The notes beneath the pieces are model-generated. The model was not told the DNA's origin, searched no databases, and was given only the letters and a program-made list of their open reading frames with translations. A stretch of DNA of 62,728 nt. Origin: Bacteroidales bacterium. Its GTDB lineage: Bacteria; Bacteroidota; Bacteroidia; Bacteroidales; UBA932. The translations under genes were made by a program, and so were the position numbers. Of this stretch, positions 1-62,728 are shown piece by piece. The stretch is taken from contig JAGAIY010000011.1 of NCBI GenBank assembly GCA_017626355.1, positions 1 through 62,728 of the forward strand, in the 5' to 3' direction. The number at the start of each line of letters is the position of its first letter. The stretch's first letter is position 1.

Positions 1-1
1 A

Positions 2-82
2 CTATCATTTGAACATCATAGAGACTTTGTTAAATGGTATTTGTACTTCAGGAATGAAGAACAGAAAAAGGGTAAGAAGTAA
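2..82 (+). CDS. C-terminal tail of an unidentified protein (partial, cut by window edge)
   Basis: An open frame runs in from the left edge and ends at TAA (80-82). It encodes 26 residues including HRDFVKWYLYFRNEEQ and a lysine-rich tail. The aromatic and charged mix looks like a genuine C-terminus, and a hairpin begins at the stop codon, as expected at a gene end. The product cannot be identified from so little, and the frame could be open by chance. Confidence 0.35.
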   Translation, partial: LSFEHHRDFVKWYLYFRNEEQKKGKK

Positions 83-99
83 TGAACTTCCTACCCTTT
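65..99. terminator. Bidirectional terminator hairpin after cdd
   Basis: The arms 68-80 and 86-98 are complementary with one mismatch around a 5-base loop. Read on the minus strand the stem is followed by a run of five T, which suits cytidine deaminase. On the plus strand it follows the TAA at 82. Intrinsic termination is inferred from this structure. Confidence 0.55.
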
Positions 100-158
100 A
101 AAAATATGATAAATACCCACTAAAAATGGCATCATTACCCTTTTTTCGTATATAGGGG

Positions 159-632
159 TCAGATGCTGTCAAAGATCAGCGGAAGAAGGTCATCCACCTT
201 GTCGAACACCCAGATTCTTTCACCACCAACGAGAATGACGCTCATCGGTCTGCCGCCTTTGAGCTGGTATTGTGCCATCACCTGACGGCAGGCTCCGCAT
301 GGTGTTGCTGGGGCAGGGCAAAGGATGCCGTTCTGACCGGCTGCGATGGCGATCGAGACTATGGCCTTGTCCGGACGGCTGGCGCTTGCATAGAACAAAG
401 CTGTCCTTTCGGCGCAAAGTCCTGACGGATATGCTGCGTTCTCCTGATTGGCTCCCTTGACGATTTCCCCGTCATCGAGACGGACTGCGGCACCTACATT
501 GAACTGCGAATATGGCGCGTAAGAGCCGGAAAGTGCATCTGCGGCAGCCTGGGCAAGCTCACGGTCCAGAGGCTCAAGCTGATCCATGTTACCGTATTCA
601 CGGTAAGCGATTTTTATCTCTTTGCTTGTCAT
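159..632 (-). CDS. cdd: Cytidine deaminase
   Basis: Zn-dependent deamination of cytidine and deoxycytidine to uridine in cytosolic pyrimidine salvage. The 157-residue protein has the family hallmarks: a CAE motif (Cys73, Glu75) followed by RTALFYA, and PCGACRQ (Cys112, Cys115). These supply the three Zn-binding cysteines and the catalytic glutamate. An N-terminal SGSYAPYSQFNVGAA segment matches the substrate-binding region of the small tetrameric CDA class. The length is slightly above the usual 130-140 residues because of an extended N-terminus. It is transcribed divergently from mnmA. Confidence 0.93.
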   Translation of the reverse strand: MTSKEIKIAYREYGNMDQLEPLDRELAQAAADALSGSYAPYSQFNVGAAVRLDDGEIVKGANQENAAYPSGLCAERTALFYASASRPDKAIVSIAIAAGQNGILCPAPATPCGACRQVMAQYQLKGGRPMSVILVGGERIWVFDKVDDLLPLIFDSI

Positions 633-648
633 AACAGATCAATTAAAT

Positions 649-656
649 TATCTTTG
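649..656 (+). promoter_or_regulatory. Bacteroidota -7 box for mnmA
   Basis: TATCTTTG fits the Bacteroidota TAnnTTTG -7 consensus and lies about 60 bases before the mnmA ATG. I found no convincing -33 box. Confidence 0.5.
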
Positions 657-673
657 CGCATGCACAAAGCATA

Positions 674-681
674 CAAATATA
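674..681 (-). promoter_or_regulatory. Bacteroidota -7 box for cdd
   Basis: CAAATATA on the plus strand reads TATATTTG on the minus strand, a perfect TAnnTTTG match about 40 bases before the cdd ATG. It overlaps the mnmA promoter region, so the pair is divergent. Confidence 0.5.
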
Positions 682-718
682 ATCTTTTTCTTCTAAAAAC
701 TCTCTTTCAGGCTTCTAA

Positions 719-2155
719 ATGGCAGAAAATAAGGATATAAAGGTCTGTGTCGGCCTCTCCGGAGGTGTGGATTCCAGCGTTGCGGCCCTGCTTCTCAAGC
801 AGCAGGGTTATGATGTCTTCGCCTTGTTCATGCAGAACTGGCATGATGCTTCGACAACTCTTCATGGAGACTGCGAATGGGAGGAGGACAGGTTTGTTGC
901 GGAGATGGTGGCTCGCAGGATCGGCATACCGTTCTATTTCGTCGATCTCAGCAAGGAGTATCGTCAGAGGGTGGTGGACTATATGTTCGATGAATATGAA
1001 AAGGGCCGTACTCCTAATCCCGATGTGCTCTGCAACAGAGAGATAAAGTTCGATGCCTTCCTCAAATGCGCCAGGAAGCTTGGAGCTGACTATGTCGCAA
1101 CCGGTCATTACTGCCGCAAGGAGATGGCGGTAGGACAGGATGGCAGGGAAGTCTGCAGGATTCTTGCCGGAGCAGACCCCAACAAGGATCAGAGCTATTT
1201 CCTTTGTCAGCTCACTCAGGAACAGCTATCCCAGACCCTTTTCCCGATAGGGGATATAGAGAAGCCGGAAGTTCGCCGTATCGCTCAGGAAGCCGACCTG
1301 CCTTCTGCAGACAAGAAGGATTCACAGGGCATATGCTTCGTCGGAAAAGTGGATCTGCCGACCTTCCTTCAGCAGAAACTCAAGCCATGTGAAGGAGATG
1401 TTGTAGAGGTATATGATGCATATTATGCTGATAATGAGCAGTATACCTTTATTAAGGATACTCTGGCCTCTTTGCTGTCGGAAGAATCTTCGCAGCTTAA
1501 GATGATAACAGACTATATCTCCGAGGATAAAGCTGTCGAAATCCGTCAGGAAGGCTGTCCGTTCTCTATGGAGAAGATAGCCGCACTTTCAGATGAGCAG
1601 CTGTCAAGACTTTCCCAGCCTGTCGGATATGACATCAGATTCGAGACTGAAACCTACAGAAGCGGAAGAAAGCATATCAAGAAGACCCGGTACAAGGATA
1701 ATCCTTACGGCAAGATAGTGGGTAAGCATGACGGAGCCCAGTTCTATACGATAGGGCAGCGCAAGGGGCTGAATATCGGAGGGCATAAGGACTCCATATT
1801 CGTGATAGAGACCGATATCCTGAAAAATATCATTTATGTAGGTGAAGGCCATACTCATAAAGGCCTGTCACGCAGCTGTCTCAGGATCGCACCGGAGGAA
1901 ATCCACTGGATAAGGGAAGACCTCAGGATGGTTCCGGGAGAAATTCGCCGTTACCGCGTCCGTATCCGCTACCGTCAGCCGCTTCAGGACGCTACCCTCA
2001 TAATGCGTGACAACGGTCTTTACATTCTCTTCGACGCTCCTCAGCGCGGTATAACCCCGGGACAGTTCGCCGCATGGTACGCCCCTGTCGAGGAAGAACT
2101 GGCCACAAGAGCGCGTGATACTTCGGTTGAAATGCTTGGTTCAGGAGTTATCTGA
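719..2155 (+). CDS. mnmA: tRNA-specific 2-thiouridylase MnmA with internal insertion
   Basis: ATP-dependent 2-thiolation of U34 in Lys, Glu and Gln tRNAs. The PP-loop SGGVDSS is at residues 14-20. The catalytic cysteines are Cys105 (VLCNREIKF) and Cys206 (DSQGICFVG). GADYVATGHY, DQSYFLCQL and YTIGQRKGLNIGG are all family signatures. At 478 residues it is about 100 longer than the usual 360-380. The excess lies at about residues 232-328, between the GDVVE strand and the GKHDGAQFYTIGQRKG segment. The insert is rich in charged residues with predicted helix-like content and keeps the reading frame. All catalytic residues survive, so the enzyme should be active. The gene ends 4 bases from the convergent ABC transporter stop. 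Confidence 0.93.
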   Translation: MAENKDIKVCVGLSGGVDSSVAALLLKQQGYDVFALFMQNWHDASTTLHGDCEWEEDRFVAEMVARRIGIPFYFVDLSKEYRQRVVDYMFDEYEKGRTPNPDVLCNREIKFDAFLKCARKLGADYVATGHYCRKEMAVGQDGREVCRILAGADPNKDQSYFLCQLTQEQLSQTLFPIGDIEKPEVRRIAQEADLPSADKKDSQGICFVGKVDLPTFLQQKLKPCEGDVVEVYDAYYADNEQYTFIKDTLASLLSEESSQLKMITDYISEDKAVEIRQEGCPFSMEKIAALSDEQLSRLSQPVGYDIRFETETYRSGRKHIKKTRYKDNPYGKIVGKHDGAQFYTIGQRKGLNIGGHKDSIFVIETDILKNIIYVGEGHTHKGLSRSCLRIAPEEIHWIREDLRMVPGEIRRYRVRIRYRQPLQDATLIMRDNGLYILFDAPQRGITPGQFAAWYAPVEEELATRARDTSVEMLGSGVI

Positions 2156-2159
2156 GAAA

Positions 2160-3785
2160 CTAAAGCTTAAGTATGTTGCAACAAAGAGCTGCGGTCGCTT
2201 CACGATGGGTCACGATGATCATCGTGCGTCCGTTAAGCTGGGATGTAAGACGTTGTATCAGAGTTTCTTCTGTCTGAGTGTCAAGGGCTGATGTCGGCTC
2301 GTCAAGCAGGAGGATGCCTCCTTTACGCAGAAGTGAACGTGCAATTGCGATTCTTTGTGCCTGACCCTCGCTCAGGCCGGAACCTCTCTCACCGCAAAGA
2401 GTATCGAGACCTTCTGGCAGATCCTTTACAAAATCAGCGGCAGCAAGATACAGGACCTCATCAAGTTGAGAGTCGCTGGCCGATGGGTCTCCGAGAAGCA
2501 GGTTCTCCCGGATGGTTCCGCTCATAAGTGTGTTTCCTTGAGGAACATAGACTATGTTGCAGCGTGTCTGTGGCGATGCTTCGACTTCAGTCGCGTCGTT
2601 GTACATGATGACCTTGCCCTTGTCAGGATACAGAAGAGCCAGCATAAGCCTCATCATAGTGCTTTTTCCTGCTCCTGTCTCACCTATGAGTGCGGTGGTG
2701 CTGCCTGGCTTGAAATCGTAGGTTCGTCTCTCTATTATAGTGCGTCTGCTGTCCGGATAGGCATATGTGACATCTTCAAAACGTATTCCTACGCTTTCTC
2801 CCAGATTACATGGAGTACCTGTCACTTCGGAAGGTTGTGCTTCTATTTCAGCAAGTCTTTCAGATGAAGTCATGCTGTTTATGAGCGGAGGCAGCTGTCG
2901 TGACAGATTCATTATCGGTCTCTGGATCTGACCTGTGAGCTGCAGGAAGGCTGTCATCATGCCGAAAGTGGCGGTTCCGGACATGATTCCGAAAACTCCC
3001 CAGAGGAATGCAGCTGCATATCCGGCTGAGAAACCTATCTGGATGAGGCTTCTTGTGAAGATGGAATAACCTGTCTTGTCCATCACCTGTTCCTTAAGGT
3101 CGTCCTGTTGTCCGGATAGTGTGTCGCTTACATAAGGTGTCCTTTCAAGGGTATGGATGACAAGCCTGTGCTGGAGACTTTCCTGCATCAGGGACTGCAT
3201 GCCGCTCTCTGTTGTCCTGATGTCCTTTGTCAGACGTCTCATCCTTCTTACATAGCTTTTGCTGAGGATGAGCATGACCAGCATGATGCCTGGTATGGCC
3301 CATGCAAGCCCTGGTTCAAGCATGAAAAGGAAAGCAAATGCTGCGATGAACTGCACTCCGGCTGTGATGGCGGCTGGTACAGACTTCGTTATGGCTTCTG
3401 CCACAACCCTGACATCTTCCATGACGCGGTTGAGGGTGTCTCCTGTATGGAAAGCTTCCTTGCCGTTCCACCTGCTTTCCATCAGTCTGGTGAAGAGCTT
3501 GTGTCTGAGCTTGTTTTTGAGGACAACATCGCTGAGACTGGCTACGTGCTGTTCGGCAGCTGCAAAAATGACCTGAAGCAACATGCATCCGACCATCAGA
3601 ATGATATAGAGAAGGATATCCTCGCCATGTCCCGATGTCGCTCTGTCAATGAGCTGCTTGCATATCCATACAAACCCCATGGAGGCACATACGTGAAGCC
3701 CTCCGAGCAAAGCACTGCCGGCCACATGACCGCGGACTCCCTCGGACGCCTTCCAAAGCCATCTTATGCATTCTGCCGTCCTCAT
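2160..3785 (-). CDS. ABC exporter, fused permease and ATPase
   Basis: A 541-residue half-transporter, presumably a homodimeric peptide or lipid exporter in the inner membrane. Residues 1-310 are the transmembrane domain with several hydrophobic spans. The nucleotide-binding domain follows: Walker A GETGAGKST at 368-376, signature LSEGQ at 471-475 (Glu replaces the usual first Gly of LSGGQ), Walker B ILLLDEP at 491-497 and switch His527. There is no N-terminal C39 peptidase domain. I chose the ATG at 3785 because it makes a 4-base ATGA overlap with the upstream gene. A longer frame to 3836 would overlap that gene by 55 bases. It is the last gene of the five-gene operon, so it likely exports that operon's product, which is inference. 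Confidence 0.85.
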   Translation of the reverse strand: MRTAECIRWLWKASEGVRGHVAGSALLGGLHVCASMGFVWICKQLIDRATSGHGEDILLYIILMVGCMLLQVIFAAAEQHVASLSDVVLKNKLRHKLFTRLMESRWNGKEAFHTGDTLNRVMEDVRVVAEAITKSVPAAITAGVQFIAAFAFLFMLEPGLAWAIPGIMLVMLILSKSYVRRMRRLTKDIRTTESGMQSLMQESLQHRLVIHTLERTPYVSDTLSGQQDDLKEQVMDKTGYSIFTRSLIQIGFSAGYAAAFLWGVFGIMSGTATFGMMTAFLQLTGQIQRPIMNLSRQLPPLINSMTSSERLAEIEAQPSEVTGTPCNLGESVGIRFEDVTYAYPDSRRTIIERRTYDFKPGSTTALIGETGAGKSTMMRLMLALLYPDKGKVIMYNDATEVEASPQTRCNIVYVPQGNTLMSGTIRENLLLGDPSASDSQLDEVLYLAAADFVKDLPEGLDTLCGERGSGLSEGQAQRIAIARSLLRKGGILLLDEPTSALDTQTEETLIQRLTSQLNGRTMIIVTHREATAALCCNILKL

Positions 3786-4891
3786 TTCAATCTGACAAAG
3801 ACATTTCTCATGCCGTTGATGAAATAATATATCCATGAATACGTCACATCGGCTGGCGATATGGAGAGTATCCTGATTATTCTTGATGTGTTGAGCTTGA
3901 ATGAATGGAGCTTACCGGCAAAATGTCCTTCTGGACGAGGTGTCTTTCTGTAATCGGAATGCTTGCCGAAGTTTCCTTCGCTCCATATCACTTCCATCAC
4001 TTCTGCCGCCTTGCCGTCATATGCGCCGGTATAGAGCGGGCATTCTTCAGCCGGAAGGCCGAGGTATCTGACTGCAACTCCGGCAAATATCTGCCATGCC
4101 CTTTCCAGACCGAAACTTTTCAGATTCTCCTTCAGTAACTCCCTGTCGATCTGTTTATGGAATCTGTGGAGATAGATGCTCCAGTCGCAAAGCTGGCGAA
4201 GCCCTATGCCTCCTGTCATGAAGTGATGCCATGCGTGGTTCATGATGTATATGGCGTCGAAATCCACCGGAGGAAGATTCACTTCCGTACCTCCGATCTG
4301 TTCCTTGCGGACATCGCTGCCTTCGAGTCTGCTGACGGTCCAGTTGAGGAATCTTCTGTTACGGGCTGTTCCCGGAATGATCTCTGCTATCCTGTGTATC
4401 TCGATCTCAACGCCTTCAGAATTGGTGTTGAAGTGCTTGAGATGGGTATACTTGGACGGGTCATGTGTCTCATCCGGCTCTAATATGTTCATTGCGTCAA
4501 GGAAGTGTCTGTCACCTACATAGAGGTCGATGTCACCACATTGACGGCTGAGGGGATTGGGATAATTCAAGGCCATGCCCTGCCCTTTGAACAGCACGCT
4601 GTGTATGCCATGAGCGTCCATCAGCTGCTTTGTCTGGGCTACCTTTCTGTTCAGAAGCGCATGGGACTGATATATCTTCATTACCCTGGACTGCAGCTTC
4701 AGCCTATGTGATGCCTCAGGCTGATATTCCTTTGGCAGCCTCGGCACAGCTTCCGCTACCAGACCTGTAAGAGTCTGCTGATCAGCCAATGACAGGATCC
4801 TGTCCCAGTCAGGCTTGTGCTCATACACCGGTTCAGTTCCCCATAATGAACATCTTACCAGTGACAGCAGTATTTCGTGATTGATTTCCAT
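3782..4891 (-). CDS. Nucleotidyltransferase-family protein (NTP_transf_5-like)
   Basis: A 369-residue protein with FKGQG at 101-105 and GDIDLYVG at 119-126. This is the G-x-D-x-D nucleotidyltransferase core seen in the uncharacterised NTP_transf_5 family, whose members occur beside PqqD and HPr-kinase-like genes in some lasso-peptide clusters. A NHAWHHF motif follows further on. The start at 4891 gives a TAATG one-base overlap with the PqqD-like gene. The longer frame to 4918 runs into that gene. Family knowledge suggests nucleotide transfer to a peptide or sugar, but the substrate here is unknown. It is translationally coupled on both sides. Confidence 0.75.
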   Translation of the reverse strand: MEINHEILLSLVRCSLWGTEPVYEHKPDWDRILSLADQQTLTGLVAEAVPRLPKEYQPEASHRLKLQSRVMKIYQSHALLNRKVAQTKQLMDAHGIHSVLFKGQGMALNYPNPLSRQCGDIDLYVGDRHFLDAMNILEPDETHDPSKYTHLKHFNTNSEGVEIEIHRIAEIIPGTARNRRFLNWTVSRLEGSDVRKEQIGGTEVNLPPVDFDAIYIMNHAWHHFMTGGIGLRQLCDWSIYLHRFHKQIDRELLKENLKSFGLERAWQIFAGVAVRYLGLPAEECPLYTGAYDGKAAEVMEVIWSEGNFGKHSDYRKTPRPEGHFAGKLHSFKLNTSRIIRILSISPADVTYSWIYYFINGMRNVFVRLK

Positions 4892-5157
4892 TACTTCGCA
4901 AGTCCTGTTTCCTGCCATTGTCCGGCCACAGCTGCAGCATCCTTTTCTGCTGTCTCCCTGTCAATGCCGTACCTGTCTACAAGCAGGTCCGCAAGCATAT
5001 TCACATCAAACTCTTTTCCTTCGACCTGCTCCCAAAGATATGCTGCAGAGCTGTTTAAGGTTATAAGCTTGTTGAAGTTGACCTGGTCAACCCCTTCACC
5101 GATGACTGTAGCCTGTCCCATGACATCCCTCAGTCTGAATCCTTCAATTATTTTCAT
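4891..5157 (-). CDS. PqqD-like peptide-binding protein (RRE type)
   Basis: An 88-residue protein fitting the PqqD fold. The N-terminal strand GFRLRDVMGQATVIGEG is followed by NFNKLITLNSSAAYLWEQVEG and a helical C-terminus with LADLLVDRYGID. In family knowledge PqqD proteins are RiPP recognition elements that hold a precursor's leader peptide for a modifying enzyme. Here it sits between an S26-type peptidase (3-base gap) and a nucleotidyltransferase (TAATG overlap). No radical SAM partner or lasso cyclase is visible nearby, so its peptide partner is unknown. Confidence 0.82.
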   Translation of the reverse strand: MKIIEGFRLRDVMGQATVIGEGVDQVNFNKLITLNSSAAYLWEQVEGKEFDVNMLADLLVDRYGIDRETAEKDAAAVAGQWQETGLAK

Positions 5158-5160
5158 TCT

Positions 5161-5610
5161 TTATAATATGGTTCTTTTATATATTGCCAGAAGGTATCGC
5201 CTCACGGGAAGCAGAACCTTCCATATCTTTGCTTTGCGCTGATGGGAAGCTGAACTGCAGTCGATTTCTTTCCCATCCCTGATGATTTTTGAGGCAACTG
5301 CAAGAATATCGCTTCTTCTACATCTCTCCCGTCCGGCTATATTTCCGTCTCCCATCAGTATGACAGTCTCTCCTTCAATCCTCTCTATTCTGTGGAGCAC
5401 GTATCTTGAGCCTTCTGTTTCAGCTAATGCTATATCTCCGGTCTTGAGACTGTCGGCCTTTTTCAATACAACACTGTCCCTCTCTCCACGTATGAAAGGC
5501 AGCATGCTCATGCCTTTGGGCTTGAACGTCACCTCCATCCCTTCCTTGATGAACCTTGCGATCTCCGGAATCAGAGTCTCATTCGGTATTATTCTGGTCT
5601 GCATTGTCAT
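5161..5610 (-). CDS. S24/S26-family peptidase (signal-peptidase-like)
   Basis: A 149-residue protein. Ser35 sits in GMSMLPFI, followed by a His in YVLHRIERI (His73) and LMGDGN (Asp88). That Ser/His/Asp arrangement resembles SipW and ER-type signal peptidases rather than the Ser/Lys LepB type. There is no N-terminal transmembrane anchor. The C-terminal 25 residues are basic and hydrophobic and could be membrane-associated. The ATG at 5610 forms an ATGA overlap with the HprK-like gene. An alternative upstream ATG at 5634 overlaps more. Its position in the operon suggests it cleaves a peptide or leader handled by the PqqD-like protein, which is inference. Confidence 0.75.
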   Translation of the reverse strand: MTMQTRIIPNETLIPEIARFIKEGMEVTFKPKGMSMLPFIRGERDSVVLKKADSLKTGDIALAETEGSRYVLHRIERIEGETVILMGDGNIAGRERCRRSDILAVASKIIRDGKEIDCSSASHQRKAKIWKVLLPVRRYLLAIYKRTIL

Positions 5611-6518
5611 ACATTTGTCACGGCTTCGCAGCATACTCTTGCCGCATCATGGTCAGGGAGACATTCCATCACCCAGCATGGAACGGATGAAATGATATCC
5701 TGTATTGTACGGTCTCGTCCGTCTGCAAGTTCCTTTACCCATGTCATCCCCGAGAAACTTGTCATAAGAGATGCATATGACTGGATAGGTGACAGCCTGC
5801 GTGCTTTGTTGTGCAGAGCCCTTGATATGCGGATTATGCCGCCGACCGGAGCCTGCATGTTCTTATAGCACCTTGTCTTTCCGCTCCATGGAGAACCGTA
5901 TGCAACGGCAGTGCCGTCATCGCTGATTCGGATTACCGGATGGTCATCGTTCATCAGTACCACTCCTTCCAGTGCATTCAGCCACATGCGGCTGTGCGTA
6001 CTTTTTCCTGTACCGCTCTTTCCAAGGAAAAGATAGGCCTTCCCCCCGTATGTGACGCATGAGGCATGAGCCAGAACCGTTCTGTTGCAGGAAGTGGCAA
6101 GAAGAAAGCAGAAGTTTACACCGGTATTGAAAGTCAGCCACCGCTGGATGGGGCTTCCGTATAGAGCCATCCTTGCCTGCTTGAGGTCACGGGTAACGAA
6201 AAGCCTTCCGTTTATGGTATCCGATTGCGGCTGTGTGAACTCGAAGCAATGCCCCTCCGGACTCTTGTATACCGACAGTTCGATGAATCCCGGTTCAACT
6301 GTGCCCTTGTTGGAATAAACCGGCTGCATTTCCTGGCTCCATGCGTTCCCGTCTGTATCTTCATCTGATATGTTTAACGAAAACAGCATATCTTCCTTCT
6401 GCTCTGAAACCTCGAACGGTCCGTAAGCCTCTTCCATCCTCTCCCATATGGGTGATTCCACGTCCATCTCCACCCTGAACAGATGTCCAGCAACCTTATA
6501 TGTCTTGTATTGTGCCAT
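5607..6518 (-). CDS. HPr kinase/PEPCK-like P-loop protein
   Basis: A 303-residue protein from the chosen start, with Walker A GKSGTGKST at 166-174 preceded by LAHASCV. LMNDDHPVI at 188-196 is the acidic HprK-type Walker B segment, and GSPWSGK is at 208-214. This pattern belongs to the HprK-like group found in lasso-peptide clusters, where such enzymes phosphorylate the precursor peptide. True HPr kinases differ in N-terminal domain and context. I chose ATG 6518 because the upstream extension to 6608 is poor in protein-like character and crosses a -7 box. It is the first gene of the coupled operon running to 2160. Confidence 0.78.
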   Translation of the reverse strand: MAQYKTYKVAGHLFRVEMDVESPIWERMEEAYGPFEVSEQKEDMLFSLNISDEDTDGNAWSQEMQPVYSNKGTVEPGFIELSVYKSPEGHCFEFTQPQSDTINGRLFVTRDLKQARMALYGSPIQRWLTFNTGVNFCFLLATSCNRTVLAHASCVTYGGKAYLFLGKSGTGKSTHSRMWLNALEGVVLMNDDHPVIRISDDGTAVAYGSPWSGKTRCYKNMQAPVGGIIRISRALHNKARRLSPIQSYASLMTSFSGMTWVKELADGRDRTIQDIISSVPCWVMECLPDHDAARVCCEAVTNV

Positions 6519-6523
6519 AATGA

Positions 6524-6531
6524 CAAAGATA
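6524..6531 (-). promoter_or_regulatory. -7 box immediately upstream of the HprK-like operon
   Basis: TATCTTTG on the minus strand fits TAnnTTTG and ends only 5 bases before the ATG at 6518. If used, transcription would begin at or next to the start codon, giving a nearly leaderless mRNA. No clear -33 box is seen. Confidence 0.4.
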
Positions 6532-6639
6532 CGGATTTTATAAGTAACGACCATATCCTCAGCCCATTTTCTGCTCCTTTCCCCAATCATTCCCAACAAC
6601 CGCATCACCTATATGCCTGACAATGAGCACGATATGTTA

Positions 6640-6669
6640 TCTCGGGTGTTCCTCGCGGTGCACCCGAGA
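6640..6669. repeat. Intergenic palindrome, family A copy 1
   Basis: Nine-base arms (TCTCGGGTG and CACCCGAGA) flank a 12-base spacer. On the minus strand the spacer reads CACCGCGAGGAA, close to the spacer of the copy at 11413. No T-run follows on either strand, so a standard terminator is unlikely. Confidence 0.65.
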
Positions 6670-6783
6670 ATGCATAATCCGCTAAGATCCAGATTGTTGC
6701 GTTTCCGATTTATGAATTTCTACGGGCGGACAAAAGTATGCAGGGTTCCTTGTCCCTCAAAATGTACTTCCCCTGATCCTGGG

Positions 6784-6896
6784 TCACGACACAGATAAAA
6801 CATCAGTCTTATGTGTGTCGCGATACTCAATTGCTTCAGAAGATGCAAATCGGCACCACGACACAGAGAAAACCATAAAATTATTTGTATCGTGAC
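6784..6896. repeat. Four alternating copies of a 14-16 base motif forming two tandem hairpins
   Basis: A motif near TCACGACACAGATAA occurs at 6784-6799 (+), 6809-6825 (-), 6856-6871 (+) and 6881-6896 (-), with a few mismatches each. Adjacent plus/minus pairs can fold into two imperfect hairpins about 72 bases apart. CAATTG and CTTCAG words recur between and beside them. The role is unknown. It could be an operator array or a structured RNA. Confidence 0.6.
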
Positions 6897-7054
6897 AAAT
6901 ATTACTTCAGCAATTGTCACTCATTCAATTACAGCACATTTCTTCAGGGAAGTTACCCATAATCCGGCATCGTGGAGCACCTCTCCGTCACTTATGCTAT
7001 ATGTAGCTGACAGGAAAGTTGAGCTTGAGTCTCATTTGAAATTTCTTTAAAAGA

Positions 7055-7086
7055 AAGCCTTGCTATTCTTGTGAACAGCAAGGCTT
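7055..7086 (-). terminator. Terminator after the lipoprotein gene
   Basis: Ten-base perfect arms AAGCCTTGCT and AGCAAGGCTT surround a 12-base loop. On the minus strand the stem is followed by TTCTTTT. It lies about 50 bases beyond the lipoprotein stop. Confidence 0.7.
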
Positions 7087-7136
7087 CCATAATTAATGTT
7101 TTATATGTAAATAAACTATCTGATCAGGACAGTGTT

Positions 7137-10100
7137 TTAATTTTGTACAGTAAAGATATCATCTTCCTCTTTAACTCCAGTTATAGTGATATTGTCAGCG
7201 TCATAATAACCAGAGTAAGCATCCTTTACTATCTTCTTTCCGCAAGGGACCACAACTCGTGAATCACCAACCATTCCAGTTACTGTATCTTCTCCAGTAA
7301 AAGTGAATAAAGCGTTACTACCAGTCATATCAAGGCTACCACCTCTCATCAAGATACCGCAACCCTTATTGATGTTGAAAGTGCCGCCAGTTACTTTCAA
7401 AGTACCTTTCTGTGGATGATAAATACCACAAGCTACATAATCTGCAGATGCGATATTTGCATTGAAAGTACCACCGCTAATTTCAATTGTGCCGCCCTGG
7501 TACTTGAGATCATTAGTACCGTTTCCACTGATTACCGCATTGTCATTCGATGTAAAAGTACCATCTGTAATCTTAACAGTACCAGCCATATTAAACACGG
7601 ATACCTCTTGTGCTTCAAAAGTACCACCATTGAAGTTAGCAGCACCGTTTACAACTTTAACACAATGACCAGTCTCATTATTGAATTTACCTGCAGTGAC
7701 ATTGAGAGTACCACCTGAAACTTCCACCAAACCAGTGATAGTACCGGTAGTATTAACTGTTACCACAGGAGCCTCATAAGAAGCATATTTGCATACATCG
7801 AAAGCGATATCCTTAGCAGGAGCTATAATAGAAGTCGAACCTGTAAGATTTACTGTACCGCTATTGTTTGACACAATATACCTTACATTTTCTCCATTAT
7901 GAGCAATGTTGGTTCCGTCAATTGTCATGTTTTCAAGAGTGAGGTCCGCATAATTCTGAATCATCATTGCGATTCCTTTCTGTGTGTCACCTGAGTTCCA
8001 TTTGCAATCCTTGTTTTCAACAGAACAGTTGATCGTACCATTCATGAATTTGATATTCTGTCCTTGCAGAATCTGGAAACCTAAAGTGGTCGTTCCTGTG
8101 GAACCCACTCCCGGCTTGTTCAAAGTATATGTGTGTCCTCCGAAATCAATACAGATAGGGTTGAGCTTTGTGTCAATGACAAGACCTGTAGCATCATCGA
8201 TGTCCTTTAGAACGCAGATGGTTTCATTTGACTCGACATTTTCAAGGGCCTCACTCAATGAAGTGTAGTATCCTTTCTCCTCGATTTTGGCTACAACTTC
8301 GTTCCATTCGACAGTCTCATCTGTAGTTGCACTGTTAGACCATAAGTTATCTTCGATAGTTACCGTTTCAGATGTACCATTATCATTGCCGTCACCAGAG
8401 AAATCCCATTTCAAATGGATTGGCTCAGTAATTTTTTCCTCTCCAATATAACAATCATTGAATTTCAGATTTGTTGTATGCTTGAGACTGATTGTGAAGT
8501 TTTCATCGAAAGTACAACTCTTGAAGTTTGCAGCGCAATATGGAATATAGTTCTGATAATCCCCACTCAGTCCGAATGTGCAATTTGCGAAGGTGTGATG
8601 TACTCCGTGTCCTGAGAGCCATCCGAACATATTGCAATTTTCGAATTTAACATTCAGATTGTTTGGTCGGCTGAAATTGAAAGCATATACCTTATCGTCA
8701 AATTCGCAGGATTTTACATCCAATGATCCAGATAAAGACGTTGAATTAGTATAAATTGCTCTTTTGCCCTTCGCCATTTCCTCTGCAGTAGGAGTTTTGA
8801 AGTTACATCCCTCAATAGTGGATCCAGCTTCTACAATAATATCATACTGAGTGTTAGCTGACTTGAAGGTGATATTCTTGATATAACCACCTTTCAGAAC
8901 GAATACACCTTTGCCTATACCCTCAGCAATCTCGCATTTGACTTCAACTGAATATTTATTTTCACCGCCATCGATGGTCACTCCTTCTGGAATTTCGATG
9001 TTTGTTTCATATAATATTTCATTTTGAGTCAAGGTATAGGTACCAGAAGTGTTATTAGCTAAGAAGTCGCTTAGACTGGTGCTGTTAGACTTTTTCTTTA
9101 TTACATATCCTTCAGGAGCATCCTTTGGTGTTTCGCTACCATCCTCAACATAGATGGTACCTTCTATACCAGATTCACTGCTCCATTCTTTGACTGTAGC
9201 TCCGTTCTTTACTTCGATATTACCTTTAACGATAGTCAATTTGCTGATTGTGACATTCTTGTCAATTATCAGAGTGTTTTCTGCTGTTGCTGCAGTGACC
9301 TCAGGTATTACTGCATATGAGGCTCCAGCTACAGTAATTGATACTGTAGAGTTTGGCAGGTCGATATTCAGCTTTGTCTTGTCAGATTCTGTCGGAACAG
9401 TAATGTTGACAGTTTCTGCGACCTTTTCGTCATCCTCTGCAGTTATCGTGATAGGTGTCTCTGTAGAGATTGATTCAAATGCAATATTGATAGTACTATT
9501 GTCAGTTTCTGTAGGAAGAGTGATAGTTGGCTCCTGTGTATCCTCCGGTACATCTTCAATAGAAATGTTTTCTGATTCAGCTAATGTCTCACTTGCCTTG
9601 TCAATAGTAGTTTGAGTAGGAATTGTAGCGTTTACTGCATCTAATGTTATAGATGATGTATAGCGCTTGTTCCTCATTGCATTCAATGGCTTTGTTTTCA
9701 GAACTTTTGTATTTTTACCATCAGAAATAGAAAACTGAAGTTCTGAATAAGTTGCTACTGGGATAGGGAAGTAGAACGTCTTGTTTGACACTTCTGTGTT
9801 AACAAAAGTTATGGTTACTTCCTTTGCTCCATTTGTAGGAGCATTCAATGTCGGAACACCATCATTAAAGGTAATTGTGGCGCTGCCGGCAAGATCGGGG
9901 TCAGAATCTGCTGCTTCAAGTGTAGCAACGCAATATCCTGCTGGAATATTGTTGACAGTAAGTGCCATAAGTGCCCCTGCATTGCGGAATACAATGTTGC
10001 TCTCTTCTCCGCTCATCAGTGATGCCATAGGGGCTTTGTTGTTTGCTCCTTCTGTATACTGGTACTCTTCAGCTAATTCTAAGGTTATAGCACTTCCATT

Positions 10101-10430
10101 ATATTTGTTGTCAGAATTGTATGGATATAATGCCGCAACTTTAGTGTTCTCGAAATTTCCGGTGAAAGTCGCATTACTGCTGTTTTTGCCACTCTGTAAT
10201 GTATATTGATGGTTTGTATATGTCAGATTATCACCTGTAGAGAAAATACTGATCATATCAGTTTCCTCCCAGAGAACCTGATTGCCATCCATTGTAGTAC
10301 GAGTCTCTGTATCTGTTGATATTACTGCACTTAATGAATCAGAATGGACTACAGAAGGTATTTCTGCCTCTTTTACGCAACAGCTGAATATCACAGCTAA
10401 TGCTGGAATAATAAAATAATTACTTTTCAT
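7137..10430 (-). CDS. Fimbrillin-like lipoprotein with right-handed beta-helix
   Basis: A 1097-residue surface protein from the chosen start MKSNYFIIPALAVIFSCC, a lipoprotein signal with Cys17 or Cys18 as lipidation site. The N-terminal part has TRTTMDGNQVLWEETDMISIF, typical of Bacteroidales fimbrillin/Mfa-like domains. A Thr/Glu-rich linker follows. From about residue 430 the chain becomes a long series of short repeats of the GGTF, VTGGTFN and NCTF kind, as in parallel beta-helix (pectin-lyase-fold) proteins. The start at 10430 is 10 bases after a 38-codon ORF and avoids a frame that crosses that ORF. Base composition is AT-richer than the neighbours. Adhesin or glycan-binding roles are possible but unproven. 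Confidence 0.8.
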   Translation of the reverse strand: MKSNYFIIPALAVIFSCCVKEAEIPSVVHSDSLSAVISTDTETRTTMDGNQVLWEETDMISIFSTGDNLTYTNHQYTLQSGKNSSNATFTGNFENTKVAALYPYNSDNKYNGSAITLELAEEYQYTEGANNKAPMASLMSGEESNIVFRNAGALMALTVNNIPAGYCVATLEAADSDPDLAGSATITFNDGVPTLNAPTNGAKEVTITFVNTEVSNKTFYFPIPVATYSELQFSISDGKNTKVLKTKPLNAMRNKRYTSSITLDAVNATIPTQTTIDKASETLAESENISIEDVPEDTQEPTITLPTETDNSTINIAFESISTETPITITAEDDEKVAETVNITVPTESDKTKLNIDLPNSTVSITVAGASYAVIPEVTAATAENTLIIDKNVTISKLTIVKGNIEVKNGATVKEWSSESGIEGTIYVEDGSETPKDAPEGYVIKKKSNSTSLSDFLANNTSGTYTLTQNEILYETNIEIPEGVTIDGGENKYSVEVKCEIAEGIGKGVFVLKGGYIKNITFKSANTQYDIIVEAGSTIEGCNFKTPTAEEMAKGKRAIYTNSTSLSGSLDVKSCEFDDKVYAFNFSRPNNLNVKFENCNMFGWLSGHGVHHTFANCTFGLSGDYQNYIPYCAANFKSCTFDENFTISLKHTTNLKFNDCYIGEEKITEPIHLKWDFSGDGNDNGTSETVTIEDNLWSNSATTDETVEWNEVVAKIEEKGYYTSLSEALENVESNETICVLKDIDDATGLVIDTKLNPICIDFGGHTYTLNKPGVGSTGTTTLGFQILQGQNIKFMNGTINCSVENKDCKWNSGDTQKGIAMMIQNYADLTLENMTIDGTNIAHNGENVRYIVSNNSGTVNLTGSTSIIAPAKDIAFDVCKYASYEAPVVTVNTTGTITGLVEVSGGTLNVTAGKFNNETGHCVKVVNGAANFNGGTFEAQEVSVFNMAGTVKITDGTFTSNDNAVISGNGTNDLKYQGGTIEISGGTFNANIASADYVACGIYHPQKGTLKVTGGTFNINKGCGILMRGGSLDMTGSNALFTFTGEDTVTGMVGDSRVVVPCGKKIVKDAYSGYYDADNITITGVKEEDDIFTVQN

Positions 10431-10440
10431 AATATAAGTT

Positions 10441-10557
10441 TTACCAATTTTCCTGATCATAATTTTCGTTGCTTGCAGCGAGCAAGATACTATCCTCAGT
10501 CTGAAGTTCGATAACTTCAACATAAGGACATTCGTAGGTCTGTTTTCTTGTTTCCAT
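10441..10557 (-). CDS. Small protein, 38 residues, upstream of the lipoprotein
   Basis: ATG at 10557 to TAA at 10441. The peptide begins METRKQTYECPYVEVIEL, then has an acidic stretch, ILLAAS, and a tail ending in ENW. From memory, short Bacteroidales proteins with a similar Y-x-x-P-x-VEVIE start and an LAAS or LA-S core sit before fimbrillin-like genes. I cannot verify this by search. The stop lies 10 bases from the lipoprotein ATG, so the two are probably co-transcribed and translationally coupled. Function unknown. It has no signal peptide. Confidence 0.6.
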   Translation of the reverse strand: METRKQTYECPYVEVIELQTEDSILLAASNENYDQENW

Positions 10558-10597
10558 AATCTTTTGTTTATTAGTTTGTTAGTAGATAAGTTGCGTT

Positions 10598-11110
10598 CTA
10601 TTCATTCAAGTCTATATTCTTGACCTGTATCTTTGAAGATGGGGTTCTTCCCAACTTGTCGGCGGTGCAGAACAGAGTGACGAAATCATCTTTGTGAAAA
10701 GTGTTTCCGGCTGACAGGACTTTTAGCTTGACCTTGATTGCTGATATCAGAGATGTGCATGGCGTATCTGTTCTGATGGCAAATGTGGATTGGTCACAGT
10801 TCCAGCCCTGGAGTTCGTCAGTCAGGTATGCATGGAAGCCGGCTGTCAGGTTCGGATTGTTATGAAATGAGTAGGTTATGAGATAGTCATACCCTCCTGA
10901 CGGGTTGATTTCCATCAGTTCCTTCATTCTGTCGATATTGCTGTTCATGACATTTTCTATTACGCTCCAGCCCCAAGAGCGGTAATATGCGCCAAAAAAG
11001 AAAGTGTGAGGTTGATCGTTTATTGAATCGGAGGCTCTGGTAAGCCTATAGAGAAATAAACAATACCCCACACTTGGACGATATACTTGAGATAGTATAC
11101 GACAAACCAA
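10598..11110 (-). CDS. Unrecognised ORF, possibly a truncated gene
   Basis: A 170-codon frame whose first 60 residues look poor. The part from MNSNIDRMKELMEINPSG onward (about residue 55) reads like a real protein, with GGYDYLITYSFHN, FHAYLTDELQGWNCD and a C-terminus ending KNIDLNE. I recognise no family. It lies 40 bases before the 38-codon ORF on the same strand and could share its transcript. A short ATG frame at 11189 stops after six codons in another phase, so an N-terminal frameshift or decay is possible. Composition matches the AT-rich island. Confidence 0.4.
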   Translation of the reverse strand: MVCRILSQVYRPSVGYCLFLYRLTRASDSINDQPHTFFFGAYYRSWGWSVIENVMNSNIDRMKELMEINPSGGYDYLITYSFHNNPNLTAGFHAYLTDELQGWNCDQSTFAIRTDTPCTSLISAIKVKLKVLSAGNTFHKDDFVTLFCTADKLGRTPSSKIQVKNIDLNE

Positions 11111-11229
11111 GCATGAAAGTCGATTGCTTACCCTCTCTAATTGAAATTTACCAGATTTCCGATTCGGGTTAAAAGCGAAACACTTTCATTCAATATGTGA
11201 TGTCAAAGCCTATCTTGGCCAAGACACCG

Positions 11230-11237
11230 CAAAGGTA
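11230..11237 (-). promoter_or_regulatory. Possible -7 box for the 10598-11110 transcript
   Basis: TACCTTTG on the minus strand fits TAnnTTTG. It lies about 120 bases before the ORF at 11110, and no promoter box is seen between that ORF and the small ORF. There is no clear -33 element. Confidence 0.3.
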
Positions 11238-11272
11238 GAAAATGTTTTCAACATTCGTGGGGTATTGGAGTG

Positions 11273-11323
11273 ACAAATTTCATGTGAATATTTGAAAATA
11301 TCAATATTGACATGAAATTTTGT
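11273..11323. repeat. Inverted repeat with 20-21 base arms
   Basis: Arms 11273-11292 and 11303-11323 are complementary except for one indel and one mismatch, with a 10-base AT-rich spacer. The sequence between ORF 11110 and BaiN (11111-11501) otherwise holds only a -7 box and the palindrome at 11413. It could be an operator or a folded RNA. No T-run follows. Confidence 0.55.
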
Positions 11324-11412
11324 TTGCTTTACCTTGCCATATTTCTGATATTAAAAAGATCCTCCCTTTGTGGTAATTTTCTCTTTGAATTGTAACCGAT
11401 TGTCAGCTAGGG

Positions 11413-11462
11413 TTTTATGAGTTTACGGGTGCACCGCGCAGTACACCCGTAAACTCATAAAA
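11413..11462. repeat. Intergenic palindrome, family A copy 2 (19-base perfect arms)
   Basis: Arms 11413-11431 and 11444-11462 are perfectly complementary, with a 12-base spacer CACCGCGCAGTA. The inner CGGGTG/CACCCG core and the spacer resemble the copy at 6640. Each strand ends in AAAA after the stem, so it lacks the T-run of an intrinsic terminator even though it lies just beyond the BaiN stop. Confidence 0.75.
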
Positions 11463-11501
11463 TGTTGATGATCAGTGGAATGCGTGCCAGGAGACTGGCG
11501 G

Positions 11502-12848
11502 TCATGGTTTCGCTGCGGAAATTCCTGCCAGATATCCTGTGGAGAAGGCGGTCTGGAGATTGTAGCCGCCGGTGTCGGCGTCGAGATCGAGGATTTCTCC
11601 TGCGAAATGGAGGCCGGGGACGAGTTTTGACTCGAGTGTCTTAGGAGTAATTTCTTCCAAGCTGACTCCTCCTGCTGTCACGACGCATCTCTCGTATCCT
11701 ACGAAGCCTGCTATCTCCATCTTCCAGTCTTTCAGCAGGCGTGGGAGACTCTTGTGGTCGGCTCCGGGATTCAACTTCTGGAAGGCCGGTATCAGGGACA
11801 TGGGCAGCACTTTCCCGAGAAGTATCCTGAATCTGTCCTTGTATAGCTTGTTGGAGTTGCGTTTATCTTTTGATATTTCATTCCACAGCGTGCCGATTCG
11901 TACGGTAAGGTCGTCAAGCTCTACCGCAGGTTTCATGTCGAGCGATGCGGTGACTTTTGAGCCGTTTATGAGGGCGTTGACACATTTGCGGCTGACCTTG
12001 AATCCGATAGGCCCCTCTATGCCTCCGTCAGTGAAGTCGAGGTCTCCGAATTCGTTCTGGATTTCATTGCCGTCTGCAATGATGGATAGTCCTACGTTCT
12101 TGAGCTGGTTGCCGCATAGAGCCTGACCGGTTTCTGTGAGTGGCAGACTTCTTTCGATATGACCCTTCAGATCTTTGGACTGAGGCTTTGATGTGTCGTC
12201 CTTATATCCTTTGGGAACTATGGCGGTCAGGGAAGGGAAAAGCGGTCTGACGGTATGTCCCATTTCTCGTGCCCAGTCATAACCGTCTCCTGTGGATCCG
12301 GTCTTGGGGTAGGAGAGACCTCCGGTCGTGATTATCAGTTTCCTGCAGGTATATTCCGCACCGTCGCTGCATCTGATGCTGAATGACCTGCAATCTGCAG
12401 TCCCGTCACTGTCATGGCGCCTGATGTCCGTGACTTCCTTTCCGCATATGATCCTGGCTCCGGCTTCGGATGCTGCTTTGACCAATGTGTCCACCACGTC
12501 AGATGCAAGATGTGAAGCCGGGAACGCCCTGTCACCTCTCTCTATGACAGCTTCCATACCATGTGTCGTGAGAAAATCCACCATCTTTTCTGAGGTCAGA
12601 TTGTAGAATGATTGTTTCAGAAAGTTCGCCTTCGGGTGTACGTGGCTTGAAAATTCATTCCACTGCTTGACGTTAGTGAAGTTGCAGCGCCCTTTCCCGG
12701 TGATCATTATCTTCCTGCCCGGACGTGGCATCTTTTCAAGAACCACGACTCTCCCGTCCACACCATCCCGGGTGAATGTTTCAGCAGCTCCGACCGCAGC
12801 CATGAGGCCGGCCGCTCCTGCACCTATGATCAATACATCCGCATCCAT
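11502..12848 (-). CDS. NAD(P)/FAD-dependent oxidoreductase, BaiN/HI0933 family
   Basis: A 448-residue cytosolic flavoprotein. It starts with a dinucleotide-binding fold (VLIIGAGAAGLMAAVGAAE), then VLEKMPRPGRKIMITGKGRCNFTN, the HI0933-family signature. ITTGGLSYPKTGSTGDGYDWAREMGH lies mid-chain. The C-terminal FAGEILDLDADTGGYNLQTAFSTG closes the FAD site. Family members include BaiN, but most have no proven substrate, so a bile-acid role should not be assumed. It is a single gene with its own -7 box upstream and a palindrome just past its stop. Confidence 0.88.
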   Translation of the reverse strand: MDADVLIIGAGAAGLMAAVGAAETFTRDGVDGRVVVLEKMPRPGRKIMITGKGRCNFTNVKQWNEFSSHVHPKANFLKQSFYNLTSEKMVDFLTTHGMEAVIERGDRAFPASHLASDVVDTLVKAASEAGARIICGKEVTDIRRHDSDGTADCRSFSIRCSDGAEYTCRKLIITTGGLSYPKTGSTGDGYDWAREMGHTVRPLFPSLTAIVPKGYKDDTSKPQSKDLKGHIERSLPLTETGQALCGNQLKNVGLSIIADGNEIQNEFGDLDFTDGGIEGPIGFKVSRKCVNALINGSKVTASLDMKPAVELDDLTVRIGTLWNEISKDKRNSNKLYKDRFRILLGKVLPMSLIPAFQKLNPGADHKSLPRLLKDWKMEIAGFVGYERCVVTAGGVSLEEITPKTLESKLVPGLHFAGEILDLDADTGGYNLQTAFSTGYLAGISAAKP

Positions 12849-12882
12849 TTCCTGTTGAATATTTAATCAGTGAAAACCGATG

Positions 12883-12890
12883 CAAATTTA
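12883..12890 (-). promoter_or_regulatory. -7 box for the BaiN-family gene
   Basis: TAAATTTG on the minus strand, a perfect TAnnTTTG match 35 bases before ATG 12848. It is divergent from the tRNA promoter. Confidence 0.5.
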
Positions 12891-12902
12891 TCTAAAATAT
12901 TC

Positions 12903-12910
12903 TATATTTG
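12903..12910 (+). promoter_or_regulatory. -7 box for tRNA-Thr
   Basis: TATATTTG, a perfect match, 28 bases before the mature tRNA 5' end. Confidence 0.55.
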
Positions 12911-12938
12911 CAGTCCCTTTGGAAAAAGGAGTTTCGTT

Positions 12939-13014
12939 GCCAGTTTAGCTTAGTCGGTAGAGCATCGCATTCGTAACGCGAAGGTCGTGGGTTCGAATCC
13001 CATAGCTGGCTCCA
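12939..13014 (+). tRNA. tRNA-Thr (CGT anticodon)
   Basis: A 76-base cloverleaf with encoded CCA. The acceptor arm GCCAGTT pairs with AGCTGGC (one G-U). The D arm contains AGCTTAGTCGGTAGAGC. The anticodon loop TTCGTAA places CGT at 12972-12974, reading the Thr codon ACG. The T arm contains GTGGGTTCGAATCCCAT. The last anticodon-stem pair (A-C) is mismatched. Confidence 0.95.
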
Positions 13015-13050
13015 TAAATGTCGGATCTTTAACTGTCTGTGTGATAGTTA

Positions 13051-13098
13051 TTTACAGTAAGTCGGGTGTTCCCTAGGGAACACCCGACTTACTGTAAA
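13051..13098. repeat. Perfect 48-base palindrome, family A copy 3
   Basis: The sequence equals its own reverse complement for 24 bases on each side of the 13074/13075 centre. The inner CGGGTG and CACCCG words are separated by 12 bases, as in the copies at 6640 and 11413, but here that spacer is itself palindromic. It lies between convergent tRNA-Thr and thioredoxin genes and may help end both transcripts. No T-run follows. Confidence 0.8.
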
Positions 13099-13129
13099 TT
13101 GCTGATACTCATTTATTTGAGTATCTGGG

Positions 13130-13612
13130 CTATTTTGTGCCGAACAGATTGGTTTCAATCTCTTTATGGAACTTTGCCTTGTCTCTGGCTCCGATAGTCA
13201 TGGTCGGCTTTCCGTCAAGAGGAATGTAGAGGATTGCCGGTATGGAGCTTACTCCAAATGCTTGGGCGAGATCAGGATTCTTGTCTATATCAACCTTGTA
13301 GATTACGACTTTTCCTTCATATTCCTTTGCAAGTTCATCAAGGATAGGGGATATCCTCTGGCATGGTCCGCACCATTTTGCAGTGAAATCCACAATCGCG
13401 GGTTTGTCTCCAAGATATTTGAGGTCATCCTTTGAAAGGTCATAGACCTTTTCTGCAAAATCAGTGGCATTGAGTTCCTGAGCGGAAACTGTCTTCACTG
13501 TCTCCTTGGCAGATTTCTTCTTGTCATCGTTCTTCGCTGTGGCGTTTCCGCAGGACGCTATAATCAAAATGGCAGTCATAGCCATTGTAAGGGTTTTGTA
13601 AAGTGTGCTCAT
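13130..13612 (-). CDS. Thioredoxin-fold lipoprotein
   Basis: A 160-residue exported thioredoxin. The lipoprotein signal ends IIASC (Cys21), followed by a lysine-rich linker. A full thioredoxin domain carries WCGPC at 80-84, VVIYKVDIDKNPDLAQAFGV and the cis-Pro loop SSIPAILYI. It probably handles disulphide or oxidative stress chemistry in the periplasm. I chose ATG 13612 because a -7 box at 13631-13638 overlaps the longest frame and leaves only 9 bases before ATG 13621. Monocistronic. Confidence 0.87.
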   Translation of the reverse strand: MSTLYKTLTMAMTAILIIASCGNATAKNDDKKKSAKETVKTVSAQELNATDFAEKVYDLSKDDLKYLGDKPAIVDFTAKWCGPCQRISPILDELAKEYEGKVVIYKVDIDKNPDLAQAFGVSSIPAILYIPLDGKPTMTIGARDKAKFHKEIETNLFGTK

Positions 13613-13630
13613 ATTTTCCATGGTTTTATG

Positions 13631-13638
13631 CAAAACTA
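13631..13638 (-). promoter_or_regulatory. -7 box for the thioredoxin gene
   Basis: TAGTTTTG on the minus strand, a perfect TAnnTTTG match 18 bases before ATG 13612. It overlaps the start of the longest possible frame and so argues for the shorter protein. Confidence 0.55.
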
Positions 13639-13752
13639 ATCAATATTTAGAAAAAATCAAAATAAGACTATCAAATCCTATGCCTTATCGTATGTTTTTT
13701 CTCTTTTTAAATATATGAGAAGCCAAATATATGAAACACTGTAAAACCCCTA

Positions 13753-14322
13753 TCAGAATATCACCCTTATGTCAAATATCCCGTTGCCGCAGAATGAACC
13801 CTTAAGCGGCATTTCAGAGACATTGCGTGAACACAGATGTGATACCGGCTGCAGTTCCACCGCTACGAAATCACCGATCCTCAGAGAGGTTGTCCCGGAT
13901 GCCCTGCAGATGGTGTCTTCGATCTGTTCAAGCAGCATCTTCTGATCCATGCCGAAGTTGAACAGAAGTTCGTCTCCTGCAGTCACCTTGTAGATATTGC
14001 CCTCATTTTCCATCACGACAGGGTTGTACATCGGGAAAGGCAGCAGGGAGCTGTGGTCCGTACAAGAGGAAAAGGCTATGGCTGTGTCGTCTTCATGGAG
14101 GCAGTAAAGCAGGGCTCCGAAATTGAAGGCGTCATAGTATCTGGAGACGAATTTCCGCCCTATGCACTTGCCCGCCTTGCTTATCCGTACGAACACTATC
14201 GGGGCCCACTGCAGTTCCGATATTCCCTCAGGAACATAGAAATCCTTGTTCTCCCTTTCCCAAGTCGTGTCAGGCCTGCAATAGCAGCAGCTGCTCCCGT
14301 ATGGTCTCGTTATGATGTTCAT
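13753..14322 (-). CDS. Degenerate fumarylacetoacetate-hydrolase-fold protein
   Basis: A 189-residue protein that aligns by eye with short FAH-family enzymes along its length. DFYVPEGIS corresponds to the PFFIPDFS strand, and FVRISKAGKCIGRKFVSRYYD to the V-KINRVGK-I--KFAHKYYDE segment. LRIGDFVAVE and the final GNGIFDIRVIF match the C-terminus. The metal-binding ExE of the family (HYEVEV) is replaced by QWAPIV at 38-43, and the downstream Asp of the ARDL motif is absent. It is probably not a hydrolase. It begins one base after the exonuclease stop and so belongs to the dnaN operon. Confidence 0.65.
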   Translation of the reverse strand: MNIITRPYGSSCCYCRPDTTWERENKDFYVPEGISELQWAPIVFVRISKAGKCIGRKFVSRYYDAFNFGALLYCLHEDDTAIAFSSCTDHSSLLPFPMYNPVVMENEGNIYKVTAGDELLFNFGMDQKMLLEQIEDTICRASGTTSLRIGDFVAVELQPVSHLCSRNVSEMPLKGSFCGNGIFDIRVIF

Positions 14323-14323
14323 A

Positions 14324-15238
14324 TCAGTCCTTTTCCTGTGAAAACAAGTCTCCGAGGGTTTCAAAAGGAGTATAACCTTTTGTCTTTGGAATCACTGTAG
14401 TCGTCTTTCTGCTTTCAGCTGAAGCGGCTTTCTTCTCGGCTTCGAACTGTGCCTTGAGGAGCGAGAACTGGCGTTTTGTGTCGAGGGTGAAGTCCCCGTT
14501 GTCTATCCAGGCGAAATAAGACGGTTCAGAGAAGTAGACTGCACGCGCAGTCTTGCCCTTGTGCTTGCCGAAACTTATCACCGGCTCGTCATTATCTCCA
14601 TATATCAGTCTTCCTGCATAGTCCACATGTCTCTGCATGGTCGAGAAATTGGCGAGGAAGGTCGTGTCGTTCTTCAGTTCAGGGTACCTGTCAAGCTGGC
14701 CCTTGAGCACTTCGTATGTGGCCAAGGTGTCGGCTTCGGCTGCATGGGCGTTCTCAAGCTCCTGATTGCAGTAGAAGCGGTATGCGGCCTTGAGGTTGCG
14801 TGGCTCCATCTTGTGGAATATGGTCTGCACATCCACCATCTTCTTCTTGTGAAGGTCTATGTCGATGTCGCTGCCCTTGTATCTTCTGACCCTTTCGATC
14901 TCTTCCGCCAGCATAGGAAGGTCGAACTTTGCAGAATTGAATCCGGCGAGATCGCTTCCCGACAGCCATTCCACGACCTCGTCCATGATCTGGAAGAAGG
15001 TCGGACAATCGGCCAGGTCCTCAGCGGAAATTCCGTGTACGGCCTGAGCTGACGGATTTATAGGCCTCTGGCAGTTCCTTTCGTAGTCCCAAGGCTTTAC
15101 CCTCCATGTCTTCACTCTCTGTTCTCCATCAGGGAAAACCTTGACAAAGCAGAGCTCAATGATCGAGTCTGATGCGATATTGAGCCCTGTGCTTTCTATG
15201 TCAAAAAACAATATAGGTCTTTCGAGATTCAGCTTCAT
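14324..15238 (-). CDS. DnaQ-like 3'-5' exonuclease (DNA polymerase III epsilon family)
   Basis: A 304-residue DEDDh exonuclease. Motif I FFDIESTGL supplies Asp13 and Glu15, motif II contains DLAGFNSAKFDLPML, and motif III HAAEADTLATYEVL supplies His and Asp. The C-terminal third carries SFGKHKGKTARAV and SYFAWIDNGDF, an extension common in Bacteroidota exonucleases of this type. Its ATG overlaps the dnaN stop by one base (TAATG), so it is coupled to the sliding clamp gene. This placement suggests a role in replication proofreading or repair. Confidence 0.88.
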   Translation of the reverse strand: MKLNLERPILFFDIESTGLNIASDSIIELCFVKVFPDGEQRVKTWRVKPWDYERNCQRPINPSAQAVHGISAEDLADCPTFFQIMDEVVEWLSGSDLAGFNSAKFDLPMLAEEIERVRRYKGSDIDIDLHKKKMVDVQTIFHKMEPRNLKAAYRFYCNQELENAHAAEADTLATYEVLKGQLDRYPELKNDTTFLANFSTMQRHVDYAGRLIYGDNDEPVISFGKHKGKTARAVYFSEPSYFAWIDNGDFTLDTKRQFSLLKAQFEAEKKAASAESRKTTTVIPKTKGYTPFETLGDLFSQEKD

Positions 15239-16359
15239 TACGATATCATGATTGGCATAATGATTCCACAGATCTTCTCGCTGTCAGCTTCCTCTTCAGC
15301 AGGGACGATGAGTGCGGCGCGCTTGCTGTCCAGGAACTTCATGACGATTTCGCCGCAGTTCATGTTCGAGAGGATCTCGATGATGAACGGCGACTTGAAG
15401 CCGATTGTGAGCGGTTCTCCGTCATACTGGCACTGCATCTTCTCATATGCCGCGATCGAGAAGCCGAGGTCCTGGGCCGAAATCTCTATCGAACCTGGCT
15501 TGAGGTCGAATTTGATGTGGTTCGAGGCCTTGTTGGCGCAGACTGAGACGCGGCGTACGGTGTTGAGAAGCAGAGCGCGGTCTATCTTGAGGATGTTTGA
15601 GTTGTTCTGCGGGATGACATCACGGTATTTCGGATATTTTCCTACTACAAGACGGCAGATGACGACTGTCTGTCCGAAGACGAAGGTCGCGTTCTTCGAG
15701 TCGAAGGCGATGTCTACGGTCTCCGCATCCTTGCCTATGATGGCCTTGAGGATGGCAGCCGGCTTCTTGTGAAGGATGAACGATGCCTTTTCAGTCGCCT
15801 TTACATCCGGTGTCGTGTAGCAGATGAGCTTATGGGAATCCGATGCCACGAGGGTGGTGGATGCGATGTCGATGTCGAAGAGTATTCCGTTCATTGCAGG
15901 GCGGATCTCGTCGTCGGCGGTAGCATAGATTGTGCTTGATATTCCTTCTATGAGGCTCTGGGCAGGGAACTGGAGGGTCACTGCAGTATCATCCGTGCCG
16001 TTGATCTCGGGATAGTCTTCTGCAGGGAAGTAAGGTAAGGTCGATTCACCGCTTGACCAGCTGCATACGAAAGAGCTCTCTGTTGTCGTGTTGATTGTAA
16101 GCGGCTGGTCAGGAAGTTCCTTCAGAAGATCCATCATATGCTTTGCCGGAACTGCGATCCTGCCTTCTTCGGCAGTGTTCTCTACCTCGATCTGGGTCCT
16201 GAGGGTGAGTTCCGAGTCTGAAGCTGTAATCTCCAGAATGTTTCCCTTCAGGTCAAAGAGGAAATTTTCAAGGATGGGAAGAGCGGACTTTGCAGGTATT
16301 GCCTTAGAAACCGCCATCACTCCTCTAAGAAGTTCTGAACTTGAAATGATCAGTTTCAT
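15238..16359 (-). CDS. dnaN: DNA polymerase III beta sliding clamp
   Basis: A 373-residue three-domain clamp that encircles DNA and tethers polymerases. It begins MKLIISSSELLRGVMAVSKAIP and contains ALPILENFLFDL, the FPAEDYPEI segment and a typical end, EEADSEKICGIIMPIMIS. Length matches the family (365-380). It is the first gene of dnaN, exonuclease and FAH-like, and is divergent from htrA. It is not next to dnaA here, as is common in Bacteroidota. Confidence 0.95.
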   Translation of the reverse strand: MKLIISSSELLRGVMAVSKAIPAKSALPILENFLFDLKGNILEITASDSELTLRTQIEVENTAEEGRIAVPAKHMMDLLKELPDQPLTINTTTESSFVCSWSSGESTLPYFPAEDYPEINGTDDTAVTLQFPAQSLIEGISSTIYATADDEIRPAMNGILFDIDIASTTLVASDSHKLICYTTPDVKATEKASFILHKKPAAILKAIIGKDAETVDIAFDSKNATFVFGQTVVICRLVVGKYPKYRDVIPQNNSNILKIDRALLLNTVRRVSVCANKASNHIKFDLKPGSIEISAQDLGFSIAAYEKMQCQYDGEPLTIGFKSPFIIEILSNMNCGEIVMKFLDSKRAALIVPAEEEADSEKICGIIMPIMIS

Positions 16360-16433
16360 AATCTATAGGTTTATCTTATTTATATTCAATATATGTGGTT
16401 GATGTCAATATATAATACGGCATATTAACCGAA

Positions 16434-16441
16434 CAAATATA
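16434..16441 (-). promoter_or_regulatory. -7 box for the dnaN operon
   Basis: TATATTTG on the minus strand, a perfect TAnnTTTG match about 75 bases before the dnaN ATG. Confidence 0.45.
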
Positions 16442-16533
16442 TAAAATTTTTCTGAGTCGCTGGCATATTTTTTGAGATTTTGAACCTGCGGATGAAAATA
16501 ACTGATTTGAAAAATATAAATACAGAGATAAAT

Positions 16534-17973
16534 ATGAAAAAAGGTTTTTTGATTGCTATGCTTTCCGCATTGATCGGAGGGCTGACAGCTTATGCTGTAG
16601 TGAATGTCATGGTAGACAAGAATGGTGCCGTAGCTTCGGAAAATGTCAGCGGAGCCCAGTTCAGGACTGTCAATCTGACACATGACAACTGGCCGGACTT
16701 TACATATGCTGCTGAATCTGCAGTGGATGCGGTCGTATATGTAAAGGTGACCTCGACTGCATCGTCGCAGCAGCAGGCTCCAAGCTCCATCTTTGACTTT
16801 TTCTTCGGTTACCCTCAGGGACCGGCTCCTCAGCAGAGGGAAAAGGTCGGAAGCGGTTCCGGAGTCATAATCCGTGAGGACGGATACATCGTGACAAACA
16901 ATCATGTGATCGACGGGGCTACGAAGATTGAAGTGACCCTCAATTCGAATCAGACATATCCTGCGACTCTCGTGGGAACGGATCCTGCAACCGATGTCGC
17001 TCTTCTGAAGATAGAAGCCGAAGGCCTTCCTTATATTCCTTTCGGCGATTCGGACAAGCTTCGTCTTGGCGAGTGGGTCATCGCCATCGGTTCCCCATAC
17101 GATCTCCGTTCCACCATCACCGCTGGTATAGTAAGTGCCAAGGGACGTTCAATGCCGAACTATACGGGAGAGTTCAAGATCGAGTCCTTCATTCAGACGG
17201 ATGCTGCCGTCAATCCGGGCAACAGCGGTGGAGCTCTTGTCGACAAGAACGGTAATCTTGTAGGAATCAATACCGCCATCATTTCGCAGACAGGTTCCTA
17301 CACCGGATATTCTTTTGCAGTGCCTTCCAACATCGTAAGGAAGATCGCATACGACCTTATGGATTTCGGCAGCGTCAAGAGAGCGGTGCTCGGCATTGTA
17401 ATGCAGCCGATTGACGATAAAATTGCAGATGAATTGAAACTTTCTTCAAGAAACGGCGTATATATTAACGAGGTTTCAAAAAGCGGTGCAGCAGATCAGG
17501 CCGGAATCAAGGCTGGAGATGTGCTCGTCGCAATCGATTCCACAGCCATCACCACCCCTTCATCCGTTCAGGAAGCGGTCAGCAAGTTCTCTCCGGGAGA
17601 CACTGCGACAGTCACTGTCATAAGGGACGGAAAGGAGATGAAGTTCGATGTCACTTTCAAGGGTACATCCCAGGATAACGGAACAGTGGGTGATGACGGA
17701 TCAGTCGCATTCTACGGGTCATCCATCAAGGAAGCATCTGAAGAGACGCTTGCGAAGTACGGACTCAAGAGCGGTGTCGAGATCGTGGAACTCGGTCCGG
17801 GAAAACTCATGGAAGCCGGAGCACAGGAGGGATTCATAATCCAGTATGTGAACGAACATCAGGTAAAGACGCCTCAGGATGTCATAGATGTTGTCAAGAA
17901 GTCCAAGAGGACTGTGTTCATCGAGGGTGTGACTCCATCCGGAAGAACAGGATATTTCGGCTTCGGTATTTAG
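16534..17973 (+). CDS. htrA: DegP/HtrA-type periplasmic serine protease
   Basis: A 479-residue protein degrading or refolding damaged envelope proteins. An N-terminal hydrophobic segment ([17 protein letters not shown]) gives export or anchoring. The trypsin-like domain holds the triad His124 (TNNHVIDGA), Asp154 (PATDVALL) and Ser231 ([10 protein letters not shown]). Two PDZ domains follow, the first near [23 protein letters not shown] chose ATG 16534 because the 18 extra residues to 16480 would push the signal sequence inside the protein. It leads a plus-strand series htrA-rpoD-argS-GDPD-ygiQ with gaps of 26 bases or less. Confidence 0.93.
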
Positions 17974-17999
17974 CGGAAATATTAACACAAGATATAGGA

Positions 18000-18860
18000 A
18001 TGAGACAGCTTAAGATTACAAAATCGATTACAAACCGTGAGAGTGCCTCACTGGACAAATATCTTCAGGAAATAGGCCGTGAGGAACTCATCACAGTTGA
18101 GGAGGAGGTAGAACTTGCCCAAAGGATCCGTAAAGGAGACCAGCAGGCTCTTGAAAAGCTGACCAGAGCGAATCTTCGATTTGTGGTATCAGTTGCAAAA
18201 CAGTATCAGAATCAGGGACTGAGTCTTCCGGATCTCATCAATGAGGGAAACCTCGGCCTTATCAAGGCAGCTGAGAAGTTCGATGAGACACGAGGCTTCA
18301 AGTTCATATCCTACGCAGTGTGGTGGATCCGCCAGTCCATTCTCCAGGCTCTCGCCGAGCAGTCGAGAATCGTAAGGTTGCCTCTCAACCAGGTAGGTTC
18401 TCTCAACAAGATAAACAAGGCTCTCCAGAAGTTCGAGCAGGAGAACGAGCGTATGCCGTCAAGCGAGGAGCTTTCCGAGATGATCGATGTACCGAAGGAC
18501 AAGATCGCAGATACGCTCAGAGTGTCGGGCCGTCATGTGTCAGTTGATGCACCGTTCGTCGAGGGTGAGGACAACAGCCTCCTTGATGTGCTTGTGAACA
18601 ATGATTCTCCAAGTGCTGACCGAGGACTGGTGAACGAGTCTCTCAACAAGGAGATCGAGAGAGCACTTTCAACTCTTGCACCGCGCGAGAGAGACATCAT
18701 CAAGTCTTTCTTCGGCATCGGCTGTCAGGAAATGACTCTTGAGGAGATCGGAGAAAGATTCGGACTTACCAGAGAGCGCGTACGTCAGATCAAGGAAAAG
18801 GCGATCCGCAAGCTCAAGAACAATTCAAGAAGCAAACTTTTGAAAAGCTATTTAGGATAA
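18000..18860 (+). CDS. rpoD: Primary RNA polymerase sigma factor (sigma-70, Bacteroidota type)
   Basis: A 286-residue housekeeping sigma factor. It lacks a long region 1.1, as known for Bacteroidota. [22 protein letters not shown] leads into region 1.2, then [40 protein letters not shown] and [13 protein letters not shown] make region 2. Region 4 has the helix-turn-helix [22 protein letters not shown]. It should recognise the TTTG / TAnnTTTG promoters seen throughout this window. Confidence 0.96.
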
Positions 18861-18861
18861 T

Positions 18862-20652
18862 ATGACTCCAGAAACATTTATCATAGCTAAAGCGTCTGAA
18901 GCAATTCAGGCGCTTTACGGCGTTGAAGTACCTGAGGCCCAGCTTCAGGTGCAGGTGACTCGCAAAGAGTTCGAGGGTGACTACACTCTTGTGGTTTTCC
19001 CTCTTTTGAAGGTATCGAAGACTACTCCGGAGAATACAGGAAATGCCTTGGGAGAGTGGCTCAGAACCAATGTGCCTGAGATTGCAGGTTACAATACTGT
19101 CAAAGGCTTCCTGAACATTTCGTTCTCAGAGGTCTACTGGAACAATGTCTTCGCAGAGATAGCTGCCGCCGGTGATTTCGGACAGCTCGCACCTACAGGA
19201 AAGACCATCATGGTGGAGTACTCTTCTCCGAATACGAACAAGCCGCTCCATCTCGGTCATATCCGCAACAACCTTCTCGGCTGGTCTGTAGCCAAGCTTC
19301 TTGAGGTGTGCGGAAACAATGTCATGAAGGTCAATCTTGTCAATGACCGCGGTATCCATATCTGCAAGTCCATGTACGCATGGAAGGTTCTCGGTAACGG
19401 CGAGACACCTCAGTCGAGCGGCAAGAAGGGTGACCATCTTGTAGGTGACTACTATGTCGCATTCAACAACCTCTACAAGAAGGAAGTGGATGAGCTCGTG
19501 GCCGGCGGAATGGCCAAGGAGGATGCTGAGAGGAACGCTCCTTCGCTCAAGGCTGCACAGGAGATGCTCTTCAAGTGGGAGAACGGTGATGCTGAGGTGG
19601 TCGAGCTCTGGAAGACCATGAACGGATGGGTATATGAGGGATTCGACAAGACCTACAGCGACCTCGGAATCAGCTTTGACAGGACATATTACGAATCACA
19701 GACATATCTCTTCGGTAAGGCTCTCGTTCAGAAGGGACTTGAGGCCGGCATATTCGAGAGACAGGAGGACGGATCCGTATGGTGCGACCTTACCGCTGAC
19801 GGACTTGACAGAAAGCTTCTTCTCCGCGGTGACGGAACCTCTGTCTACATGACTCAGGACCTCGGAACAGCAGAACAGCGTTTTGCAGAATACAGCCTTG
19901 ACGAGCATATCTATGTCGTCGGTAACGAGCAGAACTATCATTTCCAGGTTCTCAAGCTCATTCTCGGCAAGCTCGGCTTTGACTGGGCGGACAGCATCTA
20001 TCACCTTTCATATGGAATGGTTGAACTTCCGGAGGGTAAGATGAAGTCCCGCGAGGGAACTGTAGTGGATGCAGACGACCTTATCGCCGACATGTACAAT
20101 ACTGCAAAGGAGACATCTCTCGAGCTCGGCAAGATTGACAATCTTTCGGAGGAGGAACAGGATGCTCTCTTCAAGATGATCAGTCTTGGTGCTCTCAAGT
20201 ACTTCATACTCAAGGTGGATCCGAGAAAGACCATGCTTTTCGATCCGAAGGAGTCCATCGACTTCAACGGTAACACAGGTCCTTTCATCCAGTATACTCA
20301 TGCACGAATCAAATCGATTCTCCGCAAGGCTGACGAGAGAGGAATCGCACATACTCTTGAGGCAGTGAAGGCTGATTCGGCTCTTTCTCCTAAGGAAGTG
20401 CGTATAATCAAGATACTCAACACTTTCCCTGCGAAGGTGGCTGAGGCGGGAGCAGCTCATTCTCCTGCTCTTGTGGCGAATTACGCTTATGAACTTGCCA
20501 AGGAGTTCAACCAGTACTATCACGATACTCCTATCCTTCGTGAGGAGAATCAGGCGCTTCTGCAGTACAGGCTCGTGCTTGTGGAGACTATCGCCAAGGT
20601 TCTTGCCAAGGCAATGTCCATCCTCGGCATCACGCTTCCGGAAAGAATGTAG
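18862..20652 (+). CDS. argS: Arginyl-tRNA synthetase
   Basis: A 596-residue class I synthetase that charges tRNA-Arg. The N-terminal Add-1 domain is followed by SSPNTNKPLHLGHIRNNL with the HIGH-type HLGH. The KMSKS position has the degenerate GKMKSREGT, normal for many ArgS. The C-terminal DALR domain contains the anticodon-binding HSPALVANYAYELAKEFNQYY. The start codon lies one base after the rpoD stop, implying co-transcription. Confidence 0.96.
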   Translation: MTPETFIIAKASEAIQALYGVEVPEAQLQVQVTRKEFEGDYTLVVFPLLKVSKTTPENTGNALGEWLRTNVPEIAGYNTVKGFLNISFSEVYWNNVFAEIAAAGDFGQLAPTGKTIMVEYSSPNTNKPLHLGHIRNNLLGWSVAKLLEVCGNNVMKVNLVNDRGIHICKSMYAWKVLGNGETPQSSGKKGDHLVGDYYVAFNNLYKKEVDELVAGGMAKEDAERNAPSLKAAQEMLFKWENGDAEVVELWKTMNGWVYEGFDKTYSDLGISFDRTYYESQTYLFGKALVQKGLEAGIFERQEDGSVWCDLTADGLDRKLLLRGDGTSVYMTQDLGTAEQRFAEYSLDEHIYVVGNEQNYHFQVLKLILGKLGFDWADSIYHLSYGMVELPEGKMKSREGTVVDADDLIADMYNTAKETSLELGKIDNLSEEEQDALFKMISLGALKYFILKVDPRKTMLFDPKESIDFNGNTGPFIQYTHARIKSILRKADERGIAHTLEAVKADSALSPKEVRIIKILNTFPAKVAEAGAAHSPALVANYAYELAKEFNQYYHDTPILREENQALLQYRLVLVETIAKVLAKAMSILGITLPERM

Positions 20653-20671
20653 ATCTTAAGCTGAATGTCCT

Positions 20672-21586
20672 ATGAAAAGAATCATTTTTCCATTGATAGC
20701 CATCATATTGGCTGCATGTTCATCTGAGCCTCAGTATGCTACACGCGCTGAGAAGCTTCTTGCCGAAATCCACGATCCTTCATCGGATTACGTGATGGTG
20801 ATTTCCCACAGAGGTGACTGGAGGAACTATCCGGAAAATTCCATTCCTGCGATCGAGTCAGTGATCAGGATGGGAGTTGATATTGTTGAGATCGACCTTA
20901 AGATGACCAAGGACAGCGTTCTGGTGCTGTCTCATGACCAGACCATCAACCGCATGTTCAACGGTAAAGGTCGTGTTTCGGACTTTACATATGATTCTTT
21001 GAAGACATTCAGACTCAGGAGAGCTCACAGCATCACTACTGACAGTCTTCATGTAGCTACTCTTGAAGAAGCCCTTATGGTGTGCAAGGACAGGATTCTC
21101 GTGAACCTTGACCATGCTTGGGGATATTACGATGAGGCCCTTGAAGTTGCTGAAAAGGTAGGCTGTGTCGATCAGATCCTGATGAAGGGCAGCAGGCCTG
21201 TTGCGGAGGTAGAGGCAAAATTCGCTTCACATGAAAAGAATTTCATGTATATGCCGATAGTCAACATCCTTACCGAATCAGGAAAGGAACTCTATGACAG
21301 CTACAAGGAAATGGGACTTGGAACGCAGATAGCATACGAAGTCTGCTGGGACAGGAACACTCCGGAGGTGACAGAGTGTATGACTGAGATCGTAGAAGGT
21401 GGTGCAAAGGCATGGGCAAATACCATATGGGGCTCTCTTTGCGGTTATCTTGATGACGACGCTGCATTTGAAAAAGGATTCGAAACCACCTATGACAGGA
21501 TCCTTGATATGGGTGTCACCATGATTCAGACTGACCGTCCTGAATTTCTTATCGATTATCTCAGGTCGAAAGGACGTCATGACTGA
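20672..21586 (+). CDS. Glycerophosphodiester phosphodiesterase lipoprotein
   Basis: A 304-residue exported protein. The signal MKRIIFPLIAIILAACSSE ends in a lipobox (Cys16). The TIM-barrel GDPD domain begins with VISHRGDWRNYPENSIPAI, followed by DIVEIDLKMTKDSVLVLSHD, which supplies the metal-binding Glu and Asp and the second His. RILVNLDHAW lies mid-barrel. It likely hydrolyses glycerophosphodiesters outside the inner membrane. It follows argS by 19 bases. Confidence 0.9.
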   Translation: MKRIIFPLIAIILAACSSEPQYATRAEKLLAEIHDPSSDYVMVISHRGDWRNYPENSIPAIESVIRMGVDIVEIDLKMTKDSVLVLSHDQTINRMFNGKGRVSDFTYDSLKTFRLRRAHSITTDSLHVATLEEALMVCKDRILVNLDHAWGYYDEALEVAEKVGCVDQILMKGSRPVAEVEAKFASHEKNFMYMPIVNILTESGKELYDSYKEMGLGTQIAYEVCWDRNTPEVTECMTEIVEGGAKAWANTIWGSLCGYLDDDAAFEKGFETTYDRILDMGVTMIQTDRPEFLIDYLRSKGRHD

Positions 21587-21603
21587 TTCCGGTACGTTGT
21601 AGA

Positions 21604-23334
21604 ATGGAGCAGAACAACGCATATATGATACCGACTTCCGCGAAGGAAGTCAAGGCTTTGGGATGGGACTATATCGACGTCATACTGTTTACAGGAGACG
21701 CGTTCATAGACCATCCCTCTTTCGGTACTGCGGTCATTGCCAGATGGTTGCAGAAACATGGCTACAGGGTGGCGGTAGTCCCTCAGCCGAACTGGAGGGA
21801 TGATCTCCGTGACTTCCGTAAGCTTGGGGCACCAAGGCTGTATTTCGGCGTCAACAGCGGAGCCATGGATTCGATGGTGAACCATTATACTGCGGCGAAG
21901 CGTCTCCGTTCCGATGATGCATATACCCCGGAAGGCAAGGCAGGCCAGCGTCCGGACTATGCGGTTGTCGTATATACGAAGATTCTCAAAGAGATATATC
22001 CCGACATTCCCGTGGTCATAGGAGGAATCGAGGCTTCGCTCAGAAGAGTAACTCATTACGATTACTGGCAGGATGCCCTCAAGCCTTCTATTCTTGTCGA
22101 GAGCGGTGCCGACTGGCTCTGTTACGGAATGGGGGAGAGGACGATGATTGAATTTACAAAAGCCGTCGAGTCGGGACGTAATGTGAACGATATCAGAAAG
22201 ATACCTCAGCTGGGCTTCTATATGGACGGCCGTTCCAAGCTTAAGGATGCGGTCATACTGAACTCCTATGAGCGCTGCTGCAAGGACAAGATCGCCTTTG
22301 CTGAAAACTTTCATGTGATCGAGACCTATGCGAACATGCTCCAGCCGCCTGTGCTGATCGAGCCGGTAGGGAAGGGCTATGTCCAGATCAATCCGACATG
22401 GCCGCCTGCAACGCAGGAGGAGATGGATTCATTCTGGGACCTCTCTTTCACGAAACTCCCTCATCCACGATACAAAGGCAAGCATATACCGGCTTATGAG
22501 ATGATAAAGTTTTCTGTCAATACGCACAGAGGCTGTTTCGGAGGCTGCAATTTCTGCACGATCGCAGCTCATCAGGGCAAGTTCATCCAGTCGCGCAGCG
22601 AAGACTCCATAATAAAGGAAATCAAGGGACTGAAGAATCTTCCGGGATTCGCCGGAAACATTTCCGATGTCGGAGCCCCTACCGCCAACATGTACGGCAT
22701 GAAGGGAAAGAATCAGGAACTGTGCGCCAAGTGTCGTCGCAAGTCCTGTCTTTTCCCGTCACCATGCAGGAATATGGACCGCTCACATGAGCGTCTTCTG
22801 AAGCTCTATGCCAGGATCGCAGACATAAAGGGCATCCGTCATGCCTACATAGGCAGCGGAATACGTTACGACCTTTTCCTTGACGAGAAAGGCTTTGTCG
22901 ATGAGACATCCTTCCCTTATTTCAAGGAACTGGTACTTGAGCATACCTCAGGCCGTCTGAAGGTCGCTCCGGAACATACGGAGGATTCCGTGCTAAAGCT
23001 TATGGCCAAGCCGTCCTTCAGACTCTTCGAGAGGCTTCGTAAGGAGTTCGACAATGTCGTCAGGTCAAGCGGCCGGAAATGCGAACTTGTTCCTTATTTC
23101 ATCTCGGGACATCCCGGCTGCGGTATGAAAGAAATGCAGAGGCTCGCCAGAACCCCTGCATTGAAAGGCTTGTATATGGATCAGGTCCAGGATTTCACTC
23201 CTACGCCTATGACCACATCATCCGTAATGTTCTATACCGGTCTCGATCCGAAGAATCTTGAGAAAGTGTTCGTGGAACGTGACATAGAAAGGAAGAAGGA
23301 ACAGAAGTCTTTCTTCTTTAGAAGAGGCAGATAA
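21604..23334 (+). CDS. ygiQ: YgiQ-family radical SAM protein
   Basis: A 576-residue protein with the radical SAM cluster motif CFGGCNFC (Cys311, Cys315, Cys318) inside HRGCFGGCNFCTIAAHQG. The N-terminal UPF0313 part contains WDYIDVILFTGDAFIDHPSFG. A second Cys group, CAKCRRKSCLFPSPC, may hold another cluster. The C-terminal LKVAPEHTEDSVL and DQVQDFTPTPMTTSSVM are family signatures. The reaction is unknown. It is the last gene of the plus-strand series and converges with sdaA (3-base gap). Confidence 0.92.
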   Translation: MEQNNAYMIPTSAKEVKALGWDYIDVILFTGDAFIDHPSFGTAVIARWLQKHGYRVAVVPQPNWRDDLRDFRKLGAPRLYFGVNSGAMDSMVNHYTAAKRLRSDDAYTPEGKAGQRPDYAVVVYTKILKEIYPDIPVVIGGIEASLRRVTHYDYWQDALKPSILVESGADWLCYGMGERTMIEFTKAVESGRNVNDIRKIPQLGFYMDGRSKLKDAVILNSYERCCKDKIAFAENFHVIETYANMLQPPVLIEPVGKGYVQINPTWPPATQEEMDSFWDLSFTKLPHPRYKGKHIPAYEMIKFSVNTHRGCFGGCNFCTIAAHQGKFIQSRSEDSIIKEIKGLKNLPGFAGNISDVGAPTANMYGMKGKNQELCAKCRRKSCLFPSPCRNMDRSHERLLKLYARIADIKGIRHAYIGSGIRYDLFLDEKGFVDETSFPYFKELVLEHTSGRLKVAPEHTEDSVLKLMAKPSFRLFERLRKEFDNVVRSSGRKCELVPYFISGHPGCGMKEMQRLARTPALKGLYMDQVQDFTPTPMTTSSVMFYTGLDPKNLEKVFVERDIERKKEQKSFFFRRGR

Positions 23335-23337
23335 CCC

Positions 23338-24594
23338 TTACTCCCATTCCTTGGCAAGTCCTCCCTCACTCGTTTCCTTGTAGAGTGAAGGAAGGTCATG
23401 TCCTGTCTTCTTCATCACCCTTACAGCCTGATCGAATGACACTCTGTGCTGTCCGTCCGTGTACAGGGCATATATTCCGGCATCGAAGGCTCTTGCAGCT
23501 GCATAGGCATTCCTTTCGATGCATGGAATCTGGACGAGTCCGCATACAGGATCGCAGGTGAGGCCGAGATGATGCTCCAGACCCATTTCAGCAGCATATT
23601 CGATCTGTGACGGACTTCCTCCCATGAGCTGGGCTACAGCTGCGGCAGCCATTGCGCAGGCCACTCCGACTTCTCCCTGGCAACCGACTTCGGCTCCTGA
23701 AACAGAGGCGTTGTGCTTCACGATGCTTCCGATCAGGCCGCTTGTGGCAAGGGCGCGTATTATCCTCGCATCGCTGAAGCCGTACCTTGTCTGCATATGG
23801 TAGAGTACACTCGGCACGACTCCGCAGGAACCGCAGGTGGGAGCTGTCACTATCGTGCCTCCGGCTGCGTTCTCTTCACTTACTGCAAGGGCGTAGGCGA
23901 AGACAAGGCCTCTTGTCTTGAATGTGTCTCCCTGACCGAAGGCCCTGACGTGATAGCTGAGAGCCTTTCTGCGCAGATTCAGCGGTCCGGGCAGCACTCC
24001 CTCCTGCTCGATGCCTCTTTCCACGGCTTCCTTCATTACCTTCCAGACCTGCTCAAGATGGTTCCATACACCCGAGTCCGGACCTTCCGTCTCATTGACA
24101 TACTCCCAGTAGGATTTACCTGTCCTGTTGCACCAGTCCATGATTTCTGAAAGGGTTGTCATGTCATAGATGTCGCCGTTTTCATCTGCTTCGAGCGGGT
24201 TCTCCATGCATATTATGTCTCCGCCTCCGATGCTGTAATACGTCCAGTTGTCGTACCTGTCTCCGTCCATGTTCACAGCGGCGATCTTCATTCCGTTAGG
24301 ATGTACCGGAAGGGTCTCTTTCGGTCTCCATTCTATCTCGACGTCAGCCTTGCGTCTTTCCTTGCTTTCCGATGTGTCTTTGTCTGTGCTGTGCCATGAG
24401 GCGAAGGCTTCCAGAATGGCTACATCGGTAAGATGGCCCTTTCCTGTCGCAGCGAGGGAACCGTAAAGGGTTACATGAAGACGGTCCGCTTCCGGATGAT
24501 TCTCCATGTACGAAGTAACCGCTTTGTACGGGCCCATCGTATGGCTGCTTGAGGGCCCTTTGCCAATCTTGTATATCTCTTTGATCGTTTTCAT
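23338..24594 (-). CDS. sdaA: L-serine ammonia-lyase, [4Fe-4S] type
   Basis: A 418-residue single-chain enzyme converting L-serine to pyruvate and ammonia. The N-terminal beta domain starts MKTIKEIYKIGKGPSSSHTMGP. The alpha domain carries APTCGSCGVVPSVLYH and LTCDPVCGLVQIPCIERN, whose cysteines are the expected iron-sulphur ligands. The length is slightly below the 450-460 of many homologues. It is transcribed alone from a -7 box at 24627. Confidence 0.93.
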   Translation of the reverse strand: MKTIKEIYKIGKGPSSSHTMGPYKAVTSYMENHPEADRLHVTLYGSLAATGKGHLTDVAILEAFASWHSTDKDTSESKERRKADVEIEWRPKETLPVHPNGMKIAAVNMDGDRYDNWTYYSIGGGDIICMENPLEADENGDIYDMTTLSEIMDWCNRTGKSYWEYVNETEGPDSGVWNHLEQVWKVMKEAVERGIEQEGVLPGPLNLRRKALSYHVRAFGQGDTFKTRGLVFAYALAVSEENAAGGTIVTAPTCGSCGVVPSVLYHMQTRYGFSDARIIRALATSGLIGSIVKHNASVSGAEVGCQGEVGVACAMAAAAVAQLMGGSPSQIEYAAEMGLEHHLGLTCDPVCGLVQIPCIERNAYAAARAFDAGIYALYTDGQHRVSFDQAVRVMKKTGHDLPSLYKETSEGGLAKEWE

Positions 24595-24626
24595 CTTCTG
24601 TCGTTTTATAAGTCCGTTCGAACCTG

Positions 24627-24634
24627 CAAAGATA
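24627..24634 (-). promoter_or_regulatory. -7 box for sdaA
   Basis: TATCTTTG on the minus strand, a perfect TAnnTTTG match 32 bases before the sdaA ATG. Confidence 0.5.
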
Positions 24635-24684
24635 AGGAATTATCCCAAAAAATGGGCACAGAACTTGCCCTGACAGCCTGCATT

Positions 24685-25431
24685 ATGAGAATAAGAAACA
24701 TCATACTCCCCATTATCTTCTCTGTTCTCTTTTCAGGTGTGTCCCTGGCGCAATACAGAGATGTCCGGAAGGACAGCACCGCACTGTCCTCTGACAGCCT
24801 TACATATGGAACTTCAGCATCCAAGACCCCATATTTCCCTCACCGCATCAGGAATGTGCTGCCTTCTCAGCTCTTCGTACCTTCGGACCGTCTTGAAGGC
24901 CTGACAAGGTGGATGGCCGCTCCAATTGTGCGTCCTCAGGTGCATGTGATGCCTGTCTACGGGTTCAGCGGCTACGGATTCGGAAAGCTTTCCGTGGATC
25001 ATTGGGATAAGTTCTTCGCGAATCTCCTGTCTTATAATCAGCTGAATGTTCCTCAACTTCTTGATTCGCAGGTGATGATGGTCGGCAATACCATAGCTCT
25101 CGGCAAGAAGCGCAGGCTTTATTTCGCGAACGGAATACTGTACGGTAGACATTTCGGAACCTGGGGCAATATGATCGGCATGGGATCCAGAGAGGGACTG
25201 ATCTTCCGTCCTAACGGCTATCTGGTCATAACTGTATGGTCTCAGGAATATCAGTCCGTATCTGCCTGTTCACCCGTCGTCTATGCCAGACCGGGGGAGG
25301 GTACGGCATCAATAAGACTGCCTGCGTCACCGGTGATGGTCTCATACGGTGCGCAGGCATATTTTCTTGCAGGTCAGTTCTGGATCGGCCTTGGAGCCTC
25401 GTTCTGGCATCAGGCCAAGCCGGAACATTAG
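24685..25431 (+). CDS. Secreted protein of unknown function
   Basis: A 248-residue protein with a signal peptide (MRIRNIILPIIFSVLFSGVSLAQ) and no recognised domain. The mature part is rich in Gly and aromatic residues with short strand-like stretches (HVMPVYGFSGYGFGKLS, RRLYFANGILYGRHFGTWG) and ends in alternating hydrophobic segments, which suggests a beta-rich or outer-membrane-associated protein. I chose ATG 24685 because the longer frame from 24652 puts eleven extra residues before the signal. Its stop overlaps the peptidase stop by four bases in convergent orientation. Confidence 0.6.
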   Translation: MRIRNIILPIIFSVLFSGVSLAQYRDVRKDSTALSSDSLTYGTSASKTPYFPHRIRNVLPSQLFVPSDRLEGLTRWMAAPIVRPQVHVMPVYGFSGYGFGKLSVDHWDKFFANLLSYNQLNVPQLLDSQVMMVGNTIALGKKRRLYFANGILYGRHFGTWGNMIGMGSREGLIFRPNGYLVITVWSQEYQSVSACSPVVYARPGEGTASIRLPASPVMVSYGAQAYFLAGQFWIGLGASFWHQAKPEH

Positions 25432-27506
25432 AGATAGTCTTCGAAATAATCGGTGATCTTCTGGTTAAGATGCACCCTGTCCTTGCCCATTACGTTGTGC
25501 TCATGGCAAGGGTAAGGGAAATAGTCCACCTGGACGTTGTTCTTGACACATTCCCTGACGAAGCTCAGACTGTGCTCCCAGACTACGACAGGGTCAATCG
25601 CTCCCTGACAGATGAGAAGCTTTCCCTTCAGGTCCTTGGCCTTGTTGATAAGGCTTGTCTTTGCATAGCCTTCAGGATTGGTCTCGGGATTGTCCATGTA
25701 TCTTTCTCCATACATGACTTCATACCATTTCCAGTCTATCACAGGACCGCCGGCCACGGCGACCTTGAATATGTCCGGATAGTTTGTTATGAGTGAAATG
25801 GTCATGAAACCGCCGTAGCTCCATCCGTGCACTCCTATCCTGTCCTTGTCCACATATGGAAGTTCCATCAGCATCTTCACTCCGACCATCTGGTCCGCCA
25901 TCTCTGCCTGACCGCACTGGCCGTGGATGGCCTGCTCGAACTCGAGTCCTCTGTTCTGTGTGCCCCTGTTGTCCTGGACATATACCAGATAGCCTTTCTG
26001 CGCCATGTTCATCTCCCATCTGCGGAGTTCCGCCATGTATGTGTCCTTGACCATCTGCGAGTGAGGGCCTCCGTAGACATACACTATCACAGGATATTTC
26101 TTGGAAGGATCGAAACCAAGAGGCTTGATCAGCCTGTAGTAGTTGTCGTACTTTCCGTCTGCGCTCCTGACTGTTCCCAATGATATTTCTGTGTAGGCAT
26201 AATCAAGAGTCGGGTCTTCAGCTGTGAGAAGACGCCTTATCTGCTTGCCGTCAGCTGTGCAGAGGCAGGTGATACGCGGCACGCTCAGGCTGCTCCACGA
26301 ATCGGTAAAATATGCACAGTCCGGGCTCATTGCTATGTCATGCCAGCCCTCCTCGGTGGTAAGCCTTTCCGGTCTGCCAGCCTTCACGGCTTCTATTCCC
26401 TTGGTACCGTGTGCCTTGCCTACCTTCAGACTGATGCGGAAAAGGTGATTCTCTACAGGGGAAACCTCGGCTGAAGTGTAATATACATATCTTCCGTCAT
26501 TGGCTACATAGGCGACGTCGGCATCCGTTGCTGTAAGCCTGGTGATGCCTCCGTTCAGGTCGCACAGGTAGAGATTGCGGTAGCCGTCGCGGTTCGCTGT
26601 CCTGTAGATGAAAAGGTTGTCGGTGCCTTTGACGAAATAAACAGGGTCATACGGCTCGACATACTTCCCGTTGTCTTCCGTGAGTATGGTCTTCACGAAG
26701 TCTCCGGTAGAGGCGTCGTACATGTTCAGCCTCGCATGCTTCTGGCTCCTGTCAAGAACCTGAACGAGTACATGGCTGTCGTCAGGAGTCCAGCTGATGT
26801 TGGTGAGGTACTGGTCGTAGCCGAAATCGTCAGCCTTGATATAGACCGTGTTTCCGGAAGCTGTATCATAGATCCCGAGACGGACATTCTCTGAGTCCAT
26901 TCCGGCCATAGGGTACTTGATTTCCTTGAGGCTTCCGGTCCTTGTGGTGATGTCAAGGAGAGGGAAGGTCGTTACCTTGGATTCATCCTTTCTGTAGAAT
27001 CCTAACTTTGTGCCTTGCGGAGCCCAGAAGATACCTTCTGTGATACCGAATTCGTTTCGGCTTACGAACTGTCCGTAAGTGATCCGGTCGTTCTCGCTTA
27101 GGGCTACAGGCTTTATATTGCCCTCAGTATCACATATATATAGACTCTTGTCGCTGGTGAAAGCTACTTCTCCTCCAGCCCCTTTGCTGAAGTTGGCTGC
27201 ATCCTCCGGTATCTTGTCGCCAGCCTTTGCCAGTGCTCCTGCCTGTTCAGGTCTGAACTCTTCATAAGTCCCGTCTTCTATGGAATGCTTCTGCCATTTG
27301 CCGTCCTTGAGCATGATGAGACTTCCGTCTTCCTGCCATGTGCACCACAGGTTGGCCGGACTGAGTTCACGTGAAAGAGTTGTCTCCTCCATGGTGAGTA
27401 TCTTTCCGGACGGGTCATTGGCTGGTCTTGTCTTGATTATTCCGCTTTGTGCCGATAAAGTCAATCCCAAGCACAGAGCGCTCAGGATCATGATTCTTCT
27501 TTTCAT
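25428..27506 (-). CDS. Dipeptidyl peptidase IV-like S9 serine peptidase
   Basis: A 692-residue exported peptidase. The signal MKRRIMILSALCLGLTLSAQ is followed by a DPP-IV N-terminal beta-propeller, then the alpha/beta-hydrolase domain. Ser563 sits in HGWSYGGFM, Asp638 in GAIDPVVV, and His in CHEHNVMG (His670 most likely). PVIVYVYGGPHSQMV and VYVQDNRGTQNRGLEFE are family-typical. It probably removes X-Pro dipeptides from peptides in the periplasm. It is second in an operon after the 126-residue membrane protein, with a 13-base gap. Confidence 0.92.
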   Translation of the reverse strand: MKRRIMILSALCLGLTLSAQSGIIKTRPANDPSGKILTMEETTLSRELSPANLWCTWQEDGSLIMLKDGKWQKHSIEDGTYEEFRPEQAGALAKAGDKIPEDAANFSKGAGGEVAFTSDKSLYICDTEGNIKPVALSENDRITYGQFVSRNEFGITEGIFWAPQGTKLGFYRKDESKVTTFPLLDITTRTGSLKEIKYPMAGMDSENVRLGIYDTASGNTVYIKADDFGYDQYLTNISWTPDDSHVLVQVLDRSQKHARLNMYDASTGDFVKTILTEDNGKYVEPYDPVYFVKGTDNLFIYRTANRDGYRNLYLCDLNGGITRLTATDADVAYVANDGRYVYYTSAEVSPVENHLFRISLKVGKAHGTKGIEAVKAGRPERLTTEEGWHDIAMSPDCAYFTDSWSSLSVPRITCLCTADGKQIRRLLTAEDPTLDYAYTEISLGTVRSADGKYDNYYRLIKPLGFDPSKKYPVIVYVYGGPHSQMVKDTYMAELRRWEMNMAQKGYLVYVQDNRGTQNRGLEFEQAIHGQCGQAEMADQMVGVKMLMELPYVDKDRIGVHGWSYGGFMTISLITNYPDIFKVAVAGGPVIDWKWYEVMYGERYMDNPETNPEGYAKTSLINKAKDLKGKLLICQGAIDPVVVWEHSLSFVRECVKNNVQVDYFPYPCHEHNVMGKDRVHLNQKITDYFEDYL

Positions 27507-27519
27507 ATTCCGGTATTGT

Positions 27520-27900
27520 TTATTCTCTTACTGAAACGATTCTGTCGACGATGTACTTCTGCTTGCCTCTCCATGGCAGGGTGCCGAGATATTCCTTGTA
27601 GTGGAGCTCGACTGTCATTCCTCCGCAACGCATCAGCGAATCAGCTACTGCCTGATCTGTGATCGAGAAGTCGAATTCATAGGACTGGATGGCTCCTGCG
27701 TTTGCTCCCTTTCCTTTTCCGAATCCGGCCTGAATTGCGCGTCCTTCATATGTCTTGAATACATATCCCTTGTAGACCACATAGTTGAGCTCACCTGCCT
27801 TGACTCCTTCTCCGAATACGAAGTAGAACTTGAAGTAGACGAAGGCGCTCAGGGCAAGTACCACGATCAGGGTGATGAATGTAATGAGTTTTCCTTTCAT
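27520..27900 (-). CDS. Small membrane-anchored protein of unknown function
   Basis: A 126-residue protein with one N-terminal transmembrane or signal segment (LITFITLIVVLALSAFVYF). The soluble part has GELNYVVYKGYVFKTYEGRAIQ. From memory, Bacteroidales proteins of this kind are often carelessly labelled 6-phosphogluconate dehydrogenase. Nothing here supports that enzyme. It is the first gene before the DPP-IV-like peptidase. Function unknown. Confidence 0.75.
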   Translation of the reverse strand: MKGKLITFITLIVVLALSAFVYFKFYFVFGEGVKAGELNYVVYKGYVFKTYEGRAIQAGFGKGKGANAGAIQSYEFDFSITDQAVADSLMRCGGMTVELHYKEYLGTLPWRGKQKYIVDRIVSVRE

Positions 27901-27947
27901 GATGTGTGATGTTTTAATGCATGTGTATGCTTATATCCTAAATCATG

Positions 27948-27955
27948 CAAATATA
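27948..27955 (-). promoter_or_regulatory. -7 box for the small membrane protein and peptidase operon
   Basis: TATATTTG on the minus strand, a perfect TAnnTTTG match 47 bases before ATG 27900. Confidence 0.5.
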
Positions 27956-27959
27956 AGAA

Positions 27960-28289
27960 TTATTCAAGAATTCCTGCACAATGAAGCAGGGCGATGAAGG
28001 GAGTCTGCTGTCTTTTTATCAGAGGTTTTACGTTTCCGGTGTGAATGTCGTCCCAATGTCTGATGATATCGTAGGTCGCGATGAAATCCTTTGCTGTAAG
28101 GTATTCTCCTTTCTCCGCACGTTTTGTTCCCGGACGGCCGCCTTTGAGAAACAGACAGTTCCCGACACATCTTGCATTGAAGCTTATTCCGGTCAGAGTG
28201 GTTATGGTGCTGTCTCTGTCGATATGGGCGACTACAGCTTCCCATGCAGCCTTGCCGTCCGCGTCCTTGAATTTTTCGGAAATCTTCAT
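27960..28289 (-). CDS. Hypothetical protein, 109 residues
   Basis: No family recognised. The protein has no signal or membrane segment. It has EAVVAHIDRDSTITTLTG and two Cys (CVGNCLF) near a GG-rich KGGRPGTKRAEKG segment, which may be a nucleic-acid or metal-binding patch, although that is speculation. It is transcribed divergently from ndk with its own -7 box (28319) and followed by the next operon's promoter. Codon use resembles the neighbours. Confidence 0.6.
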   Translation of the reverse strand: MKISEKFKDADGKAAWEAVVAHIDRDSTITTLTGISFNARCVGNCLFLKGGRPGTKRAEKGEYLTAKDFIATYDIIRHWDDIHTGNVKPLIKRQQTPFIALLHCAGILE

Positions 28290-28318
28290 AATATTACAGT
28301 TTTATCCGATTGACAGTT

Positions 28319-28326
28319 CAAATGTA
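28319..28326 (-). promoter_or_regulatory. -7 box for the 109-residue protein gene
   Basis: TACATTTG on the minus strand, a perfect TAnnTTTG match 29 bases before ATG 28289. Confidence 0.45.
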
Positions 28327-28338
28327 ATTAATTATCAC

Positions 28339-28346
28339 TATATTTG
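28339..28346 (+). promoter_or_regulatory. -7 box for ndk
   Basis: TATATTTG, a perfect TAnnTTTG match about 41 bases before the ndk ATG. Confidence 0.5.
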
Positions 28347-28387
28347 CCAAGATTCGTTGAAAATTCATAATTAATAATACTATAGAT

Positions 28388-28849
28388 ATGGAAAGAACAT
28401 TAGTGATTCTCAAACCAGGATGCCTCCAGAGAGGACTTGTAGGTGAAGTTATTTCAAGATTCGAAAAGAGAGGCCTCAAGCTTGTTGCCATGAAGATGGT
28501 TCAGCTTGACGAGGAAATCCTCAAGGTTCATTATGCTCATCTTCTTGACAAGCCATTCTTCCCTTGGCTGCGTGACGGTATGATGGCGGCTCCTGTAATC
28601 CTCTGCTGCTGGGAGGGCTACAGCGCAGTTCAGGTGGTCCGTGACATGGCAGGTGCGACACGTGCAAGCAAGGCTGTCCCAGGTACTATCCGTGGCGACT
28701 ACAGCCTCAGTGCTCAGGAAAATGTGGTGCATACATCAGATTCTATCGAGAATGCCGAAATCGAACTCAAGAGATTCTTCAAGGATGAGGACTATTGTGA
28801 CTACAAGTCACCGCTCGATCCTTTCAAGTATGCTCCTGACGAAATGTAA
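28388..28849 (+). CDS. ndk: Nucleoside diphosphate kinase
   Basis: A 153-residue enzyme that transfers phosphate between nucleoside di- and triphosphates. The start ERTLVILKPGCLQRGLVGEV, the segment AVPGTIRGDYSL and NVVHTSDS with phospho-acceptor His115 are diagnostic. The usual KPDA is KPG and the residue after His is Thr instead of Gly, changes I also expect in Bacteroidota enzymes. The C-terminal DPFKYAPDEM extension is slightly longer than in E. coli. Confidence 0.93.
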   Translation: MERTLVILKPGCLQRGLVGEVISRFEKRGLKLVAMKMVQLDEEILKVHYAHLLDKPFFPWLRDGMMAAPVILCCWEGYSAVQVVRDMAGATRASKAVPGTIRGDYSLSAQENVVHTSDSIENAEIELKRFFKDEDYCDYKSPLDPFKYAPDEM

Positions 28850-28870
28850 TTGCAGAATCATTCTTCTATC

Positions 28871-28910
28871 AAGGGGTGGCCGGGAAGCTTTCAGCTTTCG
28901 GCCACCCCTT
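28871..28910. terminator. Bidirectional terminator between ndk and the cytochrome operon
   Basis: Twelve-base perfect arms (28871-28882 and 28899-28910) surround a 16-base loop. It sits between two convergent genes 67 bases apart. Both sides have short T/C-rich tails. Confidence 0.7.
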
Positions 28911-28916
28911 CTGATT

Positions 28917-31202
28917 TCAGGCATACGAGTGCATGCCGCTGAGCAGATACGTCACTCCGAAGAAGGTCATCATGACAGCCAGGAATGCAATTACCGACAG
29001 CAGATTGAAAAGCCATAGCGATGACCTGCTTTTAAGAAGATGAATGTGGGTCACGACGGTATATACGATGACCGTTATCAGGGCCCAGGTTTCCTTAGGG
29101 TCCCAGCCCCAGTACCTCCCCCATGATTCATTGGCCCAGACGGCACCGATGAAGGTGCCTATGGTAAGAAGAACCAGCCCTACCCATAGGGACATTTCGT
29201 TGAGTATGGTCGTCTCATTTACGTACTGCATCAGTTTTCCGGATTTTGTCCTTCCGGCAGACATGAATATGAGGTTGACGACTCCCATCAGGCAGCTTAA
29301 ACCGAAGAAACCATATGCTGCTGTTATTGTGGCGACATGGAACATAAGCCATGGAGACTTGAGTACTGGCACCAGAGTGGTTATCTGAGGATCCATCCAG
29401 CTCATTCCTGATACGAACAGGATGACACCGCCGAAGAGCACTGCCAGAGAGAATACAAGCATGTTGCGTCTTGCTGACAGAAAGCCGGCAGCTATAGTGG
29501 CCCATGAGATATAAACCATTGTCTCATAAGAGTTTGTCCATGGAGCATGGCCTGCTATATACCATCTCGTACCCATGCCGGCCATGTGAATCGCGAATGC
29601 CGTGGCAGCGAGACATATGATGATGTTCTTCATACGGCCTGTCCTGAGATGTCCTGATACCGCCAGCAATGAAAGCAGGAGGGAAATGAAACCGAGGACG
29701 AGATATGAGATACGGCAGATATGGAACGGGTTCAGCCTGTTGTAGAGGACTTCCGTCTCCATCTTCTTTTCCGAGATGTCAACACCTGTGGCCTTGGCCT
29801 GCTGATAGGTGTCTATCATTCCGAGGACCTTGTCCGCCTGCTCCCAGTCTCCGCTGACGACTGCAGAAGAAACCTCTTCAAGGTACCAGTCGAATATACG
29901 GCTGACAAACATTGAATCCTTGCCGACAAAAGCGCCGAGGTCATCACCGGGGGCATACCACCTGCAGGCGGTGTCTTCAGGCAGAGGGAAGATCCTGAGC
30001 AGTCTGCGGGATGCGAGCATATTGAAGATGTTCACCCTTTCATCCAGCTTGAGCACATCCTTATCTCTCTTTGTCCTTTCGGAAGGATCCTTTCTGTAGA
30101 TGGCCTCGAGTTCATTGCGGAGCTTATAGTTTCCGGAGGTGTCGAACATCTGCTGATATGAGGAGTAGGGGACATCAAGGCCATATCGTCCGGCAAGTTC
30201 ATCATTCCTGACCGAAATGCAGGGGATTCCGCTCCATAGCCCGGGATCGGCCATCAGGCTGAGCAGGAACCTGTCCGGATCGAGTCCTATGATCTCGTCT
30301 TCCTTGCAGATCTTACGCATGATTTCGGAAGAAAAGGTGTTAACCGGCATCATGCGTCCGTCTGCACTCTGGACGGCAAGACGCCCGAATTCTTCTGCAT
30401 GTCTGCTGTCTATCCTGCCGGCGGCCTCTGCGGTGTTGGATGGTATGCCCAGGGCCAGGACAAGCATGAGGGGGGCCGCCTTTATTGCGCCAAGCTTTCT
30501 GTACAGCCGGCGGAACCTGCCGTTCCTGTCCGTCAGCGACAGGATAAGACCTATGAAGAGGGTCAGGTAGCCTGCATATGTTATCGCCCGTCCGCAGGAA
30601 TCATGACTTACAGACAAGATGCTTCCCATTTCATCCTGATCGAAGGAGGCCTGATAAAGCCTGTATCCCTGTATGTCAAGGACGTTGTTCATGAATATAT
30701 GGGCCTTCACCTCTTCTGTCTCGGAAGTTATTGTGACGAAACTTTCATATGAAGACGGGCTCCCGGAGCCGGGGTATCTCTTCAGGATGAAGTCGTCCAG
30801 ATATACTGAGAACGGCAGGTCCCTGGTTTCTGTCTTCCCGTCCTTCCCCCTTATGACCATTCTGTCGGTTCCGTCTCCTTCCCTGAGATGTATGATGCCT
30901 TCAAAGGAAAAGAAGTGGGTCACAGCCGCGCCTGCCATGATGATCACGAAAGACAGATGGGTCAATATCATGCCGAGGCGTCTGCTCTTGAAATGACCGG
31001 ACTTCCATGCGAGCATGAAGAAGTTGGCTGCATTCAGAATCAATATCGTGAACAGGACCGGTGAATGGTATACCAGCCTTCTTGCAGCCTCTGTCCCATA
31101 GTACTTTTCTATGAAGGTCGCTCCTGCAAGCATGATGATGAGTGCTGCAAGCAGGACAAGACTGGTCTTGAAGGACGATAACTTCTTCAGTAACTTCTTC
31201 AT
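28917..31202 (-). CDS. Fused ResB-CcsA cytochrome c biogenesis protein
   Basis: A 761-residue inner-membrane protein for system II haem attachment to CxxCH apoproteins. The N-terminal half is ResB/CcsB-like: transmembrane segments, then the soluble domain with FEGIIHLREGDGTDRMVIRG. The C-terminal half is CcsA-like, with the haem-handling motif WGRYWGWDPKETWALIT and several membrane spans. Such fusions are usual in Bacteroidales. Its ATG overlaps the stop of the 1329-residue cytochrome gene by one base (TGATG), so it is co-translated with the probable client proteins. Confidence 0.88.
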   Translation of the reverse strand: MKKLLKKLSSFKTSLVLLAALIIMLAGATFIEKYYGTEAARRLVYHSPVLFTILILNAANFFMLAWKSGHFKSRRLGMILTHLSFVIIMAGAAVTHFFSFEGIIHLREGDGTDRMVIRGKDGKTETRDLPFSVYLDDFILKRYPGSGSPSSYESFVTITSETEEVKAHIFMNNVLDIQGYRLYQASFDQDEMGSILSVSHDSCGRAITYAGYLTLFIGLILSLTDRNGRFRRLYRKLGAIKAAPLMLVLALGIPSNTAEAAGRIDSRHAEEFGRLAVQSADGRMMPVNTFSSEIMRKICKEDEIIGLDPDRFLLSLMADPGLWSGIPCISVRNDELAGRYGLDVPYSSYQQMFDTSGNYKLRNELEAIYRKDPSERTKRDKDVLKLDERVNIFNMLASRRLLRIFPLPEDTACRWYAPGDDLGAFVGKDSMFVSRIFDWYLEEVSSAVVSGDWEQADKVLGMIDTYQQAKATGVDISEKKMETEVLYNRLNPFHICRISYLVLGFISLLLSLLAVSGHLRTGRMKNIIICLAATAFAIHMAGMGTRWYIAGHAPWTNSYETMVYISWATIAAGFLSARRNMLVFSLAVLFGGVILFVSGMSWMDPQITTLVPVLKSPWLMFHVATITAAYGFFGLSCLMGVVNLIFMSAGRTKSGKLMQYVNETTILNEMSLWVGLVLLTIGTFIGAVWANESWGRYWGWDPKETWALITVIVYTVVTHIHLLKSRSSLWLFNLLSVIAFLAVMMTFFGVTYLLSGMHSYA

Positions 31203-34200
31203 CAGTCTTCTATGATTACTCTGAAACCTACGTTGAACACCCTCTGATAAGGATAGAAGCCTTTTCGTGAGTATGAGGTCGAGAATTTCGGCCTTTCTAT
31301 GAACGAACCTCCTCTTACGACCTTGTATTCACCTGTCTCCTTGCTGTTCTCCTTGTAAGGATATGGAATATAGTCGGATCTTGTCCATTCGCAGACGTTT
31401 CCGTGCATGTAATAGAGACCGAACGGATTGGCCTCATGCCATATGCCTCCGGTCTGGACGAGGCATGAATCGTCTGTTCCCTCATCCTTCGGAAGATATG
31501 TGTAGTACGGGTACCATCCGTCATCGGGACTCATCGGCTGAGGGTCGATTCCTATTACGGCGAAGAGCAGGGTCGTCCTGTCAGCCAGATTGTCTTTGCT
31601 GCCGAAATCAGTACCCATGTCACCATACCAGAAGTCCGTATCGCTTCCTGCACGGCACGCCCACTCCCACTGCGCTTCTGTCGGAAGAGTCACATTCTTT
31701 CCGATTTTTCTGCTGAGCTTTCGGCAGAACTCCATGGCATCCTCATAGCTGACCCTGATGACAGGCTGATCCGGCAGATTGGCAGGATAGCCCTGTACTA
31801 CATGGTCTTTCCATTGCTGGTCGACATAGCGGCTGTCATGTTCAGGAAAGAAGATGTTGTATTGCTCGTTTGTGACTTCAAGTTCACCCATCCAGAAGGC
31901 TTTCCCGATCTTTACCTCTGTTTCCGGATATGTGTCGGACGGACCGGAACAGCTGCCCATCACGAAACTTCCGGACGGAATCCTTACGAAATTCATGTTT
32001 ATGCCGGGGGCTATCTCGATGGTCATTCTTGTCTCACCGGCCGCTTCCTGCAGCTCCTTGGCCTTTGCCGCGTCGAAAGGCCAGTTCCTTACCTTCAGTT
32101 CTTTGGCCTTCTCCTGAACCACAGGTTCGGGACGCTCAGGGACGATCTCTCCCTGTCCTGCAAGGTAGGCTGCATAATCGGCAAGCTCCTGCTTCCAGTC
32201 TACACCTGCACCGTTTCCGTATTTGTCCGTCAGTTCAATGCGGCGTTCCATCTGGTCATGTCCCTTGTAAGGAATGTCTGTTACAGGTTCGGCTATGAAA
32301 TAACCCTTGTCAGGGGCATTGTAGTCGATCCAGTTGTATAAGGTCCTCCATTCCTTGTCGGTGAGTGTAACGTTATGGTGTCCTCTCTTGAGCATCCTTA
32401 CGAGTTCGCTCGTGTTAGGATGATATTCATAAGGCTGGAGAACGACCATGTCTCCTTCTCCTCCCTGACGATGGACATACGGATGCAGATTCAGGTATGA
32501 AGTGCCGTAGCCTTTCCCGTCTTTCCTGCCTCCGCGCAGGTCGAAGGCTTCATCTCCGTTATGGCATGAAATACATGTGCGGTCAAGTATAGGCTGGATC
32601 TCAAGGTCGAATGTGAATGACCTGACACCTCCTTCCGGAGTCTTCAGCTTATGCGGCTCCCTTTGTGATGCAAGAACCCTTTTAGGTATGACTGTCTGAT
32701 TCTGGCTCTCATGACAGCCTATGCAGGATACTATTTCTCCCGGCTGGCCGGTGACCCAGCTTCTCATCCATTGAACGGCCACTCCTTCCTTGTCCAGCGG
32801 CTGGATTGAAAGAGGAGTGTTGGCCGGAGCCTTGAATATTACTGAACCGTCTTCCTCGACAGGAGCGGTGCCAAGGTTCCTCTTTATGTCCCAACCCGAC
32901 TGGATTCCGTGCCAGTTGTGGTCGGAAGGACTCTTCACATAGGCATATTCATATGCATGTATGCGTACTTCCTTGACGGTACCTCTCGGAATTCCGCGAA
33001 GACCCTCTCCTTCGTAGATGTCCTGAATGAAGAAAGTGGCCTCCTTCTGGTCGAGCTTGACCCTGTCCGGCAAAGCAGGAGGAATCACGGTCTTCCTGAC
33101 AAGCACCGGGCTTATGAACCCTTCGTCTTCGGCTTCTATTATGCAGGTGACATTGTCGAAGATGTCAACAAGGTAGATTCCCCACAACGACTCTTCAGAC
33201 AGCTTTGCAGCAACAAGAAAATATTTCTCGTCCAGAACGGATGGCTTGACGAACTGGGGCCATACTCCGTTGACAAGTTCATCCTTTATGAGTTCGGTGA
33301 CAGGCCTGTTCCTGTGCGGAATTTCCTGAGTCACACCCTCCGTACTCTTCCTTCCGACAGAAGGGTCGAAGAGCAGAAGTCTTCCGGAACGGGCGATGCC
33401 ATGATGACCGGAGATGATTCCTATGAATGAGGTACCGTTGCCAGGGAGCGGCTGGACGTCGAAGATACTGTTCGGGAACATGGCTCCGCTGCCATAGAGG
33501 GCCTTGTTTTCGGTTCCGTCAGGATTCATATGCATCACTATTCTCGAGTAATAGTGGGTGAGGTCTGTATATTCCCAGCGGGTGTACATCACTTTTCCGT
33601 TGTTCATCACGACTGGATTCCAGTTGGCGTCCTGATCGAAGGTGAGGCGGCGCATGTTCCTGTCTGACGGATCATAAAGAACGAGATTACCTACTGGGTC
33701 GTCACCGTTCACGCATGGTACTCCCTGATATCCGATGTTGGAAACCGCAAGGATCCTGCCGTCCGGAAGGTATGTGCCGTCGTAAAAGTCAAGGTCAGGC
33801 TCCTCATTCTCTATTATCTTTCTGAAGCCGCTGCCGTCAAGCTTCACCTCGAAGATGTTCCATCTCCTGTCTTCCTGGGTCTGGGTGAACATCATCCGGT
33901 CTCCGTCCCAGTGCAGCCTGAGGTCCGATATGCAGGAACCGTTGTCCGGCCTGTAGACTGTCCTGCTGCTGACCTTGCCTCTGAGGTCGGAAAGCTCCAC
34001 GATTTCAGCATCGAAACCATCACGAGGCGTGGACATCTGGTTGCTCCAGTTGTTTGATTGGGTTCCGAGCTGCGGGGCCATGGCTGTCCTTGCCTGTGAA
34101 CCGAGCCTGTAACGGGCTGCCACTATCCTGCCGGAATCCAGCAATGGATTTGCAAGCAGGATCGAACGCTTCAGCTCCAGAGCCTTGCGGGCAGTTGCAA

Positions 34201-35191
34201 TGGCGGCAGTATCTTCCCTGTATATTCCCGCGAATCCTTCTGCTGTCAGTGAAGCCAGCTCGTTCAGCATCAGACCGTATTTCCTGGAGTCATATGTCTT
34301 GTCGGTGCACATGTCTTCATATGCGAGCTGTATCGCAGGAATATCGATCCAACTCAGAGCTGTCTGCAGCCGGCGGATCTCGATGATGGCTTCAATGAGA
34401 CGTATGCAGCCCTTGATCTTTGTCCTGCAGTCCTTTTCCGCTTCCAGTTCCTTGATTCTGGCGAGAAAGTACGAGGGATCGTCAAGCCCGGATGCAAGCT
34501 GCCTTGCTGTTCCGGTCTCGATGGTCATGTCCGCATCTTTCATCCATCTGTCAAGATCTCCCAGCATAAGGCTCATAAGTTCTCCGTCTTTGGGATATCT
34601 TCCGGCTGCATCGTTGAGATATCTGTCAGGAAGCTCGTTCAGGGCTATGAAACGGACACTGCCTGTAGAAGAACTGTCGTCGATTCCGACAAGGGCCTCA
34701 AAGCGTACATATTCATCCTTCGGCAGGTCATATACGATGACGCCGTCGGCGTGACAGAATATCGCATGGTCATATCCCTTTCCTGCAATCCTTATCGGCT
34801 CGTTGTCAGCATTCTTGTCGTAGATGACGGAACCTTCCCCGGCTTTGCCATATGCATATCGGATGTCATCGAGCCATACATAAGAACCGTCCTTCCTGAA
34901 GAGACGGGCTTCAGCCCATACGGCATGATCCCAGCCGCTTCCGTCCTCTCCTCCGTCGGTAATAAGAACGAGCTTATCCATTCCTGCAAGGTCCAGCGAG
35001 AATGCTTCCGCCTTCATGGACGACTTCATATATGACGAAGTCTTGGGCAGATTCGTTTCCTTCAACTTTGCAATGTATCTGTATTTGGCTTCGGCAAAGC
35101 AGTCCAGTCCGGCCTCGGAAACGGACTTTCCGGAAGCAAGCATGGACAGGCTAGTCAGAAGCGACAGTGTCAGCAGAAATACTTTTTTCAT
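31202..35191 (-). CDS. Beta-propeller di-haem protein fused to a SUMF1-like domain
   Basis: A 1329-residue exported protein (signal MKKVFLLTLSLLTSLSMLAS). Residues about 60-185 form an NPCBM-like beta sandwich (KLVLITDGGEDGSGWDHAVWAE). About 200-380 are helical. About 410-690 are propeller blades with DPDLDFYDGTYLPDGRIL. Haem motifs are CIGCH (823-827) and CISCH (873-877). The C-terminal SUMF1/FGE-like domain spans about 1055-1328 (FVRIPSGSFVMGS, VSYEDAMEFC, LPTEAQWEWACRAG, HGNVCEW, VVRGGSF). The Cys pair that formylglycine-generating enzymes carry after RGGS is missing, so sulphatase maturation is unlikely. The propeller and haem part resembles hydrazine-synthase-alpha-type proteins in layout, which is inference. 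Middle gene of the operon. Confidence 0.8.
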   Translation of the reverse strand: MKKVFLLTLSLLTSLSMLASGKSVSEAGLDCFAEAKYRYIAKLKETNLPKTSSYMKSSMKAEAFSLDLAGMDKLVLITDGGEDGSGWDHAVWAEARLFRKDGSYVWLDDIRYAYGKAGEGSVIYDKNADNEPIRIAGKGYDHAIFCHADGVIVYDLPKDEYVRFEALVGIDDSSSTGSVRFIALNELPDRYLNDAAGRYPKDGELMSLMLGDLDRWMKDADMTIETGTARQLASGLDDPSYFLARIKELEAEKDCRTKIKGCIRLIEAIIEIRRLQTALSWIDIPAIQLAYEDMCTDKTYDSRKYGLMLNELASLTAEGFAGIYREDTAAIATARKALELKRSILLANPLLDSGRIVAARYRLGSQARTAMAPQLGTQSNNWSNQMSTPRDGFDAEIVELSDLRGKVSSRTVYRPDNGSCISDLRLHWDGDRMMFTQTQEDRRWNIFEVKLDGSGFRKIIENEEPDLDFYDGTYLPDGRILAVSNIGYQGVPCVNGDDPVGNLVLYDPSDRNMRRLTFDQDANWNPVVMNNGKVMYTRWEYTDLTHYYSRIVMHMNPDGTENKALYGSGAMFPNSIFDVQPLPGNGTSFIGIISGHHGIARSGRLLLFDPSVGRKSTEGVTQEIPHRNRPVTELIKDELVNGVWPQFVKPSVLDEKYFLVAAKLSEESLWGIYLVDIFDNVTCIIEAEDEGFISPVLVRKTVIPPALPDRVKLDQKEATFFIQDIYEGEGLRGIPRGTVKEVRIHAYEYAYVKSPSDHNWHGIQSGWDIKRNLGTAPVEEDGSVIFKAPANTPLSIQPLDKEGVAVQWMRSWVTGQPGEIVSCIGCHESQNQTVIPKRVLASQREPHKLKTPEGGVRSFTFDLEIQPILDRTCISCHNGDEAFDLRGGRKDGKGYGTSYLNLHPYVHRQGGEGDMVVLQPYEYHPNTSELVRMLKRGHHNVTLTDKEWRTLYNWIDYNAPDKGYFIAEPVTDIPYKGHDQMERRIELTDKYGNGAGVDWKQELADYAAYLAGQGEIVPERPEPVVQEKAKELKVRNWPFDAAKAKELQEAAGETRMTIEIAPGINMNFVRIPSGSFVMGSCSGPSDTYPETEVKIGKAFWMGELEVTNEQYNIFFPEHDSRYVDQQWKDHVVQGYPANLPDQPVIRVSYEDAMEFCRKLSRKIGKNVTLPTEAQWEWACRAGSDTDFWYGDMGTDFGSKDNLADRTTLLFAVIGIDPQPMSPDDGWYPYYTYLPKDEGTDDSCLVQTGGIWHEANPFGLYYMHGNVCEWTRSDYIPYPYKENSKETGEYKVVRGGSFIERPKFSTSYSRKGFYPYQRVFNVGFRVIIED

Positions 35192-35215
35192 AGTCTTGGC
35201 GTCAGTGATCTGATT

Positions 35216-36982
35216 CTATAGAGAATTTACATATTCGGTAAGCGCCTCTATCTCTTTCTTTGAAATCTTCCTGTCAATGCCGTGGCGATGCACCTCGAAC
35301 ACTTCCTGCATGGTGGCGGCGCGGCCGTCAAACAGATAAGGCGCCGTTCTCCAGCACTCACGCAGGGTAGGCGTGTCCCAGCCCTGGTCGAACTCGATGT
35401 CCTCACCGATCCTGTACATCTGCAGGTCTGTGTAATAGCCGCCTCCGTGGCAGTCGTCACATTTCAGTTCGTGATAAATCTCCTTTCCTTTCTTTGCCTT
35501 TTCGGACAGTTCACCGTCTACCAGATACGGACTTGGAACCGGTTCCAGTGACTTCAGATACGCATCTACGCAGGCTGCATCCTCTTCTGATATGTTGAAG
35601 AACTGTATGAATTTGAAACCGGCGCGTACCGCCCATTCAGCCGATGACCTGATTCCTGAAATCATGCTTGGAGGAGTCACATGGCTGAAAAGAAGACTCT
35701 TGCAGTTCTTCGGATTTCCGACTCCGTCATTCATCAGGTCCCAGTTCATTCCGTCCGCCCTGCCGTCTCCCGGATGGCAGCCGTTGCAGCTCTGCCATCC
35801 CTGGAAGCAATTGGAAGCGTCGTTGAAATATTTCTCTCCTTTGTCGATGTCGGTTTCCGTACGTCCCGGATTGAGGTCTATAGAGTCGAGTCTTCCTGTT
35901 ATCGGATCATAGACGTTCAGGATATCTGCGAAATATGTGGGAACATACAGTTTTTCTCCGGACAGACAGATGGCCCGCGGCCCGTTTCCTTCCATATCTA
36001 TCCTTGTCCTGATGCCCTTTAGGAAGGTTAGGTCATACTCGATGGCAGACCTGTCCTGAGTGTCAATGAATTTTCTGATCATCTCCTTCTGCCTGATCAC
36101 GCTGATTTCGTGTGTGCCGGAGTGGGATATGTAGATATTGTTCTCGTCGCACTCGACATCCCATATGCCTGCGGCACCGCGCTCCGGCTCGTCCGTCACG
36201 ACAGTTCCGAGAAGCTCATGCTCCCGGATGTCTATTATGCTGAGTGCGCTTGTGTTCATCCAGCCCTGATGGAGCTGAGAGGTAGGGACGGTGTATCTGC
36301 CGAGATTATGGCATACGTAAGCATAGTTCCCGTCAGGCGACATGCAGATGTTGCGGACGGCATTGCTTCCGTTGGCAAGACTTATGTCCTTTATCCTTCT
36401 GAAGGTCTTGATGTCGATGACGGACACGCATGCGGAGACATGACCGGCATCCGCCCGCTGGGCGGGGAGGAAATTCGTGACATAAAGATATCTGCCGTCT
36501 TTGGTCATGGCTGCGGATACAGGTTCCCTCATCAGCCTGACGGTACGGGTCACTTCTGCGGACCTTACATCCACTTCGGATACGGTATTGCGGAAACGGT
36601 TACAGACATAGACTTTACCTCTGTCAAGGTCAGGGACGGGGCTGCAGGCTCCTGAACCGGTCTCTATACTTGCATGTTCCTTTCCGTCAGCAAGATCCAT
36701 GATGTGGAGCTTTCCTTCAGATCCGAAAGTGGTGACGAAGATCTTTCCTTCCGCGACAGCTACTCCGGTAGGTGGTGAATCAAGGTCATATGTGGCTGTG
36801 AGCTTTTTGCCGTCCGAGGAGTAAAGAGCTATCCTGTCAAGTCCCTTCTCTGTCATTACTATATGCCCGTCCGGGCTCCATGCGATGCCGGTAGGAAACA
36901 GAGGACCGTTATCGGCATGAACCGGATTGAACGGCAGGGACATAAGGATAAGGGTTAAATATTTCAGTACTGAAGATCTCAT
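35216..36982 (-). CDS. YVTN-propeller di-haem cytochrome (MauG/CCP-like C-terminus)
   Basis: A 588-residue secreted protein (signal ending PVHAD). Residues about 25-370 form a seven-blade-like YVTN propeller, with repeats such as GIAWSPDGHIVMTEKG, AAMTKDGRYLYVTNF and NICMSPDGNYAYVCHN. The C-terminal part binds two haems, at CNGCH (399-403) and CDDCH (508-512). TAPYLFDGRAATMQEVF followed by a His is typical of di-haem peroxidase/MauG-type domains. It could oxidise a periplasmic substrate or partner. It is the first gene of the operon and is followed after 24 bases by the 1329-residue protein. Confidence 0.82.
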   Translation of the reverse strand: MRSSVLKYLTLILMSLPFNPVHADNGPLFPTGIAWSPDGHIVMTEKGLDRIALYSSDGKKLTATYDLDSPPTGVAVAEGKIFVTTFGSEGKLHIMDLADGKEHASIETGSGACSPVPDLDRGKVYVCNRFRNTVSEVDVRSAEVTRTVRLMREPVSAAMTKDGRYLYVTNFLPAQRADAGHVSACVSVIDIKTFRRIKDISLANGSNAVRNICMSPDGNYAYVCHNLGRYTVPTSQLHQGWMNTSALSIIDIREHELLGTVVTDEPERGAAGIWDVECDENNIYISHSGTHEISVIRQKEMIRKFIDTQDRSAIEYDLTFLKGIRTRIDMEGNGPRAICLSGEKLYVPTYFADILNVYDPITGRLDSIDLNPGRTETDIDKGEKYFNDASNCFQGWQSCNGCHPGDGRADGMNWDLMNDGVGNPKNCKSLLFSHVTPPSMISGIRSSAEWAVRAGFKFIQFFNISEEDAACVDAYLKSLEPVPSPYLVDGELSEKAKKGKEIYHELKCDDCHGGGYYTDLQMYRIGEDIEFDQGWDTPTLRECWRTAPYLFDGRAATMQEVFEVHRHGIDRKISKKEIEALTEYVNSL

Positions 36983-37007
36983 ACAGAACCACTTGTCATG
37001 TTCCCTA

Positions 37008-37015
37008 CAAATATA
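37008..37015 (-). promoter_or_regulatory. -7 box for the cytochrome operon
   Basis: TATATTTG on the minus strand, a perfect TAnnTTTG match 25 bases before ATG 36982. It is immediately adjacent to the V-ATPase terminator stem. Confidence 0.5.
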
Positions 37016-37019
37016 ATAA

Positions 37020-37056
37020 AAAAGGACAGACTTTCAATTTTCAAGCCTGTCCTTTT
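37020..37056 (-). terminator. Terminator of the V-type ATPase operon
   Basis: Ten-base perfect arms (AAAAGGACAG and CTGTCCTTTT) are extended by an inner CTT/AAG pairing. On the minus strand the stem ends in a T-run. It lies about 20 bases beyond the K-subunit stop. Confidence 0.75.
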
Positions 37057-37075
37057 CTTCGGTTTTATTCCGGTT

Positions 37076-37501
<426 letters not shown>

Positions 37502-37546
37502 TTAGTTTTTATTAGTTATTGATAATCTTTCTATTGGTTGTTTTCG

Positions 37547-39394
37547 TTAAAATTCCTTCTTCAACGGGTTGTAGGCTGCACCCTTTCCTTCATAGCCTGC
37601 ATTCTTGAAGTACTCTACGAATGTGAGTCGCAGAGGATGTACGAATGCACCGAGTGATGACATGAGGATGTTGAGCACATGGCCGAAGAGCAGGATCAGT
37701 GCAAATGGGATCCATGTTATGAAGCTGTCTCCAAGCACCATCTGTCCGAGGTTGTTGAATGCCTGTCCGAGCATTCCGCCTGCAAGTCCGAGAGCGAAAA
37801 GACGGATGTAGCTGAGTACGTCACCGAGAATACCTGTAGCCATGTTGTATGTATCCCAAAGTCCGGCTCCGATGTTGATCAGAGGGTTTCTGCCAGGCGT
37901 ATTGAAAATGTATATCGCCAGTGCCGAAACCGTTCCGATGACAATGACCGCCCACTTGATGGCTGCAGGTGAAATGAGCTTGCCGACTCCGAGGATCGCT
38001 GTGATTATGCCTCCTACGATGAGCAGAAGCCATCCCCATGTGCTTATTGTCTCCTTGAAGCCGAATCTCTTTGTGTATCCGATCGCCTTGACCGTCATGG
38101 CCAGACAGATGTGGAAGACTCCGATGGCGAGGGCAAGGAGCATCTGGATGTTGAAGTTACCGAAACCAGGTATTTCCACGTCACCTACAATCATGCAGTT
38201 CTTCAGCCACTGAGGTACCCATGCAGCTTCATACAGGCTCATTCCGAAGAATGTGCCGAGTACTGTTCCTACCACGATCGTACCTGCTCCGAGGATTGAG
38301 ATGATGTTGCCGAGGCCGTCGAACATGCCTATCTTCACCCATCCCTTGTTCAGCAGGAGTCCGAAGAGAAGGAGCACGATGCCGTAGCCTGCATCTCCGA
38401 GACACATAGCGAAGAACAGAAGGTAGAACGGAGCTACAATCGATGTGGGGTCGAATTCGTTGTAGACAGGCATTCCGTACATTCCTGTGAATGATTCGAA
38501 CTGTCTTGTGAACCAGTTGTTCTTCAGCTTGATAGGAGGATTGTCCTCGAGAGAGGCCTCTTCCTTGATGTAGAATACTCCCATCTTGTCGAAGGCAGCT
38601 GTAAGTTCGGTATCATTCTCTACCGGGGCAAAACCTGTGAAGACTGTTATGAGGTTCTCCGCAGCTCCGACAGAAGCAGAGTCTGCAAGATAACGGTCAA
38701 GCTCTACAAGGTCTTTGTTACATGCCTCCTTTATTGCCGGTATATAATCCTTTGCATTGAGAAGACCTGCCTTGCAGCCCGCGATTTCAGCCTTGAGGGC
38801 TTCTTCTTGTTCGACAGCAGCGGCATAGGTGCCTTCCGGTGCCTGCATTTCCTGAACCGGGAACGAATATCCGCAGTCCTTGGGAGCAACAGTCACGAAC
38901 CAGACCTTCTTACCGTCGTTTTCCACGACCTGAAGAGGGTAGAGTTCCTGCCATGAGCTGTCAAAGCGCTTGGCTTCCATACAGTAGTAGCGGATCTCGT
39001 AGCCGAGGTCGGCGAGAGAGTCCAGGGCTTTCTTGTCATATTCGCCCCATGGACGTCTTATCTTCATCTGCTTCTGTACGGCAGCGAGTTCCGAATTGAG
39101 TTCACTGAGTCTGAGCCTGCTCTGCTCCACAAAGTCAACAGGGTCTCCATCGACTGTAACTGTGGCCTTTGCAATTGCTTCTGCATCAGCTTCTTTCGAG
39201 TAGTCGACGCTTTCAAGGAACTCGAGCACATTTCTGGCTCTCGTAGCCTTTGCGAGCATCTCGGAAGAATCCTGGTCAACAGGCTTTACAGAACGGCTGA
39301 TGTCCACGACTCCGAGTTCCTGAAGCTGCTCCAGGAAACCCTCCTTCTCCTCAGTCATGAGGATAAAGGAATATTTTGTCATTTTAGTTATCAT
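37547..39394 (-). CDS. ntpI: V-type ATP synthase subunit I (stator a-type)
   Basis: A 615-residue membrane stator. The soluble N-terminal half contains coiled-coil-rich parts (residues about 90-130 and 190-240). The C-terminal half has seven to eight transmembrane segments, including VLSYIRLFALGLAGGMLGQAF, where the buried Arg faces the K ring. HPLRLTFVEYFKNAGYEGKG near the end is family-typical. Its start overlaps the D-subunit stop by 11 bases, and it is followed by subunit K after 51 bases. Confidence 0.93.
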   Translation of the reverse strand: MITKMTKYSFILMTEEKEGFLEQLQELGVVDISRSVKPVDQDSSEMLAKATRARNVLEFLESVDYSKEADAEAIAKATVTVDGDPVDFVEQSRLRLSELNSELAAVQKQMKIRRPWGEYDKKALDSLADLGYEIRYYCMEAKRFDSSWQELYPLQVVENDGKKVWFVTVAPKDCGYSFPVQEMQAPEGTYAAAVEQEEALKAEIAGCKAGLLNAKDYIPAIKEACNKDLVELDRYLADSASVGAAENLITVFTGFAPVENDTELTAAFDKMGVFYIKEEASLEDNPPIKLKNNWFTRQFESFTGMYGMPVYNEFDPTSIVAPFYLLFFAMCLGDAGYGIVLLLFGLLLNKGWVKIGMFDGLGNIISILGAGTIVVGTVLGTFFGMSLYEAAWVPQWLKNCMIVGDVEIPGFGNFNIQMLLALAIGVFHICLAMTVKAIGYTKRFGFKETISTWGWLLLIVGGIITAILGVGKLISPAAIKWAVIVIGTVSALAIYIFNTPGRNPLINIGAGLWDTYNMATGILGDVLSYIRLFALGLAGGMLGQAFNNLGQMVLGDSFITWIPFALILLFGHVLNILMSSLGAFVHPLRLTFVEYFKNAGYEGKGAAYNPLKKEF

Positions 39395-40001
39395 TGTTCT
39401 GTTCCTCCTCTTCTTCTATAGCATGTCTGCTCTTCACGATCTTGGAAGCTGCCTTGGAGAGGTTCTCCTCGTCTTCCATATATCGCTTGATCTTTCTGAT
39501 AGCCTCCTGATATCCGGGAATCTGCACCTTCTCATAAAGGTTCACCTTCTGAGTGGTCTTCTTTCTCTGGAAATCCAGAATACGTGCTTTCTCGAGATAT
39601 ACCTCCGATTCGATTCCAAGCCTTGAGAGTTCCTTCAGGATAGCAACTCCGTCAGCATACCATGCAGGGCAGTTGAAGGCGTTGAATTCGAGGATCTCAT
39701 ACTTGATCTCTCCCAGAGCCGGTGTCTTCACTCCGGCAACCTTCACAGTGTAAAGGTCAACGTCCGTGATGGAGATCAGATTCGGCTGGAACTCGTTCCA
39801 GAGAGCTGCGAGATAGTCGTATTTCTTAAGGGCGGCATCAAGATCCTCAATAAGCTTCTCCGAATAGTCCTTGGCCTTCTTCACCTCAAGACGAAGAGCC
39901 GACTCCTTGTTCTTCAAGGTCGGGAGGGCATTCCTTCGCATCTTGAGCTGCTTGTTCAAGTTGTTCAGAGATGTCTTATTGTATTGGAATTTTATTGCCA
40001 T
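39384..40001 (-). CDS. ntpD: V-type ATP synthase subunit D (central stalk)
   Basis: A 205-residue protein mostly of long alpha helices. The N-terminal KTSLNNLNKQLKMRRNALPTLKNKE and the C-terminal helix with RIKRYMEDEENLSKAAS form the coiled-coil rotor axle inside the A3B3 head. It follows subunit B after 2 bases and overlaps subunit I. Confidence 0.92.
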   Translation of the reverse strand: MAIKFQYNKTSLNNLNKQLKMRRNALPTLKNKESALRLEVKKAKDYSEKLIEDLDAALKKYDYLAALWNEFQPNLISITDVDLYTVKVAGVKTPALGEIKYEILEFNAFNCPAWYADGVAILKELSRLGIESEVYLEKARILDFQRKKTTQKVNLYEKVQIPGYQEAIRKIKRYMEDEENLSKAASKIVKSRHAIEEEEEQNNDN

Positions 40002-40003
40002 AA

Positions 40004-41326
40004 TTAATTACCTTTCCAATAAGTGTCAATAAGTTCCTGCTTGATACCGGTCTCGGCCTTTGAGAAATAGGTTCCGAAAAGCTCCCATGCAGTATCAAGC
40101 ATGTCGTCGATCTTCAGGTTGACGTCGATGGCAAGAAGTCTTGTCGCATATGCCTTAGCATAGTCAAGACATCTGAGGTCGTAGTCGCTGAGGTCGAAAC
40201 CGTTCTCGAGCTTTGTCTTGGCGTTCTGGGCGTCGGCATAAAGACGTACGGATGCATTCATCACCTGACCGTGGTCCTTGCGTGTCTTCTTTCCCTGTAC
40301 GAGCTGCTTCAGACGTGAAAGCGAACGGAACGGGTCGATGATGACCTTGCCTGAATCCGGGTCTGTACGGAGGAAGAGCTGTCCCTCTGTGATGTAACCT
40401 GTGTTATCCGGAATCGCGTGGGTGATGTCTCCGTCGTTGAGTGTCGTTACGGCGATGATGGTGATCGAACCTCCGTCAGGAAGCTGTACGGCCTTCTCGT
40501 AGATCTTCGCGAGGTCCGAGTAGAGGGAACCTGGCATCGAGTCCTTCGAAGGAATCTGGTCCATACGGTTCGATACGATAGAAAGGGCATCGGCGTAAAG
40601 GGTCATGTCGGTAAGGAGCACAAGCACCTTCTCGTTCTTCTCCACTGCGAAATATTCGGCTGCGGTAAGGGCCATGTCCGGAATGAGGAGACGCTCTACA
40701 GGAGGCTGCTCTGTAGTGTTCACGAAAGATATGATCTTGTCGAGAGCACCTGCAGCCTCGAACTCATGCTTGAAGTAGAGGTAGTCGTCGTTAGAAAGAC
40801 CCATACCTCCGAGGATGATCTTGTCTACATCCGCACGGAGAGCCACCTGAGCCATCACATTGTTGTATGGCTGGTCAGGGTCTGCGAAGAATGGAATCTT
40901 CTGACCTGACACGAGGGTGTTGTTGAGGTCGATGCCGGCGATACCGGTAGGGATGAGCTGTGAAGGCTGCTTTCTCTTGTATGGGTTCACTGAAGGACCA
41001 CCGATCTCGACAGTCTTTCCTTCCACTGCAGGACCGCCGTCGATAGGTTCACCGTATGCGTTGAAGAAACGTCCTGCAAGGTCGTCGCTTACATTGAGTG
41101 TAGGAGCTCCGCCGAGGAACACGACCTCTGCATCGGTAGGGATACCTTCTGTACCTGCAAAGATCTGGAGGGTCACGAGGTCACCCTTTGTCTTAACCAC
41201 CTGAGCAAGGCGGCCGTCTACGAGCGCAAGCTCATCGTTGGATACTCCTGTCGCCTTGAGGGAGACAGTGGCCTTTGTGATGGCTTCCAACTGTGTATAA
41301 ATTTTTTGAAATGCCTTATTTGCCAT
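40004..41326 (-). CDS. ntpB: V-type ATP synthase subunit B
   Basis: A 440-residue non-catalytic head subunit. QKIPFFADPDQPYNNVMAQ sits where the P-loop would be and has no intact GxxxxGKT, as expected for B. LLIPDMALTAAEYFAVEKNEKVL, LTDMTLYADAL and RMDQIPSKDSMPGSLYSDLA are strong family motifs. The start overlaps the A-subunit end by 11 bases. Confidence 0.95.
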   Translation of the reverse strand: MANKAFQKIYTQLEAITKATVSLKATGVSNDELALVDGRLAQVVKTKGDLVTLQIFAGTEGIPTDAEVVFLGGAPTLNVSDDLAGRFFNAYGEPIDGGPAVEGKTVEIGGPSVNPYKRKQPSQLIPTGIAGIDLNNTLVSGQKIPFFADPDQPYNNVMAQVALRADVDKIILGGMGLSNDDYLYFKHEFEAAGALDKIISFVNTTEQPPVERLLIPDMALTAAEYFAVEKNEKVLVLLTDMTLYADALSIVSNRMDQIPSKDSMPGSLYSDLAKIYEKAVQLPDGGSITIIAVTTLNDGDITHAIPDNTGYITEGQLFLRTDPDSGKVIIDPFRSLSRLKQLVQGKKTRKDHGQVMNASVRLYADAQNAKTKLENGFDLSDYDLRCLDYAKAYATRLLAIDVNLKIDDMLDTAWELFGTYFSKAETGIKQELIDTYWKGN

Positions 41327-43067
41327 TGCTGAGAAGATTATTAAGTTTTTCCTGATACTCGAAGAATCTTTCGCTCTTGAACTCTGAGTAATTCATCTGC
41401 CTGAGGGCATTGATGAGCTCCTTGAAATAGTTGCGGCACTGTTCGAAGTCTTCGAATGTGAAGTCGCGGTCGCAGATGCCCATCACAAGCTCGAGCATGT
41501 ATTTCTGACGCTCGATAGGGCAGAGCGCGTCAATCTCATCGAAAGCATCCTGCTGGAGGATGACGAAGTCAACGAGCTCCGACTTCCAGAATATCTCATG
41601 GTAGCTCATAGGAACGCCGTCGTCACCGAGGATGTTGATCTGGTCATTTGCCTCCTTACCCTTGCGGACGATGTTCTTGGCCTTTTCTACCATCTCGACC
41701 CAGCCCGGCATGATGGTGGTGTTGAGGTATTCGCGGATTTCAGGATATTCGAGATATTTAGAATATGAGTCGATAGGGTTCACGGCAGGGTAGCGCTTCT
41801 GGTCTGCGCGGTTCTGCTCGAGTGCGTAGAAGCAGCGTGCCGCCTTCTTTGTAGACTCTGTCACAGGCTCCTTGAGGTTACCTCCGGCTGGAGATACTGT
41901 ACCGATGAAAGTGACGGCACCTGTCTGACCGTTGTTGAGTACGACCATACCGGCTCTCGCATAGAAGTTCGAGATGATGGCCGAGAGGTCGACAGGGAAT
42001 GCATCCGCTCCCGGAAGCTCCTCCATACGGTTTGACATCTCTCGAAGCGCCTGTGCCCAACGTGAAGTCGAGTCGGCGAGAAGGAGGACCTTGAGACCCA
42101 TCGCGCGGTAGTACTCGCAGATGGTCATGGCTGTATATACGGATGCCTCACGGGCTGCAACAGGCATGTTTGAAGTGTTGCAGATGATGGTTGTACGCTC
42201 CATGAGGTGACGTCCTGTATGCGGGTCGATGAGTTCAGGGAACTCGGCGAAGATCTCCACAACCTCGTTCGCACGCTCACCGCAGGCCGCCATGAGGATC
42301 ACGTCTGCATCTCCCTGCTTTGCAATGGCATGCTGGAGCACTGTCTTGCCGCAACCGAAAGGACCAGGGATGAAGCCTGTACCGCCCTCTGCGATAGGGT
42401 TGAGAGTATCGATTGCGCGGACTCCGGTCTCCATGATCTTTGATGGTCTTGGCTTTTCCTTATATCCCTTGATGGCAACCTTTACCGGCCATTTCTGCCA
42501 CATGGTCACCTCTACATCCTCTCCGGATGCGTCAGTGAGCACTGCCACAACCTTGTCGATGTTATACTGTCCTGCAGGGACTACAGACTTTACTGTGTAT
42601 TCTCCCTTGAATGAGAACGGAACCATGATCTTGTGAGGAAGCCATCCTTCCTTCACCTCGCCGAGCCAGTCTGCAGCGACAACCTTGTCGCCCGGTTTCG
42701 CGATAGGGGTGAAGTTCCAAAGCTTCTCGTGGTTGAGAGGGTCGGTGTATTCTCCTCTCTTGAGGAATACTCCTGTCATTGTGGTGAGGTCGTTCTGAAG
42801 ACCGTCGTAGCTGTTCGAAAGAAGACCTGGGCCGAGGGTCGCCTCAAGCATCCTGTCCTCAAACTCTACGGTGTCACCGTTCTTTAGTCCACGGGTGCTC
42901 TCGAACACCTGCACTGCAGCGTTCTTGCCGTTTACCTTGATGACCTCGGCCATGAGCTTTGTGCCTCCTGTGGTGATGTAGCAGATTTCGTTCTGCGACA
43001 CAGGACCGTTGGCCTCCACAGTCACAAGGTTGGAAACGATACCCGTAACCTTTCCTGTTGTTTTCAT
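41316..43067 (-). CDS. ntpA: V-type ATP synthase subunit A (catalytic)
   Basis: A 583-residue catalytic subunit. The P-loop GPFGCGKT lies in GFIPGPFGCGKTVLQHAIAKQ. The bulge domain that separates A from F-type beta subunits precedes it. LADSTSRWAQALREMSNRMEELPG holds the catalytic site residues, and VNPIDSYSKY follows. It is the third gene of the operon, after the E subunit and DUF2764. Confidence 0.96.
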   Translation of the reverse strand: MKTTGKVTGIVSNLVTVEANGPVSQNEICYITTGGTKLMAEVIKVNGKNAAVQVFESTRGLKNGDTVEFEDRMLEATLGPGLLSNSYDGLQNDLTTMTGVFLKRGEYTDPLNHEKLWNFTPIAKPGDKVVAADWLGEVKEGWLPHKIMVPFSFKGEYTVKSVVPAGQYNIDKVVAVLTDASGEDVEVTMWQKWPVKVAIKGYKEKPRPSKIMETGVRAIDTLNPIAEGGTGFIPGPFGCGKTVLQHAIAKQGDADVILMAACGERANEVVEIFAEFPELIDPHTGRHLMERTTIICNTSNMPVAAREASVYTAMTICEYYRAMGLKVLLLADSTSRWAQALREMSNRMEELPGADAFPVDLSAIISNFYARAGMVVLNNGQTGAVTFIGTVSPAGGNLKEPVTESTKKAARCFYALEQNRADQKRYPAVNPIDSYSKYLEYPEIREYLNTTIMPGWVEMVEKAKNIVRKGKEANDQINILGDDGVPMSYHEIFWKSELVDFVILQQDAFDEIDALCPIERQKYMLELVMGICDRDFTFEDFEQCRNYFKELINALRQMNYSEFKSERFFEYQEKLNNLLSNGK

Positions 43068-43084
43068 GTTATTGCTTGTTTAAA

Positions 43085-43717
43085 TTATTTCTCATTGTAT
43101 TCAACACCCTTGAAAGTGCCGCGGACTTCGTCGACGAGCTTCTTGAACATTGCGCGTCCTGTCTCCTCGTCGAGAATCAGCCATCTGCGGATGATCATCA
43201 TCTTTACGATTACCCCTAGTATCTTGTCGAAGTTGAGGTAGTCAAAAAGGGTGATTTCATCGATCTTCTCCCAGTAGAGGTCGTCGATGCCTCTTTCTCT
43301 GGAAAGTATGTCATTGCCTTCGAGAATCTTCTGCAGCCTTGCAGACTCCTTGAATTCAGGCTCTTCTGTTTCAAGGCCGTTCTCTTCCGCTTCCGGATCC
43401 GTCAGCTTGAGGACATCCTTTTCAGCGGCTCTTCCCAAGGCCTGGTTCAGATATCTGACCTTCTGGTTGCGCACGTTGAAATCGAACAGGAAGAACTCTC
43501 TGATGAATCCGAGTCTGTGCGAAAGCGCCTCCTTGTAGAATTCAAGACCGATCTGATCCTTGTCGAAACCCTTGATGATGAAGTCGAGAACTTCATTGTC
43601 CTTTGCGGACAGAAGTTCCCTTACCTGATCTAGGTATTCGTCAAGGCTCTTCTCGCCCTGTCTCCAGTCGGGAGTAAAGTCAGGAAGACCGGCTATTATG
43701 TATACGTAATTGTTCAT
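43085..43717 (-). CDS. DUF2764 protein, V-ATPase-associated
   Basis: A 210-residue protein beginning NNYVYIIAGLPDFTPDW, with long acidic helices. From family knowledge DUF2764 occurs only in V-type ATPase operons of spirochaetes, Chlamydiae and Bacteroidota, between E and A, and may stand in for subunit C (the K-ring cap). It has no catalytic motif. Its ATG overlaps the E-subunit stop by one base. Confidence 0.85.
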   Translation of the reverse strand: MNNYVYIIAGLPDFTPDWRQGEKSLDEYLDQVRELLSAKDNEVLDFIIKGFDKDQIGLEFYKEALSHRLGFIREFFLFDFNVRNQKVRYLNQALGRAAEKDVLKLTDPEAEENGLETEEPEFKESARLQKILEGNDILSRERGIDDLYWEKIDEITLFDYLNFDKILGVIVKMMIIRRWLILDEETGRAMFKKLVDEVRGTFKGVEYNEK

Positions 43718-44322
43718 TATCCGAAGAGAAGCTTCTTGGTTGCAGGTCTGAGATATTCCGAGATGAGCTGGTTGAATGTCTCCTCAGTGAAGCTTACGAA
43801 CCAACCTCCATCCTTAGGGCCGATCTTGAATCCGCCGCTGACCTTCTTTGAGAATGATGCTTCGACACCTGAGCTGAGAATCTTCGAGAGCTCCTTTGCT
43901 GCAAACGGTTCAAGCTCCTTCCTGAGGCTTTCAGGGAGGACAAGAGCAAGGTCAACCGGACCTTCTGTCGTGAATTTCTCCGCAACGGTCTTGATGATTT
44001 CCTTGACGAAATCTGCCGAGCTGAGGGCCTTCTTCACAGCCTCGTCAGTCATTTTTCCGACAACGAGTGTCTCGATGTCCTTCTTGGTGGCTGCAAGACT
44101 CTGACTTGAAGCCATCTTGATGTCAGAGGCAGTCTTTGTCCTGATTTCGTCAGCCTGTTTCTGAGCTGCGGCAATGATCTGTGCCGCTTCAGCCTGTGCC
44201 TTGGCGATCATTTCATCAGCCTGCACCTTGGCTTTTGCAAGAAGTTCTTCACCTTCCTGCTTGCCTTTCGACAGTCCCTCATTGTAGAGTCTGTCTGTGA
44301 GTTCCTGCAATTTGTTCTGCAT
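43717..44322 (-). CDS. ntpE: V-type ATP synthase subunit E (peripheral stalk)
   Basis: A 201-residue protein with an N-terminal helical stalk of Ala/Gln/Lys heptads (residues about 1-90) and a globular C-terminal domain binding the A3B3 head. It leads the operon. I see no G or H partner of the stalk nearby and no F subunit, which matches the reduced operons of this group. Confidence 0.88.
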   Translation of the reverse strand: MQNKLQELTDRLYNEGLSKGKQEGEELLAKAKVQADEMIAKAQAEAAQIIAAAQKQADEIRTKTASDIKMASSQSLAATKKDIETLVVGKMTDEAVKKALSSADFVKEIIKTVAEKFTTEGPVDLALVLPESLRKELEPFAAKELSKILSSGVEASFSKKVSGGFKIGPKDGGWFVSFTEETFNQLISEYLRPATKKLLFG

Positions 44323-44365
44323 ATCGATATTATGTTGTTTTAGTTTCTTTTCTGAACTATCTTGG

Positions 44366-44396
44366 CAAAATTACTAATAAATCGTCAAGGAAGCAA
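44366..44396 (-). promoter_or_regulatory. Promoter of the V-type ATPase operon
   Basis: On the minus strand TTG (44394-44396) is followed by a 20-base spacer and TAATTTTG (44366-44373), a perfect -7 box with near-ideal spacing. It lies 43 bases before ATG 44322. Confidence 0.6.
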
Positions 44397-44431
44397 TCAA
44401 TTCTCATACAATTTTGTAAAATTGGCAATGA

Positions 44432-45385
44432 TCAGAAGCATTCCTTCAGAATCCTGACGATATTCTCGGATTTTCCCATAGTGTAGAAGTGTACGGCCGG
44501 CACTCCATGGGCTATGAGATCCTTGCACTGGCTTATGCACCATTCCGTTCCCGTCCTGTAGATGGCTTCCTTGTCGTTGCCTGCCTCGGCTATGGCTTCT
44601 GTCAGTTCCACAGGTATGTCAAGAGAGAATGATTCAGGCAGAAGACTTATCTGCCTTGCTGTCGAAAGCGGTTTCAGACCCGGTATGATGGGAACTTCGA
44701 TTCCGGCCTTGCGGCATCTGTCCACAAAATCGTAATACACCTGATTGTCGAAGAACATCTGTGTTATTATGTAGTCTGCCCCTGCATCAACCTTCTTCTT
44801 GAGATTGGCTATGTCTGTCTCGATGTTAGGCGCCTCGAAATGCTTCTCGGGATATCCTCCTACTCCGATGCAGAAGTACCTGTCGCCCTCCTTGCGCTTT
44901 CTCTGATAGCTTGCGCTTCCCTGATATTTCCTTATGCCTTCCACAAGTTCGCTTGCATACCTGTATCCTCCGGGAGTAGGGGAGAACCTTTTCTCACCGG
45001 TCATGCTGTCTCCTCTCAGGGCTACTATGTTGTTGATTCCCAGAAACTCAAGATTGTCCAGCTTGCTCTCGATCTCTTCCTGTGTCGTGCCGGCGCATAT
45101 GATGTGCGGAATTGTCTCTATGCCGTAATGGGACATGATGGCAGCGCAAACCGTAGTCTCGCTGATACGGTTGCGTACAAGATGCCTGCTGAATGTTCCG
45201 TCAGCCTCCTCCCTGAACTCGAACTCGTCCCTGTGGCTTGTCACGTTGATGTATTTCGGACTGAATTCCATGAATGGAGCGATGCTTTCTATGAGCTCAT
45301 CCTTGGTCATGCCTCTTAGAGGCGGCACTATTTCCAGCGAAGGGTATGCCTTTGTACTGCTTGCCAATATTTCCGATACCTTCAT
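44432..45385 (-). CDS. metF: 5,10-methylenetetrahydrofolate reductase
   Basis: A 317-residue FAD-dependent TIM-barrel enzyme giving 5-methyl-THF for methionine synthesis. It has a LEIVPPLRG start segment, IPHIICAGTTQEEIESKLDNLEFLGI, NIVALRGDSMTG, ADYIITQMFFDNQVYYDFVDRC and PIIPGLKPL, all family signatures. It lies downstream of metH on the same strand after 117 bases that contain a short palindrome, so it may be co-transcribed. Confidence 0.95.
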   Translation of the reverse strand: MKVSEILASSTKAYPSLEIVPPLRGMTKDELIESIAPFMEFSPKYINVTSHRDEFEFREEADGTFSRHLVRNRISETTVCAAIMSHYGIETIPHIICAGTTQEEIESKLDNLEFLGINNIVALRGDSMTGEKRFSPTPGGYRYASELVEGIRKYQGSASYQRKRKEGDRYFCIGVGGYPEKHFEAPNIETDIANLKKKVDAGADYIITQMFFDNQVYYDFVDRCRKAGIEVPIIPGLKPLSTARQISLLPESFSLDIPVELTEAIAEAGNDKEAIYRTGTEWCISQCKDLIAHGVPAVHFYTMGKSENIVRILKECF

Positions 45386-45434
45386 TATTGTCCTTGTTTT
45401 CTAAGTTGTTGATTCTCTGCTTATTATGCTTTTT

Positions 45435-45446
45435 CGGGTGTACCCG
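45435..45446. repeat. Short palindrome, possible degraded family A copy
   Basis: CGGGTGTACCCG is self-complementary around a two-base centre. It begins with the same CGGGTG-(C/T)-ACC word as the copy at 11413 but lacks the distal CACCCG arm. It sits between metH and metF. Confidence 0.35.
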
Positions 45447-45502
45447 TGGTTGTGTAAGTTATTGAGCGTCAGGGCGATGCGTGACGGGGATGTGTGACGG
45501 GG

Positions 45503-48500
45503 CTACAGCAGGTGTCCCAGGAAGCGTTCCGCCTGATCCTTTGTCATTCCGCGTCTCTGTGCATATTCTTCGAACTGTTTCCGGCTTATGCGTCTGATGT
45601 CCGGATATTTCGCTTCCGGATGCATGAAGATGAAACCGCATATGCTGGCTTCCGGTGTCATTGCGTAGCTTTCAGTAAGACTTATTCCCAGACCCTCTTT
45701 GCTGTGGCAGCTGCAATGGCTGTCATGGCAGTCGTGCGGATGAACATGTTCACCGAGCAGACTTAGGATGTCACCTTTCAGGGTATGGTCTGGACAGCTT
45801 GCATATCCGGCAGCCGGCTTGATAATCTTCAATGGCGCTTTGCCTTCTGTCTCATCTGAAATCTTTCTGTCGAGCCAGCACGATGCCGCTTCCGCAAGAG
45901 TCATCCTGACTGTCTTTCCTATCAGGTCTTCGTACCTGTTTGAGCAGGCAGGACAGCAGCAGCCTTCTTCATGGGTTTCGGATAATGTGTGCACGCTGAT
46001 GGCAAAAGCTCCGAACGGTGACTTGCTTCCACTGCTCTCGGGAGCTACGAAGTCGCTGAGTGATAGTCCTTTATCCTGCCTCATGAATGGGATGGATACA
46101 GTCTTGCCGGCATCATCGAAGCAGATGCTGTCATTGACGGCCTGCCCCATGAAGAACCTGGCCGAAATCATGATCCTGAAATTTCCGGTTTCAAGCTCGT
46201 CTTCCGCATCTCTTCTGAGCTGCATGAGTTCCATCGCTTCCGGAACAGCACTTCCGTATCTGACTCCCCAGATGGCATAGAACATCTTCCAGTCGAAGAA
46301 AGGTATTATCTCTGTTGCAGGAATTTCCATTACAGGGATGTCTTCAGGGCAAGGCAGTGAAGCTTCATGTGACAGTGCGCTGCGGTCTGCATTCACCGGC
46401 GACTCGTCTGAATTCTTCTTTCCTGCGTTATTGTATATGTCCCTGAGCCTTTCCTGCTCTGAATGCTGTTCATTCTCAAATCCTTCCGGATCGGATATGT
46501 AACGTTTTGCCATGACGGCTGCGGCCGAGGCATCTGCTCCGTAGAACACATGGTCATAAAGCGGCGCAAGCTTTACTGCCGTATGGAGGGCTGAAGTCGT
46601 GGCTCCGCCTATGAGAAGAGGGGTGGTCATGCCTTTCCTGGCCATCTCCCTGCATAGTTCTTCCATCTGGAAAAGAGATGGAGTGATCAGACCGCTGACT
46701 CCTATTATATCCGCATTAACAGCTTCCGCTTCGGCGAGGATCACTTCCTTGTCAACCATCACACCGAGGTCATGGACATCGAAGCCGTTGCAGGTCATCA
46801 CTATGCCTGTGATGTTCTTTCCAATGTCGTGGACGTCACCCTTGACTGTCGCCATCACTATCTTAGGCTTGTTCATGGAGACCTCATCGCTGTTCGTCTC
46901 CATGTACGGGTTAAGGAGTTCCACTGCATCTCTCATGACTTTGGCTGATTTGACGACCTGAGGCAGGAACATCTTTCCTTCTCCGAAAAGCCTTCCCACA
47001 GTTTCCATGCCTTCCATCAGCGGGCCTTCGATCACGGCGACCGCACTCCCGGCTTCCTCCATCGCCTCTTTCAGGTCTTCAGACAGTCCGGAAGAAACGC
47101 CTTTGACAAGAGCCGATTTCAGACGTTCGCGGACAGTGGCTGGAGCCGAATCTCCTCTGGCAGCCTCTTCCCTGACTTCCGCCTTTGCAGCTGTCAGCAT
47201 TTCCGAGGCTTTGGCTATGAGCCTTTCGGTGGCCTGAGGATCGCGGTCGAATATCACGTCTTCAATACATTCGAGAAGGGACGGGTCTATTTCGTCGTAG
47301 ACCTGAAGCATGGACGGATTCACTATGGCCATGTCAAGCCCTGCCTCGATGGCATGGAAAAGGAAAGCTGAATGCATAGCCTCCCTTACGGCATTGTTGC
47401 CGCGGAAAGCGAATGAAAGATTCGATACACCTCCGGATGTGAGGGCTCCCGGAAGATTCTTCTTTATCCATCTCACAGCCTCGATGAAATCGACGGCATA
47501 TCTTGCATGCTCTTCGATGCCTGTGCCGATGGAGAGTATGTTGGCGTCGAAGATTATGTCTTCAGGAGATATTCCTGCTTTCTGGGTAAGGAGGTTGTAG
47601 GCGCGTGAGCATATCTCGATCTTTCTGTTGTATGTTGTGGCCTGGCCTTTCTCATCAAAAGCCATTACAACCATTGCCGCTCCCAAGGCCTTGATGCTCC
47701 TGGCCTTTTCGATGAAGCTTTCCTCTCCCTCCTTGAGGCTTATGGAATTGACTATGCATTTGCCCTGGGCGTTCTTGAGTCCGGCTGATATAGTCTCCCA
47801 ATGGGACGAGTCTATCATCAGGGCGGCTCTCGCGACGGCAGGGTCGTTAGATATGTGGCGGACGAAACGTTCCATTTCCTTTGTGCTGTCGAGCATGGCG
47901 TCGTCCATGTTTATGTCTATGATCGAGGCTCCGTCTTCAATCTGTCTTGCGGCGATCTGAAGTCCTTCGTCATATCTGCCTTCGGAAATCAGTCGGGCGA
48001 ACTTCCTGGAGCCGGCTACATTCGTCCTTTCTCCAACATTCGTGAAGTTGTTATGTCTTACGTCTATCGTCACGCTGTCAAGACCGCTGACCTTGAGGAT
48101 GCTTCCGGTTGTTGAGGCCTTGTCTGCAATCTTGTGAGGCCTCGCTTCCCTGACAGCTGATGCAATCGCCCTTATGTGGTCCGGAGTGGTTCCGCAACAT
48201 CCTCCTATAATGTTCAGCAGCCCTTTCTCAGCCATTCCTCTTACTGCATCCGCCATCTCCTCAGGAGTCTGGTCATAACCTCCCATTTCGTTAGGAAGGC
48301 CGGCGTTCGGATAGCAGCTTATGGCGCATCCGCACCAGTTGCCTACATCTTCCAGAAGAGGAGTCATCTCGGTCGCTCCAAGCGAGCAGTTGAGCCCGAA
48401 GGCGAGAAGCGGATAATGACATACGGATGTATAGAAGGCTTCGAGAGTCTGGCCTGTAAGCGTGCGTCCGCTTCTGTCTCCGACCGATACCGAGACTATT

Positions 48501-49114
48501 ACGGGTATCTGATCCGGAGACACTTCCTGTAACGCCGCAAGTGCAGCCTTTACATTGAGCGCATCGAAGCAGGTCTCTATAAGGATGAGGTCGACACCGC
48601 CGCGGATGAGGGCTTCCGCCTGTTCCTGATATGCCTCCTTCATGTCATCGAAGGAATACGGACGGAATGCCGGATCGGATACATCAGGGGAGAGGGAAAG
48701 GGACTTTGAGGTCGGGCCCATGCTGCCTGCAACCCAGACCTTGCGTTTAAGACCTATCTTTTCCGCGATGCGGCAGGCCTCGTCAGCAGCTTCTCTCGCT
48801 ATTCTGGCTCCTTCATAGGCCATCTGTGCGGCAAAAGCTTCGCAGTCATATTCCGCCTGGGAAATTCTGTTCGCGCTGAAGGTGTTGGTTTCTATGATGT
48901 CCGCACCGGCGGCGATATACTCTTCGTGAATGGATCTGATTATTTCAGGCCTTGTAAGATTGAGGCACTCGTTGTTGCCTTTCAACTCCTTTCTGCAGTC
49001 AGCGAACTGAAGCGCATGATAGTCTTCCTCTGTAAGTTCATGCCTCTGGATCATTGTGCCCATTGCACCGTCCAGAAGCAGTATCCTTTCTTCTATATCC
49101 TTAGTGATTGACAT
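45503..49114 (-). CDS. metH: Cobalamin-dependent methionine synthase with Cys/His-rich insertions
   Basis: A 1203-residue enzyme. The homocysteine domain opens LLLDGAMGTMIQ and holds the Zn site IGGCCGTTPDHI. The folate domain has NFTNVGERTNVAGSRKF. The B12 domain has DVHDIGKNI with the cobalt-ligating His. The C-terminal AdoMet activation domain has ISLTESYAMTPEASICG. Two unusual stretches lie in that last domain: EEGCCCPAC (nt 45944-45970) and a stretch containing EHVHPHDCHDSHCSCH (nt 45689-45754). The start at 49114 is preferred because a -7 box at 49135-49142 overlaps the longer frame. It is upstream of metF. Confidence 0.95.
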   Translation of the reverse strand: MSITKDIEERILLLDGAMGTMIQRHELTEEDYHALQFADCRKELKGNNECLNLTRPEIIRSIHEEYIAAGADIIETNTFSANRISQAEYDCEAFAAQMAYEGARIAREAADEACRIAEKIGLKRKVWVAGSMGPTSKSLSLSPDVSDPAFRPYSFDDMKEAYQEQAEALIRGGVDLILIETCFDALNVKAALAALQEVSPDQIPVIVSVSVGDRSGRTLTGQTLEAFYTSVCHYPLLAFGLNCSLGATEMTPLLEDVGNWCGCAISCYPNAGLPNEMGGYDQTPEEMADAVRGMAEKGLLNIIGGCCGTTPDHIRAIASAVREARPHKIADKASTTGSILKVSGLDSVTIDVRHNNFTNVGERTNVAGSRKFARLISEGRYDEGLQIAARQIEDGASIIDINMDDAMLDSTKEMERFVRHISNDPAVARAALMIDSSHWETISAGLKNAQGKCIVNSISLKEGEESFIEKARSIKALGAAMVVMAFDEKGQATTYNRKIEICSRAYNLLTQKAGISPEDIIFDANILSIGTGIEEHARYAVDFIEAVRWIKKNLPGALTSGGVSNLSFAFRGNNAVREAMHSAFLFHAIEAGLDMAIVNPSMLQVYDEIDPSLLECIEDVIFDRDPQATERLIAKASEMLTAAKAEVREEAARGDSAPATVRERLKSALVKGVSSGLSEDLKEAMEEAGSAVAVIEGPLMEGMETVGRLFGEGKMFLPQVVKSAKVMRDAVELLNPYMETNSDEVSMNKPKIVMATVKGDVHDIGKNITGIVMTCNGFDVHDLGVMVDKEVILAEAEAVNADIIGVSGLITPSLFQMEELCREMARKGMTTPLLIGGATTSALHTAVKLAPLYDHVFYGADASAAAVMAKRYISDPEGFENEQHSEQERLRDIYNNAGKKNSDESPVNADRSALSHEASLPCPEDIPVMEIPATEIIPFFDWKMFYAIWGVRYGSAVPEAMELMQLRRDAEDELETGNFRIMISARFFMGQAVNDSICFDDAGKTVSIPFMRQDKGLSLSDFVAPESSGSKSPFGAFAISVHTLSETHEEGCCCPACSNRYEDLIGKTVRMTLAEAASCWLDRKISDETEGKAPLKIIKPAAGYASCPDHTLKGDILSLLGEHVHPHDCHDSHCSCHSKEGLGISLTESYAMTPEASICGFIFMHPEAKYPDIRRISRKQFEEYAQRRGMTKDQAERFLGHLL

Positions 49115-49134
49115 TCCTATTCCGTTTAAACCCA

Positions 49135-49142
49135 CAAAGTTA
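49135..49142 (-). promoter_or_regulatory. -7 box for metH
   Basis: TAACTTTG on the minus strand, a perfect TAnnTTTG match 20 bases before ATG 49114. It overlaps the first codon of the longer frame (49135), which rules that start out if the box is used. Confidence 0.55.
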
Positions 49143-49212
49143 TGGATTTTCTTTCTAAATATGAAATGAATGCCATATGGTAGCTAAGTATTTGATTGAC
49201 AAGCATATAAAT

Positions 49213-49246
49213 GCATAGCCTGCCGCCCTTGGGCGGCAGGCTATGC
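49213..49246. repeat. Intergenic palindrome, family B copy 1
   Basis: Sixteen-base perfect arms (49213-49228 and 49231-49246) with a TT loop. The core GCCTGCCGCCC/GGGCGGCAGGC is shared with the palindrome at 58713, but the outer bases (GCATA/TATGC) differ while remaining complementary. It lies past the oadB stop. Confidence 0.75.
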
Positions 49247-49286
49247 GAGTAGTGTTCTGATATTCAGTGAGTTATACTCCATTTGT

Positions 49287-50429
49287 CTATCCGAGGAAGC
49301 TGAGGAGGATTCCGGCAGCGACGGCAGACCCGATCACTCCGGCTACATTCGGAGCCATGGCATGCATGAGCAGATGGTTGTTCTTGTCGAACTCCCTTCC
49401 GACATTCTGTGAAACACGTGCTGCATCAGGCACAGCGGAAACTCCAGCATTTCCGATGAGTGGGTTGATCTTTCTACCTTCCTTGCAGAACAGGTTCATG
49501 AACTTTACGAAAAGGACTCCGCAGACAGTGGCGATGACGAACGAAATGAGTCCGAGCAGGAAGATCTTGACTGAATCCCCGGTCAGGAACTCGTCGGCCT
49601 GGGTCGAACATCCTACTGTGATTCCGATAAGTATGGTGACCACATCCACAAGAGGGCCTCGAGCCGTTTCAGCCAGTCTTTTGGTGACTCCGCTTTCCTT
49701 GAGGAGGTTTCCGAAGAAGAGCATACCCAGAAGCGGCATTCCGGAAGGAACTATCATGGCGGTGAGTATGAAACCGACGATAGGGAAGATGATCTTCTCC
49801 TTCTGGCTGACCTGACGTGGAGGGGCCATGCGTATGAGACGTTCCTTCTTTGTGGTCAGAAGGAGCATGATCGGACGCTGGATGACAGGTACCAGGGCCA
49901 TGTATGAATAGGCCGATACGGCAATGGCTCCCATCAGATGAGGTGCGAGCTTTGATGAAAGGAAGATTGCCGTAGGGCCGTCTGCACCGCCGATTATTCC
50001 TATGGCTCCGGCTTCAGCCGGGGTGAAACCAATGTGCAGGGCTATGATATATGCTCCGAAGATTCCGATCTGGGCAGCCGCTCCTATGAGCATGAGGCGA
50101 GGCTGCGATATGAGGGCGGAAAAGTCGGTCATGGCTCCGATGCCTAAGAATATCAGAGGAGGGTACCATCCTTTCTGTACTCCCTGATAGAGGATGTTCA
50201 TTACGGAACCTTCCTCATATATTCCGATGTTCAGACCTGAAGCGAAAGGTATGTTGCCTATGATCATTCCGAATCCGATAGGGATCAGAAGGAGAGGCTC
50301 CCAGTCTTTCTTGATCGCCAGATAGATGAAGACAATGCCGATGAATATCATCACGACATGCTGTAATGTCATGTTTGCAAAGCCTGTATACTGCCAGAAC
50401 TGTCCGAGGCTTTCAAAAATGGTATTCAT
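49287..50429 (-). CDS. oadB: Na+-translocating decarboxylase beta subunit
   Basis: A 380-residue inner-membrane protein that decarboxylates carboxybiotin and pumps Na+ out. Asp150 in the IIGGADGPTAIF segment corresponds to the conserved ion-site Asp. About nine hydrophobic spans include LVPVIQRPIMLLLTTK, and NAGVSAVPDAARV lies near the end. It is the last gene of the operon mmdA, oadG, biotin carrier, beta. Confidence 0.93.
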   Translation of the reverse strand: MNTIFESLGQFWQYTGFANMTLQHVVMIFIGIVFIYLAIKKDWEPLLLIPIGFGMIIGNIPFASGLNIGIYEEGSVMNILYQGVQKGWYPPLIFLGIGAMTDFSALISQPRLMLIGAAAQIGIFGAYIIALHIGFTPAEAGAIGIIGGADGPTAIFLSSKLAPHLMGAIAVSAYSYMALVPVIQRPIMLLLTTKKERLIRMAPPRQVSQKEKIIFPIVGFILTAMIVPSGMPLLGMLFFGNLLKESGVTKRLAETARGPLVDVVTILIGITVGCSTQADEFLTGDSVKIFLLGLISFVIATVCGVLFVKFMNLFCKEGRKINPLIGNAGVSAVPDAARVSQNVGREFDKNNHLLMHAMAPNVAGVIGSAVAAGILLSFLG

Positions 50430-50436
50430 GACCTGA

Positions 50437-50880
50437 TCATGCTACTGTTACGATTGCTGCACCTTCAAGGACAGAGTCTCCCTTGGCGACATGTACCGCA
50501 GTGACCGTGCCGTCATGTGTGGCCTCGATGGAATTCTCCATCTTCATAGCCTCGAGTACGGCCAGTTCCTGACCGGCTTTCACTGTGTCGCCGACATTTA
50601 CCTTGACGGCGATTATGACGCCCGGAAGAGGACTTGTTACAGGTTTTCCTGCTCCTGATGCAGCCGGCTTGGGAGCCGGTGCTGCCTGAACCGGAGCGGC
50701 AGCCTGTACCGGAGCAGCCGGAACTGAAGGGGCTGCAGGGGCAGCCGGAGCTGAAGGAGCATCCTCCATCTCGACCTGGTATGATGTGCCGTTTACGGTT
50801 ACATCCGCGATGTTTCCGGCAACCGAGTTGATGTCAACGTTGTATTCGTTTCCGTTGATCTTGAATCTGTATGTCTTCAT
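50437..50880 (-). CDS. Biotin carboxyl carrier subunit of the decarboxylase
   Basis: A 147-residue protein. An N-terminal strand region is followed by an Ala/Pro-rich flexible linker (about residues 41-78) and a biotinyl domain with EAMKMEN, where Lys113 is the biotin site. It shuttles the carboxyl group from MmdA to the membrane beta subunit. It starts 4 bases after the oadG end. Confidence 0.9.
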   Translation of the reverse strand: MKTYRFKINGNEYNVDINSVAGNIADVTVNGTSYQVEMEDAPSAPAAPAAPSVPAAPVQAAAPVQAAPAPKPAASGAGKPVTSPLPGVIIAVKVNVGDTVKAGQELAVLEAMKMENSIEATHDGTVTAVHVAKGDSVLEGAAIVTVA

Positions 50881-50884
50881 GTCT

Positions 50885-51232
50885 TTATCTTTTGCGTTTT
50901 ATTGTGATTATGTAGCTTTCCATGTCATGTACGGTATCGTTCATATACCTGTGCAGGGCCATGCCGATGGCTGCGTAGGTCTCGCCGTTGAGTTCCTGGT
51001 CCAGAGCCATGGCTATAGCTGCAGCTTCTTCCTCTGACGGCGTCTTCTTGGATGAAGAGGATGCCATAGCCTTCCGCTTCGGCATACCGATCTCACCTGA
51101 TATGATCTTTCCTATGAGGGAGTATGCAAAATACAGGATTATCAGCGAACAGAATACGACGCAGACGGAAACAAGCGTGATGATGATTCCGTGAGGATCA
51201 TTTAATGTGAATGTATTCATGACTGTGCTCAT
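50885..51232 (-). CDS. oadG: OadG-like decarboxylase gamma/delta subunit
   Basis: A 115-residue protein with one membrane span (IIITLVSVCVVFCSLIILYFA), a basic stretch (MPKRKAMASSSSKK) and an acidic/helical tail. It matches the small anchoring subunit of oxaloacetate and methylmalonyl-CoA decarboxylases. Its ATG overlaps the mmdA stop by one base (TAATG). An internal ATG twelve bases later is an alternative start. Confidence 0.82.
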   Translation of the reverse strand: MSTVMNTFTLNDPHGIIITLVSVCVVFCSLIILYFAYSLIGKIISGEIGMPKRKAMASSSSKKTPSEEEAAAIAMALDQELNGETYAAIGMALHRYMNDTVHDMESYIITIKRKR

Positions 51233-52794
51233 TATAAAGGAAGATTGTCATGTTTCTTCCACGGGTTCTCCTGCTTCTTGCATGCGAGCTGCTCGAGGGC
51301 GCGGATCACGCGGAAGCGGGTGTTGCGCGGCTCTATGACGTCGTCTATATAGCCATATGAGGCAGCATTGTACGGATTGCAGAACAGGTCATTGTACTCC
51401 TTCTTCTTGCGCTCGGCAGCCGATGCCTGTTCCGCTGGGTCTTCAATGGCCTTTATCTCCTTGGAATAGAGGATCTCCACAGCTCCTTCCGCACCCATGA
51501 CTGCGATGTTGGCTGAAGGCCATGCGTAGTTGATGTCTCCGCGTAACTGCTTGCAGCTCATGGTGATATGCGCTCCGCCGTATGATTTTCTCAATGTGAC
51601 GGTGACCTTAGGGACAGTGGCTTCTCCATATGCATACAGAAGTTTGGCTCCGTGGGTGATGATGCCTCCGTATTCCTGTTGTGTTCCGCAGAGGAAGCCC
51701 GGGACATCGACGAGAGTCACGATAGGGATGTTGAATGCATCGCAGAAGCGTACGAAGCGTGCGGCCTTTCTGGAAGCATTGATGTCGAGGACACCGGCAA
51801 GAATCTTAGGCTGGTTTGCCACAATGCCTACTGACCTGCCGTTCATATGGGCGAAGCCTACTATGATGTTCTTTGCCCAGCTCTTGTGCACTTCAAGGAA
51901 TCTGCCGTCGTCGATGATGCTGCCGATCACCTGATACATGTCGTATGCCTTGTTCGGGTTGTCCGGTATTATGTCATTGAGTGCATCATCGGTTCGTCCT
52001 GCCGGATCTGCCGTCTCGACGTATGGAGCCTCTTCACGGTTGTTTGACGGAAGAAAGCTCAGGAGATCCCTGATAGTCTGTATGCCCTCCTTCTCATCTT
52101 CTGCTGCAAAATGTGCCACGCCGCTCTTGGAAGAATGGATGCTTGCGCCTCCGAGTTCCTCCTGAGTAACGTTTTCGCCGGTTACTGTCTTCACGACTCC
52201 CGGACCGGTCAGGAACATGTAGGATGTATCCTTTACCATGACTGTGAAGTCGGTAAGGGCAGGGGAGTATACCGCACCGCCGGCACAAGGGCCGAAGATG
52301 CCTGAAATCTGAGGGATCACGCCTGACGAAAGAATATTCCGTTCGAATATCTCTCCGAATCCTGCCAGCGAACATACGCCTTCCTGGATTCGTGCTCCTC
52401 CGGAGTCGTTTATGCCGATGAACGGGGCGCCGTTGCGGACAGCCATGTCCATAACCTTGCATATCTTCTGTGCCATGGTCTCTGACATGGAACCTCCGGA
52501 GACTGTGAAATCCTGGGCGAATACATATACGAGACGGCCGTCTATCGTTCCCATTCCGGTAACTACTCCGTCTCCGTCAAATCTGGTCTTTTCCATTCCG
52601 AAGTTTGTGCAGCGATGCTGTACGAACATGTCGAACTCCTCGAAACTGCCTTCGTCAAGAAGAAGTCCAAGCCTTTCCCTTGCGGTAAGCTTTCCTTTCT
52701 GGTGCTGGGCGTCGATTCTCTTCTGACCTCCTCCCATACGTGCGGATGCCCTGCGCTCTACCAGTTCCTTGATCTTTTCCTGTTGAATGCTCAT
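51232..52794 (-). CDS. mmdA: Methylmalonyl-CoA-type carboxyltransferase (decarboxylase alpha)
   Basis: A 520-residue acyl-CoA carboxyltransferase. [59 protein letters not shown] and [16 protein letters not shown] are N-domain motifs. [25 protein letters not shown] and [14 protein letters not shown] lie in the C-domain. It likely decarboxylates methylmalonyl-CoA in propionate formation. Propionyl-CoA carboxylase could have the same subunit, but the oadG and oadB partners favour a Na+ decarboxylase. The start at 52794 matches the -7 box at 52831. The 5' extension to 52914 is not protein-like. Confidence 0.93.
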
Positions 52795-52830
52795 GATTCT
52801 GTTTTTGTAGGTTTTAGTAATTCGTTTTCG

Positions 52831-52838
52831 CAAAGATA
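52831..52838 (-). promoter_or_regulatory. -7 box for the decarboxylase operon
   Basis: TATCTTTG on the minus strand, a perfect TAnnTTTG match about 36 bases before ATG 52794. A TTG about 17 bases further upstream is a weak -33 candidate. Confidence 0.55.
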
Positions 52839-52922
52839 GTATTTTTTCGACCCGACAAGATAAAATCATACCCCAATCAGGAATATTACGCCACAATAGG
52901 CTCAGTTGTGGCAAAAATATGA

Positions 52923-52950
52923 AAAAGGACGGCCAAATGACCGTCCTTTT
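52923..52950 (-). terminator. Terminator after yebC
   Basis: Ten-base perfect arms AAAAGGACGG and CCGTCCTTTT with an 8-base loop. On the minus strand a T-run ends the stem. It lies 24 bases beyond the yebC stop. Confidence 0.75.
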
Positions 52951-52973
52951 CTGTGAAATATGTCGTAAATCAA

Positions 52974-53705
52974 TTACGGCTGCATTGTTGTGTAGACGTT
53001 CTGCACGTCATCATCCTCTTCGATGCGCTCGATGAGCTTCTCTACATCTGCCTTGTCATCGCCCTCGAGAACCTTGAGGTCAACGTTAGGAAGACGTGTG
53101 AACTCTGCTGCCACAAGCTCGTATCCGTTCTCCTCGATCCACTTCTGGATGGTGTTGAATGCAGTGAACTCTCCATAGAGAACGATCTCCATTTCTTCGT
53201 TGTCGTTCTCCTCCTCGAAGATTTCCTCTACACCATAGTCGATAAGCTCAAGCTCAAGCTCTTCGAGATCGTATGGATTTGCAGACTTCATGCGGAACAT
53301 GCACTTGCGGTCGAACATGTAGTCGACACTTCCTGAAGTACCGAGTGAACCGCCGCTCTTGGTGAAATATGAACGGACATTGGCTACAGTACGGTTGTTG
53401 TTGTCGGTAGCAGCCTCTACGAGGACAGCGATTCCGTGAGGGCCGTAACCCTCGAATACTACCTCCTTGTAATCTGCCTGGTCCTTGTCGGTCGCTCTCT
53501 TGATGGCGCGCTCGATGTTGTCCTTAGGCATGTTCTCGCTTCGTGCAGTCTGGATAAGTGCGCGGAGACGTGGATTACCTGTAACGTCAGGGCCTCCCTG
53601 CTTTACAGCGATAGTGATTTCCTTACCGATCTTGGTGAATACGCGGGCCATGTGACCCCATCTCTTGAACTTACGTTCCTTTCTGAACTCAAACGCTCTT
53701 CCCAT
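52974..53705 (-). CDS. yebC: YebC/PmpR-family protein
   Basis: A 243-residue three-domain protein starting [20 protein letters not shown], with the [16 protein letters not shown] and [19 protein letters not shown] signature region and [16 protein letters not shown]. Members act as transcription regulators or translation factors at proline-stretch stalls. It follows the TPR gene after 2 bases. Confidence 0.94.
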
Positions 53706-53707
53706 AA

Positions 53708-54376
53708 TTATTTAGCCTCTATACGTCCGATATATTTGTCAACATCGTATCCTTCCATAGACTGTGGATACTGCTCCTTGATCTTCTTGTAGAATGAAAG
53801 TGCCTTTGCATCGTCACCGAGCTTCTCTGCTACCGCACCAGCCTTGAGGAGATAACCTGCTGCATACATGTTGTCTGCTGCTGCAGCTGCTGCCTCGAAG
53901 CATGAAAGGGCCTTGCTGTAGTTCTCAAGACCTACATAAGCGTCACCTACACAAGCCTTTGCACGTGCTGCAAGAATAGCGTCCTTTCCTTTGTAGCTCT
54001 CAAGATACTTGATAGCCTGCTCCCAGTTGCCGTTCTGAAGCTCGCATACTCCTGCGTAGAAGTAAACTGACTCGCCGGCCTTCTTGCCGTAGTCCTCGAG
54101 GATCTGTACGAATCCGAGAGTGTTGCCGTCACCGTTGAGTGCTGTCTGGTAATCGCCTGAGCGGAAGATCTGCTCTGCATATGCCATCTGGCCCTGAGCC
54201 TCAGCTACCTTTGGCTGATGAACGAATTTCACCCAGCAGAATACCGCTGCGCATGCTACAACTACACCTGCGCAGATGCCTGCGAGGAGCTTTCCGTTCT
54301 CATTGAAGAACTTTTCTGTCTTTGAAACCGCCTCAACTACTGCCTCAGCGTTCTCGTTTTTGATTTCTTTAGCCAT
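53708..54376 (-). CDS. Membrane-anchored TPR protein (YfgM-like)
   Basis: A 222-residue protein with one membrane span near residues 30-50 (LLAGICAGVVVACAAVFCW), followed by four or five TPR-like helix pairs: AEQIFRSGDYQTAL, YFYAGVCELQNGNWEQAIKYL, GDAYVGLENYSKALSCF and LLKAGAVAEKLGDDAKALSFY. It probably scaffolds envelope proteins or chaperones. It is first in a two-gene operon with yebC. Confidence 0.8.
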   Translation of the reverse strand: MAKEIKNENAEAVVEAVSKTEKFFNENGKLLAGICAGVVVACAAVFCWVKFVHQPKVAEAQGQMAYAEQIFRSGDYQTALNGDGNTLGFVQILEDYGKKAGESVYFYAGVCELQNGNWEQAIKYLESYKGKDAILAARAKACVGDAYVGLENYSKALSCFEAAAAAADNMYAAGYLLKAGAVAEKLGDDAKALSFYKKIKEQYPQSMEGYDVDKYIGRIEAK

Positions 54377-54472
54377 ATTATTCAGTTTTTATATTTTCGG
54401 AACTTGTTGTCGGTCAGATGCTTGCGTCAAATATGCTTGAAACGCGTGGATACAATCCGCCCAAACAGGCGG

Positions 54473-54503
54473 CAAATTTAGAAAAAAATGTGCAAACTGC
54501 CAA
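54473..54503 (-). promoter_or_regulatory. Promoter of the TPR-yebC operon
   Basis: On the minus strand TTG (54501-54503), a 20-base spacer and TAAATTTG (54473-54480) match the Bacteroidota consensus well. The leader is about 90 bases and contains a short CCGCC/GGCGG hairpin just downstream of the box. Confidence 0.6.
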
Positions 54504-54550
54504 TATATTTTTTCCTATTAGGAAATGTAGCATTTGTTCCAAACTTTAGT

Positions 54551-54558
54551 TATATTTG
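54551..54558 (+). promoter_or_regulatory. -7 box for recF
   Basis: TATATTTG, a perfect TAnnTTTG match 21 bases before ATG 54580. It argues for that start instead of the longer frame from 54556, which would begin inside the box. Confidence 0.5.
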
Positions 54559-54579
54559 CCAAGATATCTGAATCGTATA

Positions 54580-55677
54580 ATGCCTGTACTTGAAAAAATA
54601 GTGATATCCGATTTCCGGAACATAAGGCTTCAGGAGGTGGAGTTCTCTCCCAATGTCAACTGCATAAGCGGCAACAACGGGGAAGGAAAGACCAATCTTC
54701 TTGATGCGGTCTATTATCTTTCCATGACAAAGAGTGCGTTCGCATCTTCAGACAGATTCAATTTCCGGCATGGTACCGAGGAGTTTTCCCTTCTCGGCAC
54801 TTATCGTATGGAAAACGGGCTCACAAGCCGTTTCTCCATGAAGACGGCCTTGAAGGGGGACAAGAAGATGAAGAGGGATGACAAAGCCTATGAAAAGATA
54901 TCAGGGCATATCGGAGTGCTGCCGGTAGTGATGGTCTCTCCGGCCGACATCTCACTGGTAAGCGAGTCAGGAGAGGAGCGCAGGCGTTTCGTGAATTCCG
55001 TGCTCTCGCAGATGGATCCCGGCTACATGGCTTCGTTGCAGCAGTACAACAGGCTTCTGCTTCAGCGTAACCGTATGCTCAAGGATATGGAAGTGGACCG
55101 CTCTCTTCTTGAGGTGATCGATATGAGGATGTCTGCTTTGGCAGAACCCGTGCATCAGGCGAGGAAACGCTTTGTGGAGGATCTTCTTCCGGTAGTGTCG
55201 GAGTATTACAGGCTTGTTTCAGGCGATTCGGAAAAGGTGTTCATCGAGTATGACAGCGAACTGTCCAAGGCCTCGCTTGATCAGCTCCTTGCCGCTTCCT
55301 TCGACCGTGACAGGGTCATGAAATATACGACATCAGGTCTCCAGAGGGACGATTTCATCTTCACTATGAACGGACATCCGATCAGGCGCTATGGCTCCCA
55401 GGGACAGCAGAAGTCTTTCCTTGTGGCCCTTAAGTTCGCCCAGTACGAGATAATGAAGAAGAATTACGGGTTTGCACCGATATTGCTGCTGGACGATGTA
55501 TTCGACAAACTTGACATGAACCGCATTTCCAATCTTCTGCAGATGGTGGCGAGCAATGACTTCGGTCAGATATTCATAACGGACAGCAACAAGGTCAGGA
55601 TGGCAGGAATAGTGGACGGCATCACAAGGGACAGGGCTTATTTCGACACTGTCGACGGAACTTTCAGGAGAATCTGA
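54580..55677 (+). CDS. recF: DNA replication/repair protein RecF
   Basis: A 365-residue SMC-like ATPase that loads RecA at single-strand gaps. Walker A lies in CISGNNGEGKTNLLDAVYYL. The signature region is YGSQGQQKSFLVALKFAQ, and ILLLDDVFDKLDMNR is Walker B with the D-loop. It starts a plus-strand operon: recF, DUF721, pdxB, DUF4301. Confidence 0.94.
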   Translation: MPVLEKIVISDFRNIRLQEVEFSPNVNCISGNNGEGKTNLLDAVYYLSMTKSAFASSDRFNFRHGTEEFSLLGTYRMENGLTSRFSMKTALKGDKKMKRDDKAYEKISGHIGVLPVVMVSPADISLVSESGEERRRFVNSVLSQMDPGYMASLQQYNRLLLQRNRMLKDMEVDRSLLEVIDMRMSALAEPVHQARKRFVEDLLPVVSEYYRLVSGDSEKVFIEYDSELSKASLDQLLAASFDRDRVMKYTTSGLQRDDFIFTMNGHPIRRYGSQGQQKSFLVALKFAQYEIMKKNYGFAPILLLDDVFDKLDMNRISNLLQMVASNDFGQIFITDSNKVRMAGIVDGITRDRAYFDTVDGTFRRI

Positions 55678-55678
55678 C

Positions 55679-56020
55679 ATGGCATACGATCAAATGAAGA
55701 ACAGCCTGCGTCGACGTGACGCCGTGGGTATGGATGAACTTGTGGAAGGCTTCATCCGTGAAATGAAACTGACCGCCGGACTGAACCGGCAGAGGGTCCA
55801 GGCAGCTTGGAATGCCGTATCAGGCGCTCAACGCTATACAGTCGATGTGTATGTGAAGGACAAGGTCATGTACTGCACCTTGGGCTCGTCGATGGTACGT
55901 AACCAGCTTTATTTCCAGAAGGATGTGCTTCTGGAGCAGATAAACGGATATCTTTCCGATGATGATATGTATATAAAGGAGGGTGAACCTCCATATATAA
56001 AGGAGCTTGTATTGAAATAG
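55679..56020 (+). CDS. DUF721 (DciA-like) protein
   Basis: A 113-residue protein that starts one base after the recF stop. GLNRQRVQAAWNAVSGAQRYTVD and VYVKDKVMYCTLGSSMVRNQL match DUF721, related to the helicase-loading protein DciA. A replication role with RecF is plausible from family and context. Confidence 0.85.
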   Translation: MAYDQMKNSLRRRDAVGMDELVEGFIREMKLTAGLNRQRVQAAWNAVSGAQRYTVDVYVKDKVMYCTLGSSMVRNQLYFQKDVLLEQINGYLSDDDMYIKEGEPPYIKELVLK

Positions 56021-56027
56021 CCGATAT

Positions 56028-57068
56028 ATGAAGATAGTAGCAGACAGGAACATACCTTTTCTCGAAGGAGTGTTCGAACCGTATGCGGAGGTCCTTTACA
56101 AGGAAGGAAGTGCGATCACGCACGATGATGTGAAGGATGCCGATGCACTCGTGATCAGAACGAGGACAAGATGCGGTCCGGCACTTCTTGATGGAACGAC
56201 CGTGAAGCTTATAGCTACAGCGACCATAGGAACCGACCACATAGACCTGGATTACTGTGCCGCTTCCGGGATTGCTGTCCATAATGCCCAGGGCTGTAAT
56301 GCCGGCGGGGTCATGCAGTATGTCTTCTCTGCCCTTTATGGTGTTGCGGCCAGAAAATCAATCAAGCTGGACGATGCCGTATTCGGTATAATCGGCGTAG
56401 GAAACGTCGGCAGGAAGGTTGAGGCCTTGGCAGCCCATCTGGGTTTCAAGGTCTTGAAATGTGATCCGCCGAGGGCTCTTGCGGAAGGCTCGGATGAATT
56501 CTGTTCGTTGGATTATCTTCTGGCCAATTCCGATGTGGTTACCCTTCATGTGCCGCTTGATGAAACGACAAGAGGCATGGCCGGAGAGGATTTCTTCACC
56601 CTTATGAAGCCGGGATCTATATTCATAAATGCGGCCAGAGGTGAAGTAGTCGACGAGGCTGCCCTGAAGATGGCCTTGCCTAAGTTCGGCGCGGTCATAA
56701 TAGATACATGGAACAACGAGCCGGATGTAGATGAAGAACTCATAGATATGGTGGATGTCGCGACTCCCCATATCGCCGGATATTCGTATCAGGGCAAGCA
56801 GAACGGCACAGCTTCTGCTGTCCAGGCGGTTGCACGCTTCTTCGGCATCGGTCAGCTGATGGACTTCTATCCTGAGGCGGAACAGCCTGAGCATGAACCT
56901 GTCAGTCTGGATCTCAAGGGTAAGAAGCAAGGTGAAATAGCCGCTGTGTTCCAATATAACTATCCGATATTTACGGATGATTTCAGGTTCAGGATGGAGC
57001 CGGACAATTTCGAGAAGATGCGCTCGAACTATCAGTACAGGCGCGAAATATTGATAGACGGGCTTTGA
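56028..57068 (+). CDS. pdxB: Erythronate-4-phosphate dehydrogenase
   Basis: A 346-residue D-2-hydroxyacid dehydrogenase for pyridoxal-phosphate synthesis. MKIVADRNIPFLEGVFEPYAE and IRTRTRCGPALLDGTTVKLI form the substrate domain. FGIIGVGNVGRKVEALAAHLG is the NAD fold, and HVPLDETTRGMAG and TPHIAGYSYQGKQNGTA supply the catalytic His region. The C-terminal PdxB dimerisation domain follows. It is 7 bases after DUF721. Confidence 0.93.
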   Translation: MKIVADRNIPFLEGVFEPYAEVLYKEGSAITHDDVKDADALVIRTRTRCGPALLDGTTVKLIATATIGTDHIDLDYCAASGIAVHNAQGCNAGGVMQYVFSALYGVAARKSIKLDDAVFGIIGVGNVGRKVEALAAHLGFKVLKCDPPRALAEGSDEFCSLDYLLANSDVVTLHVPLDETTRGMAGEDFFTLMKPGSIFINAARGEVVDEAALKMALPKFGAVIIDTWNNEPDVDEELIDMVDVATPHIAGYSYQGKQNGTASAVQAVARFFGIGQLMDFYPEAEQPEHEPVSLDLKGKKQGEIAAVFQYNYPIFTDDFRFRMEPDNFEKMRSNYQYRREILIDGL

Positions 57069-57103
57069 TGGATTAAACTCAACTACTAAAATTATAACCA
57101 TTT

Positions 57104-58681
57104 ATGTTTAGAAAAGAAGACATCGCACAGATAGAGCAGAGAGGCTCTACAGTGCAGACAGTTCAGCAGCAGGTGGAGCGTTTCAAGCAAGGTTTTCCTT
57201 GGATGAAGATTGTCGCTCCTGCTACTCCGGAAAAAGGTATCCAGGTACTTGACGAGGCTGCAGTAGAAGCGGCTGTGAAGTATTATGAAGGAGCTCAGAT
57301 CAACGGAAAATGCAAGTTTGTTCCTGCTTCAGGAGCCGCTTCACGTATGTTCAAGGATCTTTTCAGCGGCCTTGATGCATTGAAGGAGGGCAAGGAGCTG
57401 GCTGATGATGCCCCTGCAGCAAAATTCGTGGACCAGATCAGGTCTTTTGCATTCTACACTCCTGAACTTTTCGGTGAGGAACCTTGCAAGTGTCCTGAGT
57501 ACAGGAAGGATGTACTTGCAAAGACTCTTACTGATGAGGGACTCGGATACGGTTCCAAGCCGAAGGGCGTTCTCAAGTTCCATAAATATACTGACGGAGA
57601 GATCCGTACGGCATTTGCAGAGCATCTTGTGGAGGCTCAGAATTATATGCGCAACGAGGATGGCTCGGCTAATCTTGTCGTGACCATTTCTCCTGAGCAT
57701 CAGCATCTTTTCGAAGAGGCTTATGCTGAAGTCAAGGCTGCATATGAGGCTAAGTACGGAGTGCAGTACAACATCACCTTCACATTTCAGGACAAGGCTA
57801 CAGATACCATCGCTGTAGATGTAGAGAACAAGCCGTTCAGGACTGAGACCGATTCTCTCCTTTTCCGTCCTGCAGGACACGGAGCCCTCATCTACAACCT
57901 CAACAAGCTTGAGGAAGAGGTGGTTTCCATCAAGAACATTGACAATGTAGCCAACGAAAGGCTTCTCCCTGAGACCGCTACTTGGAAGAAGGTTCTTCTT
58001 GGAAAGGCTCTTGAGCTTCGCGACACTCTCCACGGCTATCTCCGTGAGCTTGAGATCCGTACAGGAGACTATATCACCGACCTCAGGGTGGATGTTCCTG
58101 CATACGGCAAGCTTGGAGACGAAGACGTATATCAGAGACCGGAAGTACAGGAACTTTGTGACGAAATCGAGGCTTTCCTTGAAAATGTGCTCTGCGTGAA
58201 GATGCCTCAGGCCGAGACCTGCAAGGCTCGTGTCCAGGCTCTCAGGGCAAAACTTGACCGTCCTGTCAGAGTTGCCGGAATGGTGAAGAATCAGGGTGAG
58301 CCTGGCGGCGGACCTTTCATCATCGCAGAGAAGGATGGCTCTACATCGCTTCAGGTTCTCGAAAGCGTGCAGATAAACATGTCTGACGACCACGCGCGCA
58401 ATGCCCTTGCTTCAGCTACCCACTTCAATCCTGTGGATATCGTATGCTGCCTCCACAACTACAAAGGTGAGAGCTTCGACCTTCTCAAGTATGTGGACGA
58501 GGATGCCGGCTTCATAAGCTCGAAGAGTTATCAGGGTCGTGAACTCAAGGCTCTTGAGCTCCCTGGACTCTGGAACGGCGCGATGAGCAACTGGAACACC
58601 CTCTTTGTTGAGGTTCCTCTCGCTACCTTCAATCCTGTGAAGGTTGTGCTCGATCTTCTCCGTCCTGCACATCAGAACTAG
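57104..58681 (+). CDS. DUF4301 family protein
   Basis: A 525-residue protein widespread in Bacteroidota. It starts MFRKEDIAQIEQRGSTVQTV and contains KFVPASGAASRMFKDLF, a possible substrate or nucleotide loop, GALIYNLNKLEEEVVSIKNIDNV and RVAGMVKNQGEPGGGPF. The GAASR segment and the later layout resemble sugar-nucleotidyltransferase-like folds, but that is only suggestive. Function unknown. It is the last gene of the recF operon, with the 58713 palindrome just downstream. Confidence 0.85.
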   Translation: MFRKEDIAQIEQRGSTVQTVQQQVERFKQGFPWMKIVAPATPEKGIQVLDEAAVEAAVKYYEGAQINGKCKFVPASGAASRMFKDLFSGLDALKEGKELADDAPAAKFVDQIRSFAFYTPELFGEEPCKCPEYRKDVLAKTLTDEGLGYGSKPKGVLKFHKYTDGEIRTAFAEHLVEAQNYMRNEDGSANLVVTISPEHQHLFEEAYAEVKAAYEAKYGVQYNITFTFQDKATDTIAVDVENKPFRTETDSLLFRPAGHGALIYNLNKLEEEVVSIKNIDNVANERLLPETATWKKVLLGKALELRDTLHGYLRELEIRTGDYITDLRVDVPAYGKLGDEDVYQRPEVQELCDEIEAFLENVLCVKMPQAETCKARVQALRAKLDRPVRVAGMVKNQGEPGGGPFIIAEKDGSTSLQVLESVQINMSDDHARNALASATHFNPVDIVCCLHNYKGESFDLLKYVDEDAGFISSKSYQGRELKALELPGLWNGAMSNWNTLFVEVPLATFNPVKVVLDLLRPAHQN

Positions 58682-58712
58682 AATGTAGGCTATCTATCTG
58701 ATATATAGCGAG

Positions 58713-58758
58713 TTATCAAATAAGCCTGCCGCCCCGGGGCGGCAGGCTTATTTGATAA
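58713..58758. repeat. Perfect 46-base palindrome, family B copy 2
   Basis: The sequence equals its reverse complement for 23 bases each side of 58735/58736. The core GCCTGCCGCCC is shared with the copy at 49213, while the outer TTATCAAATAA differs. It lies between convergent DUF4301 and methyltransferase genes. The T-rich outer arm could help termination in both directions. Confidence 0.8.
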
Positions 58759-58777
58759 TTTGTTGGTTCTCAGGATC

Positions 58778-60043
58778 TTAGACTCCATTGTATTTTGACG
58801 TCACAAGCAGAATGTTGCCGGAAAGGTCGGATTTGAGGCCGAAAATATGGATGTCGTCTCCGGAAGCTGCTCCGAGTTTTTTTCTCAGGGTATCTGTGTC
58901 CATCGGTATGTTGCGGGCTGTGACCTCTGCCTTGGGATAGGTCTTGCCGATCTCCTTTATTGTACGCTTGTCCAGAGGCAGGGCCTTAATTATCCTGAAT
59001 ACCTTGCCGTGTTTCATGAGGCTTTCAGCCTTTTCGAGCTCATCGGTCATATAATAATGAGTGGACTGCCCGAGCTTGTCGAGACGGAATCTTTTGGTTA
59101 TGGTGTTGAATGCACCGGCCTTCATCAAGGCCTTTCCCGGCTCGAAGAGGAAGGAACCGTTTGTGCCGGCTGTCGTGATGCAGTCTTTCGAGAGGGTTTC
59201 TTCCCGTGGGTCAAAACGGAACTCCGAGACAGTGCCGTCCTTTTGCAGTTCGGCTGCGATTATTTCATATCCGTCATTCCACTCCCTGTCCATCCAGATC
59301 AGAAGTTCCTTGCATTCTCCTCCCGCAGCAACAACGTGGACTTCCCTGCATGTCCTGCCGAGTCTCTCGCAGACCATGCTGATGTCCGCCATAGGGGAGA
59401 GCTTTATGAGAAGGTGACGGCATATTCCGAAAAGTTCCGTCTTCAGTGTCAGGACATCAGGAGTGCATTCTTCGATGAGGAATACTTTTCTGCCGCCTTC
59501 TCCTCTTCTGGCCGGATCCATGTATATTATGTCGGCATGGAAGCCGGAGAGCAGTTCCTCAGGTGAAGTGCCTTCAAGGCTTCCTTCGGAGGATACGGCT
59601 TTGTTGCTTACGCAGATGTTGTCTGCTCCCAGTATGCTGAAATTATGTGATGCAGCCTTGCATAAGGCTTCCTGCATTTCGTTATACAGTACGGCGGAAG
59701 CTTTCCGGGAAAAGAACCATGAATCGACTCCGAGACCGCCTGTGAGGTCGGCTATGTTCCAGGAAGATGCCGGGCAGGAGCCGTTCCCCGCTATCCTTCC
59801 GGCGAGTTCCGCCTTGTATGCGGCTGTGGCACTGCTCCTGCATTGCTCGGCTGAAAGCTTTGAGGGAAATATAAGTTCCTTCTCGTCGTACCACTCCTGG
59901 ACTTTACCTTTGAGCTTGCGTCTTGATTCAATGCAGGAAATTGCCAGATCCATGTCGATTTCAGGCCATCTGGCCCTGTCGAGAATCAGGCGGGTGAGAT
60001 TGTCGTTGAGATGTTCTGCTACAAATCCGGTAAGTTTTTCCAT
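58778..60043 (-). CDS. Class I SAM methyltransferase with THUMP-like domain
   Basis: A 421-residue cytosolic protein. NIADLTGGLGVDSWFF holds motif I for SAM, and IIYMDPARRGEGGRKVFLIEEC is the conserved DPAR active site. A C-terminal half with a THUMP-like fold (KAEVTARNIPMDTDTLRKKLGA) probably binds RNA. Bacteroidales homologues are annotated as methyltransferases of unknown target. The start at 60043 is taken because the longer frame to 60112 crosses a -7 box at 60062. Confidence 0.8.
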   Translation of the reverse strand: MEKLTGFVAEHLNDNLTRLILDRARWPEIDMDLAISCIESRRKLKGKVQEWYDEKELIFPSKLSAEQCRSSATAAYKAELAGRIAGNGSCPASSWNIADLTGGLGVDSWFFSRKASAVLYNEMQEALCKAASHNFSILGADNICVSNKAVSSEGSLEGTSPEELLSGFHADIIYMDPARRGEGGRKVFLIEECTPDVLTLKTELFGICRHLLIKLSPMADISMVCERLGRTCREVHVVAAGGECKELLIWMDREWNDGYEIIAAELQKDGTVSEFRFDPREETLSKDCITTAGTNGSFLFEPGKALMKAGAFNTITKRFRLDKLGQSTHYYMTDELEKAESLMKHGKVFRIIKALPLDKRTIKEIGKTYPKAEVTARNIPMDTDTLRKKLGAASGDDIHIFGLKSDLSGNILLVTSKYNGV

Positions 60044-60061
60044 TATTTTAAAAATCTCTTG

Positions 60062-60069
60062 CAAAAATA
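60062..60069 (-). promoter_or_regulatory. -7 box for the methyltransferase gene
   Basis: TATTTTTG on the minus strand, a perfect TAnnTTTG match 18 bases before ATG 60043. Confidence 0.45.
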
Positions 60070-60092
60070 GATTTTTATCTGATAATTTTCTG

Positions 60093-60100
60093 TATATTTG
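60093..60100 (+). promoter_or_regulatory. -7 box for the phosphohexomutase gene
   Basis: TATATTTG, a perfect match about 40 bases before ATG 60141. It is divergent with the box at 60062. Confidence 0.5.
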
Positions 60101-60140
60101 CTCGGATATCAATGAAAATTAATAACTAAACAATAACCAT

Positions 60141-61802
60141 ATGGCAAGAGATTACAAAGAAACAGTCCAGAGTTGGCTGGATGGCAATTTTGATGAGGCT
60201 ACAAAGGCTCAGATCCGTGAACTTCAGGCAAACGATCCTGTAGGTCTCGAGGATGCATTCTATCAGAACCTTGAGTTCGGTACAGGCGGACTCCGTGGTA
60301 TCATGGGAGTAGGAACCAACCGTATGAACAAGTACACTGTAGGTATGGCTACACAGGGTCTCGCAAACTACATGAAGGCCAACTGCGAGGGACCTCTCAG
60401 CGTCTGCATTTCATACGACAGCCGCAACAACAGTCCTGAGTTCGCTCAGATTGCTGCCAATGTACTTTCTGCAAACGGAATCCATGTGTACATCTTTGAC
60501 AAACTTCATCCTATCGCTCTCATGAGCTACTCGGTGAGGACAAAGAAGGCTACTGCAGGTATCATGATCACAGCGTCACACAATCCTAAGGAGTACAACG
60601 GTTACAAGGTATTCTGGTCAGACGGTGCTCAGGTGACTTCTCCTGTTGACAAGGATATCGTTGCTGAGGTGGCTAAGATCACAGACCCTTCTATGGTGAA
60701 GTTCGAGCCGGGTGAAGGAGCTGCTCCTGTTGAAGTCATGGGTCATGAGATGGATGAGGCATATCTCAATTCAGTGATGACACTCATGCTTTCTCCAGAG
60801 GCGCGTGCTGCTCACAAGGACCTCAAGATCGTATATACCCCTATCCACGGTTCAGGTGTGGAGATCGTTCCGGAATTCCTTGCAAAGCTCGGTTTCGAGA
60901 ACGTATACCATGTTCCTGAGCAGGATGTCGTGGACGGAAACTTCCCTACAGTAATGTCACCTAACCCTGAGGAGCCTTCAGCACTTGCTATGGCGGTAGC
61001 AGTTGCCGACAGGGAAGGTGCCGACCTCGTGATGGCTACAGACCCGGATGCAGACCGTATCGGTATCGCAGTACGTGACAATGAGGGCAAGATGGTTCTT
61101 ATGAACGGTAACCAGACAGGTTCTATTCTTACCTATTATATTCTCCGCCGTTGGTCTGAGCTCGGAAAGCTTGACGGCAAGCAGTATATCGTAAAGACAA
61201 TCGTGACTACAGAGCTCATGCGCGCGATCGCAGAGAAGTTCGGTGTGAAGGTATACAATGTACTTACAGGCTTCAAGTGGATCGCCGACATCATCAAGAA
61301 GAACGAGGGTGAGACAACTTTCGTATGCGGTGGTGAGGAAAGCTACGGCTTCAATGTAGGTGAGTTCGTACGTGACAAGGATGCTCCTATCACATGTGCG
61401 ATGGTTGCAGAGTGCGCAGCTTGGGCGGCAGCTCAGGGCAAGACTCTCTATCAGCTCCTTCAGGATATCTATGCTGAATTCGGCTACTACAAGGAGTCTC
61501 TCATCTCAGTTACCAAGAAGGGTAAGGCAGGACTTGAGGAAATCGCAGCGATGATGGTCGACTACCGCAACAATCCTCCTAAGGAGCTTGCTGGTTCACC
61601 TGTGATCAAGGTCATCGACTATACAAAGCCTGAGGAGACAGGTCTCCCTTCATCTAATGTGCTCCAGTTCTACAACGAGGCAGGTGATGTCGTTACCGTA
61701 CGTCCTTCAGGTACAGAGCCTAAGATCAAGTTCTATTTCGGTATCAAGGGATCTGATGCAGATGCAAAGAACGAGGTTCTCAGAGCTCAGTTCAACAAAT
61801 AG
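60141..61802 (+). CDS. Phosphohexomutase (phosphoglucomutase/phosphomannomutase)
   Basis: A 553-residue enzyme interconverting hexose 1- and 6-phosphates. The phosphoserine is Ser146 in ITASHNPKEYNGYKVFW. The metal site is ATDPDADRIGIAV, and CGGEESYGF is the sugar-binding loop. VTVRPSGTEPKIKFYF binds phosphate at the C-terminus. The substrate may be glucose- or mannose-phosphate. It is transcribed alone. Confidence 0.93.
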   Translation: MARDYKETVQSWLDGNFDEATKAQIRELQANDPVGLEDAFYQNLEFGTGGLRGIMGVGTNRMNKYTVGMATQGLANYMKANCEGPLSVCISYDSRNNSPEFAQIAANVLSANGIHVYIFDKLHPIALMSYSVRTKKATAGIMITASHNPKEYNGYKVFWSDGAQVTSPVDKDIVAEVAKITDPSMVKFEPGEGAAPVEVMGHEMDEAYLNSVMTLMLSPEARAAHKDLKIVYTPIHGSGVEIVPEFLAKLGFENVYHVPEQDVVDGNFPTVMSPNPEEPSALAMAVAVADREGADLVMATDPDADRIGIAVRDNEGKMVLMNGNQTGSILTYYILRRWSELGKLDGKQYIVKTIVTTELMRAIAEKFGVKVYNVLTGFKWIADIIKKNEGETTFVCGGEESYGFNVGEFVRDKDAPITCAMVAECAAWAAAQGKTLYQLLQDIYAEFGYYKESLISVTKKGKAGLEEIAAMMVDYRNNPPKELAGSPVIKVIDYTKPEETGLPSSNVLQFYNEAGDVVTVRPSGTEPKIKFYFGIKGSDADAKNEVLRAQFNK

Positions 61803-61821
61803 CAGTTACAATAAAGCAAAT

Positions 61822-61855
61822 AAAAAGCGTTTCAGAATTTTCTGAAACGCTTTTT
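61822..61855. terminator. Bidirectional terminator after the phosphohexomutase gene
   Basis: Sixteen-base perfect arms, TT loop, with an A-run at the 5' end and a T-run at the 3' end. It can serve both the phosphohexomutase gene (+) and the convergent DUF4332-like gene (-). Confidence 0.85.
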
Positions 61856-61874
61856 ATTTTATTAAAGGTGGATC

Positions 61875-62282
61875 TTAGTAGGTAAGTACTCCCGGAAGTT
61901 CCTTTGCGCAGTCGATCATCTTCTGGAGCTCAGCTGCAACAGGGACACGGTTCACAAGGTTCTTTTCCTCGTTCACTTCAAGCATCTTTGCTGCAAGATT
62001 CTCTGCATTGCGGTGAGCAAGTTCCTTGACTGTATCAACGCCGGCAGCCTCAAGAAGTTCTGCGAACTGAGGACCTACTCCCTTTACGCGGAAGAGATCA
62101 GCATGGTTGCACCATCTGAGGACAAGCTTCTCGGAGATGCCTGTCTCTTCGGCAAGAGCCTTGCGGCCGGCTGGAGCTGCGCACTTCTCAAGAAGCTGTT
62201 CAGCTTTTTCAATACCTGCTGCAGCAAGCTTCTCTCCATATGCTGCACCTACACCTTCGATGTCAATTACTTTGTATGCCAT
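61875..62282 (-). CDS. DUF4332-like helix-hairpin-helix protein
   Basis: A 135-residue protein with two helix-hairpin-helix motifs: VIDIEGVGAAYGEKLAAAGI near the start and FRVKGVGPQFAELLEAAGVD near residue 65. This DUF4332-type layout suggests a DNA-binding or scaffolding role. No catalytic motif is seen. It faces the integrase gene across about 360 bases. Confidence 0.82.
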   Translation of the reverse strand: MAYKVIDIEGVGAAYGEKLAAAGIEKAEQLLEKCAAPAGRKALAEETGISEKLVLRWCNHADLFRVKGVGPQFAELLEAAGVDTVKELAHRNAENLAAKMLEVNEEKNLVNRVPVAAELQKMIDCAKELPGVLTY

Positions 62283-62321
62283 AGTCTTATGAATTTAAGT
62301 GGTTAATTTTCACAAATCACA

Positions 62322-62351
62322 CAAAAATACCAATATTTATTTAAATGTCAA
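62322..62351 (-). promoter_or_regulatory. Promoter of the DUF4332-like gene
   Basis: On the minus strand TTG (62349-62351), a 19-base spacer and TATTTTTG (62322-62329). A perfect -7 box about 40 bases before ATG 62282. Confidence 0.55.
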
Positions 62352-62613
62352 CGTAACATCATGTGAATTATTAAATATATCTCTGGAAAAATCTAACGAA
62401 TGAGGGGAAATAATGATGGTGGCACTGGTGTTCAATGACTTATGAGGACTTTTGATGAAAGCCTCGCCGATGCAAAAGTGCAAGGAAATGAAAGGTAATG
62501 AGGGCGAACGGTTTTCAAATCATTACCCGATAACAAGGTAAGTTTATAGGTTGTTGGAGTTCATTTCTACTCTCTGCTACATTCTGCATAACAATGTACA
62601 ACTCGCTGATAAC

Positions 62614-62621
62614 TAATTTTG
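62614..62621 (+). promoter_or_regulatory. -7 box for the integrase gene
   Basis: TAATTTTG, a perfect TAnnTTTG match, 20 bases before ATG 62642. No convincing -33 box. Confidence 0.5.
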
Positions 62622-62641
62622 TAACCAAAAAGAATTGGATT

Positions 62642-62728
62642 ATGCGAAGTACATTTAAAGTGCTGTTCTACGTGAACGGAAGCAAAGAGAAAAACGGTAT
62701 TGTTCCCATTATGGGGCGAGTTACAATC
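62642..62728 (+). CDS. Tyrosine recombinase/integrase, N-terminus only (cut by window edge)
   Basis: The 29 visible residues include MRSTFKVLFYVN, then SKEKNGIVPIMGRVTI. This closely fits the N-terminal arm-binding domain of Bacteroidales conjugative-transposon and genomic-island integrases, which typically open with STFKVLFY and reach PIMGRVTI. The catalytic domain lies beyond the window. A -7 box is present upstream. It marks the likely start of an integrated mobile element. Confidence 0.75.
   Translation, partial: MRSTFKVLFYVNGSKEKNGIVPIMGRVTI

Follow-up and report, generated by a model that had tools for sequence, protein, structure and literature searches.

A hydrazine synthase-like tetrahaem cassette with a linked haem ligase in a Bacteroidales genome and its possible tie to carbohydrate oxidation

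What does a pair of secreted cytochromes c do beside its own haem ligase in a Bacteroidales genome? The question is raised by three genes in a 62,728-nucleotide stretch of one contig (the window). A first-pass annotation, made from the letters alone, had described these genes, and its gene set, coordinates, four CxxCH motifs, 24-base gap and one-base overlap were all recovered:

35216..36982 (36982-35216), minus strand: HzsBC-like gene, 588 aa, with CNGCH and CDDCH
31202..35191 (35191-31202), minus strand: HzsA-like gene, 1329 aa, with CIGCH and CISCH
28917..31202 (31202-28917), minus strand: ResB-CcsA gene, 761 aa

The gap lies between the HzsBC-like and HzsA-like genes, and the overlap joins the HzsA-like gene to the ligase gene. 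The same annotation knew of no named pathway of such composition, but both secreted proteins do have a named relative: they are homologues of hydrazine synthase (HZS), the signature enzyme of anammox. We are close to certain that the two make up an HZS-homologous complex and, with the same assurance, that this complex is not a hydrazine synthase.

From the N to the C terminus, the HzsA-like protein comprises an NPCBM domain, a propeller, the HZS_alpha domain, a cytochrome c domain and an FGE-like domain. The NPCBM, HZS_alpha and FGE-like domains had been overlooked before and were found by Pfam:

34649..34882, minus strand: NPCBM carbohydrate-binding-type domain (residues 104-181; PF08305, 2.5e-24, above cut-off)
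32708..32983, minus strand: HZS_alpha middle domain (residues 737-828; PF18582, 6.6e-36, 123.2 bits, cut-off 26.6)
32711..32725, minus strand: haem alpha-I site CIGCH (residues 823-827; aligns with Kuenenia Cys583/Cys586/His587)
32561..32575, minus strand: haem alpha-II site CISCH (residues 873-877; aligns with Kuenenia Cys685/Cys688/His689)
31214..31993, minus strand: FGE-like domain (residues 1067-1326; PF03781, 1.3e-41, well above cut-off)

The protein matches chain A of PDB 5c2v by sequence, the AlphaFold model of residues 190-1329 (pLDDT 90.3) has 5c2v_A as its top PDB fold (810 columns, TMt 0.60), and the protein scores 52.8 bits against NCBIfam hydrazine_alpha, whose cut-off of 800 is not reached. 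Our core HMM scored as high as 119 bits on anammox HzsA, the matches being spread across residues 104-789 of 806; the anammox HzsA model also gave a sub-cut-off match in one of 14 control genomes.

The HzsBC-like protein begins with a signal peptide (assigned by inspection), followed by a beta-like YVTN propeller and a gamma-like di-haem domain:

35912..36895, minus strand: seven-bladed-type propeller, HzsB-like (residues 30-357; NCBIfam, AlphaFold model and fold search)
35774..35788, minus strand: haem gamma-I site CNGCH (residues 399-403; aligns with Kuenenia gamma Cys102/Cys105/His106)
35447..35461, minus strand: haem gamma-II site CDDCH (residues 508-512; aligns with gamma His229)

It matches NCBIfam hydrazine_BC at 4.6e-27 (94.5 bits, short of the 1250 cut-off) and the PDB sequences 5c2v_B (1e-17) and 5c2v_C (2.5e-16). 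The top PDB fold of its AlphaFold model (pLDDT 82.2) is again 5c2v_B (TMt 0.86), with a match that spans the propeller part; around gamma-I, confidence falls below 50 at residues 406-415 and 424-446, and the likeness of this low-confidence part to gamma rests on sequence. The resemblance to MauG and cytochrome c peroxidase (CCP) noted in the first pass is real, but it stays below cut-off (Pfam CCP_MauG 16.3 of 25.6 bits; NCBIfam MauG 23.2 of 443.85 bits), and the best family is hydrazine synthase. A weak profile match to MbnH was also found. Bacterial CCP and MauG have the same order of di-haem domains; in the window protein they are fused to an HzsB-like propeller.

How far does the likeness to anammox HzsABC (PDB 5C2V) go? 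The alpha propeller, middle domain and cytochrome c, the beta propeller and the gamma di-haem part are common to both; the window proteins have the sequence character and haem motifs of all three subunits and the folds of alpha and beta, with the four haem motifs aligning residue by residue. The beta-gamma fusion is found in Scalindua as well (PMC12758564), whereas the NPCBM and FGE-like domains and the adjoining ResB-CcsA are additions of the window complex. For residue counts and a tree we used 123 of the 146 ORFs matched by the core HMM, namely 12 of 27 anammox sequences (our choice) plus 111 of the 119 others, from which we dropped eight pieces whose core span was below 480 residues; L033, whose gene is flagged with a stop (as is L031), was used as an open piece. 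Both alpha haem sites are kept in 95/95 FGE-fused rows and both gamma sites in 33/33 beta-gamma homologues, so the four motifs are not due to chance. Equally conserved are alpha-His587 (95/95), gamma-His106 and gamma-His229 (33/33) and a WD pair after the gamma-I attachment site (33/33), while the equivalent of the distal gamma His332, H567 in the window protein, is His in 29/33. C493, R538, W539, Y541 and H597 are each invariant in all 95 FGE-fused rows.

The residues that define HZS are a different matter. The haem alpha-I ligand alpha-Tyr591 is Y in 12/12 anammox rows, in 0/95 FGE-fused rows and in 0 of 16 others without an FGE match (including L120, truncated by a contig end), and its equivalent in the window protein is N831; alpha-Cys303 falls in a gap in 95/95 FGE-fused rows. 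Gamma-Cys165, which forms the third covalent haem bond, and gamma-His144 each occur in 0/33 beta-gamma homologues, and gamma-Asp168 is absent from all 33; anammox gamma counts have n=15, since one of the 16 rows labelled anammox gamma is not a HzsC. With the HZS-defining residues absent and the haem-attachment sites kept, the window complex is best described as a putative tetrahaem periplasmic oxidoreductase rather than a hydrazine synthase.

The FGE-like domain also appears to depart from its namesake. Its nearest PDB sequences are ToxD and PvdO, PvdO is the nearest fold for that part, and human FGE was not among the PDB alignments listed. We take positions 1299 and 1304 to be equivalent to human FGE Cys336 and Cys341, an assignment made by eye; on that equivalence, 1299 is D/E in 40/41 rows (D/E/Q in 41/41) and 1304 is A/S in 36/41 (A/S/G in 37/41, C in 4/41). 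The domain thus apparently lacks the FGE copper cysteines, and a canonical FGE is unlikely.

The third gene encodes a fused haem ligase with both Cytochrom_C_asm (PF01578, 2.4e-33) and ResB (PF05140, 5.3e-25) above cut-off and a WWD-type motif, WGRYWGWDPKE. In both domains and motif it is like the CcsBA (ResB-CcsA) system II cytochrome c synthases, but it is encoded beside an HZS-like complex and, at 158.1 bits, falls under the 187.6 cut-off of TIGR03144 CcsB. Over its full length it is 42-54% identical to nine copies at three-gene loci (a motif filter excluded the copies of L079, L083, L099 and L100), and over part of its length 30-34% identical to three compared CcsA-type proteins of its own genus. 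Judged by these identities, it is closest to the copies that adjoin the HZS-like complex in other genomes. It is also the only PF01578 match in the source genome, which is 73.8% complete.

Does the cassette stand on its own in this genome? Two features lie between it and the upstream V-ATPase genes:

37018..37058, minus strand: terminator-like stem-loop after V-ATPase subunit K (16 base pairs; T at the end of the 3' arm)
37008..37038, minus strand: promoter-like site ATTG-N19-TATATTTG, upstream of the three-gene cassette

The stem-loop folds at -21.4 kcal/mol (z -6.2; 0/200 shuffles as good), although a generic scan with a loop limit of 8 did not list it; the generic promoter and terminator scan of the window differed from shuffles by no more than about one standard deviation. 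For the promoter we used the Bacteroidota consensus. Its strict TTTG form has two matches in the window and none upstream of the cassette; the relaxed form has three against 0.43 expected (at least three in 2/100 shuffles), weak support given that the pattern was relaxed post hoc, after the sequence upstream of the cassette had been read. Stem-loop and promoter-like site together suggest that the cassette is probably its own transcription unit. A common operon with the V-ATPase is unlikely, as both features intervene and sister genomes have the V-ATPase without the cassette.

The cassette was found in only 1 of 200 genomes of the genus. In four of six sister genomes fetched, V-ATPase K lies near ndk with no cassette between them; in the other two, G431 and G433, the V-ATPase is followed by other genes, and the stretch shows no ndk. 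The window HzsA groups with Parabacteroides and Bacteroides copies in a quick tree without bootstrap, which carries a long-branch warning among the non-FGE rows. Rarity, empty site and tree position argue that the cassette was probably acquired horizontally. A foreign contig or misassembly is unlikely: window genes on both flanks match genus genomes in the same neighbourhood at 42-99% identity.

What do the relatives keep next to these genes? We counted one HzsA per locus and sorted loci into Bacteroidota and others from record titles; the counts include near-copies (L077 and L101 are identical, L067/L095 about 95%, L100/L111 close) and broken HzsA genes (L037, L112). Where each flank spans 5 kb or more, all three genes lie within 10 kb at 10/24 Bacteroidota loci, the window included, and at 0/19 loci of other phyla. 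The first-pass idea that secreted cytochromes c are linked here to a haem ligase of their own is borne out by these loci and the ligase identities. HzsBC is missing within 10 kb at 7/24 Bacteroidota and 12/19 other loci, so in many cases the alpha-like protein may work with no partner encoded nearby.

DhaK, DhaL or LsrF-like genes occur within 10 kb at 11/24 Bacteroidota loci, all of which also carry HzsBC, and at 3/19 others; 13/24 and 16/19, respectively, have none of the three. Nine of the ten three-gene loci have at least one, the window being the exception. Without a flank minimum, HzsBC, ResB-CcsA and DhaK/DhaL/LsrF are found at 21, 15 and 17 of 42 Bacteroidota loci and at 12, 0 and 4 of 55 loci of other phyla. 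The neighbour families were named from one representative cluster, L067, and the other loci scanned with HMMs grown from it. In L067 the LsrF-like protein is above its NCBIfam cut-off (4.5e-100 to LsrF) and a cupin matches D-lyxose/D-mannose isomerase at 1.7e-9; DhaK (2.5e-62; NCBIfam 288.9 of 406.25) and DhaL (129.6 of 138.3) are under theirs. Two loci have an FGGY kinase, a DeoC-family aldolase and an alcohol dehydrogenase in place of the DhaK/LsrF set, while L106, the nearest tree neighbour, has HzsBC and HzsA but shows neither ligase nor sugar genes across its covered flanks (3 kb before, 10 kb after). Among genomes of the order, Dak1 occurs in 9/15 with an FGE-type HzsA versus 7/378 others (Fisher p 9e-11) and in 10/27 HzsA-core genomes versus 6/366 others (p 2.4e-9), with FGE-type genomes typed by match score and the genomes not independent (three of the nine are one genus). 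No Dak1, LsrF-like or lyxose-isomerase-like gene was found in the source genome, a weak negative at 73.8% completeness, and its cassette may serve another role than in the relatives.

That many relatives keep cassette genes beside sugar-breakdown genes, a setting that sets them apart from HzsABC, hints at a role in oxidising carbohydrates and not in nitrogen chemistry. The best overall explanation, which we favour by a little, is a secreted tetrahaem HZS-homologous oxidoreductase that was probably acquired horizontally with a co-inherited ligase and would oxidise a sugar-type substrate; the carbohydrate-linked periplasmic oxidation of a sugar-type substrate is, taken by itself, evenly balanced. 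The alpha-like subunit, with its fused NPCBM and FGE-like domains, and the beta-gamma-like subunit would form a secreted complex whose haems are attached by ResB-CcsA. The alpha-I haem, devoid of the HZS tyrosine ligand and accompanied by the invariant C493, R538, W539, Y541 and H597, would most likely oxidise a substrate of carbohydrate type that the NPCBM domain, the FGE-like domain or both hold in place. The electrons would exit via the alpha-II and gamma-II haems. Relatives could then import the product, isomerise it with the lyxose-isomerase-like cupin, phosphorylate it with DhaKL or the FGGY kinase and cleave it with the LsrF-like or DeoC-family aldolase.

Other readings are less probable. 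A peroxidase or peroxygenase, in which the gamma-like di-haem part activates peroxide as in bacterial CCP/MauG and the alpha-like part spends the resulting oxidising equivalent on cell protection or on a glycan or protein, is unlikely: the weak CCP_MauG, MbnH and MauG matches, the common di-haem domain order and the conserved gamma-II ligands fit it, but the HZS beta and gamma subunits match better, and the presence of isomerase, kinase and aldolase genes nearby in relatives would be unexplained. Nitrogen-oxide turnover, meaning reduction or detoxification of NO, hydroxylamine or nitrite by half of the HZS reaction at gamma-I, without hydrazine, would account for the shared subunit design and for the gamma-I attachment site and WD pair in 33/33 homologues; we think it improbable given the loss of gamma-Cys165, gamma-His144 and gamma-Asp168, the sugar-type neighbours in many relatives and the fact that no NrfA was found in the (incomplete) source genome. 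More doubtful still is the first-pass suggestion of a general module that passes electrons to an external acceptor: the four haem motifs and linked ligase fit it, but no other listed window ORF has a CxxCH motif that could mark a linked multihaem conduit or reductase, and the family-invariant residues give the alpha region the look of an active site; the analysis gave no sign of a microaerobic role or of an external acceptor. Maturation of sulfatases or other partners by the FGE-like domain, with the haem part supplying oxidising power, is very improbable despite the strong PF03781 match and FGE structures among the listed folds, given the presumed copper-cysteine positions (by-eye equivalence) and the ToxD and PvdO relatives. 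A true hydrazine synthase, to which the homology of all three HZS parts would point, is effectively ruled out by the missing alpha-Tyr591, alpha-Cys303, gamma-Cys165 and gamma-His144.

HZS-like gene pairs outside anammox have been published before, as clades I-IV (PMC12758564) and from Phycisphaerae and KSB1 (PMC10732223), with adjacent alpha and beta-gamma homologues that lack key HZS residues, as in the window; neither paper gives them an established function. The former lists Bacteroidota among its beta-gamma homologues and describes a clade I that keeps gamma-Cys165 and lacks alpha-His772, whereas the FGE-fused family lacks this cysteine and has the histidine in 63/95 rows. Apparently new here are the FGE fusion, the linked ligase and the sugar-gene linkage: the main texts of both papers make no mention of formylglycine, that of PMC12758564 none of ResB or sulfatase and that of PMC10732223 none of sugar, and we recognised no report of the three features in a literature search whose scope excluded subscription papers and supplements. 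The origin of hydrazine synthase is debated (PMC12758564). We tentatively entertain a widespread class of haem-dependent periplasmic carbohydrate oxidases in Bacteroidota, Verrucomicrobiota (where carriers include Akkermansia records) and Planctomycetota, with HZS recruited from the common stock; if so, anammox would run on a sugar oxidase that had been turned to a new use. Matches to HZS_alpha or hzs in metagenomes are no evidence for anammox. Among the best 80 of at least 565 relatives, the named strains Bacteroides cellulosilyticus DSM 14838, B. clarus YIT 12056 and Rikenella microfusus DSM 15922 carry FGE-fused homologues that adjoin DhaK and LsrF-like genes, which makes the function genetically testable.

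The three genes that the first-pass annotation had grouped together are borne out on the window DNA, at the same coordinates and on the minus strand:

36982-35216, minus strand: HzsBC-like protein, 588 aa
35191-31202, minus strand: HzsA-like protein, 1329 aa
31202-28917, minus strand: ResB-CcsA ligase, 761 aa

A 24-base gap separates the first two genes of this cassette, and the second and third overlap by one base. In Pfam, the 1329-aa protein carries an NPCBM domain, a hydrazine synthase (HZS) alpha middle domain (6.6e-36; 123.2 bits against a cut-off of 26.6) and, at its C-terminus, an FGE-sulfatase domain (1.3e-41); the 761-aa protein combines ResB and Cytochrom_C_asm domains. NCBIfam matches the 588-aa protein best to its HZS beta-gamma fusion, gamma and beta models, all far under their cut-offs, and among PDB sequences HZS beta ranks first (1e-17) and gamma third (2.5e-16), behind a surface-layer propeller. 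The predicted model of this protein (pLDDT 82.2) has 5c2v_B as its top PDB fold (TM 0.86 by target, propeller part), and that of residues 190-1329 of the HzsA-like protein (pLDDT 90.3) has 5c2v_A, over 810 columns (TM 0.60 by target).

Does the cassette then encode a hydrazine synthase? Almost certainly not, as Tyr591, Cys303, gamma-Cys165 and gamma-His144 (Kuenenia numbering) are missing. Anammox HzsA and HzsC sequences came from Planctomycetota genomes (27 of 392 over the HzsA cut-off), with locus L196, at zero offset to Kuenenia, as the numbering reference, in which the published residues match the expected letters. Tyr591, the haem alpha-I ligand in HZS (residue roles from the available text of PMC12607021 and PMC12758564), is Tyr in every one of the 12 anammox rows but in neither the 95 FGE-fused rows nor the 16 other HzsA-like rows, which have no FGE match; the window has Asn831 there. 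The Cys303 position is a gap in 95/95 FGE-fused rows and Cys in nine of the 12 anammox rows, and both gamma-Cys165 and gamma-His144 are absent from all 33 beta-gamma homologues. The haem-site residues alpha-His587 (95/95 FGE-fused rows), gamma-His106 and gamma-His229 (33/33 each) are kept; gamma-His332 is retained in 29/33. At the alpha-His772 position, 63/95 FGE-fused rows have His, and the adjoining His938 is found in 95/95. C493, R538, W539, Y541 and H597 show no variation across the 95 FGE-fused rows, and the 16 others retain most of them; their conservation outside anammox but not in it suggests a different active site.

A quick tree places the FGE-fused sequences in a single group with support 100 (95 rows and a further one truncated at a contig end), apart from anammox HzsA. 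At the two putative copper-cysteine positions of the FGE-like domain, which by eye we take to be those of human FGE, the first is D/E in 40 of 41 rows and the second A/S in 36 of 41. The nearest solved sequences are ToxD and PvdO; PvdO is the best fold, and FGE structures come next. This domain more probably has a binding or accessory role than one in activating sulfatases.

HZS-like alpha and beta-gamma pairs outside anammox are already described in the available text of PMC12758564, which notes their missing residues, and of PMC10732223, which proposes other substrates. The word 'formylglycine' is absent from both main texts, 'ResB' and 'sulfatase' from that of PMC12758564, and 'sugar' from that of PMC10732223. 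Among the papers listed in literature searches, none was seen to describe the FGE fusion, the haem ligase beside it or the linkage to sugar genes.

At least 565 relatives turned up when named genomes were scanned, and the best 80 of 565 were taken. The matches listed include named strains of Bacteroides, Parabacteroides, Rikenella and Millionella, together with numerous MAG records from Planctomycetota, Verrucomicrobiota (including Akkermansia), Kiritimatiellae and Lentisphaeraceae. Above the cut-off, B. cellulosilyticus has one HZS_alpha copy, P. goldsteinii eight and one Phycisphaerae genome 23, and 14 control genomes have none; such high paralogue counts are in keeping with a family acting on several substrates. 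At a Bacteroides faecichinchillae locus (L112, 9926-13913), the HzsA-like gene is fragmented, while the neighbouring HzsBC, cupin and IclR genes remain open reading frames.

Ten neighbour families were searched up to 10 kb from the FGE-fused gene, and the counts cover loci flanked by 5 kb or more on each side; Pfam, NCBIfam and PDB sequence matches in a single representative cluster supplied the family names. The whole cluster is present in Bacteroides clarus and B. cellulosilyticus (loci L096 and L100), and L095 and L098 are examples that carry IclR. The 24 Bacteroidota loci hold HzsBC (17), ResB-CcsA (10), all three genes (10), a lyxose-isomerase-like cupin (13), LsrF-like (11), DhaK (10), DhaL (8), IclR (10), a Mala_s_1-like propeller (9) and an FkbO-like protein (8). 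At the 19 loci of other phyla, HzsBC occurs seven times, DhaK, DhaL and LsrF three times each, and ResB-CcsA within 10 kb never. In the representative cluster, PDB sequence matches were D-lyxose/D-mannose isomerases for the cupin (1.7e-9), LsrF (4.5e-100) and DhaK (2.5e-62); the FkbO-like protein matches 5ag3, titled putative pteridine-dependent dioxygenase, at 4.8e-17 and FkbO at 6.9e-8. DhaK, DhaL or LsrF stands at nine of the ten three-gene loci, the window's being the exception, and among the order's 393 genomes Dak1 is found in 9/15 with FGE-type HzsA versus 7/378 without. L135 (FGE-fused HzsA) and L070 (HzsA without FGE) have a parallel gene set instead, made up of FGGY kinase, DeoC-family aldolase and alcohol dehydrogenase, and at L172 a GH88 gene adjoins HzsA, with SusC/SusD-like genes by inspection.

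Sugar catabolism typically runs through an isomerase, a kinase and an aldolase. As these neighbours follow that chain, and do so again elsewhere with kinases of an unrelated type, they point most plausibly to a sugar-type substrate, on which the haem complex would carry out a first, periplasmic oxidation. Counting against this are the loci with no DhaK, DhaL or LsrF within 10 kb (13/24 Bacteroidota, 16/19 other phyla), those with no linked HzsBC (7/24 and 12/19), and the window's own genome (only 73.8% complete), where searches turned up no Dak1, LsrF or cupin. In the representative cluster, L067, an FkbO/Hyg5 chorismatase-like gene lies between HzsBC and HzsA (11434-12525; 93 bits against a cut-off of 325 for TIGR04444), and in Akkermansia and Akkermansiaceae records (L163, 9281-15842; L160, 9413-15970) HzsA-FGE, HzsBC and an FkbO/chorismatase-like gene are consecutive, without kinase or aldolase.

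The window's genome probably acquired the cassette. Among 200 genomes of the genus it was found in the window's own alone, and in none of the 79 best-quality ones; V-ATPase subunit I, for comparison, is found in 56/61. Four of the six sister genomes fetched have V-ATPase K close to ndk, separated by at most one other gene, with no cassette; the remaining two carry other genes after V-ATPase. The window HzsA falls within a Parabacteroides/Bacteroides group, adjoining one Verrucomicrobiales MAG sequence. Its ResB-CcsA shares 42-54% identity over full length with nine copies at HZS-like loci, versus 30-34% over partial length with three own-genus CcsA-type proteins. No other PF01578 match turned up in the window's genome, which is 73.8% complete; matches over cut-off in 38/61 genus genomes indicate that such ligases are common in the genus without HzsA. 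Between cassette and V-ATPase operon lie a terminator-like stem and a promoter-like site (relaxed pattern). In a sister genome of the same genus (G431, locus L091, 6721-8999), the site downstream of V-ATPase K likewise holds a cytochrome c module, though a different one: a 479-aa protein in which CxxCH occurs three times, and a CcsA-like gene encoded on the other strand.

Elsewhere in the window, 2166-6608 (minus strand) holds consecutive genes for an ABC exporter, an NTP_transf_5 nucleotidyltransferase, a PqqD-like protein, an S24-like peptidase (just below its cut-off) and a 332-aa orphan, a row that looks like a small peptide-modification (RiPP-like) module. At 7143-10523, also on the minus strand, lies a 1127-aa protein with zero Pfam matches at 0.001.
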